This document shows positions 1-64,000 of a stretch of DNA of 64,000 nt, piece by piece; the first letter of the stretch is position 1, and each line of letters begins with the position of its first letter. The notes under the pieces are model-generated. The model did no database searches. It was given only the letters and a program-made list of their open reading frames with translations, and was not told where the DNA came from. The stretch is from positions 170,298 through 234,297 of the forward strand of contig NZ_QKTW01000003.1 in NCBI RefSeq assembly GCF_003236175.1, written 5' to 3'. This DNA is from Taibaiella soli. GTDB taxonomy: Bacteria; Bacteroidota; Bacteroidia; Chitinophagales; Chitinophagaceae. The translations under genes and the position numbers were made by a program.

Positions 1-102
1 CATCTGTACTTCGTTTGCTTACCAAGACATCTGTACCTCGTTTGTCACCCTGAGCGGAGTCGAAGGGCGACACTTCACTGTCCATTGTCCATTGTCAATT
101 GA
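1..102. repeat. Intergenic repeat-rich stretch at left edge
   Basis: No gene is seen. A 17-bp direct repeat (CATCTGTAC, T or C, TCGTTTG) occurs at 1-17 and 28-44. It is followed by an imperfect palindrome around TCACCCTGAGCGGAGTCGAA (45-64), a type of element common between genes in many bacteria, and by phrase-like copies of TCCATTGTC (about 80-98). Confidence 0.6.
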
Positions 103-1050
103 TTAGAGGAGGCTCAGTCGTATAAACTCGTCCTCAATCGTTGGTTTTATCTCTTTAATTTCCGTTACATCAATATTCGTCTCCTGTAGATGTTTTCGTA
201 AATCAGTTTCGTTATCGGCCGAATCTTTTTTAAACGTCAGATGAATGTATTCTCCGAAAGCATAACTCAAGCCTACGTCTTCCAATTGCCGCAATCCCTG
301 CATCAACTGGTAGGTACTCTTCCCTTTGATGGCGAATAGTTTGCCCGGATAGCTTTTTACAATGTTTTCCGGTGTGTCTATTGATAATATTTTTCCTTCC
401 TGAATCAAAGCAATTCGATCGCAAAGCGTCGCTTCATCCATGTATGGTGTAGAGACTAAAATAGAAATATTTTGTTCCTTCAGCTTCTTGAGCATCTCCC
501 AGAATTCCTTTCTTGATACAGCGTCTACGCCAGTTGTGGGTTCATCGAGAAATAAAACGGAAGGTTTATGAATCAAGGCGCAGCACAACGCCAGCTTTTG
601 TTTCATGCCGCCAGAAAGCGCGCCGGCTCTACGTTTCTTAAACGGCTCTATCTGAACATAAATGTCTTTGATCAGATCGTAATTTTCTTTCAGCGAAGTA
701 TTGAAAATGGTAGCAAAGAAGTTTAGATTTTCTTCTACAGAAAGATCCTGATACAATGAAAATTTGCCTGGCATGTAGCCCACACGCTGACGAATGGCTT
801 TGTAATCTTTTACTACATCGAATCCATCTACGCTAGCATCGCCGGAATCGGCCAGCAGTAACGTCGTTAATATCCGGAAGATGCTGGTCTTTCCAGCGCC
901 ATCGGGGCCAATTAATCCAAATAGTTCACCGCGTTTCACATCAAATGATACATTGTCAACTGCAATTACTTCACCCTTGTCATACGTCTTTTTGATTTGG
1001 TCGCAATGAATGGCAATTTCTGGCAGCAATATGTTTGGCTCATTTTTCAT
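103..1050 (-). CDS. ABC transporter ATP-binding protein (YbhF/YhiH type)
   Basis: This is the ATPase of an ABC-2 type efflux pump; it acts on the cytoplasmic face of the inner membrane, and its permease is not in the window. The 315 residues carry Walker A GPDGAGKT (48-55), signature LSGGMKQ (145-151) and Walker B VLFLDEPT (165-172). Two usual residues look replaced: the Q-loop reads YMPGKFSLY with Gly where Gln is usual (about 95), and the H-loop reads STPYMDEA with Pro where His is usual (about 202). The start overlaps the end of the upstream HlyD-like gene by 11 bp, so the two are translationally linked. The stop codon lies in a TTAGAGGAGGCT motif that recurs at other gene ends in the window. 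The substrate cannot be told; drug or toxic-compound export fits the TetR neighbour. Confidence 0.88.
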   Translation of the reverse strand: MKNEPNILLPEIAIHCDQIKKTYDKGEVIAVDNVSFDVKRGELFGLIGPDGAGKTSIFRILTTLLLADSGDASVDGFDVVKDYKAIRQRVGYMPGKFSLYQDLSVEENLNFFATIFNTSLKENYDLIKDIYVQIEPFKKRRAGALSGGMKQKLALCCALIHKPSVLFLDEPTTGVDAVSRKEFWEMLKKLKEQNISILVSTPYMDEATLCDRIALIQEGKILSIDTPENIVKSYPGKLFAIKGKSTYQLMQGLRQLEDVGLSYAFGEYIHLTFKKDSADNETDLRKHLQETNIDVTEIKEIKPTIEDEFIRLSLL

Positions 1051-1948
1051 GATCGGTCAAATTGAGATCAGCGTACATCCCGATTTTGAGATAACCATCA
1101 TTTTTTACCCGCACTTTAATGGCGTAAACAAGATTGGCACGTTCTTCTTTTGTTTGTATTGTCTTTGGTGTGAATTCTGCTTTGTCTGCAATCCAGATAA
1201 TGGTGCCATCATATGTCTTATACTTTCCGTTGCCATCATCGGTAAAGACTTTTACATGTTGTCCAAGTTTTGCCTGAGCAAATTGATTGCCGGTGATATA
1301 AGCCCGTAGATTGAGGTAGGAGAGATCTGCAATTTTGTACAATGCTTTTCCCGTGGTAGCCATTTCATTTGCCTGCGCATATTTTGTCAATACAGTTCCA
1401 TTGATCGGATTGATGATATAGCTTTTTTGCAACTGGTCATTGAGCTGCGCAATTTGTTCTACTATCGGACTGGTAGATTGCGTGATTGTTTTGGTAGAAA
1501 CACTTAGCGAAGATTCCTGTGCCGCAATTTGCTTTTTCAACAGATCAACCTGCGCCTGACGGTCATCTAACTCTTTACCCACTGCGGCGCCCGTGCTGAC
1601 CACATTTCGCGTACGATTCAGTTCGTGCTCTGCTGTTTTTAATTGTTGGCGAAGGGAAGCGAGTTGTGTGGCTACATCTGGCAATTGACTAAGATTCGCA
1701 CCTATCTGGCGTTCCAGCTGACGCTTTTTATAATAAAGTTGTGTGGTGTCTATATAACCGATCATTTGTCCGGCCTTCAGGGTCTGACCTTCTGCCAGAT
1801 CCAGCGTTCTGATTGGCCCGGTAGCTTCTGCTGAGATAATGGTTTCATCCGTTTCAAACGTGCCGGAAGAATCGAATTGCTGTTCTTTTTTACCGCAGGA
1901 AAAAAGCAGTAACGACGCTAGCAGGATGCTGTAATATTTTATGCGCAT
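1040..1948 (-). CDS. HlyD-family membrane-fusion lipoprotein
   Basis: This is the periplasmic adaptor that bridges an ABC-2 pump to the outer membrane. The 302 residues begin with a lipoprotein signal (LLFSC, Cys18). A barrel-sandwich half (EATGPIRTLDLAEGQTL, from about 43) is followed by a long Gln/Leu-rich coiled-coil hairpin (about 70-190) and a second half with beta-barrel segments, as in the YhiI/YbhG branch of HlyD proteins. It lies between the TetR gene (25 bp upstream) and the ATPase (11-bp overlap), which is the usual regulator-adaptor-ATPase-permease order. The adaptor would be anchored by lipid rather than by an N-terminal helix. Confidence 0.85.
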   Translation of the reverse strand: MRIKYYSILLASLLLFSCGKKEQQFDSSGTFETDETIISAEATGPIRTLDLAEGQTLKAGQMIGYIDTTQLYYKKRQLERQIGANLSQLPDVATQLASLRQQLKTAEHELNRTRNVVSTGAAVGKELDDRQAQVDLLKKQIAAQESSLSVSTKTITQSTSPIVEQIAQLNDQLQKSYIINPINGTVLTKYAQANEMATTGKALYKIADLSYLNLRAYITGNQFAQAKLGQHVKVFTDDGNGKYKTYDGTIIWIADKAEFTPKTIQTKEERANLVYAIKVRVKNDGYLKIGMYADLNLTDHEK

Positions 1949-1973
1949 AAGATTGCTGTTTGGCGAATCGTGT

Positions 1974-2612
1974 TTATTTTTTTTCTGGTTGAGACATTAT
2001 CATCATAATCCATTCCGGAACGAGTTCTTTTCGCTCTGTGGTTAAAGCAGCAAATGAATCATCGTTGAGATTGGCGACTAATTTCAACATTGGCCCCGCC
2101 ACAAATGGGAAAACGGTAAGGCTGATTGTATTGATAATAAAGTGAACGGGATGGATCGGCCTTAATTTACCAGACATCACGCCTTGCATAATTTGCTGCA
2201 TGAGGACAGAATTCATCACTTTGTCACGAATGCCGATGGTGTCCACAAGTTGCTCTGGATTATTGCGGATTTCCGTGAGTACAAAAAGTGGCAGGTCTGG
2301 CTCCTTCATCAAGGTTTCGGTATAATAGGCAACCAGTTTTTTAATTTTCTCTTCGAGCGAAGTATCAGTCTCATAAATGATGCGAACTATCTCCAATCCT
2401 ATTTTATGCAGACTTTCGGCACGGATGATGTGGAATAATTTCTCCTTACTGCGGAAATAATAATTGAGCAATGCCAGATTAATGCCCGCTTCCTGAGCGA
2501 TGTCGCGCGTTTTTGTCGCCGCATAACCTTTGGTGGTAAACAGTTTCCGCGCAGCTTCTTTTATCTTTTCTTCTGCTGAAACATCTTTTTCAATGGGCGC
2601 TTTTTTCGGCAT
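1974..2612 (-). CDS. TetR/AcrR-family transcriptional regulator
   Basis: The 212-residue protein has a TetR helix-turn-helix near the N-terminus: an EEKIKEAARKLF helix, then TRDIAQEAGINLALLNYYF as recognition region (about 37-56). A helical ligand-binding half follows. It is first in a leftward operon with the HlyD-like and ATPase genes, so it most likely represses its own pump until an inducer binds. An inverted repeat 53-76 bp upstream of the start is a good operator candidate and abuts a -33 TTTG and a near-consensus -7 box (TACATTTA). The inducer is unknown. Confidence 0.88.
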   Translation of the reverse strand: MPKKAPIEKDVSAEEKIKEAARKLFTTKGYAATKTRDIAQEAGINLALLNYYFRSKEKLFHIIRAESLHKIGLEIVRIIYETDTSLEEKIKKLVAYYTETLMKEPDLPLFVLTEIRNNPEQLVDTIGIRDKVMNSVLMQQIMQGVMSGKLRPIHPVHFIINTISLTVFPFVAGPMLKLVANLNDDSFAALTTERKELVPEWIMMIMSQPEKK

Positions 2613-2632
2613 ATCAGCTTATAAATATGCAG

Positions 2633-2640
2633 TAAATGTA
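2633..2640 (-). promoter_or_regulatory. -7 box of the tetR-pump operon
   Basis: Read leftward this is TACATTTA, one base from the Bacteroidota consensus TAnnTTTG. A TTTG -33 box lies at 2661-2664 with a 20-bp spacer. Confidence 0.45.
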
Positions 2641-2664
2641 AATTGTTCTATTGTTTTAAACAAA

Positions 2665-2688
2665 AAATTTAATCAAATGATTAAATTT
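2665..2688. promoter_or_regulatory. Inverted repeat, candidate TetR operator
   Basis: Two perfect 11-bp half-sites (AAATTTAATCA and its complement) are separated by AA. The site sits directly upstream of the -33 box of the TetR gene, where a dimeric TetR protein would block transcription. It is A/T-rich but exactly symmetric. Binding is inferred from symmetry and position only. Confidence 0.55.
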
Positions 2689-2778
2689 GGCGAAAGGCCT
2701 AAAGCCTAAGGCAGAACGCGCTCCGGGATAACGCAGCTTTAAGCTTTGTGCTTTAGGCTTTCAGCTTTTCGAGGGCAA

Positions 2779-2809
2779 AAAAAATTCCGCAAACAATGCG
2801 GAATTTTTT
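2779..2809 (-). terminator. Terminator of the lipoprotein-ytxH operon
   Basis: An 11-bp stem (AAAAATTCCGC at 2780-2790 with its complement at 2798-2808) and a 7-nt loop lie just after the YtxH stop codon and give a U-tract in the leftward transcript. Confidence 0.7.
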
Positions 2810-2909
2810 CGGGAGTGTTGGTTGTAAAGCGGGAGGGTTGCTCTTGATCCCAAAGCTGTCTAAGACTTTATGGGAGCGCCTTCACCGTCAGTACAGCAAC
2901 TTCAAGCTC

Positions 2910-3191
2910 TTAAGCCATGCCATTTCGGATATGGTTCATGCTGTTTTTACTTTCTTCGAGGATGGTGAGCATACGGCGGCGTACGTCGTCTTTCAGTCCT
3001 ACAATTTCTTCACCTAGTATGTTTTTGAGGTCGCTCAGTTCCGGTCCGGTTCTGCCCATCATTTTGTTGAGTTTTCTTTTCAGTTTGTCGGCCTTGTCGG
3101 CGATATCGGTGCGCATGTCATCTCCTTTTTCCGGAGCGATCAAAAGCCCGATGGCTAATCCGATCAATGCGCCTGTCAACAGCTTATTCAT
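2910..3191 (-). CDS. YtxH domain-containing protein
   Basis: A 93-residue protein whose N-terminus is one glycine-rich membrane helix (LLTGALIGLAIGLLIAPEKG), followed by charged amphipathic helices. This is the YtxH/gas-vesicle-GvpP-like plan, usually linked to envelope or general stress. A longer open frame runs upstream to 3308, but the ATG at 3191 begins the conserved family N-terminus and leaves a 35-bp gap to the small lipoprotein gene, so I use it. The molecular role of YtxH proteins is not well defined. Confidence 0.8.
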   Translation of the reverse strand: MNKLLTGALIGLAIGLLIAPEKGDDMRTDIADKADKLKRKLNKMMGRTGPELSDLKNILGEEIVGLKDDVRRRMLTILEESKNSMNHIRNGMA

Positions 3192-3226
3192 AATGTTGTG
3201 CTTTATATAGTGAAAAAAGAAATGAT

Positions 3227-3397
3227 TTATTTGCTGCCGCCAAATACCTTGGCGATGATAAAAATGATAATCCCTACAACGACTACAACCAATAAAATTC
3301 CGGACCATACGCCGGCTTTAAAAATGTCTCCGATCAGTTGGCATCCGCTCAATGACAAAAGTGTCACAAAGAGCAGGCCTGGTAATATCCTTTTCAT
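3227..3397 (-). CDS. Small lipoprotein with C-terminal membrane helix
   Basis: This 56-residue protein starts at the ATG at 3397. It has a lipoprotein signal (LLSLSGC, Cys19), then IFKAGVWSGILL and a strongly hydrophobic valine/isoleucine helix (about 34-51) ending in a short basic tail. Similar tiny proteins are common in Bacteroidota and are sometimes labelled phosphatidate cytidylyltransferase in databases, although they are far too short to be that enzyme. It is first in a two-gene leftward operon with YtxH. Function unknown; an envelope-stress role is a guess from the partner. Confidence 0.7.
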   Translation of the reverse strand: MKRILPGLLFVTLLSLSGCQLIGDIFKAGVWSGILLVVVVVGIIIFIIAKVFGGSK

Positions 3398-3764
3398 AGT
3401 GTCTCATTTGTGGTTCAGGAAAAAGGAGGGAGCAAAACCGTGCCATGCGAATCGCTGATTTTTTGATCGCTAATTTGCGATTTTGTGAGTGGTCAGTTGT
3501 GAGTGATCGGAATCTAAATTACTCGTGCTAGAAGCGCTCTTCCTTCGAGACTACCGGTTGTACACAATTCGCCCCGAAGCTTTAATTTTCGCAAATGCTG
3601 CAAATTTTAACCTAGATTCCTTTTAGCCTTGAACATTGGTTACTGTCTATTGACATTCTCCTTTGGATAAGCTAGAAGAGGCTTTTTTGTGCGCCTGTTG
3701 GAGACCACACTAAAATTTAAAACAGCCTTCGGCAGAAAACCCTTTAATACCCGTGTTTTTAATG
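3398..3764. other. Intergenic region upstream of lepA, no gene seen
   Basis: I see no supported coding region. There are short phrase repeats (TGATCGCTAATTTGCGATT and TGAGTGGTCAGTTGTGAGTG, about 3463-3510). Leftward at about 3432-3448 lies TGGCACGGTTTTGC, which resembles a sigma-54 site but is one base short in spacing. Confidence 0.4.
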
Positions 3765-3772
3765 TATTTTTG
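3765..3772 (+). promoter_or_regulatory. -7 box of lepA
   Basis: TATTTTTG matches TAnnTTTG. Transcription should start near 3777-3780, downstream of the in-frame GTG at 3772. That rules out the GTG as start and leaves a very short leader before the ATG at 3790 (or none before 3781). Confidence 0.6.
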
Positions 3773-3789
3773 TGGCTTGTATGAGTCAA

Positions 3790-5580
3790 ATGCAGCATAT
3801 TAGGAATTTTTGTATCATAGCCCATATTGATCACGGTAAGAGTACATTGGCAGACCGCCTGCTGGAATTTACCAAAACGATCTCTGAGCGTGAAATGCAG
3901 GCCCAGGTTTTGGATGACATGGATCTGGAACGTGAAAAAGGTATTACCATCAAGAGTCACGCAATTCAGATGGAATATGAGTATAAAGGTCAGAAATACA
4001 CCATCAACCTGATCGATACTCCCGGCCACGTAGACTTTTCTTATGAAGTAAGCCGTGCGCTGGCCGCTTGTGAAGGTGCTTTGCTGCTGGTGGATGCCTC
4101 TCAGGGTATTCAGGCGCAGACGATCTCCAACCTTTATCTGGCATTAGATAATGATCTGGAAATTATTCCGGTGATCAATAAAATTGATATGGAAGGGGCA
4201 ATGATCCCTGAAGTGACCGACCAGATCGTAGATCTGATTGGTTGTAAACCTGAAGAAATCGTACTGGCATCTGGTAAATCAGGTATCGGTATCGAAGAGA
4301 TCATGGCTGCAGTTGTAGAACGCATTCCGGCTCCGAAAGGCAATCCGGAAGCACCGTTGCAGGCATTGATCTTTGACTCGGTGTTTAACTCTTTCCGTGG
4401 TGTAATCGCTTATTATCGCGTATTCAACGGTTCTATCAAGAAAAACGACAAGATCAAGTTCTTCCATACAGATAATGAATATGGCGCTGATGAAGTAGGT
4501 ATCCTGAAAATGGGTCTTGCTCCGAAAACGGAAGTAAAAACCGGCGACGTAGGTTATATCATTACTGGTATCAAAGATGCGAAGGAAATTAAAGTAGGGG
4601 ATACCATTACGCTGGTAAATAATCCGAGTTCGGAACCAATTAATGGTTTTGAAGAAGTGAAACCAATGGTATTTGCCGGTATTTTCCCGGTAGAAACAGA
4701 CGATTTTGAAGAACTCCGCGAATGTATGGAGAAGCTGCAGCTTAATGATGCTTCCCTCACATTTGAACCGGAAACTTCACAGGCACTTGGTTTCGGTTTT
4801 CGTTGTGGCTTCCTTGGTATGCTCCACATGGAAATTATCCAGGAGCGTCTGGAACGCGAGTTTAATCAAACGGTAATTACAACTGTTCCGAACGTAAGTT
4901 TTATCGCCTATTTAAATAACGGTGAAAAACTGATCGTGAACAATCCGACAGAAATGCCGGAGCCGACAAAGCTCAAAATGTTTGAAGAGCCGTTTATCCG
5001 TGCGCAGATCATCACATTGCCAGATTATATCGGTAATATCATGAGTCTTTGTTTGGGTAAACGTGGTCTCCTGATCAATCAAAATTACCTTACATCGAAC
5101 CGCGTAGAGTTGATCTTCGAAATGCCGCTCACGGAGATCGTATTTGATTTCTATGATAAGCTGAAATCTTCTACCCGTGGTTACGCATCATTTGACTACC
5201 ATCCGATCGACTATCGCGAAAGTGATATCTGCAAAATGGATATCCTGTTGAACGGTGATAAAGTGGATGCGTTGAGTGCGCTGATTCACCGTAGCCGCGC
5301 ACAGGATTTCGGTCGCAAGCTCTGTGCAAAACTGAAAGAGCTACTGCCACGCCAGCAGTTCATGATCGCAATTCAAGCCGCTATTGGTGCGAAGATTGTG
5401 GCTCGCGAAACCATTTCTGCAATGCGTAAAGACGTAACTGCAAAATGTTATGGTGGTGACATCTCCCGTAAGCGTAAGTTGTTGGAAAAGCAGAAAGAAG
5501 GTAAAAAACGCATGCGTCAGATTGGTAGCGTAGACGTGCCGCAAGAGGCCTTCCTGGCTGTTTTGAAACTAGATGAATAA
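3790..5580 (+). CDS. lepA: Elongation factor 4 (LepA)
   Basis: Ribosomal GTPase that back-translocates or remodels stalled ribosomes. With the ATG at 3790 the protein has 596 residues and begins [10 protein letters not shown], matching the usual LepA N-terminus; in-frame starts at 3772 and 3781 overlap the promoter or add non-conserved residues. G-motifs are AHIDHGKST (11-19), DTPGHVDF (77-84) and NKID (131-134). Domain II, the EF-G-like domains and the LepA-specific C-terminus ([20 protein letters not shown]) follow in order. It is monocistronic, with its own -7 box and a strong terminator. Confidence 0.97.
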
Positions 5581-5596
5581 TATTTTGATTTTTATA

Positions 5597-5633
5597 AATA
5601 AGAAAGCCATCTAACGTAGATGGCTTTCTTATT
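5597..5633 (+). terminator. lepA terminator
   Basis: A perfect 17-bp stem (AATAAGAAAGCCATCTA and its complement) with a 3-nt loop starts 17 bp after the lepA stop. Confidence 0.85.
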
Positions 5634-5802
5634 ATATGTCTATTGCTAACAAATGTGGAAATCTTGTTGCTGTAAAGTCGTTGCTGCGACACATGACGAA
5701 ATCGCGGAAACCTTTCTCAGAGGTGTATTATCGAGAAATGTCATAAGATAATAAATTTATTGGCAAATTCCTAATTCTTATCAATTTTTTAACGGGAAGT
5801 TT

Positions 5803-5810
5803 TATCTTTG
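5803..5810 (+). promoter_or_regulatory. -7 box of the M43 protease gene
   Basis: TATCTTTG fits TAnnTTTG and gives a leader of about 33 nt before the ATG at 5849. Confidence 0.6.
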
Positions 5811-5848
5811 ATTTTAACCAACGATATCTATTCTTTTAATAACACAAA

Positions 5849-8209
5849 ATGGTAAAGAAAGCTATACTATTAATGTCTGCGGCAGCACTTATCGGAAGTA
5901 CAGCCAACGCACAATTGCCGTGCGGTTCAGACGAAGCTTATCAGCGGTATAAAGCTGCGCATCCGGAAGTTGCCATGTATGAAAAACAACTGGAAGCGGA
6001 AATTGCACAGAACATGAAGCATATGAACTTGCAAAAATTTGCAAGAACTACAAATGTGGATGAGAATACGATTTATGATATTCCACTGGTATTTCACATA
6101 GTGCACGACTATGGTACAGAATACCTGCCGGACAGCACCATCTTCACGCTGGTAGAGGATATCAATCAGGCTTATTCTAAAACCAATACAGCTCAGCTGG
6201 CACAGGTTATTCCAACATTCGCTGGTAAAATTCCTGGTACAACCAAAGACTATATCGGTAAAATAAACATTCGCTTCCACCTGGCTACTAAAGATCCAAG
6301 CGGTAATCCGACACGCGGTATTACTCGTCGCCGTTCTTATGTATCATATAACGCAGGTGACAACGCGAAATTTGATCAGTGGGCACCAAACTCTTACATG
6401 AACGTATGGTTTATCCGTACGATGAGTGCTGCAAATGGTCAGGCTGCGGCTTACGCTTATCAGCCACCAGCTGCCGCCGGTAACCCATATATTGATGGTG
6501 TAATGTCTCTGGCAAGTTATGCGCAGGTTGATAATACAATCGCGCACGAACTGGGTCACTGTCTGAACCTCGCTCACCCTTGGGGTAATACGAACCAACC
6601 AGGTGTAGCTTGTGGTGACGATGACGTAGATGATACTCCGCCAACAAAAGGTCACAACCCACCAAGCAATGGTAACGGTTGTACGCCTGCTAACCTGTAC
6701 GATTCAACTTGTGCAACAGGATATGCTAAAACATATTCTTTCGAGCAGTTTCTTAATCTGTATGGTGAAGCCTGGGCTGTAGCACCTCCGAAGATCAACG
6801 ACTCTACTTACGATAGTACTGCAACGTTTTACGTGAACTATCCTGATACAACCAACGCACAAAACATCATGGACTATACTTATTGTTCCAAAATGTTTAC
6901 GTTCGGTCAGGGTCAGCGTATGCGTGCTGCTTTGCTGAGCGCTACAGCACAACGTAATCACCTGTTTAACGATACAAACCTTCTTGCTACAGGTGCTTTA
7001 CAACCACTGCCTGATATGGCTCCGGTTGCGGATTTCTCCCTGGCGAGAAACACAGGTTCTGCTACTGGTGATAAATTAGCATCTGATAAAGCATTCGGTT
7101 GTGCGAACAACTACACCTTTACTTTCATTAACCGTAGCTGGAATGATACAATCGTTGGCCTCAACTGGGAGTTCACTAACGGTGCGAATCCTTCTTCTAC
7201 GAGCACTTCTACAGTAACAACCAAGTTCGCTCAGCCAGGTTGGGCAACAGTAACGCTTACTGCAACAGGTAACGGTACTTCAGGCACCGGCACTATTTCA
7301 CGTCAGGCTGTTTATGTAGCGGATACTACAGGTATGGATCCGGAAGGTTATGTGGAAGAGTTTAGCGGAAGCCTTGACAAATGGCCAATGTTCAACTATT
7401 TCAATAACAACTTCAAATGGTCTACTTCTACTATCGGTACATTCGATAATAGCGCGATCTGTTACAACAACTATGATACACGCAGCAAAAGCTATGTGTT
7501 CTCTTCTGAACTGACTGGTACGCCACAAGGTGACTACGATGATCTGTTCACACCGGCTTTCAATCTTACTGACGCTCGCTACGGTGCTAATTGTAACCTG
7601 AACTTTATGAGTGCAAGTGCATCTCGTACAACTGTTGCTGCAGATATGAGAGACTCACTGGAAATCTGGTACTCTACAGACTGCGCAAACACTTGGAGAT
7701 TGTTGACTTCTCTCACAAGAGGCACACTGCATACGAACGGTACTATCGAGGGCTTCTTTGCTCCGGGATGGCCTGGCGATTGGGCACTGCAAAGCATCAA
7801 CATTCCTCCTGCAGCACGTTCAGCTAAAACTTTCTTCCGTTTCCGTTACAAACCAGGTGCTGACGCTACGTACGGCATTGGTTCCGGTAACAACTTCTAC
7901 ATGGACCGTCTGCAGATCACTGCTATGCCTACAGGCGTAAATCCTACAGAAATTGAAAAAGAAGGCGTGACTCTGGCTCCGAACCCAACAACGGGTAGCT
8001 CTAACCTTTACATCAAAGGTGGTAACGGTACTGCTCAGATCCGCGTAACTGATATCGCTGGTAAAGTAGTATTCACTGCACAGCAACAACTGAGCGGTAG
8101 TGTTACAACTGTTGAAATTCCGGCAACTGCTATTTCTGTAAAAGGTATGTACCTCGTACAGGTAGTTAGCAATAACCGTACTAACACAGAAAAACTGGTA
8201 GTGTATTAA
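5849..8209 (+). CDS. Secreted M43-family zinc metalloprotease with T9SS sorting domain
   Basis: The 786-residue precursor has a signal peptide (1-21) and a pappalysin-like (M43) catalytic domain. The zinc site is HELGHCLNLAH (233-243), with a downstream Met-turn NIMDY (Met341). A PKD-like beta domain follows (about 390-495), then a jelly-roll-like region, then a type A sorting domain (about 705-786) with LAPNPTTG and the closing KLVVY. It should pass the inner membrane by Sec and be exported and anchored or released by T9SS. Likely role: extracellular protein degradation. It is monocistronic, with a promoter and terminator of its own. Confidence 0.92.
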   Translation: MVKKAILLMSAAALIGSTANAQLPCGSDEAYQRYKAAHPEVAMYEKQLEAEIAQNMKHMNLQKFARTTNVDENTIYDIPLVFHIVHDYGTEYLPDSTIFTLVEDINQAYSKTNTAQLAQVIPTFAGKIPGTTKDYIGKINIRFHLATKDPSGNPTRGITRRRSYVSYNAGDNAKFDQWAPNSYMNVWFIRTMSAANGQAAAYAYQPPAAAGNPYIDGVMSLASYAQVDNTIAHELGHCLNLAHPWGNTNQPGVACGDDDVDDTPPTKGHNPPSNGNGCTPANLYDSTCATGYAKTYSFEQFLNLYGEAWAVAPPKINDSTYDSTATFYVNYPDTTNAQNIMDYTYCSKMFTFGQGQRMRAALLSATAQRNHLFNDTNLLATGALQPLPDMAPVADFSLARNTGSATGDKLASDKAFGCANNYTFTFINRSWNDTIVGLNWEFTNGANPSSTSTSTVTTKFAQPGWATVTLTATGNGTSGTGTISRQAVYVADTTGMDPEGYVEEFSGSLDKWPMFNYFNNNFKWSTSTIGTFDNSAICYNNYDTRSKSYVFSSELTGTPQGDYDDLFTPAFNLTDARYGANCNLNFMSASASRTTVAADMRDSLEIWYSTDCANTWRLLTSLTRGTLHTNGTIEGFFAPGWPGDWALQSINIPPAARSAKTFFRFRYKPGADATYGIGSGNNFYMDRLQITAMPTGVNPTEIEKEGVTLAPNPTTGSSNLYIKGGNGTAQIRVTDIAGKVVFTAQQQLSGSVTTVEIPATAISVKGMYLVQVVSNNRTNTEKLVVY

Positions 8210-8231
8210 TCACTGCTTTTTCTGAAATACT

Positions 8232-8265
8232 AAAGGGCGTTCTGAAAAGAGCGCCCTTTCTATTT
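8232..8265 (+). terminator. Terminator of M43 protease gene
   Basis: Stem AAAGGGCG/CGCCCTTT (8232-8259) with a 12-nt loop, followed by a T-rich run. Confidence 0.75.
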
Positions 8266-8313
8266 TTATACATTTTTAAGCAATTCGCTTAACCGAGTTA
8301 AAGTTTAAGCGTT

Positions 8314-8321
8314 TATATTTG
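8314..8321 (+). promoter_or_regulatory. -7 box of ftsE-like gene
   Basis: TATATTTG fits TAnnTTTG and lies 20 bp before the ATG at 8341. Confidence 0.6.
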
Positions 8322-8340
8322 TTGGAAACAAACTGAGGCT

Positions 8341-9030
8341 ATGAGCGATTCTATCGTGTCCTTAAGACAGGCTAATATATATCAAGGTAAAAATCTAATT
8401 CTTTCTGATGTAAACTTCGAAGTGCAGAAGGGAGAGTTTATTTATATGATCGGTAAAACGGGTAGCGGCAAATCAAGTTTGTTGAAAACACTCTATGGTG
8501 ATTTGTATTTAAAAGAAGGTGACGGAAACGTTGCCGGGTTTAACCTGAAGGATCTTAAATGGCAGAATATTCCGTTGTTGCGCCGTAATCTGGGTATTGT
8601 GTTTCAGGATTTCCGTCTGCTGACAGATCGCAATGTTCAGGAAAATCTGGAGTTTGTTCTGAAAGCAACCGGTTGGAAAGATAAAAACCTGATGGCTGAG
8701 AAAATTGAAAATGTACTCAGTAAAGTAGGGTTAAAAAGCAAAGGCTTTAAAATGCCTTATGAAATGAGTGGTGGTGAACAACAGCGTGTGGATATTGCCC
8801 GTGCTTTACTCAATAATCCAAAGCTGATTATCGCTGACGAACCTACGGGAAACCTGGATCCGGATACAACAGATGAGATCATGCAATTGCTGTTTAATAT
8901 CTGTCGTGATTATCAGACTGCATTTATTATGGCGACGCACGATTATACAATTATCCAGAAATATCCTGCAAGAGTGGTGCGTATAGAACATGGCCAGATG
9001 AAAGATGTGACGCATGCTGGAATCGCGTAG
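8341..9030 (+). CDS. ftsE: FtsE-type cell division ABC ATPase
   Basis: The 229-residue single-domain ABC ATPase has Walker A GKTGSGKS (38-45), Q-loop FQDFRLL (Gln89), signature MSGGEQQR (142-149), Walker B LIIADEP (162-168) and H-loop His200. The sequence and length fit FtsE, which with FtsX activates septal peptidoglycan hydrolases. FtsX is not adjacent, as is often the case in Bacteroidota. The closely related LolD or MacB-type ATPases are the alternative, but no permease neighbours it. It stands alone between its own promoter and terminator. Confidence 0.8.
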
Positions 9031-9100
9031 CGAAATCAAAATTCAAAAGTAAAAATTCAAAACAGCGGGTTGTAATGCAGCTGTGGAAAATATTGTGAGG

Positions 9101-9127
9101 AACGGTCTGCATTGCAGGCCGTTTTTT
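9101..9127 (+). terminator. Terminator of ftsE-like gene
   Basis: A 10-bp stem AACGGTCTGC / GCAGGCCGTT with an ATT loop (9101-9123), followed by TTTTT. Confidence 0.8.
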
Positions 9128-9160
9128 ATAGCACTTTAGGTAAAGCATACGCGTATTGAA

Positions 9161-9186
9161 ACTCCCCTTCAGGGGCTGGGGGGTTA
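9161..9186. repeat. GC-rich ACTCCCCTTCAGGGG element
   Basis: This copy of an interspersed element (ACTCCCCTTCAGGGGCTGGG and following) ends at the stop codon of the leftward GT2 gene. Other copies are at 32710-32732, 32858-32885, 43424-43448, 43565-43597 and 44687-44713. Confidence 0.7.
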
Positions 9187-9978
9187 ATAGTTGCTTCTCG
9201 GCGGACTGAATGACTTGATGAAATGTTTGAACAAGCCAAATCCAATAAGAAATGGCAACAGTGGATAATAGAGAGGATTGCGTTTGGAGAGGTGTATATA
9301 GGCTTTTATTTCCCCTTTACGCATACGCCAGCGATTACTGCTGAGACCGCCTTCAGAAAGTATCGGCCTGTTGATTTGCGTTAACGGAAGATCTAGAAAC
9401 CAGATGCCGTATTTATCTCCTGCACGCAGCCAAAGATCAAAGTCCTCCATGTAGCGCATATCTTCATTGAACCGCAGTTTACCGTCATTGATTAATACTG
9501 TGCATGGCGTACCGATAGGATTGCTCCACAATAGTTTTTTCAATGGATATTTTGTAGTAGAGAACGTTCGTTTGCGGGCATCATAATCCACGGAAGACAA
9601 TGTGTAAGGATGATACAGAAAACGGATTGATGCGTTTTGCGATAACTGATCAGCAATAAGTTGCAGTTTGTCTTTATGCCAGACATCATCCGCATCCTGA
9701 AATGCAATAAAATCACCAGTTGCCAGCTTTAGTCCTTCATTGCGCGCGCCACCTGCGCCACGGTTTTTCGTCAGCGAAATATACCGGATGCGATCATTAA
9801 AATCAGCGAGAATTACTTGTTCCGTATCATCGCTGCTGGCATCATTCACCACAATGATTTCAGCCGGTGGATAAGATTGCTGCAGGCAGGATTCGATAGC
9901 ACGCACAATCGTTTTTGCCGCATTATAAGCGGGAATAATAACGCTGAAGCGAATCGTGCTACGCGCAGCATCAGGCAT
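9184..9978 (-). CDS. Family 2 glycosyltransferase
   Basis: A GT-A fold glycosyltransferase of 264 residues, last in a leftward three-gene operon. The N-terminus has the GT2 start FSVIIPAYNAAKTIVRAI and VVNDASSDDTE (about 44-53), and the metal-binding DAD is at 95-97 in FQDADDVW. The C-terminus is short and may associate with the membrane (YYPLLPFLIGFGLFKHF). It overlaps the end of the upstream GT4 gene by 8 bp. It probably adds one sugar to a surface polysaccharide or lipid-linked glycan; donor and acceptor are unknown. Confidence 0.88.
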   Translation of the reverse strand: MPDAARSTIRFSVIIPAYNAAKTIVRAIESCLQQSYPPAEIIVVNDASSDDTEQVILADFNDRIRYISLTKNRGAGGARNEGLKLATGDFIAFQDADDVWHKDKLQLIADQLSQNASIRFLYHPYTLSSVDYDARKRTFSTTKYPLKKLLWSNPIGTPCTVLINDGKLRFNEDMRYMEDFDLWLRAGDKYGIWFLDLPLTQINRPILSEGGLSSNRWRMRKGEIKAYIHLSKRNPLYYPLLPFLIGFGLFKHFIKSFSPPRSNY

Positions 9979-11071
9979 TGGTAAATAATTTTTGATAGAC
10001 GGCCAACAATCTTTTTTCTTCTTCCTGCCAGCAATAGATTTCGCGCGCTTTCAGGCAATTTTGCTGCAGGCGCTGATAATATGCGTTATCAGTCAATAGC
10101 TTATTTAATGCTGTTGCTATAGTTTCCGGTGTAATCTCATCTAACAGCGAAGCAATTTCAAATTCACGATTGATATTTTCATACTCGGGATAACGCGCTG
10201 CCAGTTGCGGAACGCCCGAATGCATGTAATCAAAGAAGCGGTTGGCCAACGACAGCTCATTACTCCGGCTGGTGGCAACAAAGAGCGTAATGCCTACAGA
10301 AGCATGCAGTGTGTATTCCGGTAATTCATGTGGCGGAACATAACCCTTGAAAATTATCTTGTCCTGCAAACCCAGCTGCTGTGCTATTTCCTGTGCGCCT
10401 TTATAAAAATTACCTTCCCCGCAAATAATCAGTTTCGCATCTACATGTTGCATGGCAGGAATCAATTGCTCAAAACACCGTCCGTGGTTTACAGCACCCT
10501 GATACAAAATGTATTTTTCTTTTTTCTCAGGAATAGTCAATGGACGAAGCACAGTAGCATTGCGTACAATCGCGTATTCCACGCCGTACATGCGGCGGTA
10601 TTCATCTACGTAGCTTTTATTAACCGTGTATCCGTAAGGGAAATTCGGAACCGTATGGCGTTCTATAGCATACCACATTTTCTGCGTAGCAGGACGGGTC
10701 ACCACTTCTTCCATTTCGCAGAAAAGCTCATGTGCGTCATATACACGAGGTTTGCGGCGCAGTTTTGAAATATAGTAAACAGGCAGAATGGTATCGAGAT
10801 CTATTGCGCACACCGCATCCATTTTCATGAACAGCATACGCAGAAACAGTTTCAGGTTGTAAATCGCGTAAAATAATTTACCCTGATCTATCCGTTGTTT
10901 GATGCGGATCTGACGGAAGCTGCGCTCTATAAGGGGCTTGCTGTTGGGCCTTTCCCGGCCGATGAGCGTTACATCATAACCGGCATTGTGCAGTGAAGTA
11001 CAGATGCGGTTCATGCGTTGGTCGTAATTGGGGTCTGAAGTAATAGTCAGAACAATCTTTTTGCTACTCAT
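9971..11071 (-). CDS. Group 1 (GT4-like) glycosyltransferase
   Basis: A 366-residue GT-B fold protein. The N-terminal half starts KKIVLTITSDPNYDQRMNRI; the C-terminal nucleotide-sugar half has ILYQGAVNHGRCFEQLIPAM and later ASVGITLFVATSRSNELSLANRFFDYMHSG, where the usual E-x7-E is degenerate. It overlaps the formyltransferase gene by 4 bp (ATGA) and the GT2 gene by 8 bp, so the three are co-translated. Likely role: glycan assembly at the cytoplasmic membrane. Confidence 0.85.
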   Translation of the reverse strand: MSSKKIVLTITSDPNYDQRMNRICTSLHNAGYDVTLIGRERPNSKPLIERSFRQIRIKQRIDQGKLFYAIYNLKLFLRMLFMKMDAVCAIDLDTILPVYYISKLRRKPRVYDAHELFCEMEEVVTRPATQKMWYAIERHTVPNFPYGYTVNKSYVDEYRRMYGVEYAIVRNATVLRPLTIPEKKEKYILYQGAVNHGRCFEQLIPAMQHVDAKLIICGEGNFYKGAQEIAQQLGLQDKIIFKGYVPPHELPEYTLHASVGITLFVATSRSNELSLANRFFDYMHSGVPQLAARYPEYENINREFEIASLLDEITPETIATALNKLLTDNAYYQRLQQNCLKAREIYCWQEEEKRLLAVYQKLFTNA

Positions 11072-11814
11072 GGGCGCTTTTCCGTGATATACATTTTTTG
11101 ACCATCGAGTATAAAATAAGGTGGTTCAAAACCTGGCATAGAAGTGGCACGGATGTGTTTAAGTATTTTTTCTTTCGGCCAGGAAAGATCGATGTGTTTT
11201 AAAGCTGTCATTTCATTGCGGAAATGGAGTGAGGCGCCGTAACGGGCTTCCAGCGCAGCTTGTGGTAAGCGATTGTATTTGCCTTGTATCAGTGCTGCCA
11301 ATGTTTGCTGAAACAGTTTTACCGAAGCATCTTCTGTTTTCTGATACAGATCATTCACCCAGCAATCATCTTTTATAGGAAAACGCTTTTGAAACAAAAT
11401 ATCTCCGTGATCAATGCGCGGATCCATGACGTGAACGGTTGTGCCAAATTCGTTCTTACCATCAATGATAGCGAATGAAAACTGGTTGCAGCCGCGGTAT
11501 TCCGGCAGTGGCGCCATGTGCAGGTTGACAGCTATTTCTTTTGCTTTGGCAATATCTTCCGCTTTTAAAATCTGATGGTATTGAACAGAGTACAGAATAT
11601 CGCAATCAGGCAATTCACGGAGCGTTTCAATCACAGGAACGTCATATTTCCTTGCGATATCTTCCAGATCATACGAACCTTCGAATTCTTTTCGTTTTTG
11701 AGTTAATAAACCAACAACTTCAATATTCAGTTCATCTTTATGTTCTAACAGATAAGCGAAACATTTATATCCGACAGGTTTGCTGCCGAGAAACACCATT
11801 TTTTTGGCTGCCAT
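11068..11814 (-). CDS. Formyltransferase-family protein (probable sugar N-formyltransferase)
   Basis: A 248-residue protein with the formyltransferase core: Asn97 and His99 in VNLHMAPLPEYRG and Asp135 in DPRIDHGD form the expected N-H-D catalytic set. It is shorter than methionyl-tRNA formyltransferase (about 310) and lacks its C-terminal tRNA domain. As first gene of an operon with two glycosyltransferases it is more likely to formylate an amino-sugar, using N10-formyl-tetrahydrofolate. No aminotransferase that would make such a sugar is in the window. Confidence 0.78.
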   Translation of the reverse strand: MAAKKMVFLGSKPVGYKCFAYLLEHKDELNIEVVGLLTQKRKEFEGSYDLEDIARKYDVPVIETLRELPDCDILYSVQYHQILKAEDIAKAKEIAVNLHMAPLPEYRGCNQFSFAIIDGKNEFGTTVHVMDPRIDHGDILFQKRFPIKDDCWVNDLYQKTEDASVKLFQQTLAALIQGKYNRLPQAALEARYGASLHFRNEMTALKHIDLSWPKEKILKHIRATSMPGFEPPYFILDGQKMYITEKRP

Positions 11815-11890
11815 GCTGTAAAAATAAGCGTTTAAGCAGAGGTTTAGCGCCTATTACAAAGACAATGAATGAATTTTAAACTGGCTCCTC

Positions 11891-11898
11891 TATTTTTG
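11891..11898 (+). promoter_or_regulatory. -7 box of rightward GT4 gene
   Basis: TATTTTTG, 10 bp before the ATG at 11909, gives a very short or absent leader. The leftward glycan operon starts divergently at 11814, with TATTTTTA on that strand at about 11822-11829. Confidence 0.5.
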
Positions 11899-11908
11899 TA
11901 GTTTAATT

Positions 11909-13138
11909 ATGACAGGCCGGCGCATTCTGATACTGACCAACCGTGTTCCTTATCCGCTCAAAGATGGTGGCGCTCTCGCTATGGACGCCATGATAGAAGG
12001 TTTCCGGAAGGAAGGCTGGCAGGTGTATCTGCTGGCAATGAATACTTCACGACATCATGTGAGTAAAGAGAAAATTCACAAGCTTTATCCGGGTATTCAT
12101 AAACTGGATACGGTAGATGTGGACAATGATATTAAATGGCTGGCAACACTGAATAATTTCTTTTTCAGCACGCAGCCGGAACATGCCGATCGTTTCACGA
12201 ATGCTGCTTTTCAGAAAAAATTGCTTTCGATCATCAAGCATTTTAAACCGGATGTGATCCAAATGGAAAGCATTTACCTTTCGGTATACCTTCCGGTAAT
12301 TAAAGAAGTCTCCAATGCCCTTACCATACAGCGTTTGCATAATGTGGAATATCAGATTTGGGAACGGCTTGCCAAAGAAACATCGCAACCGGTAAAGCGT
12401 TTTTATCTCAAAAATCTTGCGAAGCGTATTCGCCGTTTCGAAATGCAGATCTGGTCGCAGTTTGATTTGCTGTTACCGATTACGCAGGCTGATGGTGATA
12501 TCATCCGGAAGTCTGGTTGTCGTACACCGCAGGTGGTGACTCCGTTTGGTATTACATTGCGTGATTCGCATATAGAAGTGGAGGAGCACTGGACGGCTTA
12601 TCATATTGGCGCTATGGACTGGCTGCCGAATATCGAAGCGATGGACTGGTTTCTGAACGATATCTGGCCCCTGGTGCATAAATTGATGCCACGTTTTCAA
12701 TTCTCCTTTGCTGGTAGAAATATGCCGGAGCGCTTCTTTTCGAAGCAAGGAAAAGGCGTGCATTGTATGGGCGAGGTAAAAGATGCAGACGAATTTATAG
12801 CCGATAAGAAGATTTTAATTGTGCCGCTCCGATCAGGTGGAGGGATTCGTATTAAGATCATGGAAGCGATGGCCACAGGTAAGCTGGTGATCAGTACAGA
12901 AACAGGGATGCAGGGTATTGCGGCCGAACCAGGTGTTCATTATCTGATGGCCAATACAGAACAGGAATTTGCAGACGCGATTTACTACGCTATGCACCAT
13001 AAACACAAGGCAGAAAATATTGCCACAGCCGGGCAACAGCTACTGATAGAAGTATATAATCAAAAAAATATCATGGATGGCTTACTGGGTAAGCTTTTGC
13101 AACTCCTCGGAAGTCAAAGAAAAGCTATCACACCATAG
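11909..13138 (+). CDS. Group 1 glycosyltransferase
   Basis: A 409-residue GT-B glycosyltransferase that starts ILILTNRVPYPLKDGGALAM, like the protein at 14543. The C-terminal half holds YHIGAMDWLPNIEAMDWFL and the donor-binding stretch VPLRSGGGIRIKIMEAMATG. It is transcribed away from the leftward glycan operon from a shared 95-bp gap. It probably acts in the same surface-glycan pathway; the sugar is unknown. Confidence 0.87.
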   Translation: MTGRRILILTNRVPYPLKDGGALAMDAMIEGFRKEGWQVYLLAMNTSRHHVSKEKIHKLYPGIHKLDTVDVDNDIKWLATLNNFFFSTQPEHADRFTNAAFQKKLLSIIKHFKPDVIQMESIYLSVYLPVIKEVSNALTIQRLHNVEYQIWERLAKETSQPVKRFYLKNLAKRIRRFEMQIWSQFDLLLPITQADGDIIRKSGCRTPQVVTPFGITLRDSHIEVEEHWTAYHIGAMDWLPNIEAMDWFLNDIWPLVHKLMPRFQFSFAGRNMPERFFSKQGKGVHCMGEVKDADEFIADKKILIVPLRSGGGIRIKIMEAMATGKLVISTETGMQGIAAEPGVHYLMANTEQEFADAIYYAMHHKHKAENIATAGQQLLIEVYNQKNIMDGLLGKLLQLLGSQRKAITP

Positions 13139-13171
13139 AGAATCACATGCCGTTAAAGCGCCAATAAATAG

Positions 13172-13179
13172 TAACTTTG
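13172..13179 (+). promoter_or_regulatory. -7 box of ribBA
   Basis: TAACTTTG fits TAnnTTTG, 34 bp before the ATG. There is no room for, and no sign of, an FMN riboswitch in the 75-bp gap. Confidence 0.6.
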
Positions 13180-13213
13180 CATTTCCTAAATATATAGTCG
13201 GAGGGCTTATAAT

Positions 13214-14413
13214 ATGCTTGATACAATTGAATCCGCGTTGGAGGATTTAAAACAAGGAAAATTGCTGATTGTGGTGGATGATGAAGATCGTGAAAATGAA
13301 GGCGATTTTGTAACTGCTGCACGCAATGTCACACCGGAGATCATCAACTTCATGTCAAAACACGGTCGTGGACTGATCTGCGCTCCAATTACAGAGCAAA
13401 GATGTGAAGAACTGAAACTCAACCTGATGGTTGAAGATAATACTGTGTTACACCAAACTCCATTTACCGTTTCAGTTGATCTGATCGGAAATGGCTGCAC
13501 TACAGGTATTTCTGCACATGATCGCGCTATGACTGTTCAGGCGCTGATCGATCCAAATACGAAGCCGGAAGATCTGGGCCGTCCGGGTCACATTTTTCCG
13601 CTGAGAGCAAGAAACGAAGGCGTTTTACGTCGTACCGGACATACGGAAGCTACTGTGGACCTGGCACGTCTGGCTGGTTTTGAACCTGCTGGCGTTCTGG
13701 TTGAAATCATGAACGATGATGGTACCATGGCTCGTTTGCCGGAACTGATGGAAATCGCAAAGAAATTCGACCTGAAAATCATTTCCATTAAAGACCTGAT
13801 TTCTTACCGCCTCGCTACTGAATCTCTGATCGAAGAAGAAGTGCGTGTGCAAATGCCGACTAAACACGGCAATTTTGAACTGATCGCATTCCGCCAGACG
13901 AATACAGGCGAACAACATCTGGCTTTGAAAAAAGGGGAGTGGGAAAAAGACGAACCGATTCTGGTGCGCGTTCACAGTTCTTGCTTTACCGGCGATATCC
14001 TGCATTCACTTCGTTGTGATTGTGGTGAACAACTGCAGAAATCTATGGAAATGGTAGAAGCTGCCGGCAAAGGTGTAGTGCTTTATATGAATCAGGAAGG
14101 TCGTGGTATTGGATTGCTGAATAAACTGAAAGCCTACAAACTGCAGGAGGAAGGTAAGGACACCGTAGAAGCGAATCTTGCACTGGGTTTCAAAAATGAC
14201 CAGCGTGATTATGGTGTAGGTGCGCAAATTCTCCGTCATCTCGGTGTTTCCAAATTAAAACTGATGACTAACAATCCGCGCAAACGTGCAGGCTTGTTGG
14301 GTTATGGACTGGAAATTGTGGAGAACGTTCCTATTGAAATTGCACCAAATCCGCATAACGAGTTTTATCTGCAAACAAAACGCGATAAGCTCGGACACGA
14401 AATTCTGCGATAA
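13214..14413 (+). CDS. ribBA: Bifunctional DHBP synthase / GTP cyclohydrolase II
   Basis: This enzyme feeds riboflavin synthesis from both sides: the N-terminal RibB half makes 3,4-dihydroxy-2-butanone 4-phosphate from ribulose 5-phosphate, and the C-terminal RibA half opens GTP. RibB shows [10 protein letters not shown] (22-31) and [16 protein letters not shown] (140-155). RibA shows the zinc cysteines Cys257, Cys268 and Cys270 ([19 protein letters not shown]) and the NQEGRGIGL loop. The 399-residue length is normal. It sits between two glycosyltransferases with no functional link and its own promoter. Confidence 0.97.
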
Positions 14414-14435
14414 TCGCGTTATAGTAAATGAATGG

Positions 14436-14475
14436 TTGATCCTGGTTACGCAGTAGTGACCAGGATCAATATTTG
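14436..14475 (+). terminator. ribBA terminator
   Basis: An 11-bp stem TTGATCCTGGT (14436-14446) with its complement at 14459-14469. The T-tract after it is weak (TATTTGTTT). Confidence 0.55.
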
Positions 14476-14542
14476 TTTATGGCACAATTTTACCGTTCTA
14501 CCGTAAACCATTCGGAAATTTAAATAAGTCTTTTTCCTTCAG

Positions 14543-15727
14543 ATGAAACTTCTCTTTTTAGCGAATCGTGTGCCATATCCGCCTTATCGCGGAGACAAAC
14601 TTAAGATATACAATCTTGCTTCCAAGCTGAAAGATAGCCATGAACTTCATTTGCTCACTTTTGCGCAAACGAAGGAAGATCTGCAATATGAAGCTGAGCT
14701 AAAAAAAATCTTCAAAGAAGTTCATTTCATTTATCTGCCAAAATGGAAATCTGCGCTGCAATGTCTTACTGCATTGTGGGACAGCAAACCTTTACAGGTT
14801 TTGTATTTTCAGTCGGGTGAGATGAAGCGCAAGCTGGATGAATTACTGAAGAAGGAGCAATTTGATGCAGTCCACGTGCAACACCTGCGCATGTCGCCCT
14901 ATATGTATCAGCGGAAAGATGTACCGCGTATACTTGATTTACCAGACGCATTTTCTCTTTACTGGAAACGCCGCAAGGAAATACCACGTGGGTTTCTGAC
15001 CCGCACATTTGAAAACGTAGAACAACGTCGGGTGTTACGTTATGAGAAAATACTGGAGTCATACGATATGTCTCTGGTATGCTCATCGGAAGATCTGGAA
15101 TATTTGCGCTATGAACATCATGTCAGCAATATTAATTTGCTGCCGAATGGCGTCAATCTGGAAACTTTTGCACCGCGCAATCACGATTACACACACAATC
15201 ATACTTTGCTCTTCACCGGCAACATGGACTATGCACCCAATGTGGATGCAGTGTTGTATTTCACGTCGGAGATATTGCCGGAAATCAGAAAGCAGTTTCC
15301 AAATCTTGAATTTATAATTGCAGGCCAGCGGCCAATTCCAAAAGTGCAGGCGCTTGCAAACGATCATATCAAAGTAACCGGGTTTGTAAAAGATCTTGCT
15401 GAAGTTTATAACAGCGCAAGCGTTGTCGTAGCGCCATTACGTTTCGGTGCAGGTACGCAAAATAAAGTTTTGGAGGCGATGGCTATGGGAATTCCTGTCG
15501 TGTGCTCCAATATTGGTTTTAAAGGTTTAGGTATTGCCTCTGGTGAAGGTGTGATCATGCAAACAGAAGCAAAGGCTTTTGCAGATAGCGTTATAGAATT
15601 GCTGCATTCAACAGACCGGCGTAAAGAAGTTGGTGAGAAAGGTATGCAAGTGGTGCGTTCCCGCTTTGGTTGGGATGCAATTGCAAAACAACTGGAGACA
15701 TACTTTAAAGAAGTGAGTGCCGGATAG
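14543..15727 (+). CDS. Glycosyltransferase of the TIGR03087-like group
   Basis: A 394-residue GT-B glycosyltransferase. The opening LLFLANRVPYPPYRGDKLKI and the GNMDYAPNVDAVLYF and APLRFGAGTQNKVLEAMAMG blocks match the family named for PEP-CTERM/EpsH1-associated sugar transferases. No exosortase or PEP-CTERM protein is visible here, so the name should not be read as function; members are common in Bacteroidota glycan loci. It is related to the protein at 11909 and may act in the same pathway. Confidence 0.87.
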   Translation: MKLLFLANRVPYPPYRGDKLKIYNLASKLKDSHELHLLTFAQTKEDLQYEAELKKIFKEVHFIYLPKWKSALQCLTALWDSKPLQVLYFQSGEMKRKLDELLKKEQFDAVHVQHLRMSPYMYQRKDVPRILDLPDAFSLYWKRRKEIPRGFLTRTFENVEQRRVLRYEKILESYDMSLVCSSEDLEYLRYEHHVSNINLLPNGVNLETFAPRNHDYTHNHTLLFTGNMDYAPNVDAVLYFTSEILPEIRKQFPNLEFIIAGQRPIPKVQALANDHIKVTGFVKDLAEVYNSASVVVAPLRFGAGTQNKVLEAMAMGIPVVCSNIGFKGLGIASGEGVIMQTEAKAFADSVIELLHSTDRRKEVGEKGMQVVRSRFGWDAIAKQLETYFKEVSAG

Positions 15728-15766
15728 AATTTCTGTTTTTTAAAAAAGTTAGCAAATAAATTAATG

Positions 15767-15793
15767 AGAGCATTTTAATAATGCTCTTTTTTT
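15767..15793 (+). terminator. Terminator after glycosyltransferase gene
   Basis: Stem AGAGCATT/AATGCTCT (15767-15787) followed by seven T. Confidence 0.8.
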
Positions 15794-16028
15794 ATGTCCT
15801 TACAGATAGCACTGTCGTTTTAATAGCAACTGGTGTGATGATAATTCTAATGTTGATGGATTGCAGCATTTTTCCGTATGCAAGTACCCTGGCCTATAAG
15901 GTCAAAGGTGTTTAATAGTAATGTGATTTGCTAAGCTTATTTTCTTGAATGAATCGTTTCTAAGTTTAATGTATAGAATGAATTGTGTATTATAATATAT
16001 TGTAATTATGGTATTCAAAACCTGATAA
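15794..16028. other. Upstream region of T9SS protein gene, no gene seen
   Basis: A/T-rich sequence without a supported coding region or repeat. Confidence 0.4.
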
Positions 16029-16045
16029 TTGGCATAGCTTTTGAT
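16029..16045 (+). promoter_or_regulatory. Possible sigma-54-type promoter
   Basis: TTGGCATAGCTTTTGAT has a good -24 element (TTGGCA) and a TTGA in place of TTGC at the correct -12 spacing. The ATG follows at 16076. The same TTGA variant occurs at 33631-33647. A TAGCTTTTG run inside it could also be a degraded -7 box. Confidence 0.35.
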
Positions 16046-16075
16046 AACAAGGCAATAGTAAATAGATAGTCTATT

Positions 16076-17494
16076 ATGAAAAGCAATTTATTCAGAAGTT
16101 TGACGATTGCATGTTTTTTAACAGCCGTTTTTACATCAGTGGTTAATGCTCAGATCACGACACCATTCGGAGGTAATTTTCAGACGTTGAGCGGTCATGT
16201 TTTTGACGACGGAAATGGTTTAGTAGATAGCACGGTAAATGAAATTGGAATGGGGGGGATTTTTGTATTAAAGTTATATATCAACGTTATTGATCCAGTA
16301 GGCGATACTGTAATTACCAGCACAGCAATGCAGGCCAGCGGAAACTGGCAAATTAGCAATTTGCCTTCAAATCAGACCTATCTGTTACAAGTAAGCAGAA
16401 TTCAGGGCATAACAGGCGCGCTTTCACAGAATGCTAAATTAGCCGCCACTTGGATTTTTACAGGGGAGCATATCGGAAACTCGCCAGGAAGTGATGGTCT
16501 GGTTGACGGGGCAATCACCGTGGCGGTAGGCAATTCAGATATTACAGATATTAATTTTGGAATAGAACAATATCCCAGCGCAGATTATGACGCGTATAAT
16601 ATTCCTCAGCCCTTACAAAATAGTGAGTTGGTTTTAAATGGTGTGGGCAATCTAAGTGGTAGCCCGGCTGCACTTACAGGAACAGATTGGGAAGACGGAG
16701 ACCTTGGCGAAACAGATTCACTTATCATCGTCACCGTACCAACCGATGGTGCAACGTTATATTATAATGGGATTCCTGTTGTAGCAAACCAGCAAATCTA
16801 TAATTACGATCCTTCTTTGCTGATGGTAAAGTTTACAGGCACTGGATATGATCAGGTGAAGTTCAGTTATAAATTTGCTGATGCCGCCAAACTATGGGGT
16901 TTCCCAAATACTTATACAATCAATTTCCTTATTCCGTTAGATCTAAAGCTGATCAGTTTTACAGGCAGGGCTGCCGGCGACGCACACGTACTCAACTGGC
17001 TGACGATGGATGAAGTGAATATGGACAAATTTGAAGTAGAATATTCAGATGATGCTATTGCGTTTAAAACCATCGGATCGGTGAGCGCTAAAAATATGGC
17101 TGGTGCTAATACTTATCAATTTACCACTGTTGCTTCGAATGGGAATCGTTACTATCGTTTGAAAATGGAGGAAAATGATGGCAATACTACCTATTCTAAT
17201 ATTGTGGTGTTGAAAAACAATGATAAATCAAATGGAACGGATGTGGTCTTATTTCCAAATCCTTTAGGAAGTAGTACTACAGCGCATTTGACGGTACAGC
17301 GCGAAACTGAAGGTAAGGTGGTTATTAATGTCTGTGATCAAACGGGGAAAACAATAGCGTCCGTTGAAACTTCGGTTTTCTGTGGCAGCACCACTATTGA
17401 TCTGAATACGTCAGATTGGCCGGCAGGGCACTATTACATTGCCTTGACTGATGAAGTGACTAATGAACACAAGATGGTGAAGCTGGTAAAATAG
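16076..17494 (+). CDS. Secreted SdrD-like/fibronectin-like protein with T9SS sorting domain
   Basis: A 472-residue exported protein of unknown role. After a signal peptide ending about residue 25 (VVNAQ) there is an SdrD B-like domain (LSGHVFDDGNGLVD, about 38-165; contains GSDGLVDG). A middle region leads into LKLISFTGRAAGDAHVLNWL (about 295), a fibronectin-like module that often precedes T9SS signals. The type A sorting domain (about 390-472) has VVLFPNPLGSS and ends HKMVKLVK. Domain content suggests a surface structural or adhesion protein, not an enzyme. Confidence 0.82.
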   Translation: MKSNLFRSLTIACFLTAVFTSVVNAQITTPFGGNFQTLSGHVFDDGNGLVDSTVNEIGMGGIFVLKLYINVIDPVGDTVITSTAMQASGNWQISNLPSNQTYLLQVSRIQGITGALSQNAKLAATWIFTGEHIGNSPGSDGLVDGAITVAVGNSDITDINFGIEQYPSADYDAYNIPQPLQNSELVLNGVGNLSGSPAALTGTDWEDGDLGETDSLIIVTVPTDGATLYYNGIPVVANQQIYNYDPSLLMVKFTGTGYDQVKFSYKFADAAKLWGFPNTYTINFLIPLDLKLISFTGRAAGDAHVLNWLTMDEVNMDKFEVEYSDDAIAFKTIGSVSAKNMAGANTYQFTTVASNGNRYYRLKMEENDGNTTYSNIVVLKNNDKSNGTDVVLFPNPLGSSTTAHLTVQRETEGKVVINVCDQTGKTIASVETSVFCGSTTIDLNTSDWPAGHYYIALTDEVTNEHKMVKLVK

Positions 17495-17511
17495 CGAGCG
17501 TAATTTATATG

Positions 17512-17540
17512 AAGGCTGTTTCCTTTTGGGCAGCCTTTTT
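17512..17540. terminator. Terminator between convergent genes
   Basis: Stem AAGGCTG (17512-17518) / CAGCCTT (17531-17537) with T-tract on the + strand; it ends the T9SS gene and faces the end of the tamB-like gene. Confidence 0.65.
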
Positions 17541-17609
17541 GATGTTCTGAAGCTGCAGTGTGCGACGCAACTCAGGCCGGACCGGAGCGGCAATGTCCGT
17601 TGCAAAAAA

Positions 17610-20600
17610 TTATTCCGCTTTTTTGATGGTAGTGGAATCGATCTTCATGAGCTTGCGGTCGGTTTGCTTTTGGATATAGTTGCTGTATTGTACGCCATGG
17701 AAGAATTCTTTCATGTTGTCAAATGTTTTGCGCCAGGAAATACCGACGCCCGCACGTGTGATGTAACTGCCAACGGCCACATCGAAGTTGTTGGTGCGGA
17801 AACCATTCAGGCGCAGACGGCCATCTTCTGTTACTAAATATTGTACGCGGAAATCGCCGGCCAGAGTGAGTGCACTCGATGTGCTGGTATTGGTTGAAGT
17901 AGGGCGGCCCCAATCGTAAATACTACCAACTTCCACAATGACACGTTCTTTAAACAGGCTTTGACGAACACCAAACCGCAGTTCATTACGATTGATGCCT
18001 CCTGCCACAGTAGGATCGCTGAGGTTGTAGTTTTTGTATTTCAGTTCAACGGCCAGGCTTTTATCGCCCAATAATTTATTTACAATGTTCGTGAGCTGCG
18101 ATGATGCAGTTGTCGATATAATCTCACTCATGTTGTTGATGGCGCCGGTTTTTGCAGTGGTACCGATGAGTCCTTCCGGTGGAATGAAAGTGCCGACGAG
18201 CAAAAGCGATGCAACCTGGTCAAACAGTTCACGATCGTTTTGATTGATGCGTTCCAGTTTGGTATAAGCATAGGTGCCCACTGATCTTTTCTCTGGCAGT
18301 TCCAGCTTAAACGTCAATTCGGGTTTTTGCAGCGAGCCTTTCATGTGAAGAATTACATCTACGTTTTGTGCAGTCTTCGCATCGGCCAGTTCGCTGGAAG
18401 GAATCATCTGGTTTTGCTGTTCCTGTTCGCTGAGGAGATCGTAAAGGCGTGCCATGGTGCGGTACGTACCTTCAATATCAAGGTTAAGTCTTGTAACTGG
18501 CCCGGTGAAAACGATAGAGCTTCCCCGGTTGATGATAAACTTCCGTTTAAAGAAAAGCTGGCGGAACGTAAATGTATAATCTCCTTCATCAATCACATAG
18601 GCGCCCGTGATGCTCATGTCTGCGTTAGATGCTATTCTGATGTTTAAACTACCGTTGCCCTTTGCATTGATTTCATCGCCTGTTGCCGGATCGAGGATCA
18701 TCGTTGTTTCCAGATTATCGGTCATCTGGGCATCTATGGAAATATTGTATTTGATGCCTTTTTTCTTCTTTACGATTGTTTGGTCATTGCCATATGTCTG
18801 GAAGCTTACGTAGCTGTAACTGCCCGTATTGCCAGTTGTTGTAATTGGAATGTACAGATGCGATGGCTTGGATGCGGCACCACGCACGGAGAGCGTAATA
18901 TCATCGAAAGGACCAGTGGCTCTCAATGAAAAATCGGCGAGTACTTGTCCGTAAAAATTGGCGTTTTCAAAATCCCGCAAGTTCAATACTTCAAACGAAG
19001 AGGACGAAGCTGACATTGCGAATTTGAAATTCCGTAAATGGTCGTGTGTCACACCGCCTTTAAAAATGGCCTGCCCACCGTGTTGGTCATATAATGTGAG
19101 CTGATCGGATTTAATGCCCTGATTGTTGACATCAATAACACCTGTCGGAATCGTATAGTTAGTACCGAGGTAATCTACGTGCAAGCTTGCGCTATCCAGT
19201 TTTATCTGACCAGAAATATCAGGTTGTAAAGAAGTGCCTTTTATTTGAACGGAGCCGTCTGCATAACCGCCGAGATCACTCATCAGCCCGGTTACGAAAG
19301 GCGATATCCAAGCCAGCGAAGCGTGGTTAAATTTAATCTGACCGTTCAATGCCTGGTAATGTGCGCTGTCTAAAGAGAAAATACCATTTGCGGTCAACGA
19401 TGCGTTACCGTTGTAGATACCGGTTTCCTGCTGTAACTCTATTTGTTTTTTCACAGCATCATAATTACCGATGATGTGCACTTCACCCACCGTGTCTGCA
19501 CCGAGTTTCAGATCGGTAGCAAGGAGATTGGCCGTAGCGTATGTTTTAGTAAAAAGATCGCGCACAGTGATGTTTCCTGTAAGGCGGCCATCAGGCTGAT
19601 AAGCAGATAATCCGGCAATGCCACCCAGCGTTGCCAGATCCAGGTTTTTGACTTCGGCCGACATTTCCTGGCTTTGCGGTGTGCTTTGCGTATTTACCAT
19701 AAGCTCCTGAAAGCCCGAATGCAGATGCAGGTTGTCGATGTCCAGGTATTTTTTCGCAAATACAATTCTGTTATCACCGTCTATCTGCCATTTATTTTGT
19801 CCGAGGTAAAATTCTGAAGGAAGAATATTTAGATAAAGGGAATCGTTGTAGGCGTACGCATGTCCGTTAATGATAGCAGTACCATAGCTCAGCGGCGAAG
19901 ACGTAACAATATTAAAGCGAAGCGAATCATTGCCCAGTGTGGCATTAGCATTCAGCGATACATTGACCAGACTGTCGCTCACTACTACTGCGGCGATGTC
20001 TGTTTTTACGGAAAGCTGCTGATAATTGCCGGTAGCGTTGATTTCAATATGACCTAATGCTACATTGTCAATATGCCCTTCCGGTATCTGAGCATTTAAT
20101 ATCAATTCCTGCGTGGTCGTATTCAGCGAACCAATAATGGTGGCATTATTAAAATTGCGGAGTTGCGGTACAACCACGCTCAGGAGGTTGTCCACATCGC
20201 GTGTGGTCACATCGAAACTGATGATCTGATTGGGCGCTGCGTTCTTTGGTTTTTTGATATAGGCAGGCAGATATCCTGCGAGATAATATTGCAGTGATGG
20301 CGGCAGTTTTGATAATTCGTATTTGCCGACAATGTGCGCTGTGATATCATTGCTCTGCAGCGTAAATGTTTTGGTGTCGTCATAAGCACTCGAGTTGATA
20401 TAAACAGAATCGAGATCCAGCCGGTTTTTGTTGCGGATCACATTGATGTTGTACAACTTCGCCGAGCCAAGGAAATTATCGATGGTATTACCCGTTGAGT
20501 TCAGGTCAAAATCGGCGCTGGCCATGATCGAATCTTTGGTCAGATGCAGTGCATGCAAATTACTTTTCAGCAGGTTGGCCGTGGCTTTAATCACTGGCAG

Positions 20601-22355
20601 CGGCTGACTGAAATCGATATTACCGTTAAATGCCAAAGCCAGATTAGGGTCATCCACCAATAGCTGACCTGTGAATTGTTTTTTGGCAAGCACCCCTTCA
20701 GCCGTGATATTGGTGTAATTGTACTGGTGATAATACAGCTGCGCAAAAGTGGTATTGATATTGACGTGGGCATTATGCGGGTCAAAATCGGAGCCATTGA
20801 CCGTTGCATTAAACGTCATCGTTCCTAAATCAGGCTGGCGGAAAAATACACCTGCATTGATCTTGTCTCCTTTAATAGTTCCGGCATAACTCGCCGTTTT
20901 TTTCTTACTGTCCGGCAGTGATAATTTGATGTCGGAGACAATGGTGCCGAGATTGGTAGTAAGCGTGCCTGAAGTTGCAAAGTTTTCCAGATACCCTTTA
21001 TAGCTGCCTTTAAAATAAGCGTACTTCAGCGACTGGACGTCCACATTCGGATTCTGTTTCAGCTCCGGTGCGTATTTAAGAATTGCCTGGCCACTAGTCA
21101 TGATTTCACCGTTATCGAAATCGATGAACGTGGTGTAAATATCCGGCAGGCCTTTCATAGAGAGGTCGCCTTTAATAGTGCTGGTGCCGTCTGTAACATC
21201 CAGATCTTTGGCTTTCAGATCAGCCACTGTACCCACTGCAGAACCGCTTACCTTAAGCGTGGCAGGGTAGAGCTTTCGCAGTTGCGGCGCAAAATAAGCG
21301 ACATCGCGTGCATCTACGGTTGCGTTTTTCAGTCTGCCCACCATGATCACTTTCTCAATATAATCGGTGAAATCAGGGAAGCGCGTATAATGCATCGCGT
21401 AGTAATTCTGCAGCTTGCTATGGTTGGTTTCCAGATACAGGCTATCGCAGATAGAAGCATTCGGCGAAACGGTAATGGCCGCTTTGAAATCTTTAATCTC
21501 AATGCCACAACGTTCTTTGGCAGCAAGATGATACATGCGTCCGCGTATGGTATCCTTCAGGATGTGAATATTCCGCACATCGATATTGATGCCGGTAATA
21601 TCCATATGCGCCGGGTCAAATTCGTTAATTGCCGGAATGTCTTCATCCGATTTGAAATGGAACGCGCAATCGTCCAGCTGTAATTTCTTTAGCGAAACAA
21701 GCCAGTTGCCTGTATTGAAAGCAGTGGTGTCAATTTCCTTTTTCTTCTTTTTTCGATTGGGATCTTTGGGTTTGCCAGCCTCGTAGTCATAATAGACCAT
21801 TGAAAACTGTTTGAGGTCAATATTGTTGACGTCCAGTAATTTCTTTTTGAGATCGACTTTATCGGCGTCTACATCCAGTGAGCCTACATCAAAATCCATA
21901 TTCACACCTTCCCAGGCATCATCCATCCGGAAGCGAACATTTTTAAGATCTACTTTTTTCAGATCGATTTCGAAATCACTTTTTTTACCGGTCGATTTTT
22001 TAGGTCCGGAAAATGCATCGATGATAAACTGGTAGTTCCACTCGGCTGAATTTTTCTTACGATATAAGTTGGCATATGCACCGTGCAAACCGACATAGCT
22101 GATAACCGGAACTTCTTTTTTGAGGAAAAACCAATCGGTAATACGGGTTTGTACCAGATCGGCATAAAGCAGTGTGTCTTGCTGATGGTCCTGGATATAA
22201 ATTCCCTCGAGCAATACATGGTTGAGAAAATCGACTCGTACATGTCTGATTTCCACTCTTGTTTTTAGCTTGCGCGAAAGGACTTCCGTGGCTTTGCTGA
22301 CCAGAAAATTCTGAACTGGTGTCAAATTAATGAGTATTACCAGCAAAATGATCAA
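17610..22355 (-). CDS. TamB-type translocation and assembly module protein (DUF490)
   Basis: A 1581-residue protein of the AsmA/TamB bridge-like family, thought to move lipids or help assemble outer-membrane proteins between the two membranes. It has an N-terminal membrane anchor, a long beta-rich repeat region and a C-terminal DUF490 domain (about 1180-1560; RQLFFKRKFIINRGSSIVFTGPVTRLNLDIEGTY, written in part, is its signature region). The start is uncertain. TTG at 22355 cuts through the anchor, and the frame continues upstream to a TAA at 22431-22433 with basic residues and NIFLGFVGLIILL, which looks like the real N-terminus, but no ATG or GTG is present there. No TamA partner is adjacent. 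Confidence 0.88.
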   Translation of the reverse strand: MIILLVILINLTPVQNFLVSKATEVLSRKLKTRVEIRHVRVDFLNHVLLEGIYIQDHQQDTLLYADLVQTRITDWFFLKKEVPVISYVGLHGAYANLYRKKNSAEWNYQFIIDAFSGPKKSTGKKSDFEIDLKKVDLKNVRFRMDDAWEGVNMDFDVGSLDVDADKVDLKKKLLDVNNIDLKQFSMVYYDYEAGKPKDPNRKKKKKEIDTTAFNTGNWLVSLKKLQLDDCAFHFKSDEDIPAINEFDPAHMDITGINIDVRNIHILKDTIRGRMYHLAAKERCGIEIKDFKAAITVSPNASICDSLYLETNHSKLQNYYAMHYTRFPDFTDYIEKVIMVGRLKNATVDARDVAYFAPQLRKLYPATLKVSGSAVGTVADLKAKDLDVTDGTSTIKGDLSMKGLPDIYTTFIDFDNGEIMTSGQAILKYAPELKQNPNVDVQSLKYAYFKGSYKGYLENFATSGTLTTNLGTIVSDIKLSLPDSKKKTASYAGTIKGDKINAGVFFRQPDLGTMTFNATVNGSDFDPHNAHVNINTTFAQLYYHQYNYTNITAEGVLAKKQFTGQLLVDDPNLALAFNGNIDFSQPLPVIKATANLLKSNLHALHLTKDSIMASADFDLNSTGNTIDNFLGSAKLYNINVIRNKNRLDLDSVYINSSAYDDTKTFTLQSNDITAHIVGKYELSKLPPSLQYYLAGYLPAYIKKPKNAAPNQIISFDVTTRDVDNLLSVVVPQLRNFNNATIIGSLNTTTQELILNAQIPEGHIDNVALGHIEINATGNYQQLSVKTDIAAVVVSDSLVNVSLNANATLGNDSLRFNIVTSSPLSYGTAIINGHAYAYNDSLYLNILPSEFYLGQNKWQIDGDNRIVFAKKYLDIDNLHLHSGFQELMVNTQSTPQSQEMSAEVKNLDLATLGGIAGLSAYQPDGRLTGNITVRDLFTKTYATANLLATDLKLGADTVGEVHIIGNYDAVKKQIELQQETGIYNGNASLTANGIFSLDSAHYQALNGQIKFNHASLAWISPFVTGLMSDLGGYADGSVQIKGTSLQPDISGQIKLDSASLHVDYLGTNYTIPTGVIDVNNQGIKSDQLTLYDQHGGQAIFKGGVTHDHLRNFKFAMSASSSSFEVLNLRDFENANFYGQVLADFSLRATGPFDDITLSVRGAASKPSHLYIPITTTGNTGSYSYVSFQTYGNDQTIVKKKKGIKYNISIDAQMTDNLETTMILDPATGDEINAKGNGSLNIRIASNADMSITGAYVIDEGDYTFTFRQLFFKRKFIINRGSSIVFTGPVTRLNLDIEGTYRTMARLYDLLSEQEQQNQMIPSSELADAKTAQNVDVILHMKGSLQKPELTFKLELPEKRSVGTYAYTKLERINQNDRELFDQVASLLLVGTFIPPEGLIGTTAKTGAINNMSEIISTTASSQLTNIVNKLLGDKSLAVELKYKNYNLSDPTVAGGINRNELRFGVRQSLFKERVIVEVGSIYDWGRPTSTNTSTSSALTLAGDFRVQYLVTEDGRLRLNGFRTNNFDVAVGSYITRAGVGISWRKTFDNMKEFFHGVQYSNYIQKQTDRKLMKIDSTTIKKAE

Positions 22356-22433
22356 GCCTACGAAACCGAGGAATATGTTACGCAGTATTTTTAGAAACCG
22401 TTTCAGACGCCGCTGCAGCTTTTTTTCGAATTA

Positions 22434-22441
22434 CAAAAATA
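22434..22441 (-). promoter_or_regulatory. -7 box of tamB-like gene
   Basis: Read leftward: TATTTTTG. Transcription would start near 22428, just inside the N-terminal extension of the frame, so translation must begin between about 22428 and 22355. Confidence 0.55.
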
Positions 22442-22802
22442 ACTTTTGTCATTGATATAAAACAAAATAGGCGGGGCTTAAGTCAAAAGTAAAAAGTTAA
22501 AAGTCAAAACTGCGGCAATGGTCAATGCTTGTGAAATGTCAAACTTGGAAATCAATGGACAATGGATAATGGACAATTGACAATTATGTGTTTTTATGTG
22601 GAATTCACAAATGACCGTCAGTCAGAGGATAGCTGACTTTTGACGTTTCACAAGCATTCACCATTTACCATTGACCATTCACAAGAAATCCGCTGTCAGC
22701 TGATCCATTCCCCCTTTTTGGTGGATTTTAACGCCAGTATGGCCGTATTTGCGCAACAACTTCGTACCTTGGGCGCTTCCAATTCAAATTTTGATCTCGG
22801 TA
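22442..22802. repeat. Phrase-repeat region between tamB-like and C1 peptidase genes
   Basis: No gene is supported. Runs of short similar words occupy much of it: AAAAGTTAAAAGTCAAAA at about 22486-22508, AATGGACAATGGATAATGG at about 22553-22572 and ACCATTTACCATTGACCATT at about 22659-22678. TACCTTGG at 22764-22771 may be the -7 box of the peptidase gene. Confidence 0.5.
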
Positions 22803-23993
22803 ATGAAAAAATTAATGCTGCTCATGGCTGCGGCTCTGCCACTTCTGGCAACTGCGCAGGATGACCTGGTTAAAAAACTGGACAACAACAAAAGTGACAG
22901 TGCAAAAAAAGCGTTCACCTTTACAAAAGTTATTGATCTCGGTACTACCTCTGTAAAAAATCAGGCAAGCTCAGGTACTTGCTGGAGCTACTCAACCAAC
23001 TCATTCGTAGAAAGCGAAATGATCCGCATGGGCAAAACGCCGGTGCAGCTTTCGCAGATTTTCACAGCGCATTGTGTGTACAAAGACAAAGCTGTTTCTT
23101 ATGTACGCATGCACGGTGATTTCTCCTGGGGCGACGGTGGCGAATGTCATGATGTAATCAACATGTACCAGAAATACGGTGCAATGCCGCAGGAAGTGTA
23201 CACTGGTCTGAACTACGGTACTTCTAAAAATAAATTCGGTGAAATGCAGGCGGTGCTGAAAGGTATGCTGGATGCAATCGTAAAAAATCCGAACGGCAAA
23301 CTGACTTCTAGCTGGAACAAAGCATTCAACGCGGTATTGGATGCATATCTCGGTCCAATTCCTGAAACATTTACCTGGAAAGGAAAAGAATATACGCCAC
23401 GTACGTTCGCTGATCAGGTAGTAGGTATCAATCCTGCTGATTATGTAGAGATCTCTTCTTTCACGGATATGCCTTACTACAAAAAATCACTGCTGATGGT
23501 TCAGGACAACTGGGCGATGCAAAAAGTGTACAACGTGAAAATGGATGATATTACTACTATCATCGACAACGCGCTGAAAAACGGTTACACGGTTGCATGG
23601 GCTACTGACGTGAGTGAAAAATATTTCAGCTGGAAAAATGGTGTAGCATTCGTTCCTGAAAAAGATTGGGAAGATATGGAAGAAGCAGATCAGAAAGCAC
23701 TCTTCAATGGTCCTAAAACAGAACGTAAAATCACGCCTGAAATGCGTCAGAAGGCGTTTGAAAACTACGAAACAACTGACGATCACGGTATGCACATTGT
23801 AGGTATGGCTAAAGACCAGACCGGCAAAGAATACTACATCGTGAAAAACTCATGGGGTGAAAAGAATGACTATAAAGGTTATATCTACGTGAGCAAGGCT
23901 TATGTACAATACAAAACCACTGCGTTCCTCCTGCACAAAAATGCAATCCCTTCTAACCTGCGTTCTAAAATGAACATCGAGGTGAACGGGTAA
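22803..23993 (+). CDS. C1-family cysteine peptidase (bleomycin hydrolase/PepC-like), exported
   Basis: A papain-fold peptidase of 396 residues. The catalytic set is visible: Gln54 and Cys60 in KNQASSGTCWSYS, His331 in DHGMHIVG, and Asn349 in VKNSWGE. It belongs to the C1B group, which trims peptides from the N-terminus. Unlike cytoplasmic PepC it has a signal peptide (MKKLMLLMAAALPLLATAQ), so it should work in the periplasm. I use the ATG at 22803, which begins this signal; an upstream in-frame start at 22749 adds a non-signal segment and precedes the likely promoter. Confidence 0.9.
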   Translation: MKKLMLLMAAALPLLATAQDDLVKKLDNNKSDSAKKAFTFTKVIDLGTTSVKNQASSGTCWSYSTNSFVESEMIRMGKTPVQLSQIFTAHCVYKDKAVSYVRMHGDFSWGDGGECHDVINMYQKYGAMPQEVYTGLNYGTSKNKFGEMQAVLKGMLDAIVKNPNGKLTSSWNKAFNAVLDAYLGPIPETFTWKGKEYTPRTFADQVVGINPADYVEISSFTDMPYYKKSLLMVQDNWAMQKVYNVKMDDITTIIDNALKNGYTVAWATDVSEKYFSWKNGVAFVPEKDWEDMEEADQKALFNGPKTERKITPEMRQKAFENYETTDDHGMHIVGMAKDQTGKEYYIVKNSWGEKNDYKGYIYVSKAYVQYKTTAFLLHKNAIPSNLRSKMNIEVNG

Positions 23994-24401
23994 TTAGAAA
24001 TTCAAAATTCAAAAGTCAAAAGTCAAAACCTCAATGTGGGTGTAGACTATATAAAGAGAGATGAGTTGCAACGCAGCTCGTCTCTTTTTTTGCTGCCAAA
24101 CTAAGAGCCTTGAAATTGAACTCAATTTTAATTGTGTCATTGGCAAGAGGGAACTCGCGCGATGAGTGTCCCACACCATCCGGGTTGTCCCGAGGTACGA
24201 CGTCGGGAACTGATTTCGCGCAGGGGTGTATTTTTTTGTTTTCGCGGGCGGCAAAACGGCACAGCTATTTGCGTCGTGTTATTCATCATCCATTCACATG
24301 CGTGATAGTGAAATCAGTGACCAGTATTTTTACCGATTGTAAACTCGATAAAATGAATTTCTTTTGCATTTGATTTTCATAAACACATAATTAAAAACTC
24401 A
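23994..24401. other. Intergenic: phrase repeats, terminator and interspersed element
   Basis: No gene is supported. It holds AATTCAAAATTCAAAAGTC words (23998-24030), a terminator (24057-24090) and one copy of a roughly 45-bp element (about 24178-24226: GAGGTACGACGTCGGGAACT then GATTTCGCGC) that recurs near 39530 and, inverted, near 41110. Confidence 0.5.
24057..24090 (+). terminator. Terminator of C1 peptidase gene
   Basis: Stem AGAGATGAG (24057-24065) with CTCGTCTCT (24077-24085), one G-T pair, followed by a T run. Confidence 0.7.
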
Positions 24402-25469
24402 ATGAAGAAGATTCTATTAGCGGCACTTTTGCTTTTAACGACCCTAAATTTATTTGCGCAGGAAAAACAAGAAACTAAAGAGAAGAAGAATTATTCCATT
24501 ATCCATTTTACAACCGCGAGACAAAAGGACAAGTTTAGTAGAATTATTTTTATCAACGATCAGATGGTTGGCACAATAGGCCCGCATGAAGATCTGAAAT
24601 GTAAAATTTATTCAGAAGGCCGTCTGACGATCACTGTTGTTTTTGATGGGGTACCTCCATCCCGTACCATCAAACCACTTGATGTAAAGGCCGGTGAAAA
24701 ATATTATTTCTCGTTTCCTGGATTTAAACCACTAGAGCAGGAAAAAGGAAAGGAGTTATTGGAAGATGTGACAAACACTGTTACATTCGAAGAGGATAAA
24801 GCAAAACCTGTCGGTAAACTTCCAGAAGGTATGACTGCTGACAGCGATGGCCCGAAACAAGGCACTTGTTTCGCCATCAGCAAACAAGGTTATCTGCTCA
24901 CTAACTACCACGTAGTAAAAGGTGCGAAGAAAGTACAGGTAAAAGGTATCGGTAATGATTTTTCTACTTCTTACGGTGTAGATGTTGTTTCTTTTGATGC
25001 AGACCTGGATCTGGCGGTGTTGAAACTGAAAAATCAAAACGTTGCGTTGGGTGAAATACCTTATCAGATCAGTACTTCGGTAGCGGAACAAGGTTCTAAA
25101 TCTTTTGCACTTGGTTTCCCGCTGACTACATCAATGGGTGAAGAAGTAAAACTGACAGAAGGTATCATCAGTGCAAAAAGCGGTTATAAAGGCACCAATT
25201 CTCAATATCAATTCTCTGCAGCAGTACAACCGGGTAACAGCGGCAGTCCATTGTTTGATGAAAACGGAAACGTAATTGGTATTGTAGATGCAAAACTGCA
25301 GGGCGCAGAAGGTGCAGGTTATGCGGTGAAATCGCCGTACATCAACACGTTCCTGAGCATGGTAGAAGGTTTGCAGCTTGCGAAACCAGCAACCTCTATG
25401 ACTGCATTGTCGCTGTCTGATAAAGTAGCTAAACTCAAAAATTACACGTTCATTGTAACAACTGAATAG
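24402..25469 (+). CDS. Exported trypsin-like serine protease (S1C)
   Basis: A 355-residue protein with signal peptide (1-19, LNLFAQ) and a beta-rich N-terminal segment (about 30-130). The trypsin-like domain shows His170 (LLTNYHVVKG), Asp203 (DLDLAVLKL) and Ser280 (QPGNSGSPLFD) in the right order and spacing. There is no PDZ domain, unlike DegP/HtrA. It probably acts in the periplasm or at the surface; target unknown. It is monocistronic and ends in a strong terminator. Confidence 0.88.
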   Translation: MKKILLAALLLLTTLNLFAQEKQETKEKKNYSIIHFTTARQKDKFSRIIFINDQMVGTIGPHEDLKCKIYSEGRLTITVVFDGVPPSRTIKPLDVKAGEKYYFSFPGFKPLEQEKGKELLEDVTNTVTFEEDKAKPVGKLPEGMTADSDGPKQGTCFAISKQGYLLTNYHVVKGAKKVQVKGIGNDFSTSYGVDVVSFDADLDLAVLKLKNQNVALGEIPYQISTSVAEQGSKSFALGFPLTTSMGEEVKLTEGIISAKSGYKGTNSQYQFSAAVQPGNSGSPLFDENGNVIGIVDAKLQGAEGAGYAVKSPYINTFLSMVEGLQLAKPATSMTALSLSDKVAKLKNYTFIVTTE

Positions 25470-25491
25470 AGCTTTATTTCGTGAATAAAAG

Positions 25492-25527
25492 AAACGGTCC
25501 GCATATGCTGTGCGGACCGTTTTTGTT
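25492..25527 (+). terminator. Terminator of serine protease gene
   Basis: A perfect 12-bp stem AAACGGTCCGCA / TGCGGACCGTTT with a 7-nt loop, followed by T-rich sequence. Confidence 0.85.
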
Positions 25528-25607
25528 TTCCCTGTAGGTTGTTATCAGGAAGGTAGCACTCGTCCGCTATGACCTGGATTCACAGGGGTTGAGTTTGAAT
25601 GGTTTAA

Positions 25608-25717
25608 ACTAGTACGTACTATTTGCCCGACTAGTACGTACTATTTAAGCAACTAGTACGTACTAGTTGGGTAACTCTTCAGTACAAGTTGTTCAACTCT
25701 TCCGTATAAGTTTGAAG
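25608..25717. repeat. 22-bp tandem array with palindromic core
   Basis: Units start at 25608, 25630, 25652, 25674 and 25696, exactly 22 bp apart. The first three begin ACTAGTACGTACTA, whose core TAGTACGTACTA is a perfect palindrome (16 bp, ACTAGTACGTACTAGT, in the third). The last two are degraded (ACTCTTCAGTACAAG and ACTCTTCCGTATAAG). It lies between the convergent serine protease and beta-helix genes. A 22-bp period cannot encode a peptide repeat. Confidence 0.9.
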
Positions 25718-25724
25718 ACCTGCA

Positions 25725-28064
25725 TTATTCATCGCGATTCACTACTATTTTCACTGTTTTCCTTTCACCAGTATCTGTTTTCAGTTGCAATAAGTAAACA
25801 CCCGCCGGTAACGATGAAATGTTTAGTTGATTATTGCCTGCAGAAAGCGTTGATGTCTGCAATAACTGACCTGTTAACGAGGTGATGCAGACCTTTACGC
25901 TTTCTTTCAGTCCACTAATGAATAATTGTTCGTGAGCGGGATTCGGATAGATGGAAATATTGTTCAAAAGACTGTTATTATTGATACCCGTATTAGACGG
26001 TGGCGTTGGCGGCGTTGCGGATGTGGTGTCTGGTATTTTTACGCTATCACATTTTTCGTCTATGCCACAAGCAGTAAAGATTTTCAGGCATACATTATAC
26101 GTGCCCGGCGCTGCATAGGTATGTGTAGGGTTCATCGCATTGCTGTTTTGTCCATCGCCGAAATGCCATACAACACTATCCGGTTGCATATTGTAGCCGG
26201 CAGTGCAGGTGATGCTGCTATTCGCGGTGTCAACAGTAATAATAGTATTTGCTAATGGCGTAGGAAGTGTGTCTGTTTCGTAGCATCCCATATCCACCGT
26301 ATTGTGCAGAATGCGGTTGTTGCCTTCAATATCTGTCAGCATATCGGATGGAATAAGCGCATTGCTGCCGGAATTGAGTCCCGGAGAGCTGCAGCCCAGG
26401 CGGAGATTCCCAGTTGCCGTATCCAGAAACCGCGGATACCCACTGACGTTGCCGCCCATATTCGTACCATAATCCAGTTGTCCATTCGGATAAGGAACCG
26501 GCCAAACGTTTTGGTCCAGATTGATGAGTGAATTTTTAGTGTAAATATTGGCCGTCACAAACGAGCCGTTTTTGGTAATGGCTAAAGATTTGCAAATATT
26601 GAAAGCAGGGTTCAGATTACCGCGATTATACCAGATAATGCTGTTATTGATCGTCGCAATTGCATGTGCCGGACCCGAGCCTGATGAGTTGCCGGCCACG
26701 TTATTGAACAACCCGTAATTATAGGGCCACTGCCGGGCGGAATCATCGTACAGCGTAGTATTATTCATGAAGGTATAGATGTCGCTTCCTTCTAGCGCTT
26801 CCACATCTACAAGTATACCCTTGCCACTGTTGTACAACAGGCAATTATTAATGGTTGTGGTATCAATGCTTCCGGAGCGCGACCAGATGGCAAGCCCGCC
26901 TGAATAAAAACCTTCGTTATGGTGTATCGTTACCCGGTCAAACAAGTTTTTGGAATGAACGGCGTTGTTGTTCTCATATATTGGTGCGAAGCCGCCGGTA
27001 TTACTGTCAATGGTGCAATTGACAAGGCTCATTGTTGATTGTGCAGGTTTAAAGTATAGTGTCGTAATGACCCCGCCGCCTTGCGAACTCACGATGTTCT
27101 GCGTGAATCTGCAATTTTCAAACGACTGTTTCAGAATAGCAGTGTGTGTATTCGGATCGTACAGATCATAAAGTGAAGACAGCGAAACCGCGCCGGTATT
27201 CCCTTTGTTATGATCGAACGTACAATTTTTTACCGTAAGGGTGCCATTATTATCGACATTGGCAGCTAAGCTGATAGCGCCACCTCCGCCTGACTGAGCA
27301 AGATTGTTCCGAAAGATACAGCTGTCGAAATAGGCGGTATTAGCACCTTTTACCAGATAGGACAGCGCAAGGAATCCACCTCCGCCTGATGCGTTGCCGC
27401 CGGACAGCGAAGTCCCTGCAATATTTCCTTCGAATAAGGTATTTGTGACATGGCTATTTGCATGACCATAGGTTGCAAAATCAACCATGCCGCCGCCGCC
27501 CATGTCGGCGTAATTATTTCGGATAATACAATTGCTGATCTGCGGGCTCGATTTCACCGTCGGCTGACTGGTGGCCCAGTTGCGGATGCCCCCGCCCAGA
27601 TTATTCCAGTTAGCCAGATTGTCGGCATAACCGCCTTCAATGATGAATCCATCCAGTATGGTTGTACTATCCGCATTCATGAACTGAACTACGTGATAGC
27701 AGTTGTCTGTAGAATCTGTCAGCGAGCCGATATTGCCGGAAAGAATGGTTGGATTGGCTGCAATATTTCGCTGACTGATGGATGTTTCGGTACCCGCAAA
27801 TCCACCATAAACCTTTATTTGGCTGTTGATGAAAAACGAAGAATCGCGGACATTGGTGTTTACTTTATAGGTACCTGCTGCTACCCACAATTGCCATGAC
27901 GATAAAAAGAAGCGCATCATGGGGGCAAGCTGAGTGCCGGGTTTAGCATTGGTCCAGGAGCTGCCATCCATAGTGCCGGCTCCGTTCTGGGTAAAATACA
28001 TTTGTGCCTGCGTGGGGGTAACAAGGGTAAGGGCTATACAGAAAGCGAGTATAATTGTCTTCAT
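25725..28064 (-). CDS. Secreted right-handed beta-helix protein with PKD and T9SS domains
   Basis: The 779-residue precursor has a signal peptide (1-20) and then a right-handed parallel beta-helix region (about 25-590). This has repeated glycine-rich turns (GGGIRNW, GGGGMVDF, GGGGFLAL, GGGGAISL) and short N-x-I-I-strand words (ISNCIIRNN, INNSIIWYN), as in choice-of-anchor Q proteins. A PKD domain follows (VVWHFGDGQNSNAMNPTHTY, about 640-690), then a type A sorting domain with IYPNPAHEQ and closing KTVKIVVNRDE. No polysaccharide-lyase catalytic motif is recognised; a surface adhesin or glycan-binding protein is equally likely. Repeat arrays lie on both sides of the gene. Confidence 0.87.
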   Translation of the reverse strand: MKTIILAFCIALTLVTPTQAQMYFTQNGAGTMDGSSWTNAKPGTQLAPMMRFFLSSWQLWVAAGTYKVNTNVRDSSFFINSQIKVYGGFAGTETSISQRNIAANPTILSGNIGSLTDSTDNCYHVVQFMNADSTTILDGFIIEGGYADNLANWNNLGGGIRNWATSQPTVKSSPQISNCIIRNNYADMGGGGMVDFATYGHANSHVTNTLFEGNIAGTSLSGGNASGGGGFLALSYLVKGANTAYFDSCIFRNNLAQSGGGGAISLAANVDNNGTLTVKNCTFDHNKGNTGAVSLSSLYDLYDPNTHTAILKQSFENCRFTQNIVSSQGGGVITTLYFKPAQSTMSLVNCTIDSNTGGFAPIYENNNAVHSKNLFDRVTIHHNEGFYSGGLAIWSRSGSIDTTTINNCLLYNSGKGILVDVEALEGSDIYTFMNNTTLYDDSARQWPYNYGLFNNVAGNSSGSGPAHAIATINNSIIWYNRGNLNPAFNICKSLAITKNGSFVTANIYTKNSLINLDQNVWPVPYPNGQLDYGTNMGGNVSGYPRFLDTATGNLRLGCSSPGLNSGSNALIPSDMLTDIEGNNRILHNTVDMGCYETDTLPTPLANTIITVDTANSSITCTAGYNMQPDSVVWHFGDGQNSNAMNPTHTYAAPGTYNVCLKIFTACGIDEKCDSVKIPDTTSATPPTPPSNTGINNNSLLNNISIYPNPAHEQLFISGLKESVKVCITSLTGQLLQTSTLSAGNNQLNISSLPAGVYLLQLKTDTGERKTVKIVVNRDE

Positions 28065-28114
28065 GACATCTATAGACTACCTGCTTGCAAATAAAGTTGG
28101 GGAAATTGGGCAAG

Positions 28115-28219
28115 CGTAAAACGTCAAAAACCAACCGTGAAACATCAAAAGCCAAACATCAAATGTGAAACATTACGTTTCAAATGTGAAACATCAAATT
28201 TTAGGTGTGAAACATCAAA
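28115..28219. repeat. 21-bp tandem array (GTGAAACATCAAA)
   Basis: Copies of GTGAAACATCAAA or close variants start at 28137, 28165, 28186 and 28207, with a related word at 28116. Steps are 21, 28 (21+7), 21 and 21 bp. It lies upstream of the leftward beta-helix gene. Confidence 0.75.
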
Positions 28220-28267
28220 TGTTAATGTGGTAATTGTCGGAAAAAAATCACGGCTGATATCAGCGAT

Positions 28268-28609
28268 TTAGAGTCCAAGTTCTCCGCGAAGTTTCTTTGT
28301 CAGCTTTTGTTTCACCATTTCGTATGACTGGTTGATGTAATGTTCCCATTCTTTCGGTTTGAGTTTATTGCGCTGCATAACCGTTACCCATTGCCGCTTT
28401 GCGAAATGTGCGGCCTGAACAATGCCTTCGCGGGATGTAAGCGCATCAAAATCTTCTTCCGGTACTTTAAATGAAGTAGGAGAATTATCCTCAAAGCCAG
28501 TAATGATATACATCTTCGCACCTACACAAAAGCAGAGATGATCCCATTTGATATCTTCAGTGGTTTGTTTCAGCGAAAGACAAAAATCGCGCATTGTGTC
28601 AGTGTCCAT
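28268..28609 (-). CDS. MmcQ/YjbR-family protein
   Basis: A 113-residue protein of the YjbR fold (also called MmcQ), a small alpha/beta module often described as DNA-binding-like, though its biochemical role is not settled. It shows the family pattern: early helices (MRDFCLSLKQTTEDIKWDH), then KMYIITGF, FKVPEEDFDAL, and the C-terminal YEMVKQKLTKK helix. It stands alone, 51 bp after the next gene upstream. Confidence 0.85.
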   Translation of the reverse strand: MDTDTMRDFCLSLKQTTEDIKWDHLCFCVGAKMYIITGFEDNSPTSFKVPEEDFDALTSREGIVQAAHFAKRQWVTVMQRNKLKPKEWEHYINQSYEMVKQKLTKKLRGELGL

Positions 28610-28659
28610 ATTGTTGATGTTTTGAAAAATGTGAATTAAAATCGTTAGATAAAAGGGTT

Positions 28660-29316
28660 TTAGATTTCCGAGGATATAAGTATCCTGTCAATATCCTGGA
28701 TGTTTAGGCCGTGTATTTCGTTTATCCATCGCAATCTTGATCCAAATATTTTCAGTTCCTTAGTTACCACATCCAACGCATGTTTCAAATCGGATAATTT
28801 TAATTGAAATTGTTTTTCACTTGGCGGAGGCGTAAAATGTTCTCCACTGTAATTGGTGTTGACAAAATCAAAATGAACCATTTCTCCAGTGACTGATATT
28901 TTGGGAGAAGGGTGGCCTGCGAAAAATGGGTGTTCAGCACCATTTATGATTTCGTACCACGCACCAATATTGGCTAAGTCGCCACAGCACTGAGGAAAGT
29001 ATACATTGTCGCCATTCACCTGTAATATATATCCGCCAGTAAGTGCTAAAACCAGTGGTTCATCATCACCTTTTTGTTTTTCGATTTCTAGTTGAATTAT
29101 TACCAGCAAATCTTCATCCTTTATCTCATCAATCTTATAAAACCGGGAGCCTTTTTGGTAGGGCGCTAACTTGTCAGAGAAGCCAGCTTTAATATTGAGA
29201 AGCCGATTGTATTCACTCCATTCATCCGGATATTCCCAAGACGGGCCTTTCCCTGGTGAAGGAATGGAGTCATCAGGTCTGAAAATTTCTATTACTGGTA
29301 TTAATCGAACATTCAT
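28660..29316 (-). CDS. Hypothetical protein, family not recognised
   Basis: A 218-residue protein without signal peptide or membrane segment, so probably cytoplasmic. Visible features are a proline-rich N-terminus (DDSIPSPGKGPSWEYPDEWSEY), an acidic middle, a CCGDLANIGAW segment, and a long C-terminal helix (KLSDLKHALDVVTKELKIFG). The size and W/Y-rich aspect resemble SMI1/immunity-type proteins, but I see no diagnostic motif, and no toxin gene is next to it. Codon use looks like that of its neighbours. Confidence 0.65.
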   Translation of the reverse strand: MNVRLIPVIEIFRPDDSIPSPGKGPSWEYPDEWSEYNRLLNIKAGFSDKLAPYQKGSRFYKIDEIKDEDLLVIIQLEIEKQKGDDEPLVLALTGGYILQVNGDNVYFPQCCGDLANIGAWYEIINGAEHPFFAGHPSPKISVTGEMVHFDFVNTNYSGEHFTPPPSEKQFQLKLSDLKHALDVVTKELKIFGSRLRWINEIHGLNIQDIDRILISSEI

Positions 29317-29394
29317 CGTTTGTGCAGTAATCTATTTAACTGGTAATACAGATTGTAAAGTTATTAAACTGTAAATCACTTTGAATTGGAGACA

Positions 29395-29515
29395 GAAAGA
29401 TAGTTGCGTTGATTAAGCTGTAGCATTCCAATGTTCGGCAGCACAGTAGCAACTAGTTTAATCGAGCTACCGTCGAAACCACGGAGTGATCTGGTTTCGA
29501 CTGCCCTTTTTTGCT
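29395..29515 (+). ncRNA. Possible small RNA or structured element
   Basis: A 10-bp perfect stem GTCGAAACCA / TGGTTTCGAC with a 10-nt loop (29473-29502) is followed by TGCCCTTTTTTG on the + strand, like an intrinsic terminator, yet no + strand gene precedes it. It could end a small RNA of about 100 nt, or be one more interspersed palindrome. No promoter is clear. Confidence 0.25.
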
Positions 29516-29548
29516 TACTAAACGGAGACTGATCAAAGTGCAAATAGA

Positions 29549-29580
29549 AACGGTTGTCTCCAAGCAGAGACAACCGTTGT
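29549..29580 (-). terminator. Terminator of TonB-receptor operon
   Basis: A 12-bp stem AACGGTTGTCTC / GAGACAACCGTT with a 6-nt loop directly follows the leftward stop codon. Confidence 0.75.
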
Positions 29581-29583
29581 CTT

Positions 29584-31827
29584 TTACTTAATCTTATACC
29601 TCAATCCCACATACACATTTCGTCCCATCGCAGGTCCCCAGACCATTGACGCATCGAAGTTGTCGCCGTATGGATTGCTGGCGCCGAGAATCAGATCGTG
29701 CTGCATGTAATTCGTAAGGTTTTCACCGCCCACATAAATTTCCAGATTGTTGCGGAAGGTTTTGCTGATCTGCGCATTCATCTGAATATAGGATGGAGAT
29801 TGTGTTTCAGCCATATCGTTGGCATGTTCTACCGATGGAATTCTTTTGGTTCCTACCCAGTTGAATGTATAATCAAACTTCCAGTCATTTTTAGTTTCGT
29901 AGCCAATGTTGATAAATGCACGATTCGCCGCTACCAGAGGTCTTTCTTTCAAAACACCATCGTAAGTTGTCTTTACATCGTACCAACGATAGGCGATGCG
30001 TACATCCAGCTTGCGGATTGGTTCATAATCCAGTTGCGCTTGAAAACTATGTGCGAACGATTGACCATCGAGATTGTAAAAACGAACCTGGTGCATGTTT
30101 TCTAAATCAGTCACCACCTGGTTTTGGAAGTATGTATAGTAGTAATCCACACTAAAAGCACCAGAGCGGTAGTTTAGTTTGAATTTCTGCGTTGCGTTTA
30201 ATCCAAAATTCCAGGCCACTTCAGGATTCAGTCCATAGGCTTTATCCGGCTGCGGGTTTACAATGATGAACTGGCGATTGCTGGCCATATAACCGATACT
30301 CTCCGCGAAAATATTAGCCGTACGTTGCGCCCGTCCGGCAGATGCGCGGAACGAAGTGTTGGTAAACGGTGCGTAGCGAATGTGCAGTCTCGGCGTTACA
30401 AAGGTGCCATACATATTGTGGTAATCGGCACGAAGGCCTGCTACAACATTCCATTTGGTGAGGTGACTCCATGCATACTCAGCAAATACGCCCGGTACTA
30501 CTTCATTGCGCGTATATTGATTGCTGACAAAGGTTTCATCATAGTTATCCAGCAGAAAACTAGCACCGCCTTTAATCACATGGTTCGTATTGCCGATGAT
30601 GCTTTGATAAATCAGATTACTGTAAAAACTGCGTTCCGTTCCATCGTATTCGCGAGTCCCATATTGTGCGTCTTGCTGATGATATAGGCCTGAAAGCTGT
30701 AGTCCTACGCTTTTCCAGGGTTTGTCTGTCCAAACTTTCCCGATTTTCGCCCAGCCTTCCACACGATTGGTCTTTTGCTGAAAGCCCCATGGATTGCCTG
30801 GTACCTGTTCCATTCCTTTTTCATAGCCCCACTGACCGCCGCGGTTATCCATAAAGGAAGCTTTGACGCCGCCTTGTATTTCCAGTCCGTTTTTGCCCAT
30901 GTAAAACCAACGGTTCAAAATGCCGAATTGATTGCCCAGCGGCTGATCCAGAAAACCATCATTGTTTTGGTCTACTTTTTCCCACTGCGATTTGGCATGC
31001 AGCATCAGATTGCTCGAAAGCTTATCATTGAATTTGTGATTATACACCAGATTTGCTTCCGTACGACCTTGTGTACTCTGGTATAGATTTAGCCAGGCTT
31101 TTTCTTCTTCAAAAGGTTTGTGCAATTCAACGTTGATCTGACCGGCAACAGTTTCATAGCCGTTTACCACACTGCCGGTTCCTTTGCTCAGCTGCATGCC
31201 TTCAATCCAGGTTCCCGGTGTGAACGTCAAACCCGTTACAGCTGCGAGTCCGCGTACTTCCGGAATATTCTCACGGGTAATGACGGTGTAAGGACCGGCA
31301 AGTCCCAGCATCTGAATCTGTTTATAACCGCTGATAGCATCAGTAAATGCAACATCTACCGAAGGCGTTGTTTCAAAGCTTTCGCTGAGATTACAACAGG
31401 CAGCTTTCAGCAATTCCCGTGCACCGATTTTTTCTGTTTTCATCGCACCCAGCATACCTATTTCTGTGCTTTTCATGCGGTCGCGAACCACTATTTCCTG
31501 TAAGCTGCGTGGTTGTGCCAATACGATTTCCAGCGGTGAACCTGAAATAGTAATCGTATCATTTTTAAATCCTGTATAAGAAATAACCAGTTGGCGCACG
31601 CTATCTGGAACGCTTAATTCAAAGTGGCCATCGGCAGCGGTTTGAGTGCCCGCGCTATTATTCATTGCGGCGATGACGGCACCGGCCAGTGGTGTCTTAT
31701 TTTCTTTGCCCTGCTCATAAACGGTTCCTGTTACTTTTCGCCCTGCTTCCTGCGCAGAAGCATTGGGGGGCGAAAGCAACAGCAGCCCGCTCAGCAGAGC
31801 GGCTGATAAATAGATAAGACGCTGCAT
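29584..31827 (-). CDS. TonB-dependent receptor with carboxypeptidase-regulatory domain
   Basis: An outer-membrane receptor of 747 residues. It has a signal peptide ending in ASAQEA, a CarboxypepD_reg-like beta-sandwich (about 30-110), a plug domain (about 115-230; IQMLGLAGPYTVITRENIPEV), and a 22-strand barrel closing with VYVGLRYKIK. It imports a ligand with energy from TonB. Its start codon overlaps the stop of the HMA-protein gene by one base, and an HYC_CC_PP-like gene lies further upstream, so copper or another metal is a reasonable substrate guess. A SusD partner is absent, which argues against a glycan importer. Confidence 0.9.
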   Translation of the reverse strand: MQRLIYLSAALLSGLLLLSPPNASAQEAGRKVTGTVYEQGKENKTPLAGAVIAAMNNSAGTQTAADGHFELSVPDSVRQLVISYTGFKNDTITISGSPLEIVLAQPRSLQEIVVRDRMKSTEIGMLGAMKTEKIGARELLKAACCNLSESFETTPSVDVAFTDAISGYKQIQMLGLAGPYTVITRENIPEVRGLAAVTGLTFTPGTWIEGMQLSKGTGSVVNGYETVAGQINVELHKPFEEEKAWLNLYQSTQGRTEANLVYNHKFNDKLSSNLMLHAKSQWEKVDQNNDGFLDQPLGNQFGILNRWFYMGKNGLEIQGGVKASFMDNRGGQWGYEKGMEQVPGNPWGFQQKTNRVEGWAKIGKVWTDKPWKSVGLQLSGLYHQQDAQYGTREYDGTERSFYSNLIYQSIIGNTNHVIKGGASFLLDNYDETFVSNQYTRNEVVPGVFAEYAWSHLTKWNVVAGLRADYHNMYGTFVTPRLHIRYAPFTNTSFRASAGRAQRTANIFAESIGYMASNRQFIIVNPQPDKAYGLNPEVAWNFGLNATQKFKLNYRSGAFSVDYYYTYFQNQVVTDLENMHQVRFYNLDGQSFAHSFQAQLDYEPIRKLDVRIAYRWYDVKTTYDGVLKERPLVAANRAFINIGYETKNDWKFDYTFNWVGTKRIPSVEHANDMAETQSPSYIQMNAQISKTFRNNLEIYVGGENLTNYMQHDLILGASNPYGDNFDASMVWGPAMGRNVYVGLRYKIK

Positions 31828-32174
31828 TAATGATTGCAGGTAGCAGTCTTATAAGCGCAGCATTTTGGAAGTTTGTTGTATTCTTCTTCGGTGGCTTTTA
31901 CCTTGTCGTTGTCATAACCTGCGTGGGCGATATGTTTCGCTACATCATCCATTGAGGTTTTAGACGGACGGTAAGTTACGGTCAGCATATGTGTCTTTTC
32001 ATCCCACACAGCTTCTTTTACACCGCCAATGTAAGCTGCATTTTCAATGCGTTTTTTACACATTTCGCAGTTGCCGTCCACGCGCATTTTTTCGGTGGAG
32101 ATATCTTTTTGTTGCGCTTGCGCAATGGAAAATGAAGAAATTATAACGAGGAGAAAAACGATAAAACGTTTCAT
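31827..32174 (-). CDS. Exported heavy-metal-associated (HMA) domain protein
   Basis: A 115-residue protein with a signal peptide (1-20, SIAQAQ) and a ferredoxin-like HMA domain. The metal motif is GNCEMC (Cys36, Cys39), followed by KKRIENAAYIGGV and the second half DDVAKHIAHAGYDNDKV. The tail adds KCCAYKTATCNH, with three more cysteines and a histidine. It would bind a soft metal such as Cu(I) in the periplasm and could pass it to or from the co-encoded TonB receptor, whose start overlaps this stop by one base. Confidence 0.87.
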   Translation of the reverse strand: MKRFIVFLLVIISSFSIAQAQQKDISTEKMRVDGNCEMCKKRIENAAYIGGVKEAVWDEKTHMLTVTYRPSKTSMDDVAKHIAHAGYDNDKVKATEEEYNKLPKCCAYKTATCNH

Positions 32175-32274
32175 AATTGTTTACTTATTGAGCTGATGAA
32201 TAAATGATTGAAAGTAGATGCGCCTGAATAAAGCGCACGTTGGGAAAGAGCCTTAAATCAGGCTTCAGCAATCA

Positions 32275-32688
32275 TTATCCGTAATAAGTAAAGCGGGAGT
32301 GTAATTTATAAAGCGGAATATCTTGCCAGAGTCCGGGTGGGGCATTGGCACGGTGTGTAAATGCAATTTCTCGAATAGCAGGAACTTCCGGGTCGCCAAA
32401 AACGATTACCGGTTTGTCTGCCGGCAGGTGAATAGCTGCTGCATCAAGTTGCAGATTGATTGAGACGCTGTTTTGATCATGCGTCACCTTTGCATTGACC
32501 TGCTTGTCTTTGCAACATTTGTGTGAAACAACTTTCCCGTTGTCGTCGTCACATCCACCGCAAGGATTGGCTTTCAGGAACACATTCCACGATACCAGAT
32601 TCTTACCGCAATAATGTGCATTCACCACCACGCCGGTTACAGCGAGCAGATAAAGGAACATTAATGGTATAACGAGGTAGCGTTTCAT
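32275..32688 (-). CDS. HYC_CC_PP-type exported Cys/His protein
   Basis: A 137-residue protein with an N-terminal signal or anchor (LVIPLMFLYLLAVTGVVVNA). The features that name the HYC_CC_PP group are in order: AHYCGKNLVSW, then CGGC and KCCKD, and late NAPPGLWQDIPLY. It is Cys/His-rich, which fits metal binding, and the operon with an HMA protein and a TonB receptor supports a copper-linked role. The family's biochemical function is not known to me. The TAGTTTTG box at 32695-32702 lies only 6 bp before the ATG. Confidence 0.75.
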   Translation of the reverse strand: MKRYLVIPLMFLYLLAVTGVVVNAHYCGKNLVSWNVFLKANPCGGCDDDNGKVVSHKCCKDKQVNAKVTHDQNSVSINLQLDAAAIHLPADKPVIVFGDPEVPAIREIAFTHRANAPPGLWQDIPLYKLHSRFTYYG

Positions 32689-32694
32689 TCAATT

Positions 32695-32702
32695 CAAAAC
32701 TA
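32695..32702 (-). promoter_or_regulatory. -7 box of the metal-linked operon
   Basis: Read leftward TAGTTTTG fits TAnnTTTG. The ATG at 32688 follows so closely that the mRNA would be leaderless or nearly so. Confidence 0.5.
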
Positions 32703-32709
32703 CGAAATT

Positions 32710-32732
32710 ACCCCCAACCCCTGAAGGGGAGT
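32710..32732. repeat. GC-rich CCCCTGAAGGGGAGT element
   Basis: Inverted copy of the element at 9161-9186 (CCCCCAACCCCTGAAGGGGA). It lies just upstream of the metal-linked operon promoter. Confidence 0.7.
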
Positions 32733-32857
32733 TACAGCGGGAGTAAATTCAACCAAAGTAAAAAAAGTAATGGCGTGCAAATTAACGAATTAACCAATTC
32801 GCTTATTACACGCCCGGAGGGTTTAACATTTTAAAATATTGAGCTGCCCGCGAAGAG

Positions 32858-32885
32858 AGTCCCCCTTCAGTGGCTAGGGGTTTAA
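32858..32885. repeat. GC-rich element carrying a stop codon
   Basis: A variant copy (GTCCCCCTTCAGTGGCTAGG and following). Its CTA is the stop codon of the leftward SGNH hydrolase. Confidence 0.65.
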
Positions 32886-33476
32886 CGCCTTAGCAACCAT
32901 AGGAGCCAAACGCTCAGCCCAAACGCCATATTCTTTTCCGGAAGGATGTAAACCATCTTCGGCGAGAAACTCAGGATTGGTGCCGTTTTTTCGCGTGCTG
33001 TCGGTGATATCCAGGTAATGGCATTTATGCGCCAGCGTAATGTTTTTGTTGGCAGCATTGTAAGCATCAATTTCTTTGGCTATTTGCGCACGGTCACGGC
33101 CTTCGGCAAACGGTGTTACGCCCCAATCCGGAATGGAGAGGACAAAAACATGCTGTGTATGACCGTTTGCGAACACAATTGCTTGATTGAGCAATTCGGT
33201 AAATTCTTTCTTGTAATTATCAAGGTCACGACCGCGGTACTGGTTATTGACACCAATCAGTAATGTCACAAACGAAAATGTTTCGTGCAGGGCATGTTCG
33301 CGGATGGATGCCGCGAGCTCGTCAGTTGTCCAGCCAGTTACTGCAATGATTACGGGTTCGGTTACTTCCGTCTTTTCCTTATGTAGCAATTGTACTAATT
33401 GATGCGGGAAGTTTTCTTCTTTCGGAACCAGTTCACCAATCGTATAAGAATCGCCGAGCGCCAGATATGTAAGCAT
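32874..33476 (-). CDS. SGNH/GDSL-family hydrolase
   Basis: A 200-residue esterase/lipase-like protein. Block I LALGDSYTIGE carries the nucleophile Ser10, block III is LIGVNNQYRGRD (Asn), and the closing DGLHPSGKEY carries the Asp-His pair. No signal peptide is seen, so it is probably cytoplasmic. The ATG at 33476 starts the fold (MLTYLALGDS); the longer frame to 33539 adds a basic stretch that is not conserved. Its last codons and stop lie inside an interspersed GC-rich element, so the natural C-terminus may once have been different. Confidence 0.88.
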   Translation of the reverse strand: MLTYLALGDSYTIGELVPKEENFPHQLVQLLHKEKTEVTEPVIIAVTGWTTDELAASIREHALHETFSFVTLLIGVNNQYRGRDLDNYKKEFTELLNQAIVFANGHTQHVFVLSIPDWGVTPFAEGRDRAQIAKEIDAYNAANKNITLAHKCHYLDITDSTRKNGTNPEFLAEDGLHPSGKEYGVWAERLAPMVAKALNP

Positions 33477-33630
33477 AATCGTTTGTTTTTTGACTGCGAT
33501 AAAAATAGCTTTTTTTAGTAAATGCCGGTATGTGGACAACTGGGGAAGTAGTTAGCAAGTTTTCCCTTATCGTGCTCTAGGGTGGGTTTCCGAGAATAGG
33601 GCATTAATAAATTCGGTAGTGAACGCTTTT

Positions 33631-33647
33631 TTGGCACGGCGATTGAT
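33631..33647 (+). promoter_or_regulatory. Candidate sigma-54 promoter
   Basis: TTGGCACGGCGATTGAT matches the -24/-12 consensus (TGGCAC-N5-TTGC) at all key bases but the last, with exact spacing. It predicts a start near 33658 and a leader of about 29 nt for the DUF937-OmpA gene. Confidence 0.5.
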
Positions 33648-33686
33648 TAAGGAAGAGAAAAATACTTTCTCAAAAACGAAACAAGT

Positions 33687-34910
33687 ATGAAATCGCAATT
33701 GTTACAATCGATTGAAGCGCTTTTTACAAATGAGTCAATGTTGCAGATGTCTGAGCAGACGGGGGAGGCATTACCTGATCTGAAAAAAGCAATGGAGCAT
33801 GTGACGTCGGCCATTTTACGCGGCTTTGCCTCGAAAACCAGTGAAGGGGACAGTGCCAGGACGCAATTGATGGACCTCGCAAGAAAAGCCAATGATAATA
33901 GCTGGTGGAAACACGTTCTCCATTGGTTTGACGACAGCAATAAGGCAGCACTCGGTACGGATATCCTCAAACATTTATTCGGCCACCAGAATATGGAGCG
34001 TCTCGCACAGAATATCGGCCATCAGAATAATATTACAACCGCGTCTGCAACCAAATTGCTGCAATGGGCGGCACCTCTTTGTCTGGGAATGCTCGGAAAA
34101 CATGCAGCGGAAAATAATCTTGACGCCGGTTCATTTACTGCTAGTATCAACAGCCTGAATGCTGAAATTAATGCGGCACCGGCTTCACTTAATGTCGAGA
34201 GGGCTCTGGGGAAAAAGAATAAAGATGATGGTAATCGTTTGCTTTGGTTTGTTTTGGGCACTTTATTGCTCGTGGGAATTATTTTCTTTTGTACAAAAGG
34301 TTGTAAATATGAAGCAGCAACTAATACAACTGTTCCTGTAGTTGATTCCATTGCATCAGCTCCCACTCAACAACCACAAATGCCCGCTTTCAAGCTGGAT
34401 GCTGATAGCACACTCCAGTACGTATTTGGAGATATAATAGGCAAAAAACTGCCGAATGGAACAGTAATGCATATTCCGAATAACAGTGCTGAGGCCCTCC
34501 TGCTTTCCAATATTCAGGATGTGCTGCGGAACGGTCTGGATACTACACCCGAAGGGATAAAAAATGGCTGGATTAACCTCTATAACGTACAGTTTACTAA
34601 AATGCTCACGTATAGAAAAGGCGCTGAAGAAGAGATCGGTAATATCGCAGCCATATTGAAAGCTTATCCAATGATAGCAATTAAGATTGGCGGCTATTCT
34701 GATGCTACCGGCACTGTGGCTGTCAATAAAAAATTGTCGCAGGAACGAGCGCAAAAAGTAGCGGCAGATCTCGGTAAGGCTGGCGTTGAAAGTCAAGTCT
34801 CTGGTACAGAAGGGTATGGCCCTGAGTTTCCGATTGGTGACAATCGGACTGCGGAGGGCAGAGCGCAAAACAAGAGGGTTTCTTGCCGCATTACAAGCAT
34901 TATCAGATAG
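33687..34910 (+). CDS. DUF937-like domain fused to OmpA peptidoglycan-binding domain
   Basis: A 407-residue protein with three parts: an N-terminal helical DUF937-like region (about 5-165), one membrane helix (about 184-202, LLWFVLGTLLLVGIIFF, then CTKGC), and a C-terminal OmpA domain (about 298-407). The last has IAIKIGGYSDATGTVAVNKK, LSQERAQKVAADL and NKRVSCRI. There is no signal peptide, so the DUF937 part should be cytoplasmic and the OmpA part periplasmic, bound to the cell wall. The protein at 62406 has the same first two parts but no OmpA. Confidence 0.82.
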   Translation: MKSQLLQSIEALFTNESMLQMSEQTGEALPDLKKAMEHVTSAILRGFASKTSEGDSARTQLMDLARKANDNSWWKHVLHWFDDSNKAALGTDILKHLFGHQNMERLAQNIGHQNNITTASATKLLQWAAPLCLGMLGKHAAENNLDAGSFTASINSLNAEINAAPASLNVERALGKKNKDDGNRLLWFVLGTLLLVGIIFFCTKGCKYEAATNTTVPVVDSIASAPTQQPQMPAFKLDADSTLQYVFGDIIGKKLPNGTVMHIPNNSAEALLLSNIQDVLRNGLDTTPEGIKNGWINLYNVQFTKMLTYRKGAEEEIGNIAAILKAYPMIAIKIGGYSDATGTVAVNKKLSQERAQKVAADLGKAGVESQVSGTEGYGPEFPIGDNRTAEGRAQNKRVSCRITSIIR

Positions 34911-35027
34911 TTGGCATAATTCTTATGGTGGAAGCCAAAGGGAAACAATCATTTAAAGCAACGCCGGAAAATATGTTTTCAGATCGAAGCTTAATTTTCT
35001 AAATTACGTACAACAAAAACAAACACT

Positions 35028-35498
35028 ATGCTCGAAGAAATCATGCAAATGATCAAACAACATGGACAGGACGCAGTAGTTAATAACGCTGATGTGCCAA
35101 ATGAACATAACGAGGCCGTAATGAACGAAGCCGGCAGCTCTGTTATGTCAATGCTCCAAAATATGGTTCAAAACGGACAAACAAGTGAAGTAAATAATAT
35201 GCTGCAGGATCCGAATCATCCGGCAGTGCAACAAATGCAAAGCAATTTTGCCGATAGTATCATGCAGAAATTTGGACTGAGCAGCGGAGCCGCGTCAAAC
35301 GTGGCATCTAGTCTTATTCCGAATGTGCTGCAATCAGTGCTGGGAAAATTCCAGGGCGGTGGTTTTAATCTGTCGCAGATTACACAATCCCTTTCCGGTG
35401 CAGGTGGTCTCGGCAGTATCGCGGCTAAATTTGGCCTTGATAAAGATGGCGACGGTGATGTAGATCTGGATGACGCAAAGAAAATGTTTGGGTTTTAA
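35028..35498 (+). CDS. DUF937-like protein with C-terminal EF-hand
   Basis: A 156-residue protein, Gln/Asn/Ser-rich and helical, with repeated short helices separated by glycine-rich loops (LGKFQGGGFNLSQITQSLSG). The last 20 residues contain DKDGDGDVDLDD, a canonical EF-hand calcium loop. It follows the DUF937-OmpA gene in the same direction after 117 bp. No signal peptide. The gap contains TTGGCATAATTCTTAT (from 34911), with a good -24 but poor -12 sigma-54 element. Confidence 0.75.
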   Translation: MLEEIMQMIKQHGQDAVVNNADVPNEHNEAVMNEAGSSVMSMLQNMVQNGQTSEVNNMLQDPNHPAVQQMQSNFADSIMQKFGLSSGAASNVASSLIPNVLQSVLGKFQGGGFNLSQITQSLSGAGGLGSIAAKFGLDKDGDGDVDLDDAKKMFGF

Positions 35499-35556
35499 GT
35501 TGACACGTCGGTACGTTCATGTGTTGATGTGTTGAAACGTTTCTGTATTTTAAAAG

Positions 35557-35590
35557 AAAGGCCGCTAACACCAGTGTTAGCGGCCTTTTC
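35557..35590 (+). terminator. Terminator of DUF937/EF-hand gene
   Basis: A 15-bp perfect stem AAAGGCCGCTAACAC (35557-35571) and its complement (35574-35588), then TTTTC. Confidence 0.8.
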
Positions 35591-35665
35591 GTTATTGGGA
35601 GGATCAACTTTACTCAACCCTGGAAAATTACGAGCACTCACAATTGACCACTCACCGCTCACATC

Positions 35666-37039
35666 TTAATGAATAAACACACTCTTTATATTCATAAACT
35701 CACGGATACCAAATTCGCCGAGCTCACGGCCATAACCACTTTGTTTCACACCACCGAACGGCATGCGCATATCAGAGTGTACCTGCGCGTTTACATAACA
35801 GCTGCCGGCGTTCAATTCAGTTGCAGCAATCATTTCCGCACGTTTGCGATCTTTGGAGAATACTGCAGCACCGAGACCGTAGATGCTATCATTTGCCAGA
35901 CGGATTGCGTCCTTTTCATCCTTCGCTTCGATAATTGCAGCAACCGGACCAAACATTTCTTCATCATAAGCCGGCATTCCTTTTTTTACATTAGTCAGCA
36001 CGCTTGGCGGATAATACGCGCCGTCGCCTTCCGGAATAAAGCCACCGCAAAGCAGTTTAGCCCCCTTCGCAATGCTTGCTTCGACTTGTTTATGTAACTC
36101 ATCACGGAGATCTACGCGCGCCATTGGTCCAATTCTGCTTGAGGTATCCATCGGATTGCCGTAGGTCGAAGCTTTCATTTGTTCCGTCATACGTTTTTCA
36201 AATTCTTTGCGCAGCGATTTTACCACGATAAAACGTTTAGCCGCAACGCAGCTCTGGCCGCTATTTACGAGTCTGCCTTCTACACAAACTTTCGCTGCGA
36301 GATCCAGATCTGCATCATCCAGAATTACATAAGGATCGCTGCCGCCCAGTTCCAGCACCAGTTTCTTCAGGTGGCTGCCAGCCGCGGATGCTACTTTACT
36401 GCCTGCATGCGTGCTGCCCGTCAGTGTCACGGCAGCAATTGCCGGATGACCGATCAATGCTTCGATGCGGGAAGATGGCAATAATAACGTCTGGAAAATG
36501 CCTTTCGGGGCACCAGCGTCTTTTACCACTTTCTCAATAGCTAAAGCACAGCCGCTTACATTGGATGCATGTTTCAGTAACATCGTATTACCACCCATCA
36601 GAATCGGTCCCATACAGCGGAGCACTTGCCAGTAAGGGAAATTCCAGGGCATGATAGCGAGCACTGTTCCCAGTGGCTGGAAGCTCACATAGCTTTTGCG
36701 GGCATCCGTTTCAATAACTTCGTTTGCCAGAAAATTGGCACCTTCTTTTGCGAAATAATCCAGTGTATTGGCACACTTTTCTACCTCGGCAATACTTTGC
36801 GCAATCGGCTTGCCCATTTCTGCTGTGGCCAGTTCGGCGAGATATTTTTTCTGTTTGCGGAGTTCTTTTGCGATATTTTTCAGAACAGTACCACGTTCAC
36901 GAAAGGAAAGCTTGCGCCAGCTATCAAAAGTCTTGTGCGCGAGCGTTACTGCCTTTTCTACTTTTTGTTCGTCGAAGATGTCGTAAGAAGCGATAACAGA
37001 ACCATTGGTGGGATTTATCGAAAGGAGTTTTTCAGACAT
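35666..37039 (-). CDS. NAD(P)-dependent aldehyde dehydrogenase (succinate-semialdehyde type)
   Basis: A 457-residue aldehyde dehydrogenase. Catalytic residues are Asn133 (MPWNFPYW), Glu230 (LELGGSDPYV) and Cys264 (NSGQSCVAAKRF); the nucleotide fold includes TLTGSTHAGSKVA. The sequence resembles the short succinate-semialdehyde dehydrogenase group (GabD/YneI), which oxidises succinate semialdehyde to succinate, but substrate assignment from sequence is loose. No GABA transaminase or related gene is adjacent. Confidence 0.92.
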   Translation of the reverse strand: MSEKLLSINPTNGSVIASYDIFDEQKVEKAVTLAHKTFDSWRKLSFRERGTVLKNIAKELRKQKKYLAELATAEMGKPIAQSIAEVEKCANTLDYFAKEGANFLANEVIETDARKSYVSFQPLGTVLAIMPWNFPYWQVLRCMGPILMGGNTMLLKHASNVSGCALAIEKVVKDAGAPKGIFQTLLLPSSRIEALIGHPAIAAVTLTGSTHAGSKVASAAGSHLKKLVLELGGSDPYVILDDADLDLAAKVCVEGRLVNSGQSCVAAKRFIVVKSLRKEFEKRMTEQMKASTYGNPMDTSSRIGPMARVDLRDELHKQVEASIAKGAKLLCGGFIPEGDGAYYPPSVLTNVKKGMPAYDEEMFGPVAAIIEAKDEKDAIRLANDSIYGLGAAVFSKDRKRAEMIAATELNAGSCYVNAQVHSDMRMPFGGVKQSGYGRELGEFGIREFMNIKSVFIH

Positions 37040-37135
37040 GGCTTCAAATTTTTTGTAAAATTAAGAAAGTGAACGCTTAAAGAAATGTTACGAAATAGCA
37101 ACTATCAACTATATCTCCATTTAATATTTCAATCT

Positions 37136-37143
37136 TATTTTTG
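37136..37143 (+). promoter_or_regulatory. -7 box of phosphohexomutase gene
   Basis: TATTTTTG fits TAnnTTTG; predicted leader about 72 nt to the ATG at 37221. Confidence 0.55.
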
Positions 37144-37220
37144 CCACCTGCCGAAAAAATGCAATATTTTCGGCCCGCTATTAGTCAAAATCACAAAAAC
37201 TATCAATAAAAAGACATTCC

Positions 37221-38624
37221 ATGACCGCTGATAAAATCAAGTTTGGTACCGACGGCTGGCGCGCCATCATCGCGCAGGATTTTACTGTTTACAACGTAGC
37301 CCGCGTGAGCCAGGCTCTGGCTGATTGGTTGCTTGCCAGCAATAAAGAAGCAAAAGTGGTTGTAGGCCACGACTGCCGTTTTGGTGGTGAACTGTTTACC
37401 GAAATGGTAACAAAAGTACTTTGTGCCAACGGCATCAAAGTATATCTGGCAAAAGGGTTCATCTCTACGCCGATGATTTCATTGGGTGTATTGAAAATGA
37501 ACGCACAGCAAGGTGTGGTGATTACCGCATCGCACAATCCGCCATCTTATAATGGTTATAAATTGAAAGGCGCACACGGTGGACCTTCCAGCCCGAAAGA
37601 TATCGCGGCGGTAGAAGCTTTGATCAAAGATGAAGTGAAGATTCCTGCTGAAAACCTCGCTCACTGGGAAGAGAAAGGTTTGTTGGAATATGTGAATCTG
37701 GAAGATATGTACATCGAATATCTGAAAACAAAATTCAACTTCGATGAACTGAATAATTCTCCGTTCAAACTGGCTTACGATGCAATGTATGGTGCAGGTC
37801 AGAACGTAGTTCGCAGACTGTTGCCAGGCGCGGTTTTGCTGCATTGCGAAAATAATCCGGGTTTTAACGGACAAGCTCCGGAACCGCTGGATCGCAATTT
37901 GCAGGAATTATCCAAAACAATCCGCAATACCCCAGAACTGAAAATTGGTCTGGCAACGGATGGTGATGCAGATCGTATCGGTTTGTATGATGAAGACGGA
38001 AACTTCGTGGATGCGCACCATATCATTCTTTTGCTCGTACACTATTTGCATAAGTACAAAGGTATGACTGGTAAAGTAGCGATTGCATTTTCTGCTACTG
38101 ACCGCGTAAAACGTATGGCTGAAAAATATGGCTTACCGGTAGAAGTAACACCGATCGGCTTTAAATACATCAGCGAAATCATGATTAATGAAGATGTGCT
38201 GGTTGGTGGCGAAGAAAGCGGCGGTATCGCGGTAAAAGGCCATATCCCCGAGCGTGACGGCATCTACGACGGTCTCGTGATTTATGAATTCATGACACAA
38301 ACCGGCAAAACGCTGAAACAGCTCTGTGAAGAGGTTTATGAAGTGGTGGGCACTTTTGTTTACGATCGCAATGACCTCCATATCGCAAACGATAAAAAAG
38401 AAGCAATCATTAAGAAAGCGCTGGATAAAGGTTATACAGAGTTCGGTAAATACACGTTCAATACAATTGAAACAATTGACGGCGTGAAATACCATCTGGA
38501 TAACGGTGGCTGGATTATGCTGCGTGCATCCGGAACGGAGCCTTTACTGCGCGTTTATGCTGAAGGAAACAGCAAAGAACAGACTGCAGACATCCTGGAA
38601 GATGTTTTAGCTACAATTTTATAA
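37221..38624 (+). CDS. Phosphoglucomutase/phosphomannomutase family protein
   Basis: A 467-residue alpha-D-phosphohexomutase that moves a phosphate between C1 and C6 of hexoses. The phosphoserine is Ser104 in TASHNPPSYNG, the metal loop is DGDADR (247-252), the sugar-binding loop is GGEESGG, and the C-terminal phosphate loop is RASGTEPLLRVY. The gene cannot be assigned to glucose or mannose phosphate with certainty. It could feed the sugar-nucleotide supply for the glycosyltransferases at 9-16 kb, but it is not linked to them. Confidence 0.95.
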   Translation: MTADKIKFGTDGWRAIIAQDFTVYNVARVSQALADWLLASNKEAKVVVGHDCRFGGELFTEMVTKVLCANGIKVYLAKGFISTPMISLGVLKMNAQQGVVITASHNPPSYNGYKLKGAHGGPSSPKDIAAVEALIKDEVKIPAENLAHWEEKGLLEYVNLEDMYIEYLKTKFNFDELNNSPFKLAYDAMYGAGQNVVRRLLPGAVLLHCENNPGFNGQAPEPLDRNLQELSKTIRNTPELKIGLATDGDADRIGLYDEDGNFVDAHHIILLLVHYLHKYKGMTGKVAIAFSATDRVKRMAEKYGLPVEVTPIGFKYISEIMINEDVLVGGEESGGIAVKGHIPERDGIYDGLVIYEFMTQTGKTLKQLCEEVYEVVGTFVYDRNDLHIANDKKEAIIKKALDKGYTEFGKYTFNTIETIDGVKYHLDNGGWIMLRASGTEPLLRVYAEGNSKEQTADILEDVLATIL

Positions 38625-38648
38625 CAATAAAATAAAATGTTTTATTTT

Positions 38649-38675
38649 AGAGCAGCGCCTTGCTGCTCTTTTTTT
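38649..38675 (+). terminator. Phosphohexomutase terminator
   Basis: Stem AGAGCAGC / GCTGCTCT with a 5-nt loop, followed by seven T. It shows that the next gene cannot start at the in-frame codon at 38660. Confidence 0.85.
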
Positions 38676-38704
38676 GTGCCCGAAAGTTGGTATTGTTTTT
38701 GCTT

Positions 38705-39409
38705 ATGAAGAACAGTATGAAGTATTTCTGGTTAATGCTCCTCCTGTTATTGCCCGCTGTAGGGCAGTGCATCGACTTCCCGACGATTAAAACCAACGCA
38801 AAAAATATTAAGGAATTTGTACCTAAGAACTGGCGTGTGATGGAAACCGCCTGGGGCGATCTGAATCATGATAACAGAAAAGACATCGTAATGGTGCTGC
38901 AATGCACCGATCCTGAAAATAAAATGATGGCTGAAGACTCAAGCAGAGTGGATGCCAATCCGCGGATTCTGATGATTGCATTTAAGGATAGTGCAGCGAA
39001 TGTTTATAATCTGGTGCTGCAAAGCAATACGTTCATTTTAACGCACGATCAGCCTGCAGCTGATGAGCCTTTTCAGGGAATGAGGATCAGTAATGATATG
39101 GTTCAGTTTAATTTTCATGTGTGGGCGAAAGACAGTGCACGTACTTGTAACTGCTCGTACAAATTTCGTTATCAAAACGCGCGCTTTGAATTGATCGGTT
39201 ACGATGCCGTAGACATGAAACAGGTTTCTGGTGAAATGGAAAAAGTGAGTATCAATTTTGCTACAAAGAAAATGTCTGTTCAAAAAGTGAATATCGACGA
39301 GAAAGTAAAGCCAGAAGCAGAAGTACGCAGTTTTGACTGTCCTGCGCTGAAAGATCTTAGAACATTCATCCGTCCGTTTACGTGGACGTTTGAAGGGCAA
39401 GTTCTTTAA
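38705..39409 (+). CDS. Conserved exported protein of unknown function
   Basis: A 234-residue protein with a signal peptide (KYFWLMLLLLLPAVGQC, possibly cleaved at or after the Cys). GDLNHDNRKDIVMVLQ (about 55-70) resembles an FG-GAP/VCBS-type calcium-binding blade, and the rest is beta-rich with a cysteine pair in TCNCSYKFRY. I use the ATG at 38705 because the upstream in-frame start lies inside the preceding terminator; 38717 is also possible. Periplasmic or surface location is inferred. No function can be given. Confidence 0.7.
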   Translation: MKNSMKYFWLMLLLLLPAVGQCIDFPTIKTNAKNIKEFVPKNWRVMETAWGDLNHDNRKDIVMVLQCTDPENKMMAEDSSRVDANPRILMIAFKDSAANVYNLVLQSNTFILTHDQPAADEPFQGMRISNDMVQFNFHVWAKDSARTCNCSYKFRYQNARFELIGYDAVDMKQVSGEMEKVSINFATKKMSVQKVNIDEKVKPEAEVRSFDCPALKDLRTFIRPFTWTFEGQVL

Positions 39410-39711
39410 AATTCAAAATTCAAAATTCAAAACTTTCTCGCGGCGCTCTCGGCGGCACAACGATGTCCATGTTGGAGGGACGATTTCGAGTCGTCTGATT
39501 AGTGTTGTTTTTTTACGGGTTGTTGCTAGGGGGAGGAATGACGACGTCGCAATCCGATTTCGCGTTTGTGTTTATAAATTGGATTTGTTTAATAGCAGCA
39601 CTGCAGATGCAACGTGCGACGCAACGGATGCTCCATAGCAGTACCAGTGCTGGTTGCATCGATTTTAAAAGTATTTTGAAATAAAAAATACAATAAACTT
39701 TTTCGAAAAGA
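39410..39711. repeat. Intergenic repeats upstream of the SRP RNA
   Basis: No gene is supported. AAAATTCAAAATTCAAAA words (39407-39432) are followed by a copy of the roughly 45-bp element around 39530-39575 (GGAGGAATGACGACGTCGCA, then CGATTTCGCG) also seen at 24178 and, inverted, at about 41110. Confidence 0.5.
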
Positions 39712-39734
39712 TTTGGTGTTATGAAAACGTTACT

Positions 39735-39742
39735 TACTTTTG
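39735..39742 (+). promoter_or_regulatory. -7 box of SRP RNA gene
   Basis: TACTTTTG fits TAnnTTTG, with a TTTG -33 box at 39712-39715 (19-bp spacer). The start near 39748 coincides with the base of the RNA stem. Confidence 0.7.
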
Positions 39743-39747
39743 CAGCC

Positions 39748-39845
39748 CTGGCAAGTCTTATACGGCCAGCTCCTACTGAATCCCCCAGGACAGGAATGTA
39801 GCAAGGGTAGGTGGTCGTAGCGGCGCGATGTGAGTAACTTGCCAG
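39748..39845 (+). ncRNA. ffs: Small signal recognition particle RNA (4.5S type)
   Basis: An RNA of about 98 nt whose ends pair perfectly (CTGGCAAGT with ACTTGCCAG). The apical part carries the conserved SRP motif: CCCCCAGGACAGGAATGTAG and then CAAGGGTAGGTGG (39782-39814), containing the GGAA-type loop and the asymmetric internal loop with AGCAAG that bind Ffh. The length and loop sequence fit the short Bacteroidota form without an Alu domain. It has its own promoter and a T run from 39846. Confidence 0.93.
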
Positions 39846-39854
39846 TTTTTTTTA
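39846..39854 (+). terminator. T-tract ending the SRP RNA
   Basis: TTTTTTTTA directly follows the closing stem of the RNA, so the RNA's own terminal helix may serve as terminator. Confidence 0.55.
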
Positions 39855-39915
39855 TTGGCGATTGGAGATTTTTGATTGGTGATTGACGTTTTTTGTGAAA
39901 CAATTTTTTACGATA

Positions 39916-40293
39916 ATGACGCCACAGGAATTAAGAGAAAGGCTAAAATCGTTTGCTTATAGAAGCGTGAGGGTTTGTGAGTCAATGCCCAATACCGTCA
40001 CATCTCAGATTATCTCCAAACAATTACTAAGGTCCGCATTATCATCTGCTGCGAATTACAGAGCAGCGACCAGAGCGCAGTCTAAAAAGCAATTTCTTTC
40101 AAAACTCAATATCGCACTGGAAGAGATCGACGAATCATCTTTTTGGCTGGATGCAATCAAAGATTTAGAAATAATTCACGTAGATAAGCTTTCTTTGCTT
40201 TTGGAAGAGTCGGTAGAATTGACAAAAATTCTTTCGGCTACCAAAAATACAACGGTCAAAAACCTGAAAGCGGAATTTGCTAAACAATCATAA
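39916..40293 (+). CDS. Four-helix bundle protein (23S rRNA IVS-type)
   Basis: A 125-residue all-helical protein. LRERLKSFAYRSVRVCESMP, then RSALSSAANYRAATRAQSKKQF and the acidic ALEEIDESSFWLDAIKD are typical of the four-helix-bundle family first found as the product of 23S rRNA intervening sequences. Its role is unknown. I use the ATG at 39916; the in-frame start at 39883 lies closer to the SRP T-tract and adds a hydrophobic stretch not typical of the family. It ends 26 bp before the aldolase gene, so the two may be co-transcribed. Confidence 0.85.
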   Translation: MTPQELRERLKSFAYRSVRVCESMPNTVTSQIISKQLLRSALSSAANYRAATRAQSKKQFLSKLNIALEEIDESSFWLDAIKDLEIIHVDKLSLLLEESVELTKILSATKNTTVKNLKAEFAKQS

Positions 40294-40319
40294 ATCACAA
40301 ATAACAAATCTCATATAGT

Positions 40320-40973
40320 ATGAAGTTTTTTATCGATACTGCTAATCTCGATCAGATTAAAGAAGCACACGATTTAGGTATTCTGGATGGTGTAACGACC
40401 AATCCGTCACTGATGGCCAAAGAAGGCATTAAAGGACATGATGCGATCGTTGAGCATTACAAGAAAATATGCGAAATGGTGGACGGTCCGGTAAGTGCTG
40501 AAGTGTTTGGTACTACTTTCGAAGAAATCGTTGAAGAAGGTAAGAAACTGGCTGCTATTCATAAAAATATCGTGGTGAAAGTGCCAATGATCAAAGATGG
40601 TATCAAAGCGATCAAATGGTTTACGGACAACGATATCCAAACTAACTGTACGCTGGTATTTTCTGCCGGTCAGGCGATCCTGGCTGCTAAAGCTGGTGCT
40701 ACTTACGTTTCTCCGTTCATCGGTCGTATCGACGATGGTAACTGGGATGGCGTTGCGTTGATCGAGCAGATCGTGAATATCTACAACGCTCAGGGTTATA
40801 TGACAGAAGTTCTGGCTGCATCTATCCGCACTCCGCTGCACATCGTTAAATGTGCTGAAGCTGGTGCTGATGTTTGTACTTGTCCGCTGCCATCAATCCT
40901 CGGTCTGTTGAAACACCCGCTGACTGACCTCGGTCTGGCGCAGTTCCTGAAGGATGCTGAAACAATGAAATAA
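40320..40973 (+). CDS. Transaldolase / fructose-6-phosphate aldolase family
   Basis: A 217-residue short transaldolase-type enzyme (TalC/FSA group). It begins MKFFIDTANLDQIKEA with Asp6, has VTTNPSLMAKEG (25-36), and the Schiff-base lysine is in NIVVKVPM (Lys87). Later APLHIVKC-like and CTCPLPSILGLLKHPLTD segments fit the family. It probably acts as transaldolase in the non-oxidative pentose phosphate pathway, although fructose-6-phosphate aldolase activity cannot be excluded from sequence. Confidence 0.93.
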   Translation: MKFFIDTANLDQIKEAHDLGILDGVTTNPSLMAKEGIKGHDAIVEHYKKICEMVDGPVSAEVFGTTFEEIVEEGKKLAAIHKNIVVKVPMIKDGIKAIKWFTDNDIQTNCTLVFSAGQAILAAKAGATYVSPFIGRIDDGNWDGVALIEQIVNIYNAQGYMTEVLAASIRTPLHIVKCAEAGADVCTCPLPSILGLLKHPLTDLGLAQFLKDAETMK

Positions 40974-41035
40974 ATTTTAACGTCAAAAGGCAAAAGTCAA
41001 AATTCAAAAACGTGGATTAGACTTTGCTGAAATAG

Positions 41036-41073
41036 AAAAGAGCAAATAGTGTTAGCTATTTGCTCTTTTTTTT
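41036..41073 (+). terminator. Transaldolase terminator
   Basis: A 14-bp stem AAAAGAGCAAATAG / CTATTTGCTCTTTT with a 6-nt loop and T run. Confidence 0.85.
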
Positions 41074-41084
41074 GGGAGGTGATG

Positions 41085-41261
41085 CCCTTTCCCGATAGCG
41101 ATCGGGACTCAGCGCGAGTAATTTGCTCAGCCCGAAATCAGATCCCTACGTCGTCGTTCCTCCTTCTCTGGATGACCCGCGTTTGGCGTTTGACGCGAGT
41201 GAACAATAATTCTGGTATTGACCATTCACCATTCACCATTGACGTTTCACTTTTGACTTAA
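41085..41261. repeat. Interspersed elements between transaldolase and prolyl oligopeptidase genes
   Basis: Contains the palindromic word TCCCGATAGCGATCGGGA (41087-41104), an inverted copy of the roughly 45-bp element (about 41128-41168: CCCGAAATCAGATCCCTACG then TCGTCGTTCC) and ACCATTCACCATTCACCATT words (41219-41242). Confidence 0.5.
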
Positions 41262-43382
41262 CTAGCGATTATAAGACAATCCCATATTCCACAGCATAAA
41301 TGCCCATTTGTCGGCTTGTTCGTCAATGAGCATGGAAGTTGGTTTGCCAGCACCATGGCCCGCTTTGGTTTCAATGCGGATCAGCGTTGGATTAGTGCAA
41401 CTTTGAGCAGCCTGCAATTCTGCCGCAAATTTGAATGAGTGTGCCGGAACCACACGATCATCATGATCGCCCGTCATAACCATTGTAGCAGGGTAGCAAT
41501 CACCTTTTTTCACATTGTGTACCGGAGAATATTTGTAGAGATAATCAAACATCTCTTTGCTGTCATCGGCAGTGCCATAGTCGTAAGCCCAACCCGCGCC
41601 AGCAGTGAATTTATGATAGCGTAACATGTCTAATACACCAACGGCAGGGAAACAAACTTTGTACAGATCCGGGCGTTGCGTCATACACGCACCTACCAGC
41701 AGACCGCCGTTAGAGCCACCACTGATTGCCAGATAATCTTTGCTGGTGTAGTTTTCTTTAATCAGATATTCGCCTGCGGCAATAAAGTCATCAAATACAT
41801 TTTGTTTGTTAGTCTTTGTGCCCGCATTATGCCATTTGTCGCCATACTCACCGCCACCGCGCAGATTTGCTACGGCATAGACGCCGCCGTTTTCCATAAA
41901 CACCGTATTGCTTACGCTAAAAGAAGGTGTGAGGCTTATATTAAACCCACCATAACCATACAGCATCACCGGATTTTTACCATTGAGCTGCATGCCTTTT
42001 TTGTAAGTGATGATCATCGGAACCAGCGTGCCATCTTTTGACGGATAGAAAACTTGCTTGCTTTCAAATTCATCGCCGTTTATTTTCACGCCGGAAGTTT
42101 TGTACAGCGTAGTTTTTCCATCAGCGATATCGTATTTGAAAATGGTAGCCGGCGCCGTGTAAGATGTATAAGTATAGTACACTTCTTTTTCTTCACGCTT
42201 GCCGCTAAATCCGCTTGCTGCGCCCAATCCCGGGAGCTTTATTTCGGTTTCTTTTTTGCCTTCCAGGTTGTATTGGAACACTTGAGAAACGGCATCCTTG
42301 ATATATTGTGCGAAGAATTTTTTACCACCTGTAGAAACGGTGAGTGGAAATTCTGTTTCAGGAATCAGGTTTTTCCAATGTTCCGGTGTTGGATTGTTTG
42401 CGTCTGTAACTACCAGTTTGCGGTTAGGTGCATTACGGTTGGTCGTCAGATACAGTTTGCCATTTTCGGCATAAACGACATCTTGTTCATTCTCGAAACC
42501 GGTTACGATTGGCACGATCGGTGCGTCTTTTTTAGAAAGGTCCTGAATGTAAAGCTCGTTGCCGTAAGTAGCATTAGCCGCGGAGATTACCAGGTATTTC
42601 TGATCTTCTGTAACGCCGCCACCGATATATCTGCGCGGTGTTTTTTCACCACCAAAGATTAATGCATCCTGCGATTGTTTGGTGCCGAGTTTATGGAAAA
42701 ATAGTTTGTGCACTTGCGTTTTTTCAGAAAGCGCGCTGCCTTTTGGTTTGTCATAACTGCTATAATAGAAACCTTCGTTGCCGCGCCATGAAAGACCGCT
42801 GAACTTGATGTCCACCATAGTTTCGCCGATCTGCTTTTTGGTTTTGGTGTCCAGTATAAATACTTTTCTCCAATCGGAACCGGCTTCAGAAATCTGATAA
42901 GCGCAGAGTGAACCATCTTTTGAGAACTCAATGCCGGCTAGCGATGTGGTGCCGTCGGCAGAGAATTTGTTCGGATCTAAAAACACTTCTGGTGTGCTGT
43001 TGCCTTTCTGGCGATACAGTACGTATTGATTCTGCAGTCCGTCGTTTTTGTAGAAATAAGTGTAGTCACCTTCTTTAAACGGGGCAGTATATTTTTCGTA
43101 GTTCCAAAGTTCTGTAAGACGCTGTTTGATGACGTTGCGGAAAGGAATTTGCGACAGATATTTATCCGTCACTTCGTTTTCCGATTTTACCCAATCCTTG
43201 GTATCGTCAGCCATATCGTTTTCCAGCCAACGGTAAGGATCAGCCACTTTCTTGCCGAAAAACTCATCGGTCTGTGTTACTGTTTTCGTCGCCGGATAAG
43301 TACCTGTGAAGGCAGCCTTATTCTGAGCGTTTGCTGCTATTGTCATCATAAGTAATGGCGTACAGAGTGTGCGCAGTTTCAT
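41262..43382 (-). CDS. Prolyl oligopeptidase family serine peptidase (S9A)
   Basis: A 706-residue peptidase with a signal peptide (1-19), so likely periplasmic. The N-terminal seven-bladed propeller begins VTQTDEFFGKKVADPYRWLE, typical of S9A. The C-terminal alpha/beta hydrolase domain has Ser557 in GGSNGG, the Asp in DHDDRVVP (639-646) and His676 in KAGHGAG. It cleaves short peptides after proline. It is leftward and monocistronic. Confidence 0.95.
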   Translation of the reverse strand: MKLRTLCTPLLMMTIAANAQNKAAFTGTYPATKTVTQTDEFFGKKVADPYRWLENDMADDTKDWVKSENEVTDKYLSQIPFRNVIKQRLTELWNYEKYTAPFKEGDYTYFYKNDGLQNQYVLYRQKGNSTPEVFLDPNKFSADGTTSLAGIEFSKDGSLCAYQISEAGSDWRKVFILDTKTKKQIGETMVDIKFSGLSWRGNEGFYYSSYDKPKGSALSEKTQVHKLFFHKLGTKQSQDALIFGGEKTPRRYIGGGVTEDQKYLVISAANATYGNELYIQDLSKKDAPIVPIVTGFENEQDVVYAENGKLYLTTNRNAPNRKLVVTDANNPTPEHWKNLIPETEFPLTVSTGGKKFFAQYIKDAVSQVFQYNLEGKKETEIKLPGLGAASGFSGKREEKEVYYTYTSYTAPATIFKYDIADGKTTLYKTSGVKINGDEFESKQVFYPSKDGTLVPMIITYKKGMQLNGKNPVMLYGYGGFNISLTPSFSVSNTVFMENGGVYAVANLRGGGEYGDKWHNAGTKTNKQNVFDDFIAAGEYLIKENYTSKDYLAISGGSNGGLLVGACMTQRPDLYKVCFPAVGVLDMLRYHKFTAGAGWAYDYGTADDSKEMFDYLYKYSPVHNVKKGDCYPATMVMTGDHDDRVVPAHSFKFAAELQAAQSCTNPTLIRIETKAGHGAGKPTSMLIDEQADKWAFMLWNMGLSYNR

Positions 43383-43423
43383 TTGCGGAATAAATTTCTT
43401 CTAAAATAATCATAACAAGCCAG

Positions 43424-43448
43424 ACCCCCAACCCCTGAAGGGGAGTCT
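43424..43448. repeat. GC-rich CCCCTGAAGGGGAGT element
   Basis: An inverted copy, almost base-for-base the same as 32710-32732, upstream of the prolyl oligopeptidase gene. Confidence 0.7.
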
Positions 43449-43564
43449 CAGCGCTAGGGCACTTCCCGCGAGGGGAAATCTCAACGCGACGAGGTTTCCC
43501 GCAAAGATGCATAAGAAGCAAAGTTGCAAAGGTTAAAAATACGAGGCAGGTGCTCGCGTTTGGA

Positions 43565-43597
43565 GTTCTCCTCCTTTGGAGGAGCTAGAGGAGGCTT
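43565..43597. repeat. CTCCTCCTTTGGAGGAG element carrying a stop codon
   Basis: A palindrome (CTCCTCC-TT-GGAGGAG-like) followed by CTAGAGGAGGCT. The CTA is the stop codon of the leftward alpha/beta hydrolase; compare TTAGAGGAGGCT at the stop of the ATPase gene at 103. Confidence 0.65.
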
Positions 43598-44514
43598 TTG
43601 ATAGTTTGATACCACAGATCCTTATATTGAATCAGATAATTATCATGGCCCGCTGCGGGAAAAGTTTGCAGTTGCTTTGTCCCCTGCAGGTTCTGGTAAA
43701 TTTCATCAATCTCGGCACGACTTACTTTCTCGTCTTTTTCTCCGTAAAGTAATAACGTTGGGCAATGTACACTTTTGGCGTATGTAGTCGGATTATGCGC
43801 GAATGCATTGAAGCCATTCTCCATGCCGCCCCAGAATGTGAGCAACCCGGCCATTGGAAAAGCGGGAACATGCAGCATTTTAAAACGCGCCTTTACTGTT
43901 TGATAAGTACTGCCGAACGGACATTCAATAATAATTCTGGTTGGCGCAAGTGGACAATCGTGCAATGATTTGAGAATGGATGCTGCGCCCATTGAAGTGC
44001 CAAACAAGACAATGTTTTGTTCGCCTTTTTCATGAATATAATCATAGCAGGTTTTTACATTCTCTGCTTCTTTATAACCGATGGTTGTTTGATTGCCTTC
44101 GGACCCGCCGGAACCCATAAAGTCGGGCAGCAGCACGTTGTAATCCATTTGCTGAAACAAATAAGCTTTGTCGAGCATGCCTGCTTTACTGCTTCCATAG
44201 CCATGAAAAACAATTACGGTTCCTTTTGCATTTGCTGTCGGCAGCCACCAGCATTCCAGTTTTTTATTGCTCTGCAACGTGATCGTTTTAAAAGGCACTG
44301 ATGGTTGCACTTTATTTACCGGTCGTGGTAGGTCAATTCCGAAGAACAGAATTTTGCATTTCTCCGAAAAAGAAATGGCTTCTTCTTTAGTTGTTTTTTT
44401 ACGGATGTCAGTAGCGAAATGTGTGAACTTATAAGCGTGGAAGGCCGCTACTATGTTCATGATCACGAAAAGAACGGTAACAACAACTAATGAACGTTTG
44501 AAGAAGCGTGGCAT
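43585..44514 (-). CDS. Alpha/beta hydrolase, membrane-anchored
   Basis: A 309-residue protein with one N-terminal membrane helix (about 8-27) and an alpha/beta hydrolase domain facing the periplasm. Oxyanion region is FHGYGSSKAG (103-112), nucleophile Ser174 in FGTSMGAAS, acid in LYGEKDEKVS, and His in AAGHDNYL. It resembles the YqkD/BEM46-like group. Substrate unknown. The C-terminus (IKSLL) and stop codon lie within a repeat element, as with the SGNH hydrolase. Confidence 0.85.
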   Translation of the reverse strand: MPRFFKRSLVVVTVLFVIMNIVAAFHAYKFTHFATDIRKKTTKEEAISFSEKCKILFFGIDLPRPVNKVQPSVPFKTITLQSNKKLECWWLPTANAKGTVIVFHGYGSSKAGMLDKAYLFQQMDYNVLLPDFMGSGGSEGNQTTIGYKEAENVKTCYDYIHEKGEQNIVLFGTSMGAASILKSLHDCPLAPTRIIIECPFGSTYQTVKARFKMLHVPAFPMAGLLTFWGGMENGFNAFAHNPTTYAKSVHCPTLLLYGEKDEKVSRAEIDEIYQNLQGTKQLQTFPAAGHDNYLIQYKDLWYQTIKSLL

Positions 44515-44686
44515 GGTCGTTAATGGGTTAATTGGTTAAATCAGTCGTTATTTGTTTTGTGTAGTATCGTTGTGAGTACTCTTCGACTATGTTCAGAGTG
44601 ACAAAGATGGCCCTCATTACGCGGGACATCTCCGACTGTCGATGTGACAATCGCGAGTGCAGGCTTTGAATGGTGGCTCGCGTTGA

Positions 44687-44713
44687 GACTCCCTTCAGGG
44701 ATGGGGGCGTTTA
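44687..44713. repeat. GC-rich ACTCCCTTCAGGG element at a gene end
   Basis: A variant copy (GACTCCCTTCAGGGATGGGG). It ends at the stop codon of the leftward gene at 44711. Confidence 0.6.
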
Positions 44714-45991
44714 TGTCTTCCGTGGTTTTTTCTTCGCCGCAGGAAACAAAACATTATTTAAGATCAAACGATAGCCTGGCGACGTTGGATGTAACGAAAG
44801 ATCAGTTGGCGGATCACCGATTGCGTGTTGATAGTCTTCCGGATCGTGACCGCCGTAGAATGTCCAGGTACCTTTGCCATATTCTCCATGAATATAACGG
44901 GCTTCGTTTGCCGCTTTATTATCGCCCATAACCAGCACACTTGTTTTGAGCACTTCCTTACGGAAAGAAGTTGTCTGGCCCATAAAACCTTTGATGGTAG
45001 TGGTATGGTCCTGACAAAGCATTGTTGGTACCGGATCGAATTTCGCAGAGAACGTGAACAGAGAGAAATAGTCACTTTCCATTGGTACGCGGCGGAAATT
45101 CGTATTGTCGATATTGGAAAATTCGTATTCGTAAGGGTTTTCCGATAGTTTAAAATCTTTAAAAGCGAAACATTGCGTGTAATCCAGCATCTGCTGTGCG
45201 TTGGGTGCAATCGGATCGCCGTCAAACGGCACATCGCAGATATCAGTGTTCTGTGCTGCTACCGCGATATCATAGCTATCCGTTGCGGAACACATTGCGA
45301 AGAGATAACCGCCACCGGCCACAAATCCTTGAATTTTCTTGGCTACGGCCAGTTTTAGCTGCGAAACCTTTTTATATCCGTGTTTGGCTGCCATGGCTTC
45401 CTGTGTGCGCACATCCTCCTGATACCAGGCCGTACCACGGTAAGCGCCCCAGAATTTTCCGTACTGCCCGGTAAAATCCTCGTGGTGCAAATGCAGCCAG
45501 TCGTAAGTAGCCAGTTTATTGTCTAATACTTCGTCGTCGTAAATTTTATCGTATGGTATTTCTGCGTAGGTTAAAACCATAGTTACCGCATCGTCCCAGG
45601 GCAGTTTGTTTGGCGGAGTGTAGACCGCTATTTTCGGTGCCTTCTCCAGTTTAATGACATCGCCATTGAAGTCTGGATTTGCAATTTCATTGAGAATACC
45701 ACCATATTGCGCATCACTCATAACCTGATAATCTACGCCACGGAGCTTACACAGCCGTTCCATACTTTCGGTCTCGTCCATGCCGAAGCTACCGCCTTTA
45801 TAATTCAGCAGCCAGTCTACTTCAACGCCTTGCTTCAGCGCTGCATAGGCTATACCGTATGCTTTTAGATGATTGGTCTGCGTTTCGGCATCCATCGGAA
45901 TGAAAATCTTTGCTGCAAAAGCAGAAAAGCCTGCACAAAGGAACAGGGTGGTAAGGGCGAATAATTTAATATGTTGGAAGCGGAATTGCAT
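44711..45991 (-). CDS. Conserved exported protein (often labelled asparagine synthetase B)
   Basis: A 426-residue protein with a signal peptide (1-26, GFSAFAA), then KIFIPMDAETQTNHLKAYGI and VDWLLNYKGGSF. Homologs in Bacteroidota are annotated as asparagine synthetase B, but I see neither an N-terminal Cys glutaminase domain nor an ATP-pyrophosphatase SGGxDS motif, so that name is not supported. The fold may be glutamine-amidotransferase-like (IQGFVAGGGYLFAMCSATDS resembles a nucleophile elbow with Cys). Periplasmic location and unknown function is the honest call. Confidence 0.7.
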   Translation of the reverse strand: MQFRFQHIKLFALTTLFLCAGFSAFAAKIFIPMDAETQTNHLKAYGIAYAALKQGVEVDWLLNYKGGSFGMDETESMERLCKLRGVDYQVMSDAQYGGILNEIANPDFNGDVIKLEKAPKIAVYTPPNKLPWDDAVTMVLTYAEIPYDKIYDDEVLDNKLATYDWLHLHHEDFTGQYGKFWGAYRGTAWYQEDVRTQEAMAAKHGYKKVSQLKLAVAKKIQGFVAGGGYLFAMCSATDSYDIAVAAQNTDICDVPFDGDPIAPNAQQMLDYTQCFAFKDFKLSENPYEYEFSNIDNTNFRRVPMESDYFSLFTFSAKFDPVPTMLCQDHTTTIKGFMGQTTSFRKEVLKTSVLVMGDNKAANEARYIHGEYGKGTWTFYGGHDPEDYQHAIGDPPTDLSLHPTSPGYRLILNNVLFPAAKKKPRKT

Positions 45992-46145
45992 GATCTTGTT
46001 GCTGATGGGAAATTACTAAAGAATTGACAGTTGACAATGGGCAATTGACATTGAACGAATGAGGATTGAAAATTTATGATTTTGTATTGTTTCCGGATGG
46101 CTTTGGATTGCTCGATTAACTCACGCCAAATGTGCCATTGGAACG
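45992..46145. other. Left half of divergent gap, phrase repeats
   Basis: GACAGTTGACAATGGGCAAT words (46026-46048) and no gene; promoter elements of the leftward gene at 44711 are not clear. Confidence 0.4.
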
Positions 46146-46376
46146 CTAGAAGAGTCAATGCTGGGTCTAAAAGAGTCAACGTTGACTCTAAAAGAATGGA
46201 CGTCGGGGTTAAAAGAGTCAACGTTGATGCGAAAAGAGTGGACATCGACTCTAAAAGACTCGACGCAGACACTAAAAGAGTCAAAGTTGATGCGAAAAGA
46301 GTGGACATCGACTCTAAAAGATTCGACGCAGACACTAAAAGAGTCCATGCCGATACTATAAGCATCAACGTCGACA
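46146..46376. repeat. 21-bp tandem array, 11 units
   Basis: Eleven units of exactly 21 bp start at 46146 and every 21 bp to 46356, each beginning CTAAAAGAGTC or a variant. Units 5-6-7 and 8-9-10 repeat as a 63-bp block (CGAAAAGAGTGGACATCGAC, then CTAAAAGA, C or T, TCGACGCAG). The array lies between divergent genes. It reads through as a heptad repeat in several frames on both strands, which follows from a unit of 7 codons without stops. Confidence 0.92.
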
Positions 46377-46493
46377 TTGAATGAATCATTTGCTGTCAAC
46401 CCGTGTCGGCATTTCATATTTGTCACATTTGAATACATTTCCACATTAATTATCGCATTGTCACATTATCGCATCACCGCATTACCGAATTAG
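46377..46493. repeat. Phrase repeat of CACATTATCGCAT words
   Basis: Words such as TGTCACATT, ATCGCATTGTCACATTATCG and CATCACCGCATTACCG fill 46422-46490, directly upstream of the permease promoter. Confidence 0.5.
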
Positions 46494-46501
46494 TATATTT
46501 G
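46494..46501 (+). promoter_or_regulatory. -7 box of ABC permease gene
   Basis: TATATTTG fits TAnnTTTG, 18 bp before the ATG at 46520. Confidence 0.6.
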
Positions 46502-46519
46502 CACTCTATTTTTACATAA

Positions 46520-47620
46520 ATGGCCAGTTATAGCAATCTGAGGGCATTGAGAGCAATGGTAAAAGCCAGTCTGCAATCAATTTCCAAAAGTCCTTCGTCC
46601 ATCGTTTTTGGTGTGGCATTTCCGTTGATTTTCATTTTAGTATTTGGTTTTCTGGGTGGCGGCAAAGGCTTTAGCATTCACGTTGCGGCAGCTCCGGGCA
46701 GTGATACGACCAATTCGTATTTCCAGGCTTTACAACATGTGCCGGTACTCAAGTGGAAAAGTGAGCCGGATACTGCAGCTGTTTCCAAAGATCTCCAGGA
46801 AGGGAATATTGTGGCCACGATTGATGTCCAAAAACAACCTGAAGGAACGAAGCCTCAGTATAAAGTCGTTTTACAGGCTGCTTCTTCACAGATGGATAAA
46901 ATTCCGCAACTGCAAAGTATTCTGAAAGAAGTAACGCAGCGCCAGGATCCTGAAATCATGGAGCGTACGGATGCTTTGGCCAAAATTGACACTCATGTGG
47001 CGGAAGTCCGTGAGTTTAAAACAATCGATTTCATTTTGCCCGGACAATTAGGTTTTTCCCTGCTGGCCGGTAGTATTTTCGGTACTGCATTTGTGTTTTT
47101 TAATATGCGCCAGACATTGGTGCTGAAACGATTTTTCGCTACACCAGTGCGCAGAGAGGTGATTGTACTAAGCGAGGGTATTGCCCGCATGGTATTTCAG
47201 CTCATCACTTCTGTTGTGATCATCGGGGTGGGCTACTATGCTTTTGATTATACATTGATTCATGGTTTCTGGACGTTCTTCCAGCTGCTTTGTCTGAGTG
47301 CAATCGGCATTATGGTGTTCATGGGTTTTGGTTTTATCATCAGTGGTGTCGCTAAAAGTGAATCCAGCATCCCGCCATTGGCCAACCTGATTACATTACC
47401 GCAATTCCTGCTTGCAGGTACATTCTTCTCTATTGATAATTTTCCGAAATGGCTGCAGCCAATCAGTAAGGCGCTCCCGCTTACTTATCTGAATGATGCG
47501 ATGCGGAAAGTTGCGTTTGAAGGTGTGGGTATCTGGGAAGTAAAATGGGATATTCTGATTCTGCTCGTTTGGGGCGTTGTGGGTTATATGGTAGCCGGCA
47601 GGGTGTTTAAATGGGAATAA
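46520..47620 (+). CDS. ABC-2 type transporter permease
   Basis: A 366-residue inner-membrane permease. It has a first helix at about 27-47 (VFGVAFPLIFILVFGFL), a long extracytoplasmic domain (about 50-170), then five helices (LGFSLLAGSIFGTAFVFF; MVFQLITSVVIIGVGYYAF; LCLSAIGIMVFMGFGFIISG; LITLPQFLLAGTFF; ILILLVWGVVGYMVAG). This is the ABC2_membrane_3 plan of YhhJ/DrrB-like exporters. No ATPase gene is adjacent, so its partner must be encoded elsewhere. Confidence 0.88.
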   Translation: MASYSNLRALRAMVKASLQSISKSPSSIVFGVAFPLIFILVFGFLGGGKGFSIHVAAAPGSDTTNSYFQALQHVPVLKWKSEPDTAAVSKDLQEGNIVATIDVQKQPEGTKPQYKVVLQAASSQMDKIPQLQSILKEVTQRQDPEIMERTDALAKIDTHVAEVREFKTIDFILPGQLGFSLLAGSIFGTAFVFFNMRQTLVLKRFFATPVRREVIVLSEGIARMVFQLITSVVIIGVGYYAFDYTLIHGFWTFFQLLCLSAIGIMVFMGFGFIISGVAKSESSIPPLANLITLPQFLLAGTFFSIDNFPKWLQPISKALPLTYLNDAMRKVAFEGVGIWEVKWDILILLVWGVVGYMVAGRVFKWE

Positions 47621-47665
47621 TCTGGCTGAAAGCATAAAGCTCAAAGCTTCTCTGAATATTAAATA

Positions 47666-47697
47666 AAAGGTCGTACAGCAATGTGCGACCTTTTTTG
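47666..47697 (+). terminator. Permease terminator
   Basis: Stem AAAGGTCGTAC with GTGCGACCTTT-like partner and T run. The same sequence type follows the paralog genes downstream. Confidence 0.75.
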
Positions 47698-47803
47698 CTA
47701 ACGGATAAAATCGACTATTTGTAAGCTCGGTAACAACAAAACAGCTTATTGCGACGTTATGTCTGGACTTGAATCCTGATTTTTTTTCCTAAACATAAAA
47801 CCA

Positions 47804-49234
47804 ATGAAACTGCTATCGATCCTCCTTTGCGCGGTCAGCGCATCAGCTTTTGCACAGCAAAAGACCAATGATTTTTATTCCAGAGTGACCAGCCAGCTGT
47901 CGCCGCAGCTAAAAGAGATTTTAGTAAAACAAATGGCTACACATGGTCTGAACAAAACAACCCTTGACAAGCAAAGATTGGTCGCCTACAGCCTTCGGGA
48001 TTTTCAGAATAACGTCGCCAACGACAGTATGTATTTCGGTTATTCGGGTAATCGTGGTTCTTCCTTTGCTAACTGTATGGAAAATATGGAGGGACGTAAC
48101 GGCAGGTATTCGAAGCCGGACACATTATGGTCTTTTTTCGGTGGTGGGTTGTCATTTGACGCACGCTATACTTATGACAGCCATGATAGTCTGCTGAGTG
48201 TCTATTATGTTGGGATACATAGCCGAGTGGTGTATACGAGAGATAACGCTGGTAATGCCATTATTACAGAGGCTTTTGATTCCACGGGCAATCAAATAAC
48301 CCACACGGCGACATACAGTGCTTACGATAACCAGAACCGTAAAATTCTCGATAGCACGGATCAGTCTAACAAAACAAACTACGCTTACGGTCAGGGCGTT
48401 GACTCGTCCATCCACTACACCTGGGCTACTGCTACAGCCGCCTGGGAGCAGGCTTACATGGCTCTGGATATTTATAATAACGCAGGAACACCTACCGTTC
48501 ATTATCAATTTAGTCCGGCCGGGTCCAATGCCTGGGATTCCGCTTTCCGCGTCAGCTATACCTATAATGCCAACGGCTTTCTTACCTTGGCACTTACCAG
48601 CATCTATGATGACTTAAACAATAGCTGGAGAGATGTCAATAAAGAGATTTTTGATTATACCGGTAACCATCCTTTTTATAGTTATTACGAAACGCTCGAG
48701 AATACACCGTCTGGCTGGGTAGGGGATAATAAATTTGCCTGTCAGACAAACAATGCCGGGAATTGGGATGTTTTTTATGGCTTTGCCTGGAATAATACTA
48801 CCAACGTATGGGACACTTCACGCCGGATAAATTTTACTTACAACAATCTTGATTTGATTTCCACTTTGGAGACCTATCGTTACGATAATACAATCGGTTC
48901 GTTTGAAGCAAATCCGTTTCAGTTGGAAACCTACTATTATAAAACGTATATCGTTCCTAACGCTGTAGACGTTATTCATGCAGTAGCTGCGGAAATCTCG
49001 GCCTATCCGAATCCTGTTTCGGGTAATTTGCACATCGGTGGGAATATCGGGAATCAGGATGTTTCAATGCAAATTATAAGTATCACCGGTGTCCGTTTAT
49101 TCAATGCTAGTGGAAATTGGCAGTCGATGAATAAAGACATAGACATGAGTGGATTTGCGAACGGTGTGTATTATTTGCTCATCAAGGATGGTAACGGAAA
49201 TAAAATAGCTGCGAAGCAGATTATTAAAGCATAA
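47804..49234 (+). CDS. T9SS-exported YD-like repeat protein, copy 1 (subfamily A)
   Basis: First of seven paralogs. The 476-residue precursor has a signal peptide (MKLLSILLCAVSASAFAQQ), a short variable segment with LNKTTLDKQRLVAYS (about 48-62), and the subfamily A block YSGNRGSSFANCMEN. Tyr/Asn-rich beta repeats follow (YTYDSHDSLLS, YTRDNAGNAI, YSAYDNQNRKI, YTYNANGFL), similar to YD/RHS repeats, then the conserved NNAGNWDVF...W block. The sorting domain (YPNPVSGNLH to the end) is the most diverged of the seven and ends IIKA. It is separated from the other six by the metalloprotease gene. Function unknown; surface display is inferred. Confidence 0.85.
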   Translation: MKLLSILLCAVSASAFAQQKTNDFYSRVTSQLSPQLKEILVKQMATHGLNKTTLDKQRLVAYSLRDFQNNVANDSMYFGYSGNRGSSFANCMENMEGRNGRYSKPDTLWSFFGGGLSFDARYTYDSHDSLLSVYYVGIHSRVVYTRDNAGNAIITEAFDSTGNQITHTATYSAYDNQNRKILDSTDQSNKTNYAYGQGVDSSIHYTWATATAAWEQAYMALDIYNNAGTPTVHYQFSPAGSNAWDSAFRVSYTYNANGFLTLALTSIYDDLNNSWRDVNKEIFDYTGNHPFYSYYETLENTPSGWVGDNKFACQTNNAGNWDVFYGFAWNNTTNVWDTSRRINFTYNNLDLISTLETYRYDNTIGSFEANPFQLETYYYKTYIVPNAVDVIHAVAAEISAYPNPVSGNLHIGGNIGNQDVSMQIISITGVRLFNASGNWQSMNKDIDMSGFANGVYYLLIKDGNGNKIAAKQIIKA

Positions 49235-49289
49235 AACCCAGGCTTAAAGCCGAACGCCTAAAGCTCGAAGCTTCTCCTGATATCAAATT

Positions 49290-49320
49290 AAAGGTCGTGC
49301 AGCAATGTGCGGCCTTTTTT
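49290..49320 (+). terminator. Terminator of paralog copy 1
   Basis: Stem AAAGGTCGTGC / GTGCGGCCTTT-like with a T run. Confidence 0.75.
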
Positions 49321-49764
49321 GTGGATTAGATATTTTGTTTAATGGCCGCTCTATTCAGTTTTCGGCGTTAGGTTTTCAGCTTTGAGCCTTTCAATTTAAA
49401 TATCGGTAAAAGCCGATCGGGCAGCGGGTTCTACATTTTTTGCAATCCTTCGTTGGCGGGTAGCATATCTGGGGAAAAATGTCTACGGCCAAAATTCGCC
49501 ACAGCAAAGGTTTTGAGCGGGCCGATAATTTTTTTATATATGAATGCTTGTTCCATATTTTAAAATTTTTTAAAGTTGGATGTTGCAGCTGACAGGAATA
49601 CCCATATTTTAGAATTTTTATATTTAGTCTGAAATCCGTTAATGATGCGGATTTGGGCAATACTTTCTCCTGCGTGAAAAAAATAGTACAGAATTTGTAG
49701 TACAAACCCTGGGAGTTAAAACCTGCTATTTAACCATCTTATTCATTTTTCAAATTTTTCGTTG
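49321..49764. other. Long gap before metalloprotease gene
   Basis: No confident gene. GGTTTTCAGCTTTGAGCCTTT words occur near 49370-49392. An open frame of 41 codons (49431-49556, leftward, starting MEQAFIYKKIIGPLKTFAVA) is the only small candidate; I cannot support it by family or promoter. A short hairpin ATCGG-TAAAA-GCCGAT lies at about 49401-49417. Confidence 0.35.
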
Positions 49765-52443
49765 ATGCGCATAAAATGCTATCTAATTGCATTGCTGGGC
49801 GCCGTGTGTTCATTGGGACTGACGCGCGCTAAAGCCGGAGACAATGTGAATGTACTTTCTGCAAAAGTTCATTACGCTGAAGCTCACGATACTTATTTCC
49901 AAAACATTTCTTTATTCAAGGCGGACAATAGTTCCATTCCGTCTATTACAAAAGAGGCGACGATGTTGCGGCCAGATCAGGCAGCCATCAGTCAATTGTA
50001 CGCTACTAAGCCGCAGGCAGTAAAGCTGAGTCTGACCGATAGTGCAGGAAAGACTTATGTGCTTTCATTACTGCGTTCCAATCCGTTTGCCGAAGATGTA
50101 AACGCAGGATTTATTGATAAAAACGGCCGGCACGCAATTGGCAGTTTCGACCAGGGATTACATTACCAGGGCGCTATAGAGGGCGTTGAAAAATCACTGG
50201 CTACTTTAAGCGTTGGTGGTAATGGTGAGGTGATGATTCTTTTTGCGAATGATGAAGGAAACTTTATCGTAGGTAAAATGGAAGACAGCAGCGGCCGTTA
50301 TATTTTCTACAATGATCGGAAGATGACGATGCAGCATCCGGGTACCCCTTGTGCTACGCGTGATGATGTGACCACACCCGGCGGCGATACAAAAGGATTG
50401 GAGCGCACCACTGCCATTACAATCTGTAAAAAAGTGCAGCTGTACTGGGAAGTGGCCAACAATCTCTGCACGTACAAAGGTGGATTGGCTAATACGCAAA
50501 CTTATATAGCCGGCCTTTTTAATCAGGTGCAGGCTTTGTATGCGAATGAAAATATTGCGGTAGAACTTAAGTCATTTTATGTCTGGACAACGGCAGACGA
50601 TTATCCAACGACTACAGGTTCCTCTGCGGCACTGTATATGTTTCAGGCATACTGGAACAGCCAGAACAATGGTTTCGATGGTAACCTGGCCCATTTGATT
50701 GAGCGCGATAATCAGGGTAATGGCGGTGTGGCTTATGTAAATGTTTTGTGTAATCGGAACAATGCCTATGGCTATTCGGACGTGCATGGCAGCTATTCCG
50801 CGGTACCTACTTTTTCCTGGGATGTAGAATGTATCACGCATGAAACCGGGCATAATTTTGGCTCTCATCATACACACTGGTGCGGCTGGAATACAGGACC
50901 AAACAATACCTGCGGTGCCATTGATGATTGCTGGACGCCTGAATCTACTAATACTTGTTCTACTTGTCCGACGACATATACAACAGTGAATTCAAACTGG
51001 GCCGGAACAATTATGAGCTATTGTCACCTGGCCAATAATGGCATTGATCTGGCGAACGGCTTTGGTCCGCTGCCGGGTGCGGTTATTCGTAATAGTGCCA
51101 CTAACGGCAGTTGCCTTTCATCGATCATCAGTGGTACACTTACTGCCACACCGATCTGTAACAATAATGGCGGCGTAACGCTGGCATTGGCCGCAAATAA
51201 TTTTGCGGTAGCACCGTATACTTATACCTGGTCGAATGGTGCGACAACACAGAATCTCACTAATATTTCCACGCCGGGTACATTTTCTGTTTCGGTAAAA
51301 GATGCCAACAACTGTACCAGCACCATCAGCGGCGCAACCGTTGCACAAGGCGTAACGCCGGGTAATGGCATCACGCCGGTTGAAAACATGCCGATCTGTT
51401 GTATGAATCCGTCTTATACATTGACGATTGCTGCGAATGCGCCGCAAAATATTTCTTCTTGTCAAACGGTATCATGGTTGCGCACAGCTGCACCTATTAC
51501 CAGTATCAGCGCGGCACAGGCAGCCTTTAACAGTGCTGCGGCAACCGATATTTTCACCGCCACTAATGCAAGTAGCATCAATGCAACAACAGGTGCCACA
51601 CTGACTGTTATGGCTCCTGCAAACTGTACAGGAACTACTACCGATTATTATACACCATTTGTAAGCAGAAATACAAAGCCAGTCAATAACATTACGCAGA
51701 CTGCCGGTACAGCAGGTGCTTTTTCTATCGGCAGTACACAGTTAGGCAGCTATGCATCATTAACCGATCAAAGTTCCAGTGCTACTTCTTGTGATCTGCT
51801 TGATACACCATCGGTGCGAACATTGAGCGTAACCGTAACTGGCTATACAGGTCGTGCTAATCATATGTACTTAACAGTGCTGAGCAGTACCAACACTATA
51901 TTGTACGAAGTAACAGGTCTCGCTGGTAATGGTACTTACACCGTACCGTTATCAAACATCAAAGGTTCACCGTTGCAGGCAATGACCGTACGCGTGTTTG
52001 ATTACAATTGTGTTTATTCAACCGGCTGCACTGCATCTACCGCTTCATTGAGCGCTACGCGTACCGTAACATATGCTGCAGTGACTGCACCGAAGTTTGA
52101 AAATGTATGTTCTGCGGGTAGCTCTATTATGGTGAGTTTCTCACCGAATGGTTGCACTTCTACTGGTATAAATGGTGCCAATGCAGCTGTGACGGGTACT
52201 ATGAGTTTATTTCCGAATCCCGGACATACAACAATGACATTTAAATTTCAGGCAGCAAAAGCGGGCAACGGTTCTGTGAAGATTGTGGATATGGTAGGTA
52301 AAACTGTGTATAAAGACAATGTTGTTTTCTCCGCCGGCACCAACGAAAAACAATTGGATGTGAGCAGTTGGGCGAAAGGAATTTACTTCCTCAGCTTCGA
52401 TGCTGAAAACACCGTAGGTACTTTGAAGATGGTTGTTGAATAG
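49765..52443 (+). CDS. Reprolysin-like (M12) metalloprotease with T9SS sorting domain
   Basis: The 892-residue precursor has a signal peptide (1-24) and a propeptide-like region. A metzincin catalytic domain (about 215-460) carries the zinc site HETGHNFGSHH (359-369) and a downstream Met in TIMSYCH. PKD-like and proprotein-convertase-like beta domains follow (about 470-800), then a type A sorting domain (LFPNPGHTTM; ends GTLKMVVE). I start at the ATG 49765; a TTG one codon upstream is less likely. It lies inside a run of YD-like paralogs, all in the same direction, and may process them or be carried with them. Confidence 0.92.
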   Translation: MRIKCYLIALLGAVCSLGLTRAKAGDNVNVLSAKVHYAEAHDTYFQNISLFKADNSSIPSITKEATMLRPDQAAISQLYATKPQAVKLSLTDSAGKTYVLSLLRSNPFAEDVNAGFIDKNGRHAIGSFDQGLHYQGAIEGVEKSLATLSVGGNGEVMILFANDEGNFIVGKMEDSSGRYIFYNDRKMTMQHPGTPCATRDDVTTPGGDTKGLERTTAITICKKVQLYWEVANNLCTYKGGLANTQTYIAGLFNQVQALYANENIAVELKSFYVWTTADDYPTTTGSSAALYMFQAYWNSQNNGFDGNLAHLIERDNQGNGGVAYVNVLCNRNNAYGYSDVHGSYSAVPTFSWDVECITHETGHNFGSHHTHWCGWNTGPNNTCGAIDDCWTPESTNTCSTCPTTYTTVNSNWAGTIMSYCHLANNGIDLANGFGPLPGAVIRNSATNGSCLSSIISGTLTATPICNNNGGVTLALAANNFAVAPYTYTWSNGATTQNLTNISTPGTFSVSVKDANNCTSTISGATVAQGVTPGNGITPVENMPICCMNPSYTLTIAANAPQNISSCQTVSWLRTAAPITSISAAQAAFNSAAATDIFTATNASSINATTGATLTVMAPANCTGTTTDYYTPFVSRNTKPVNNITQTAGTAGAFSIGSTQLGSYASLTDQSSSATSCDLLDTPSVRTLSVTVTGYTGRANHMYLTVLSSTNTILYEVTGLAGNGTYTVPLSNIKGSPLQAMTVRVFDYNCVYSTGCTASTASLSATRTVTYAAVTAPKFENVCSAGSSIMVSFSPNGCTSTGINGANAAVTGTMSLFPNPGHTTMTFKFQAAKAGNGSVKIVDMVGKTVYKDNVVFSAGTNEKQLDVSSWAKGIYFLSFDAENTVGTLKMVVE

Positions 52444-52494
52444 TGTTTGTAGAAGCGGGACAATACCGCTCCGAAGTAATCAGAATGATAAATT

Positions 52495-52529
52495 AAAAGC
52501 CGCGCAGCATCAGCTGTGCGGCTTTTTGT
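52495..52529 (+). terminator. Metalloprotease terminator
   Basis: Stem AAAAGCCGC / GCGGCTTTT with inner pairs, then T. Confidence 0.75.
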
Positions 52530-52593
52530 TTTGGACAATTGTCATTTGTTTACAGGTAATTGTCATTTGGCTTTGAGCGTTCCGCTTTTTATA

Positions 52594-52601
52594 TATCTTC
52601 G
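52594..52601 (+). promoter_or_regulatory. -7 box of paralog copy 2
   Basis: TATCTTCG, a TAnnTTcG variant also seen before copy 4; leader about 38 nt. Confidence 0.45.
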
Positions 52602-52644
52602 TTTTGAACCTTATAGCATTTCCAATACCTAAAAAATAAACTCA

Positions 52645-54060
52645 ATGAAGTTTCTATCAATCCTCCTTTGCGCAATGAGCGCAACAGCTTTTGCGCAACA
52701 GCAAAACAACAGCTCTCCCTATTCTAAAATGGTCAGCCATCTGAGCCCACAGCTTCAGCAGATTCTGGCGAAACAAATGGAGGCTCCACATGGACTAAAC
52801 AAGACAACAACAGACAAGCAACGCCTCGTAGGGTATAGCATTAATGATTTTCGGAATGGTTATAAAGACAGCACTTATTTAGCGTATTCAGGTTATCGTG
52901 GTTCTTCGTTTGCTAACTGTCAGGAAAACTGGCGTGGCTGGGATGGAACGTATTCCAAACCTGACCAGGTATTGGAAATCAGAAACGGCATATTGATTTC
53001 TGATACGCGAAACACATATGACAACAACGATAGTCTGGCGGGTTTTTCATTGAGCGGTTACCTTCATAACCATTGGGATTATACGAGAGATAATGCAGGT
53101 AATATTATTGTTACGGATTTCTACGACACTGTGGGCACTCAAGTAAACCATTCATCGGAATACTTCACCTACGACAACCAGAACCGTATCACTTTAGATA
53201 GTTCATTTCAGGGAAGTAAAACCAATTACGGTTACGGTCAGAATGTTGATTCCTTGATTGGGTACACATGGAATAATGGATCATCATCCTGGATAGCTCA
53301 AACTAAAAAGATAAATATTTACAGTGGTGCTGGTTTGCTGACGCTGCATTATCAGTTTTCGACAGCGCCCGGATCTAATGTGTTGGATTCATATTCCAGA
53401 ACCAACTACACCTACAATAGCAATGGGTTTGTGATATTGGAAAATACTCAGCTCTACGACGCAACGAGTGGTACGTGGGGAAACGACCAAAATGAGGCGC
53501 TTGGCTACAATGGTAACAACCCATTATTAACTTATGTTGAATTAGATCACAGCTACAAATTTATTGGCACATTGAATAGCGCCGGCAACTATGATACTAT
53601 CTACAACTTTCAATGGAATAACTCTTCTGGTGGTTGGGATCAAAACAACAAGGTGAGGTTTATTTACAATAGTTTTGATTATATCACAGCGGCGGACCTA
53701 TATGAAATCGATACCGCTACTGGTGCCATAAGCACAACTGTCACCGGGCGCCAGAATTATTATTACCAAACCTACAATGTTCCCGATGCTGTAACAACTG
53801 TCAATGCTGTATTTACTGAGATTACAACTTATCCGAATCCCGTTTCCGGTAAATTGCACGTTGATGGAAACATCGGTAGCAAAAATGTTTCAATGCAAAT
53901 CATCAGCATTACCGGTGCACGATTATTCAATACTTCCGGCAACTGGCAGTCGATGAATAAAGACATTGACATGAGTTCATTTGCGAATGGTGTTTATTAT
54001 TTGCTGATCACAGATAACAACGGTAACAAAATTGCTGCGAAGCAGATTGTGAAAAACTAG
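52645..54060 (+). CDS. T9SS-exported YD-like repeat protein, copy 2 (subfamily A)
   Basis: A 471-residue paralog: signal FLSILLCAMSATAFAQQ, LNKTTTDKQRLVGYS, YSGYRGSSFANCQENWRGWDG, then repeats (NTYDNNDSLAG, YTRDNAGNII, FTYDNQNRIT, YTYNSNGFVI) and NSAGNYDTIYNFQWN. From base 53836 onward, through the sorting domain and past the stop codon, its DNA is 230/231 identical to the end of copy 3, although the two proteins belong to different subfamilies. That marks a recent conversion or duplication of the 3' end alone. Confidence 0.87.
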   Translation: MKFLSILLCAMSATAFAQQQNNSSPYSKMVSHLSPQLQQILAKQMEAPHGLNKTTTDKQRLVGYSINDFRNGYKDSTYLAYSGYRGSSFANCQENWRGWDGTYSKPDQVLEIRNGILISDTRNTYDNNDSLAGFSLSGYLHNHWDYTRDNAGNIIVTDFYDTVGTQVNHSSEYFTYDNQNRITLDSSFQGSKTNYGYGQNVDSLIGYTWNNGSSSWIAQTKKINIYSGAGLLTLHYQFSTAPGSNVLDSYSRTNYTYNSNGFVILENTQLYDATSGTWGNDQNEALGYNGNNPLLTYVELDHSYKFIGTLNSAGNYDTIYNFQWNNSSGGWDQNNKVRFIYNSFDYITAADLYEIDTATGAISTTVTGRQNYYYQTYNVPDAVTTVNAVFTEITTYPNPVSGKLHVDGNIGSKNVSMQIISITGARLFNTSGNWQSMNKDIDMSSFANGVYYLLITDNNGNKIAAKQIVKN

Positions 54061-54066
54061 GTGGCT
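53836..54066 (+). repeat. 3'-end identity block, copy in paralog 2
   Basis: This 231-bp stretch, from inside the sorting domain to six bases past the stop codon, matches 55402-55632 with a single mismatch (AGATTGTG against AGATCGTG). Identity stops abruptly at both ends. Confidence 0.95.
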
Positions 54067-54097
54067 AAAGGAGAAGCCAGTTCGTAAAAAATAAACA

Positions 54098-54133
54098 AAG
54101 GCTGTGCAGTATTACACGGCCTTGTTCTTTTAA
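54098..54133 (+). terminator. Terminator of paralog copy 2
   Basis: Stem AAAGGCTGTG / CACGGCCTT-type with a T-rich tail. Confidence 0.6.
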
Positions 54134-54170
54134 CTCACGCTGGGAAGCTTTAGGCTCTCTGATTTTATTA

Positions 54171-54178
54171 TACTTTTG
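54171..54178 (+). promoter_or_regulatory. -7 box of paralog copy 3
   Basis: TACTTTTG fits TAnnTTTG; leader about 15 nt before the ATG at 54199. Confidence 0.6.
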
Positions 54179-54198
54179 TCCTACATAAAAAATAATTA

Positions 54199-55626
54199 AT
54201 GAAACCTATTTTATCGATTTTGCTAAGTGCGCTTAGTTTGTCGGCATTTGCACAGCATGTAGATTTAATCCAGGCAACGCCGCAACGTGTAAAAGCTATT
54301 ATCGAAAAACAAATGTCAACCCATGCTGTAAATAAAACCACGGGGACGGCAGAACGATTGATTGGCTATAGTAGTCGTTCGTTTCCGGGAAATACATTAA
54401 TTGACACGATGCATGCAGCTTATTCAAACGGGCGCGGTGTATCTTATCCGAGTTGTCGGGAAAATATGTATGGATATAGATTTTTTGGACAACCGGATAC
54501 AATATGGGAAAACTATGTTGCTGCTAATAGCTATGTCAATGATCTGATATATTTATATGACAGTCATGATTACGTATTGAGTAAGATTGATAAAATTAAG
54601 GGTAGAAAGGATGAATACATTTTGGATGCAGCTGGCAATGCTGTGCAGACCAAATCTTATAAATTGGATACAATAAATGGAACTTTAACCTATGATTATA
54701 CGAATTACTCTTCCTATGACAATCAGAATAGAGATGTCTATGATAGTTCATGGCATGGCTCAAAACTTGTGTCTGTTTATGGTTCAAATGGGATAGACTC
54801 TACGACCTCTTACTCGTGGGATACAACCGGAGGAGTCTGGAAGCCTTTAATGAAAGTTGTGTATGGCTATAATGCCTTAGGACGAGTAACGTTGACACGA
54901 GGGTTTTCCTGGAACGTTGGTGACAGTGCATGGTTTTACTTTTTAAAAGACACGGGTATCTACAATAACAACGGATGGTTAATTTCTTATGTTGGCATGA
55001 CTAATTCAGGAAGCACTGTTTGGGATAGTAGTTATAAGTTCATCTATAATTATGCGGGTAATGGCCCGTTGTATAATTACGTGGAATCCTATACAAAGTT
55101 CCTTAATCATTGGGCAGGTGTGCAAAAGGATTCATTTTCTCTAAATAGCGCAGGAAATTGGGATTATTTCATCGATTGGCAGTGGGATTACAATGCATTG
55201 ACGTGGGGTAGTGCATCAAAGCATCAATTGGTCTATAACTCTTTTGATCTTGTTGACAAGCTGGATATTTATAACTTCAATTCAACTACTAATCAGTTTG
55301 AAATAAGTCCTTCCAATACGGCACATTACTACTACGAAGAATACAATCCAACCGCTGTAACCACCATCTACACGGCATCTCCCGAAATAACTGCATCTCC
55401 AAATCCCGTTTCCGGTAAATTGCACGTTGATGGAAACATCGGTAGCAAAAATGTTTCAATGCAAATCATCAGCATTACCGGTGCACGATTATTCAATACT
55501 TCCGGCAACTGGCAGTCGATGAATAAAGACATTGACATGAGTTCATTTGCGAATGGTGTTTATTATTTGCTGATCACAGATAACAACGGTAACAAAATTG
55601 CTGCGAAGCAGATCGTGAAAAACTAG
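54199..55626 (+). CDS. T9SS-exported YD-like repeat protein, copy 3 (subfamily B)
   Basis: A 475-residue paralog with the subfamily B signal (MKPILSILLSALSLSAFAQ) and the B-type block NKTTGTAERLIGYSSRSFPG, then TLIDTMHAAYSNGRG in place of the GSSFANC block of subfamily A. Repeats include YLYDSHDYVLS, YSSYDNQNRDV and YNNNGWLIS, then NSAGNWDYFIDWQWD. The sorting domain ends KQIVKN and is a near-exact DNA copy of that in copy 2. Codon use in the centre looks more A/T-rich than in copy 2, in contrast to the shared 3' end. Confidence 0.86.
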   Translation: MKPILSILLSALSLSAFAQHVDLIQATPQRVKAIIEKQMSTHAVNKTTGTAERLIGYSSRSFPGNTLIDTMHAAYSNGRGVSYPSCRENMYGYRFFGQPDTIWENYVAANSYVNDLIYLYDSHDYVLSKIDKIKGRKDEYILDAAGNAVQTKSYKLDTINGTLTYDYTNYSSYDNQNRDVYDSSWHGSKLVSVYGSNGIDSTTSYSWDTTGGVWKPLMKVVYGYNALGRVTLTRGFSWNVGDSAWFYFLKDTGIYNNNGWLISYVGMTNSGSTVWDSSYKFIYNYAGNGPLYNYVESYTKFLNHWAGVQKDSFSLNSAGNWDYFIDWQWDYNALTWGSASKHQLVYNSFDLVDKLDIYNFNSTTNQFEISPSNTAHYYYEEYNPTAVTTIYTASPEITASPNPVSGKLHVDGNIGSKNVSMQIISITGARLFNTSGNWQSMNKDIDMSSFANGVYYLLITDNNGNKIAAKQIVKN

Positions 55627-55632
55627 GTGGCT
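55402..55632 (+). repeat. 3'-end identity block, copy in paralog 3
   Basis: Partner of 53836-54066 (230/231 identical). It also crosses the stop codon. Confidence 0.95.
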
Positions 55633-55660
55633 GTAGAGAGGTAGTATGCTACGTCTCTAC
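55633..55660. repeat. 28-bp palindrome, degraded copy
   Basis: GTAGAGAGGTAGTA followed by TGCTACGTCTCTAC: two mismatches from the perfect palindrome found after copies 4 and 5. Confidence 0.75.
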
Positions 55661-55717
55661 GAATTGCAATAATGATCAGACAGTTTTAAGTCGTCTGATG
55701 TTTCCGAATGCATATTT

Positions 55718-55747
55718 AAAGGTCGTACAGTTGCTGTGCGGCCTTTT
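55718..55747 (+). terminator. Terminator of paralog copy 3
   Basis: Stem AAAGGTCGTACAG / CTGTGCGGCCTTT with G-T pairs, then TTC. Confidence 0.65.
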
Positions 55748-55854
55748 CATTTATAATAAAACGAATGATTTTACGTTTTTAGGTTTCAGCTTTAGACGTT
55801 ATGCTTTTAGCTTAATCTTAAGTTTTACATTTTCAGCTTTGTAATGAATTTGAA

Positions 55855-55862
55855 TACCTTCG
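55855..55862 (+). promoter_or_regulatory. -7 box of paralog copy 4
   Basis: TACCTTCG, like copy 2. It lies downstream of the in-frame ATG at 55844, so that ATG cannot be the start. Confidence 0.45.
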
Positions 55863-55909
55863 CCCGACCTTATAGCAGCGTTTTCTTTTTTTACCTAAAT
55901 AAAAACTCA

Positions 55910-57337
55910 ATGAAGTTTCTATCGATCCTCCTTTGCGCAACGAGCGCAACCGCTTTTGCACAGCAGCAAAACAACAATCCCCTTTACACGAAAATGACCG
56001 GCCACATGAAGCCGCAGGTCAAAGAGATTCTGGCAAAACAACTGGCAGCACAACATGGCCTGAACAAAACAACTGTCAATAAACAGCGGCTTGTTGGTTT
56101 TAGTGCACAGAATCTAATGACTGGCGATGTGGACAGTACTTATCTGGGCTACTCCGGTCTTCGTGGTTCATCGTTTGCCAATTGTCTGGACAATATGAAC
56201 GGATACGACGGCAGCTATTCGAAAGCGGATACTGTTTGGCGGTTTACATCGGGCGCATTGCATTCAGACATGAGATACACTTATGACAGCCACGATAGCG
56301 TGTTGACTATCTATGATGCGATGGCCCCATTTAGCATGGTCTATACGTTGGACAACGCCGATAATGCTATTGTTACTGACATCTATGATACATCGGGAGG
56401 ACAGCCGACACACATGGTGACCTATAGTCAATACGACAATCAAAAGCGCAAGACTTACGACAGCACGGACGGGCTTACTAAAACAATGTACGGTTACGCC
56501 CCAGGTGTTGATTCCGCCCTCTCCTATTATTGGGATGGCACGCAGTCAGTCTGGATTCCTACCAGTAAAATCGTTCATACTTATAATAGCGCCAATCTGA
56601 TGACCGGCGAGTATTCATATCAAGCTGGTGCCAACAGCTGGGACCCTGCTTACAGAACTACTTATACGTATAACAACAGCGGTTTTTTAGCAACAACACT
56701 TTCGGAGACTTTTGATGCAAACATTGGCTGGGCTAATGATTATAAAGAAGCTTTTGGTTATACTGGCAGCAATGCGTTGTACAATACTTACGAAGCTTAT
56801 TATACGGATCAGAATGGTAGCTGGATAGGCGACACAAAATTTGACTGTACGATCAACAGTGCGGGTAATTGGGGTGCCTTTCATTCATTCGAGTGGGGTA
56901 ATGCTAATAGTTTTGATTCATCTGCAAGAATCGACTTTACCTACAATAACTTCAATTATATAACCGAAATGGATTTTTACTATTACGATTATACTACCGG
57001 TGCTTACGATCCGACTGTATTGGAGCGCGATAATTATTATTACCAGACCTACAACGTGCCCGATGCTGTAACGACTGTTCACACTGCGGTTGCCGACATT
57101 ACAACTTATCCAAATCCAGTTTCCGGCAAGCTTCATATTGGTGGAAATATCGGTAGCAAAAATGTTTCAATGCAAATCATCAGTATAACTGGTGCACGAT
57201 TATTCAATACATCCGGCAACTGGCAATCGATGAATAAAGACATTGACATGAGTTCATTTGCGAATGGTGTTTATTATTTAGTGATCGCAGACGAAAACGG
57301 CAATAAGATTGCTGCGAAGCAGATTGTGAAAAACTGA
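55910..57337 (+). CDS. T9SS-exported YD-like repeat protein, copy 4 (subfamily A)
   Basis: A 475-residue paralog with signal FLSILLCATSATAFAQQQ, LNKTTVNKQRLVGFS, and YSGLRGSSFANCLDNMNGYDG. Repeats include YTYDSHDSVLTIYD, YSQYDNQKRKTYD and YTYNNSGFLA, then NSAGNWGAFHSFEWG. I use the ATG at 55910, where the signal peptide begins; an earlier in-frame ATG at 55844 precedes the promoter. Its sorting domain shares most of its DNA with copies 2 and 3 but has its own 3' end (DENGNK). A perfect 28-bp palindrome follows 6 bp after the stop. Confidence 0.87.
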   Translation: MKFLSILLCATSATAFAQQQNNNPLYTKMTGHMKPQVKEILAKQLAAQHGLNKTTVNKQRLVGFSAQNLMTGDVDSTYLGYSGLRGSSFANCLDNMNGYDGSYSKADTVWRFTSGALHSDMRYTYDSHDSVLTIYDAMAPFSMVYTLDNADNAIVTDIYDTSGGQPTHMVTYSQYDNQKRKTYDSTDGLTKTMYGYAPGVDSALSYYWDGTQSVWIPTSKIVHTYNSANLMTGEYSYQAGANSWDPAYRTTYTYNNSGFLATTLSETFDANIGWANDYKEAFGYTGSNALYNTYEAYYTDQNGSWIGDTKFDCTINSAGNWGAFHSFEWGNANSFDSSARIDFTYNNFNYITEMDFYYYDYTTGAYDPTVLERDNYYYQTYNVPDAVTTVHTAVADITTYPNPVSGKLHIGGNIGSKNVSMQIISITGARLFNTSGNWQSMNKDIDMSSFANGVYYLVIADENGNKIAAKQIVKN

Positions 57338-57343
57338 TGGAGC

Positions 57344-57371
57344 GTAGAGACGTAGCATGCTACGTCTCTAC
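57344..57371. repeat. 28-bp perfect palindrome after copy 4
   Basis: GTAGAGACGTAGCA and its exact complement, no loop. It is followed by a second imperfect hairpin (GGTCGTACGG...GTCGTCTGACC, about 57385-57411) and a terminator. Confidence 0.95.
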
Positions 57372-57428
57372 AAAATACAATAACGGTCGTACGGCTTAGC
57401 GTCGTCTGACCATTTTGCAAATAATATG

Positions 57429-57461
57429 GAAAGGTTGTGCAAAATGCGCAACCTTTTTTTG
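57429..57461 (+). terminator. Terminator of paralog copy 4
   Basis: Stem AAAGGTTGTGC / GCGCAACCTTT with an AAAAT loop and seven T. Confidence 0.85.
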
Positions 57462-57474
57462 TTTGGTAACTCGT

Positions 57475-57540
57475 AGCAGCTTTAAGCTTTAGGCTTTGAG
57501 CTTTAAGCTTTCGGTGTTGAGCGTTAAGCTTTCAGCTAAT
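57475..57540. repeat. AAGCTTTAGGCTTT phrase repeat
   Basis: Words GCTTTAAGCTTTAGGCTTTG, GAGCTTTAAGCTTTCGG and GTTAAGCTTTCAGC fill this stretch. Related words are at about 2697-2768, 47629-47650, 49240-49272, 55775-55840, 59150-59198, 60650-60682, 60748-60780 and 62379-62402. Confidence 0.7.
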
Positions 57541-57545
57541 AATTA

Positions 57546-57553
57546 TATTTTTG
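57546..57553 (+). promoter_or_regulatory. -7 box of paralog copy 5
   Basis: TATTTTTG fits TAnnTTTG and lies downstream of the in-frame ATG at 57496, which is therefore rejected as start. Confidence 0.6.
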
Positions 57554-57576
57554 CCTTACCTAATAAAATAGAAATG

Positions 57577-59013
57577 ATGAAACCTATACTATCAATTTTG
57601 CTCACTACTTTGAGCATATCCGCATTTGCGCAGCGCTTTGATCCTTCAGAAACAATGTCGCCACTGGTAAGGGCAATTATTCAGAAGCAGATTTCGACCC
57701 ACAGCAACGGCCTGACTGGTGGCCTGAACAAAACAACCACCGATAAACAACGTCTTATCGGTTACAGCAGCCGTAACATGCAAAATGGAGTGATTGACGA
57801 TACTTCATCGTTAACTTATTCCGGATTCCGCGGTTCTTCTTTTGCCAATTGTAATGAAAATGCGAGTGGAGATCGTGGCGCCTATTCGAAACCCGATATC
57901 GTCAACACGGTTGCTACTTTTGGTACAAATCTGATGTTGTGCACGTATGACGGGAAAGACAGCTTGTCGACTGAATATGACAGCCTGGGGCACCGTCTGA
58001 ATGTTTATACGCGAAATAATGTCGGTGATCCCATCGTACTGGATTATTATGATACACTCAATAATAACCCGCCGAGACACCTTACCACCTACAGCAATTT
58101 TGACAACCAGCACCGGAGGCTCTACGATAGTAGCTGGCAGTATATGAAAACGGTGTCTGTCTACGGTCAGGGCGTAGATTCTTTCATGTATTATGTCTGG
58201 GATAATACATCGGGACAATGGAAGACTGCTTACAAAACGGTTGCGGTATATAATAATGCGGGACTCCCAACCAATTATTATAGTTATAACGGAAATGCTT
58301 CGAATGGCTGGAATCAGAGTGGCAGAGTCACCTGTACGTATAACAGTAATGGCTTTCTGACATCTGCCATTAGCGAATCGCTGAACAACAGCACTCAGGT
58401 TTGGCAATATACTATTAAGCAAGTTTATGATTATACTGGTAATCATCCGCTTTACAGCAAATACGAATTCTATAACAGCTACAGTCAAGCCGGAGGATGG
58501 CAAGGATACACTAAAAATGATTGCGTAGGCAATAGTGTTGGTAACTGGGATACTGTCTATACATCTAGCTGGGATACCGTCTCCCATAATTTCGGCCAAC
58601 CTAATAAAAGAGTCGACTATACCTACAATAGTTTCAATCTGGTTACTCAAATGGATACTCGCTCTTACAATCAGGCTTCCGGTCAGTTTAGTCCCACTAA
58701 AACCGAGCGGTTTTATTATGAAGCTTATACCGTTCCCGATGCTGTAACCACTATCCACACTATATCTCCAGAAATTACCGCTTACCCGAATCCTGTTTCC
58801 GGTAAACTGCATGTTGATGGAAACATCGGTAGCAAAAATGTTTCGGTTCAAATGATCAGCATCACTGGTGCGCGTCTATTCAACGCAACGGGCAACTGGC
58901 AGTCGATGAATAAAGACATTGACATGAGTTCATTTGCTAGTGGTGTTTACTATTTAGTGATCGCAAACGAAAATGGAGATAAGATTGCTGCAAAGCAGAT
59001 TGTGAAAAACTGA
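57577..59013 (+). CDS. T9SS-exported YD-like repeat protein, copy 5 (chimeric B/A)
   Basis: A 478-residue paralog whose promoter, leader and signal peptide are of type B (MKPILSILLTTLSISAFAQR), while the body is type A (GLNKTTTDKQRLIGYSSRN, YSGFRGSSFANCNEN). This points to a recombination just after the signal peptide. Repeats include YTRNNVGDPIV, YSNFDNQHRRLYD and CTYNSNGFLT, then NSVGNWDTVYTSSW. The sorting domain has the QMISITGARLFNATG variant. The ATG at 57577 aligns with the start of the other B-type copies; 57574 is an adjacent alternative. Confidence 0.87.
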   Translation: MKPILSILLTTLSISAFAQRFDPSETMSPLVRAIIQKQISTHSNGLTGGLNKTTTDKQRLIGYSSRNMQNGVIDDTSSLTYSGFRGSSFANCNENASGDRGAYSKPDIVNTVATFGTNLMLCTYDGKDSLSTEYDSLGHRLNVYTRNNVGDPIVLDYYDTLNNNPPRHLTTYSNFDNQHRRLYDSSWQYMKTVSVYGQGVDSFMYYVWDNTSGQWKTAYKTVAVYNNAGLPTNYYSYNGNASNGWNQSGRVTCTYNSNGFLTSAISESLNNSTQVWQYTIKQVYDYTGNHPLYSKYEFYNSYSQAGGWQGYTKNDCVGNSVGNWDTVYTSSWDTVSHNFGQPNKRVDYTYNSFNLVTQMDTRSYNQASGQFSPTKTERFYYEAYTVPDAVTTIHTISPEITAYPNPVSGKLHVDGNIGSKNVSVQMISITGARLFNATGNWQSMNKDIDMSSFASGVYYLVIANENGDKIAAKQIVKN

Positions 59014-59020
59014 TTGAGCG

Positions 59021-59048
59021 TAGAGACGTAGCATGCTACGTCTCTACA
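59021..59048. repeat. 28-bp perfect palindrome after copy 5
   Basis: Same perfect sequence as 57344-57371, 7 bp after the stop codon, again followed by the second hairpin (about 59060-59087). Confidence 0.95.
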
Positions 59049-59103
59049 AAATACAATAATGGTCGGACGGCTTAGCATCGTCTGACCATGTTACAAATAA
59101 ACT

Positions 59104-59146
59104 GAAAGGTCGTGTAACTATTTGTTGCACGGCCTTTGTTCTTTTA
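59104..59146 (+). terminator. Terminator of paralog copy 5
   Basis: Stem AAAGGTCGTG / TGCACGGCCTTT-type with a T-rich tail. Confidence 0.65.
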
Positions 59147-59207
59147 ACGCGTGCTGGGAAAGCTTTAAGCCTATAGCTTCTGCTTTTGGGCTTTCAGTCA
59201 ATAATTA

Positions 59208-59215
59208 TATTTTTG
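59208..59215 (+). promoter_or_regulatory. -7 box of paralog copy 6
   Basis: TATTTTTG fits TAnnTTTG; the ATG follows at 59236. Confidence 0.6.
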
Positions 59216-59235
59216 TTCTACCTAAAAAATAATTA

Positions 59236-60645
59236 ATGAGACCTATTCTATCGATATTGCTAAGTGCGCTTAGTCTGTCAGTATTTGCACAACGCGCAGA
59301 TCTTCTCCAGGCGATGCCTCCACGTTTAAAAACGGCTTTCGCAAAACAAATGGCACCTCGCGACGTGTACAAAACAACCGGCGCGACTCAGAGATTAATT
59401 GGATATAGTTATTACACTGGAAACACGCAGACCGATACGATGCATGCGAAATTTTCAGGTGGGAGAGGAGATGCGTTCAGTAATTGCAGCGATAATCTAA
59501 TGGCCTCCTGGGGCGGATTTGCTCAGCCAGATTCAATTTGGGTAGATGATTTGAATTTAAGGATAGTAGATCAAGTGTATCTTTACGATGCGCAAAACCA
59601 TGCAACGGTATATACAGACTACAGGTCTCAATCTCGCCAAGAGATGACATATGACAATTCGGGGAATAATACGATTACGAAGTTTTATGATACAGTCGGC
59701 AGTGGCAACGGAACGCTGATCTATAAACACTCACAGTATTGCTTTTATGATAATCAAAATCGGAAGACATATGACAGCATTCCCAATCAGCAAAAATCGA
59801 TCTATATTTATGGATCAAACGGCTACGACTCCATAATATATTATAATTGGCATGTTGCAGCGGCTATTTGGTCAAAGATTGAAATGGAAGCTTCGGTTTA
59901 TAATAGTCTGGGGCAAAAGATTTTCTATTCTCTAGGAAATTATGACACAGCCGCCCACGCATGGCGCTTGTATATTCGAGACTCTTTTATATACAATAGC
60001 AATGGTTTTGTTGCAGAGGAGATAGATCAGACTAATTACACTGGTACCTGGACTACAAGAAAATTTGTTACCGGTTATTCTGGAAATAATCCTTTACCCA
60101 TTTTAGAAACAGAATATGTTGGTGATAGTCTTGTACCAGACATCCAGGATTTTTATAGCTTAAATAGTGCTGGAAATTGGCAGTCAAGAGTTTCTCAACA
60201 CTGGAATCCGACGACGAGCAGCTGGAGTAATGATGATAGTCTGGATATCGTGTATAATACTTCTGAATTTATTTCAATGACAAACGATTTTTATTACGAC
60301 TCAACCGGCAATCGGTTTAACACAAGTCCCTCCGTTACGCAACATTACTACTACGAAGATTACACCCCAACCGCTGTAACCACCATCCACACTACATCTT
60401 CCGAAATCATCGCATATCCGAATCCTGTTTCCGGTAAACTGCATGTTGATGGAAACATCGGTAGCAAAAATGTTTCGGTTCAAATGATCAGCATCACCGG
60501 TGCGCGTCTATTCAACGCATCGGGCAACTGGCAGTCGATGAATAAAGACATTGACATGAGTTCATTTGCTAATGGCGTTTACTATTTGTTGATCACAGAT
60601 AACAACGGTAACAAAATTGCTGCGAAGCAGATTGTGAAAAACTGA
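59236..60645 (+). CDS. T9SS-exported YD-like repeat protein, copy 6 (subfamily B)
   Basis: A 469-residue paralog: signal RPILSILLSALSLSVFAQR, KTTGATQRLIGYSYYTG, DTMHAKFSGGRGDAFSNC, then repeats (YLYDAQNHATV, YCFYDNQNRKTYD, FIYNSNGFVA) and NSAGNWQSRVSQHWN. Its sorting domain is a mosaic: the first half matches copy 5 (QMISITGARLFNA), while the second half (from GCATCGGGCAACTGGCA to the stop) matches copy 7 almost exactly. No 28-bp palindrome follows this copy. Confidence 0.86.
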   Translation: MRPILSILLSALSLSVFAQRADLLQAMPPRLKTAFAKQMAPRDVYKTTGATQRLIGYSYYTGNTQTDTMHAKFSGGRGDAFSNCSDNLMASWGGFAQPDSIWVDDLNLRIVDQVYLYDAQNHATVYTDYRSQSRQEMTYDNSGNNTITKFYDTVGSGNGTLIYKHSQYCFYDNQNRKTYDSIPNQQKSIYIYGSNGYDSIIYYNWHVAAAIWSKIEMEASVYNSLGQKIFYSLGNYDTAAHAWRLYIRDSFIYNSNGFVAEEIDQTNYTGTWTTRKFVTGYSGNNPLPILETEYVGDSLVPDIQDFYSLNSAGNWQSRVSQHWNPTTSSWSNDDSLDIVYNTSEFISMTNDFYYDSTGNRFNTSPSVTQHYYYEDYTPTAVTTIHTTSSEIIAYPNPVSGKLHVDGNIGSKNVSVQMISITGARLFNASGNWQSMNKDIDMSSFANGVYYLLITDNNGNKIAAKQIVKN

Positions 60646-60698
60646 TTTGCGCCGAACGTTTAAAGCATAACGCTTAAAGCTTGCCGGTAATTAAGTAG

Positions 60699-60729
60699 AA
60701 AGGTTGTGCAAAATGCACAACCTTTTTTT
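60699..60729 (+). terminator. Terminator of paralog copy 6
   Basis: Stem AAAGGTTGTGC / GCACAACCTTT with an AAAAT loop and seven T. Confidence 0.85.
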
Positions 60730-60786
60730 GTTTGGTAACTCATAGCAGCCTTAAGCTTTAGGCTTTGAGCGTTGAGCTAATAATTA

Positions 60787-60794
60787 TACTTTTG
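60787..60794 (+). promoter_or_regulatory. -7 box of paralog copy 7
   Basis: TACTTTTG fits TAnnTTTG; the ATG follows at 60814. Confidence 0.6.
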
Positions 60795-60813
60795 CCCCAC
60801 CTAAAAAATAATA

Positions 60814-62238
60814 ATGAAAACAATTCTATCAATCCTGCTCGGAGTAACGAGCCTATCTGCGTTAGCACAACATAATAATCCTTTCGACGCAATGCCGGCA
60901 CACCTAAAGGCGATTTTTGAAAAGCAAATGTCTAAACAGGTGGTTTACAAAACAACAGGATCTGCACAGCGACTCGTCGGTTACAGCAAATACTCTTTTC
61001 CGGGAAATACGATGACTGATACAATGCATGCATCTTTTTCTGGTGGAAGAGGGGATGCCTTCAGAGATTTTATTGATAATCTTTATGCAAGTGGTGGTAG
61101 CAACAACAGCCAGCCAGATGCTGTATGGGAAACTATTTTGCCTTCTAACTTTAAGACTATTGATCGCGAATACCTTTACGATAACCAAAATCACGCGGTC
61201 AAAACGATTGATCATAAAAATCAGTACAACCTTGTTCAGACCTATGATAATGCAGGCGACGCCATTCTTACGAAGTGGTATGATACGGCAATGACTTATC
61301 GATTTTCGGAGTACACTACTTATGATAATCAACACCGGAAAGTATATGATAGTGTTTGGCATAGCGGTATACAACGGTATGTCTACGGTGCAAACGGTGC
61401 TGATTCTGGCATTATTCTTACCTGGAACAATACTGCTGGTGCCTTCCGGCCGTTTCTTATGGATGTAGAGCTCACTAATACCTCCGGGCAGCTTGCATTT
61501 CACTATCAGTATTTAGGAGATACAATTACAAACTCATGGCAGGTGCCAACGTCGCGTGATTCTCTTGTCTGCAACAGTTACGGGTTTATTACGAAATCGT
61601 TTAGTCAAAACTATTACAACGGTCAATGGAATAACACAGGTGTCAACGTTTCTGATTATTCTGGAAGCAGTTCCATACCGAACTATCTCGGGTATTTTTC
61701 AATTCAGAATAACGTGCTTGTAGGGCAATATCAGACTTTCTTCACTTTAAACGGTGTTGGCAACTGGACCGGTGAAGTTCGTCAGAATTGGAACACAGCC
61801 ACGAATAGTTGGTGGACTTCTGATAGTATCAATATTAATTACAACACAAACGATCTGGTTGCTCTCGTTAATACTTTTAGATACGACACATCAACCCATC
61901 AATACCAGGCAGCGCCGTCCGCTGTTGAAACTTACTACTATGAAGAGTACGATCCGCAGGAAACCGCTGTAACCACTATTCAAACTACATCTCCAGGAAT
62001 CACTGCTTACCCGAATCCTGTTTCAGGTAAACTGCATGTTGATGGAAACATCGGTAGCAAAAATGTGTCAATGCAAATCATCGGTATCACCGGTGTTCGT
62101 CTATTCAATGCATCGGGCAACTGGCAATCGATGAATAAAGACATTGACATGAGTTCATTTGCTAATGGCGTTTACTATTTGTTGATCACAGATAACAACG
62201 GTAACAAAATTGCTGCGAAGCAGATTGTGAAAAACTGA
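60814..62238 (+). CDS. T9SS-exported YD-like repeat protein, copy 7 (subfamily B)
   Basis: A 474-residue paralog: signal MKTILSILLGVTSLSALAQ, KTTGSAQRLVGYSKYSFPG, DTMHASFSGGRGDAFRDF, then repeats (YLYDNQNHAVK, YTTYDNQHRKVYD, CNSYGFITK) and NGVGNWTGEVRQNWN. The Cys in the GGRGDAF block of copy 6 is absent here. The sorting domain has its own start (QIIGITGVRLFNASG) and shares its second half with copy 6. It is the last copy, followed by the palindrome, second hairpin and terminator cassette. Confidence 0.86.
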   Translation: MKTILSILLGVTSLSALAQHNNPFDAMPAHLKAIFEKQMSKQVVYKTTGSAQRLVGYSKYSFPGNTMTDTMHASFSGGRGDAFRDFIDNLYASGGSNNSQPDAVWETILPSNFKTIDREYLYDNQNHAVKTIDHKNQYNLVQTYDNAGDAILTKWYDTAMTYRFSEYTTYDNQHRKVYDSVWHSGIQRYVYGANGADSGIILTWNNTAGAFRPFLMDVELTNTSGQLAFHYQYLGDTITNSWQVPTSRDSLVCNSYGFITKSFSQNYYNGQWNNTGVNVSDYSGSSSIPNYLGYFSIQNNVLVGQYQTFFTLNGVGNWTGEVRQNWNTATNSWWTSDSININYNTNDLVALVNTFRYDTSTHQYQAAPSAVETYYYEEYDPQETAVTTIQTTSPGITAYPNPVSGKLHVDGNIGSKNVSMQIIGITGVRLFNASGNWQSMNKDIDMSSFANGVYYLLITDNNGNKIAAKQIVKN

Positions 62239-62244
62239 TGGAGC

Positions 62245-62272
62245 ATAGAGACGTAGCATGCTACGTCTCTAC
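62245..62272. repeat. 28-bp palindrome after copy 7 (one change)
   Basis: Same as 57344-57371 except the first base (ATAGAGACGTAGCA); 6 bp after the stop, followed by the second hairpin (about 62286-62313). Confidence 0.9.
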
Positions 62273-62329
62273 AAAATACAATAACGGTCGGACGACTTAG
62301 CGTCGTCTGACCATTTTGCAAATAATATG

Positions 62330-62362
62330 GAAAGGTTGTGCATTTTGCACAACCTTTTTTTG
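62330..62362 (+). terminator. Terminator of paralog copy 7
   Basis: Stem AAAGGTTGTGCA / TGCACAACCTTT with a TTT-type loop and T run. Confidence 0.85.
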
Positions 62363-62405
62363 TTTGGTAACTCATAGCAGCCTTAAGCTTTAGGCTTTGA
62401 GCCTG

Positions 62406-63146
62406 CTAAGGTTCCTGAGATTTCGGAACAGGCACAGTTTGCTGTGTGCTGCGCTGATTGCAACTTTTTGTAAAGTACCAGATGAATGTAATAATGATCA
62501 GCAGGAAAACCATTGGTACGACCCAACCGGTGCTTTTTCTTGCGGTATGGTGGCGTACTGAATTATTATAAACTACCGGGCTGGGAGCTGTATCCTGTGT
62601 TTCTGCGCTCATTGCGGTAGTGTCTCGAATGCCCAGCCCACCAACCAGATTAAATCCCGCAGGAACGGTCGCGAGCAAATCTTCTTTCTGTGTTTGAATC
62701 ATATGGCCAAGATCCGCTGCAGACAATCCGTACTCGCGAATATGCAAACCGAGGATGCTTAGTGTTGTGATACCTGCAATGGTCAGCAGGGAAACAGCAG
62801 ATGATTGCTGGATATTCGCGAAGCTGGAAAGCGCCTTAGCGATGCCAGCAAGCTTATCTCCAAAAAGACCCGTATCGAGTTCTGAAATACCGGGCAAATC
62901 ACCGCCGGTAAGCAGGGTAGCCGGATTAGTTGCCGCGCCGCTGTCTGCCGCTTCTTTAGCCATATTATACACATCCATGCCACCTGCAACATTATCTGTT
63001 TTTTGGACGAGCCGGGTAAAAGCAGCGGATAAGGCTCCAGGCAGCGCCTGTTGAATACTGGCATCAGATTCCTCTAAAGCACCAGCGGCTTTCATAACGA
63101 AATCATCGCCAAAAGCATTTTTTACCTGTTCGAAAAGCGTAGTCAT
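62406..63146 (-). CDS. DUF937-like membrane protein without OmpA domain
   Basis: A 246-residue protein with an N-terminal helical DUF937-like domain (about 1-160; AFGDDFVMKAAGALEESDAS, then LPGALSAAFTRLV) and one C-terminal membrane helix (about 212-230, WVVPMVFLLIIITFIWYFTK), then SCNQRS and a short tail. This is the same layout as the protein at 33687 up to the helix and the following Cys, but the OmpA domain is missing. No signal peptide, so the DUF937 part should be cytoplasmic. Function unknown. Confidence 0.8.
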   Translation of the reverse strand: MTTLFEQVKNAFGDDFVMKAAGALEESDASIQQALPGALSAAFTRLVQKTDNVAGGMDVYNMAKEAADSGAATNPATLLTGGDLPGISELDTGLFGDKLAGIAKALSSFANIQQSSAVSLLTIAGITTLSILGLHIREYGLSAADLGHMIQTQKEDLLATVPAGFNLVGGLGIRDTTAMSAETQDTAPSPVVYNNSVRHHTARKSTGWVVPMVFLLIIITFIWYFTKSCNQRSTQQTVPVPKSQEP

Positions 63147-63266
63147 GGCGTTGGATTTTGATTTATGTTAAAAAAACACATAAATAATGCCAGCATCCAA
63201 CTTAGAGACTGCTTAGGGTCCTGTCCATTTTGCCGGATGTTGCCTTTCTCTCGTAAGAACAAGTAA

Positions 63267-63581
63267 ACTATTTGCATAAGGCCGTGTACTACTTATGTAG
63301 TGGATTGTACTACTAGCATAATGGATTGCACTACTTGCGTAAGGAAGTGCACTACTTGCATAATGGATTGTACTACTTGCGTAATGGAGTGCACTACTTG
63401 CGTATGTGAGTGCACTACTAGCATAATGGATTGTACTACTTGCGTAATGGAGTGCACTACTCGCGTATGTGAGTGTACTACTTGCATAAGTGATTGTACT
63501 ACTTGCGTAAGGAAGTGCACTACTTGCATAAAGCAGTGCACTATTTGCGTAAACGAATGCACTACTTGCGTACGTGCATGT
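63267..63581. repeat. 21-bp tandem array, 15 units
   Basis: Fifteen units of exactly 21 bp (315 bp, no slippage) start at 63267 and every 21 bp to 63561. Most begin ACTACTTGC, then G or A, TAA, and vary in the last 8 bases (TGGATTGT, GGAAGTGC, TGGAGTGC). Variants occur in mixed order, so the array has been reshuffled. Three or more frames stay open across it on both strands, as expected for a stop-free 7-codon unit. Confidence 0.95.
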
Positions 63582-63619
63582 CTTATATAAGATAGCCAAA
63601 GCACTGCTTAAGGAACATA

Positions 63620-63652
63620 AAAAAAGAGACTGCTTTTAAGACAGTCTCTTTT
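63620..63652 (-). terminator. Terminator of 2-oxoglutarate dehydrogenase gene
   Basis: An 11-bp stem AAAAGAGACTG / CAGTCTCTTTT with a 9-nt loop, and a U-tract in the leftward direction. Confidence 0.8.
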
Positions 63653-63674
63653 ACATTCATATCGGAAATAGTTA

Positions 63675-64000
63675 TTAAAGCGTAAATGCTTTTTCAACCA
63701 GTTCGTTTTGTTCTTTAGTGTGCATTTTAGCAAAACCAGTAGCAGTTGAGGCGCTTGCCGGACGGCTGAGGTAGCTGATCGGGAAGTTTTCAAATGTTTG
63801 CGCCAGATAGCCCAGTGCACCCATGTTGCGTGGTTCTTCCTGCACCCACATCCATTCTGCTTTCTTGTATTTCGCGCGGATTGCTTCCAGTTGTTTAACC
63901 GGCAATGGATATAATTGCTCCAGACGAACAACAGCAACGTCTTCACGTTTGTCTGTCAGTTGTTTTTCGCTCAGGTCAAAATACATTTTACCAGTACACA
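63675..64000 (-). CDS. sucA: 2-oxoglutarate dehydrogenase E1 component, C-terminal part
   Basis: Partial gene, open at the right edge; about 108 C-terminal residues are visible. CTGKMYFDL, VAVVRLEQLYPLP, WVQEEPRNMGALGYL and SYLSRPASASTATGFAKMH are the closing motifs of thiamine-diphosphate-dependent SucA/OdhA, which decarboxylates 2-oxoglutarate in the citric acid cycle. In Bacteroidota the E2 gene (sucB) is often adjacent and downstream, but here the downstream side holds a terminator and the 21-bp array instead. Confidence 0.93.
   Translation of the reverse strand, partial: CTGKMYFDLSEKQLTDKREDVAVVRLEQLYPLPVKQLEAIRAKYKKAEWMWVQEEPRNMGALGYLAQTFENFPISYLSRPASASTATGFAKMHTKEQNELVEKAFTL

Follow-up and report, generated by a model that had tools for sequence, protein, structure and literature searches.

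Sorting-domain DNA in an array of T9SS cargo genes of Taibaiella soli is probably homogenised by gene conversion between neighbours

We analysed seven genes of one family, g1 to g7, in the window (the whole 64,000-nucleotide stretch of Taibaiella soli DNA that was studied), and found that old gene bodies carry young, mosaic tails in g2 to g7, that the trees of bodies and tails conflict, that the effect is local and that it recurs in other arrays. The reading we favour, at a probability of about 0.8, is concerted evolution of T9SS cargo arrays that is biased towards one domain and proceeds by gene conversion between neighbours. All seven genes lie on the + strand, have intact open reading frames and encode products of 469-478 aa. 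The first-pass annotation had described a tandem run; the number, common family and common direction of the genes hold, but an M12B/reprolysin T9SS protease gene breaks the run after g1, separating it from g2-g7. The features are as follows, with the starts of g4 and g5 chosen from a conserved signal-peptide-like start (a longer g4 frame, from 55844, is in the ORF listing; 55910 is used here).

47804..49234, + strand: g1, 476 aa, GSSFANC-type body
about 49004-49225, + strand: T9SS tail of g1, silent sites not homogenised
49762..52443, + strand: M12B/reprolysin metalloprotease gene, 893 codons in the listed frame, which opens with TTG; has a T9SS tail of its own
52645..54060, + strand: g2, 471 aa, GSSFANC-type body; T9SS tail at about 53830-54051
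54199..55626, + strand: g3, 475 aa, DTMHA-type body
about 55399-55617, + strand: T9SS tail of g3, near-identical to the g2 tail
55910..57337, + strand: g4, 475 aa, GSSFANC-type body; T9SS tail at about 57107-57328
57577..59013, + strand: g5, 478 aa, GSSFANC motif, g3/g6-like signal peptide
about 58783-59004, + strand: tail of g5, first two thirds g6-like, last third nearer g4
59236..60645, + strand: g6, 469 aa, DTMHA-GGRGDAF body; T9SS tail at about 60415-60636
60814..62238, + strand: g7, 474 aa, DTMHA-GGRGDAF body; T9SS tail at about 62008-62229

The T9SS export signals claimed for the family were borne out, with export itself predicted: Por_Secre_tail / TIGR04183 scored above the curated cut-offs in all seven proteins (Pfam and NCBIfam), and the genome encodes SprA (SprA_N, E 1.2e-166, in a 2498-codon frame). 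The N-terminal consensus, MKxILSILLxAxSxSAFAQ, where a helix is modelled with low confidence, is a putative Sec signal peptide. The suggested YD-like body agrees with the predicted structures, for which both Foldseek searches placed Rhs cores on top (E 5.8e-11 and 9.4e-10), with TM-scores by query length below 0.3 and a sheet far shorter than the Rhs core. VIA comparison with Rhs cores gave Z of about 9-11 and rmsd mostly 7-9, values that may reflect no more than an arrangement common among repeats. None of the seven proteins matched an RHS/YD sequence model from Pfam or NCBIfam at E 0.1. The same predicted bodies also match DUF3836 structures in Foldseek; the g1 model aligned with 3msw (BF3112, DUF3836) at VIA Z 13.0 and rmsd 3.4 over 125 residues, and the body profile gave a weak sequence match to it (E 0.0081). 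The likeness to Rhs/YD-repeat proteins and to DUF3836/BF3112 lies in the predicted beta-meander body of g1 and g7; unlike Rhs/YD proteins, g1-g7 have a body of only ~330 structured residues, and Pfam found no toxin domain in them.

Relatives of the body were sought in 394 genomes of the same bacterial family, the source genome included, and 64 gave matches, mostly weak; counts per genome are low because no more than four candidates were scored in each. Five clusters of the gene family in other genomes (12 genes) have divergent bodies with tails more alike, and tail dS was below 1 in two of nine gene pairs.

When identity was plotted along the seven aligned genes, as had been proposed, divergence was not uniform: 20-codon blocks of the body are mostly 30-70% identical in DNA and those of the tail 67-100%, and protein identity is 30-48% among bodies and 75-97% among tails. 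The silent sites of the bodies are saturated (dS 2.05-3.66 in nine of 21 pairs, not computable in the other 12), whereas tail dS is 0.11-0.99 in all 15 pairs among g2-g7, and the three lowest values all belong to adjacent genes. Where two copies have the same residue, the codon is identical at 28-56% of body sites versus 62-95% of g2-g7 tail sites. The statement that the sorting domains are near-identical in DNA needs a correction: silent sites are homogenised in g2-g7 and not in g1, whose six tail comparisons gave dS 1.25-3.06 in five cases and no computable value in one. These numbers bear on a history of recent duplication followed by fast adaptive change restricted to the bodies. Very divergent bodies with similar tails would fit it, but selection on the protein would have kept body dS down at the level of the tail, and the body silent sites are saturated; we give this history next to no credence.

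The two body subfamilies that had been described are real in the body tree, with g5 intermediate between them. The tree joins g5 to g3/g6/g7 (support 96 in protein, 92 in DNA); by motif and pairwise identity the g5 body is nearer g1/g4, and its signal peptide is nearer g3/g6.

Traces of exchange are found in the tails themselves. The longest identical run joins two genes of different subfamilies:

g2 53841..54039 = g3 55407-55605, + strand: identical run of 199 nt (coordinates derived from alignment columns 1292-1490)

This run was reached in none of 2000 column shuffles. In the same test, which is also sensitive to rate differences along the gene, the observed run was reached in at most 8 of 2000 shuffles for 9 of the 21 pairs, none of them involving g1; the 12 pairs above that mark are the six with g1 together with g2/g4, g2/g5, g3/g5, g4/g5, g4/g6 and g4/g7. 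Tail sites form a patchwork, and matches to the g2 tail DNA in the genome are confined to the seven copies of the cluster. In AU tests the tails reject the body topology (p 0.0002) and the bodies reject the tail topology (p 4e-39). Saturated bodies, low tail dS, conflicting trees and the g2/g3 run together argue, from one genome per species, that recombination among neighbours, and not protein constraint alone, keeps the g2-g7 tails alike, as the first-pass annotation had suggested.

The constraint reading holds that the T9SS machinery must recognise the sorting domain, which is conserved for that reason. The tail is indeed the predicted export signal, and the g1 tail, although not homogenised, is still 75-84% identical in protein to the others. 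Such selection leaves identical silent sites and conflicting trees unexplained, and the low dS of the tails next to saturated bodies contradicts it; as a sole cause we regard it as highly improbable and reject it on this contrast and on the AU tests, leaving it a part in some tails.

Under the preferred reading of conversion between neighbours, the array would descend from genes for T9SS-exported Rhs/YD-like beta proteins that multiplied long ago and that have relatives in other genera within the bacterial family. The precursors would be exported by Sec and then carried across the outer membrane, presumably to the cell surface, by the T9SS through the C-terminal sorting domain, and the bodies would have diverged, presumably for binding different partners. 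Gene conversion (non-reciprocal homologous recombination, probably by the RecA pathway) between neighbours would repeatedly overwrite the sorting-domain DNA, so that g2-g7 would carry young tails on old bodies. Conversions of the tail may be tolerated because the sorting domain is an interchangeable export signal, and conversions of the body may be rare because dissimilarity keeps the bodies from recombining or because function would be erased. The gene g1, past the protease gene, would have dropped out of homogenisation.

The further proposal that the cluster is a diversity-generating surface system found no support. Excess identical codons were seen in none of the 30 non-tail 70-codon blocks in the window's six adjacent pairs, and therefore the visible process is one that homogenises the export signal. 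No match to the reverse transcriptase model PF00078 (RVT_1) was found at E 0.001 in the draft genome, so a diversity-generating retroelement (DGR) is unlikely. Dedicated antigenic variation by the locus, whether by silent cassettes, an invertible switch or a DGR, would fit neighbouring paralogs of predicted exported proteins that recombine. However, no partial donor copies occur among the seven ORFs, all of which are intact, conversion is not seen in the variable region, a promoter box stands before four of the seven genes and a terminator after six, and other T9SS arrays show the same pattern; we give such a system almost no weight. Since the tail bias occurs in other T9SS arrays, no cluster-specific system is needed, and a pattern that resembles a special antigenic-variation system is explained without one. 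The description of the tail as a constant anchor is doubtful, because in P. gingivalis PorU cleaves the CTD off after export (PMC4804311).

A related possibility is recombination of incoming or neighbouring DNA at the common tail and flanks, which would replace bodies while the resident tails stay in place. The array would then use the tail as a recombination handle to turn over its displayed modules, and this is the useful core of the diversity idea. Young tails on old bodies would be expected here too, and the idea is in keeping with g5, which combines a signal peptide like that of g3/g6 with a GSSFANC-type body, and with intergenic blocks that are common to several copies in mosaic fashion. 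Recent exchange of bodies is not seen in the unenriched non-tail blocks, though, and no further copies of the g1-g7 bodies were found elsewhere in the genome; we consider it unlikely.

Each copy had been credited with its own promoter and, where visible, a terminator. The TAnnTTTG box was found before four of the seven genes (g3, g5, g6 and g7, at -27 to -31; 31, 28 and 27 nt upstream of g5, g6 and g7, respectively) and not upstream of g1, g2 or g4, and a terminator-like hairpin follows six (g2-g7) and not g1. The 3' flanks are partly alike, as had been claimed, g4 and g5 being 90% identical over about 100 nt and g4 and g7 as given here:

54171..54178, + strand: TAnnTTTG box of g3, TACTTTTG
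57338..57500, + strand: g4 3' flank, including the palindrome and terminator; 94% identity over 163 nt with 62239-62401, the 3' flank of g7

A near-perfect 28-nt palindrome occurs in the 3' flanks of g3, g4, g5 and g7. It is a genome-wide repeat present on many contigs, so the flank similarity that it contributes is no peculiarity of the cluster. We rejected it as a conversion hot spot for the same reason and because the g2 flank has no palindrome although g2/g3 is the most converted pair.

Tail-biased homogenisation is not special to this cluster and recurs in other T9SS arrays. Arrays in all genomes were chosen by eye among the tail matches listed, and enrichment was scored in adjacent homologous T9SS pairs as an excess of identical codons (p<0.001). 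Tails were enriched in 4/6 adjacent pairs of the window, 7/21 in other arrays of the source genome and 9/44 in three other genomes (3/7 in G264, 2/18 in G093 and 4/19 in G399), leaving 51/71 pairs without tail enrichment; rates are unequal even within one genus (G264 versus G093). Leaving out G399, where 19 of 22 adjacent pairs were kept, 60 adjacent T9SS pairs were found, of which 46 lay within the homology limits and 14 were dropped (10/31 in the source genome, 1/8 in G264, 2/20 in G093 and 1/1 in G140); with the six window pairs added this gave 52. In these, enriched blocks were the tail in 16/52, the penultimate block in 5/52, middle blocks in 7/306 and the first block in 0/51. The 36 unenriched pairs have a mean amino acid identity of 62% in the tail against 58% in the body, so that tails are on average hardly more conserved there, which speaks against purifying selection alone, as do the tail matches in the genome, at least 150 in number. 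In its favour, several G399 pairs have tails 83-94% and bodies 51-62% identical in protein with little or no silent-site excess; with the g1 tail, they show some tails to be under protein constraint as well.

Dispersed paralogs, on different contigs, showed tail enrichment in 0/19 pairs, a control drawn from few families and partly truncated loci. Three extra dispersed pairs with similar tails, outside the 19 (L114/L121/L122, on three contigs), gave 0/3: tail DNA identity is 84-86%, with no silent-site excess (p 0.14-0.94). Two genes ~7.5 kb apart on one contig (L037/L039) share a tail match with a silent-site p of 0.014; further non-neighbour matches are those of the C8 array with copies on other contigs, which are in the dispersed-pair test. 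Among 98 T9SS ORFs of the source genome, tail matches of at least 100 nt occur only between homologous bodies, and the tail as a freely moving module was rejected on that ground.

Comparable concerted evolution has been described elsewhere. The H. pylori paralogs babA/babB and homA/homB, which encode outer-membrane proteins, evolve in concert in their 3' segments and diverge in others, and for babA/babB this is attributed to intragenomic recombination (PMC3960876). The common feature is within-genome homogenisation of one gene segment, here including silent sites in g2-g7 and not g1. The babA/babB case was established by comparing strains, for genes at separate loci, whereas ours is a neighbouring Bacteroidota array in one genome, the unit homogenised in g2-g7 is a T9SS sorting domain, and other T9SS arrays show the pattern as well. 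The P. gingivalis gingipain/haemagglutinin genes rgpA, kgp and hagA have shared modules, a conserved C-terminal domain, recombinational rearrangement and allelic exchange (PMC5266723). They resemble our genes as recombining T9SS cargo with shared modules; there, internal adhesin domains are rearranged and alleles swapped between strains, while here the sorting tail of whole-gene paralogs is concerned. No earlier description of tail-biased conversion was found in the open-licence literature on T9SS, sorting domains and concerted evolution.

In T9SS-rich bacteria the tail matches can number well above one hundred, with many of them in arrays, and if the tail evolves apart from the body by local conversion, trees and family assignments based on tails mislead. 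If the preferred reading is true, array growth gains a mechanism, and body divergence versus tail exchange becomes measurable from genomes alone. Tentatively, and with a good deal of doubt, the sorting domain may across the Bacteroidota be both a preferred conversion target and a recombination handle, each array keeping one interchangeable tail while bodies are gained, lost or swapped; this would be a phylum-wide route for growing secreted-protein repertoires in tandem T9SS cargo arrays.

Breakpoints match the domain edge only in part. In 12 pairs selected on the last 40 codons, five (three in the window) broke within 16 codons of the PxP motif; in one no motif was found and the break lay at 69 codons; the remaining six broke 22 to 706 codons from the stop. 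The step at codon 70-80 might have been an artefact of selecting pairs on the last 70 codons. It persists on average when 30 or 40 codons are used for the selection instead, although individual breakpoints vary.

Each of the seven genes (g1-g7) codes for a body between a signal-peptide-like start and a type A T9SS sorting domain of some 75 residues, the last here called the tail. The first-pass annotation had described seven tandem T9SS paralogs. The shared family, strand and sorting domain were confirmed, but a T9SS M12B protease gene sits between g1 and the remaining six. The source genome, a 32-contig draft (98.7% complete) that includes the window contig, has SprA and at least 150 sorting-tail matches; no further copies of the body were found in it, all other matches covering the tail region only. 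Three more T9SS cargo genes lie in the window.

47804-62238, + strand: seven genes of one family (g1-g7)
5849-8209: T9SS cargo gene, M43-like peptidase
16076-17494: T9SS cargo gene, 472-aa protein
25725-28064: T9SS cargo gene, PKD protein

When the seven genes were aligned, divergence proved non-uniform, with saturated bodies beside low-dS tails in g2-g7. By NG86, which is unreliable at saturation (codon identity was therefore used beside it), body dS is at least 2.05 in 9 of the 21 pairs and not computable in the other 12, whereas tail dS among g2-g7 is 0.11-0.99 (15 pairs). The AU test rejected the body topology and the tail topology against each other. Near-identical sorting domains kept so by recombination, as the annotation had proposed, thus hold for g2-g7 and not for g1, whose six tail pairs give 1.25-3.06 or are not computable. 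The longest shared run, 199 nt, joins g2 and g3, although their bodies belong to different subfamilies (GSSFANC and DTMHA types). The g5 tail is a mosaic, g6-like over two thirds and closer to g4 in the last third, where g2, g3, g6 and g7 are near-identical. All three lowest-dS tail pairs are adjacent genes (within g2-g7, 3/5 of the adjacent pairs versus 0/10 of the non-adjacent; our own count puts this at about 0.02).

Adjacent homologous T9SS pairs, from one genome per species throughout, were scored for excess codon identity at same-residue sites in the last 70 aligned codons over that outside (Fisher p<0.001). Enrichment was found in 20 of 71 pairs: 4/6 in the window, 7/21 in other arrays of the source genome, 3/7 and 2/18 in G264 and G093, two genomes of one genus, and 4/19 in G399, from another family of the phylum. 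Among dispersed paralogs on different contigs of the source genome, which are few, the same test gave 0/19, plus 0/3 in three further pairs. By position, in non-overlapping 70-codon blocks (G399 left out), enrichment falls in the tail in 16/52, in the block before it in 5/52, in the middle in 7/306 and in the first block in 0/51. Judged from these counts, the tail is the preferred site of conversion, with other regions converted as well. The pairs compared were all T9SS cargo, so the bias may not be peculiar to such cargo.

Near-identical tails over more diverged bodies are also seen in source-genome T9SS arrays L125, L126, L132 and L143, and in L145 and L148 (G264) and L162 and L165 (G399); in L125 and L148 the top pairs roughly match the strongest window pair. 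Array L123-L124 (source genome, contig C8), about five T9SS proteins of 1350-1410 aa with mostly saturated tails, is a natural negative case next to converted arrays. Locus L157 (G093) holds very large neighbouring T9SS proteins with tail dS of 0.10-0.14, and in one pair the similar tract is about 706 codons long.

Constraint alone is an unlikely reason for the tail conservation. In the 36 unenriched pairs (G399 left out), mean amino acid identity is 62% in the tail versus 58% in the body, the profile is flat and the tail exceeds the body in 22. With conservation so flat and hardly raised, identity of the sorting domain is not generally forced. The 16 enriched pairs have 91-96% DNA identity in the last 70 codons and 82, 76, 76 and 65% in successive ten-codon blocks upstream. 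Constraint does play some part, as several G399 pairs have 83-94% protein identity in the tail versus 51-62% in the body, with little or no silent-site excess. Several neighbouring pairs in L158-L160 (G399) have tails conserved as protein and little so at silent sites, a pattern better fitted by constraint than by recent conversion. Clear 3' flank similarity occurs in only 6/16 enriched (4/36 unenriched) pairs, and many conversion tracts therefore finish close to the stop codon. Outside the window, breakpoint positions differ widely.

The pattern is most simply read as gene conversion through homologous recombination among neighbours, presumably RecA-dependent. In the tail, as an export signal that can be exchanged, conversion would be tolerated; in the diverged bodies it would be prevented or removed by selection. 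PMC4804311 describes removal of the CTD by PorU after export in P. gingivalis. If this holds here, the homogenised part would be missing from the mature protein, and the "constant anchor" of the annotation would therefore be wrongly named. Related phenomena are known from H. pylori babA/babB and homA/homB, described as showing concerted evolution of 3' segments (PMC3960876), and from P. gingivalis, where modules of T9SS adhesins and proteases are described as rearranged (PMC5266723). No description of conversion of T9SS sorting domains was found in the open-licence literature on T9SS, sorting domains and concerted evolution.

A diversity-generating system, also suggested at first pass, is disfavoured: the copies are intact, no reverse transcriptase was found in the source draft genome, and adjacent window pairs have no enriched non-tail block. 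A putative TAnnTTTG promoter box precedes four of the seven genes and a terminator-like hairpin follows six, which also weighs against it and only partly bears out a promoter and terminator for every copy. Inverted-repeat arms between copies comprise the genome-wide 28-nt palindrome listed below, terminators and one 20-nt pair.

The AlphaFold2 model of g1 (seven-row alignment) has mean pLDDT 66 and pTM 0.55, with ten-residue blocks at 71-91 across residues 101-380, 53-75 across 51-100, and low confidence for signal peptide and tail; that of the g7 body has 71 and 0.60. Both are predicted as extended series of beta hairpins, and for both the top Foldseek matches are Rhs cores. No RHS sequence model matched the seven proteins, and "YD-like" is therefore best kept as a description of the predicted fold that does not imply family membership. 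Structure comparison (VIA) of the g1 model gave Z 13.0 against 3msw (DUF3836, BF3112) and 9.5 against the DUF3836 protein 4r8o, with rmsd about 3; against Rhs cores Z was 9-11 with rmsd mostly 7-9, a range that may reflect only a common repeat arrangement. Body relatives are scattered through the same bacterial family (64/394 genomes, source genome included), and most have tail-like ends.

Several repeats lie in and around the cluster.

46143-46375 and 63267-63572: 21/63-bp minisatellite arrays, one each side of the cluster
55632-55661, 57343-57372, 59019-59048 and 62246-62273: 28-nt palindrome of near-perfect symmetry, one copy each following g3, g4, g5 and g7
57478-57537: example of the AAGCTTTAGGCTTTGAGC-type 7/21-bp simple repeats in several intergenic gaps

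DNA resembling the second minisatellite is present at three further places in the source genome, and the palindrome is REP-like and recurs across many contigs.
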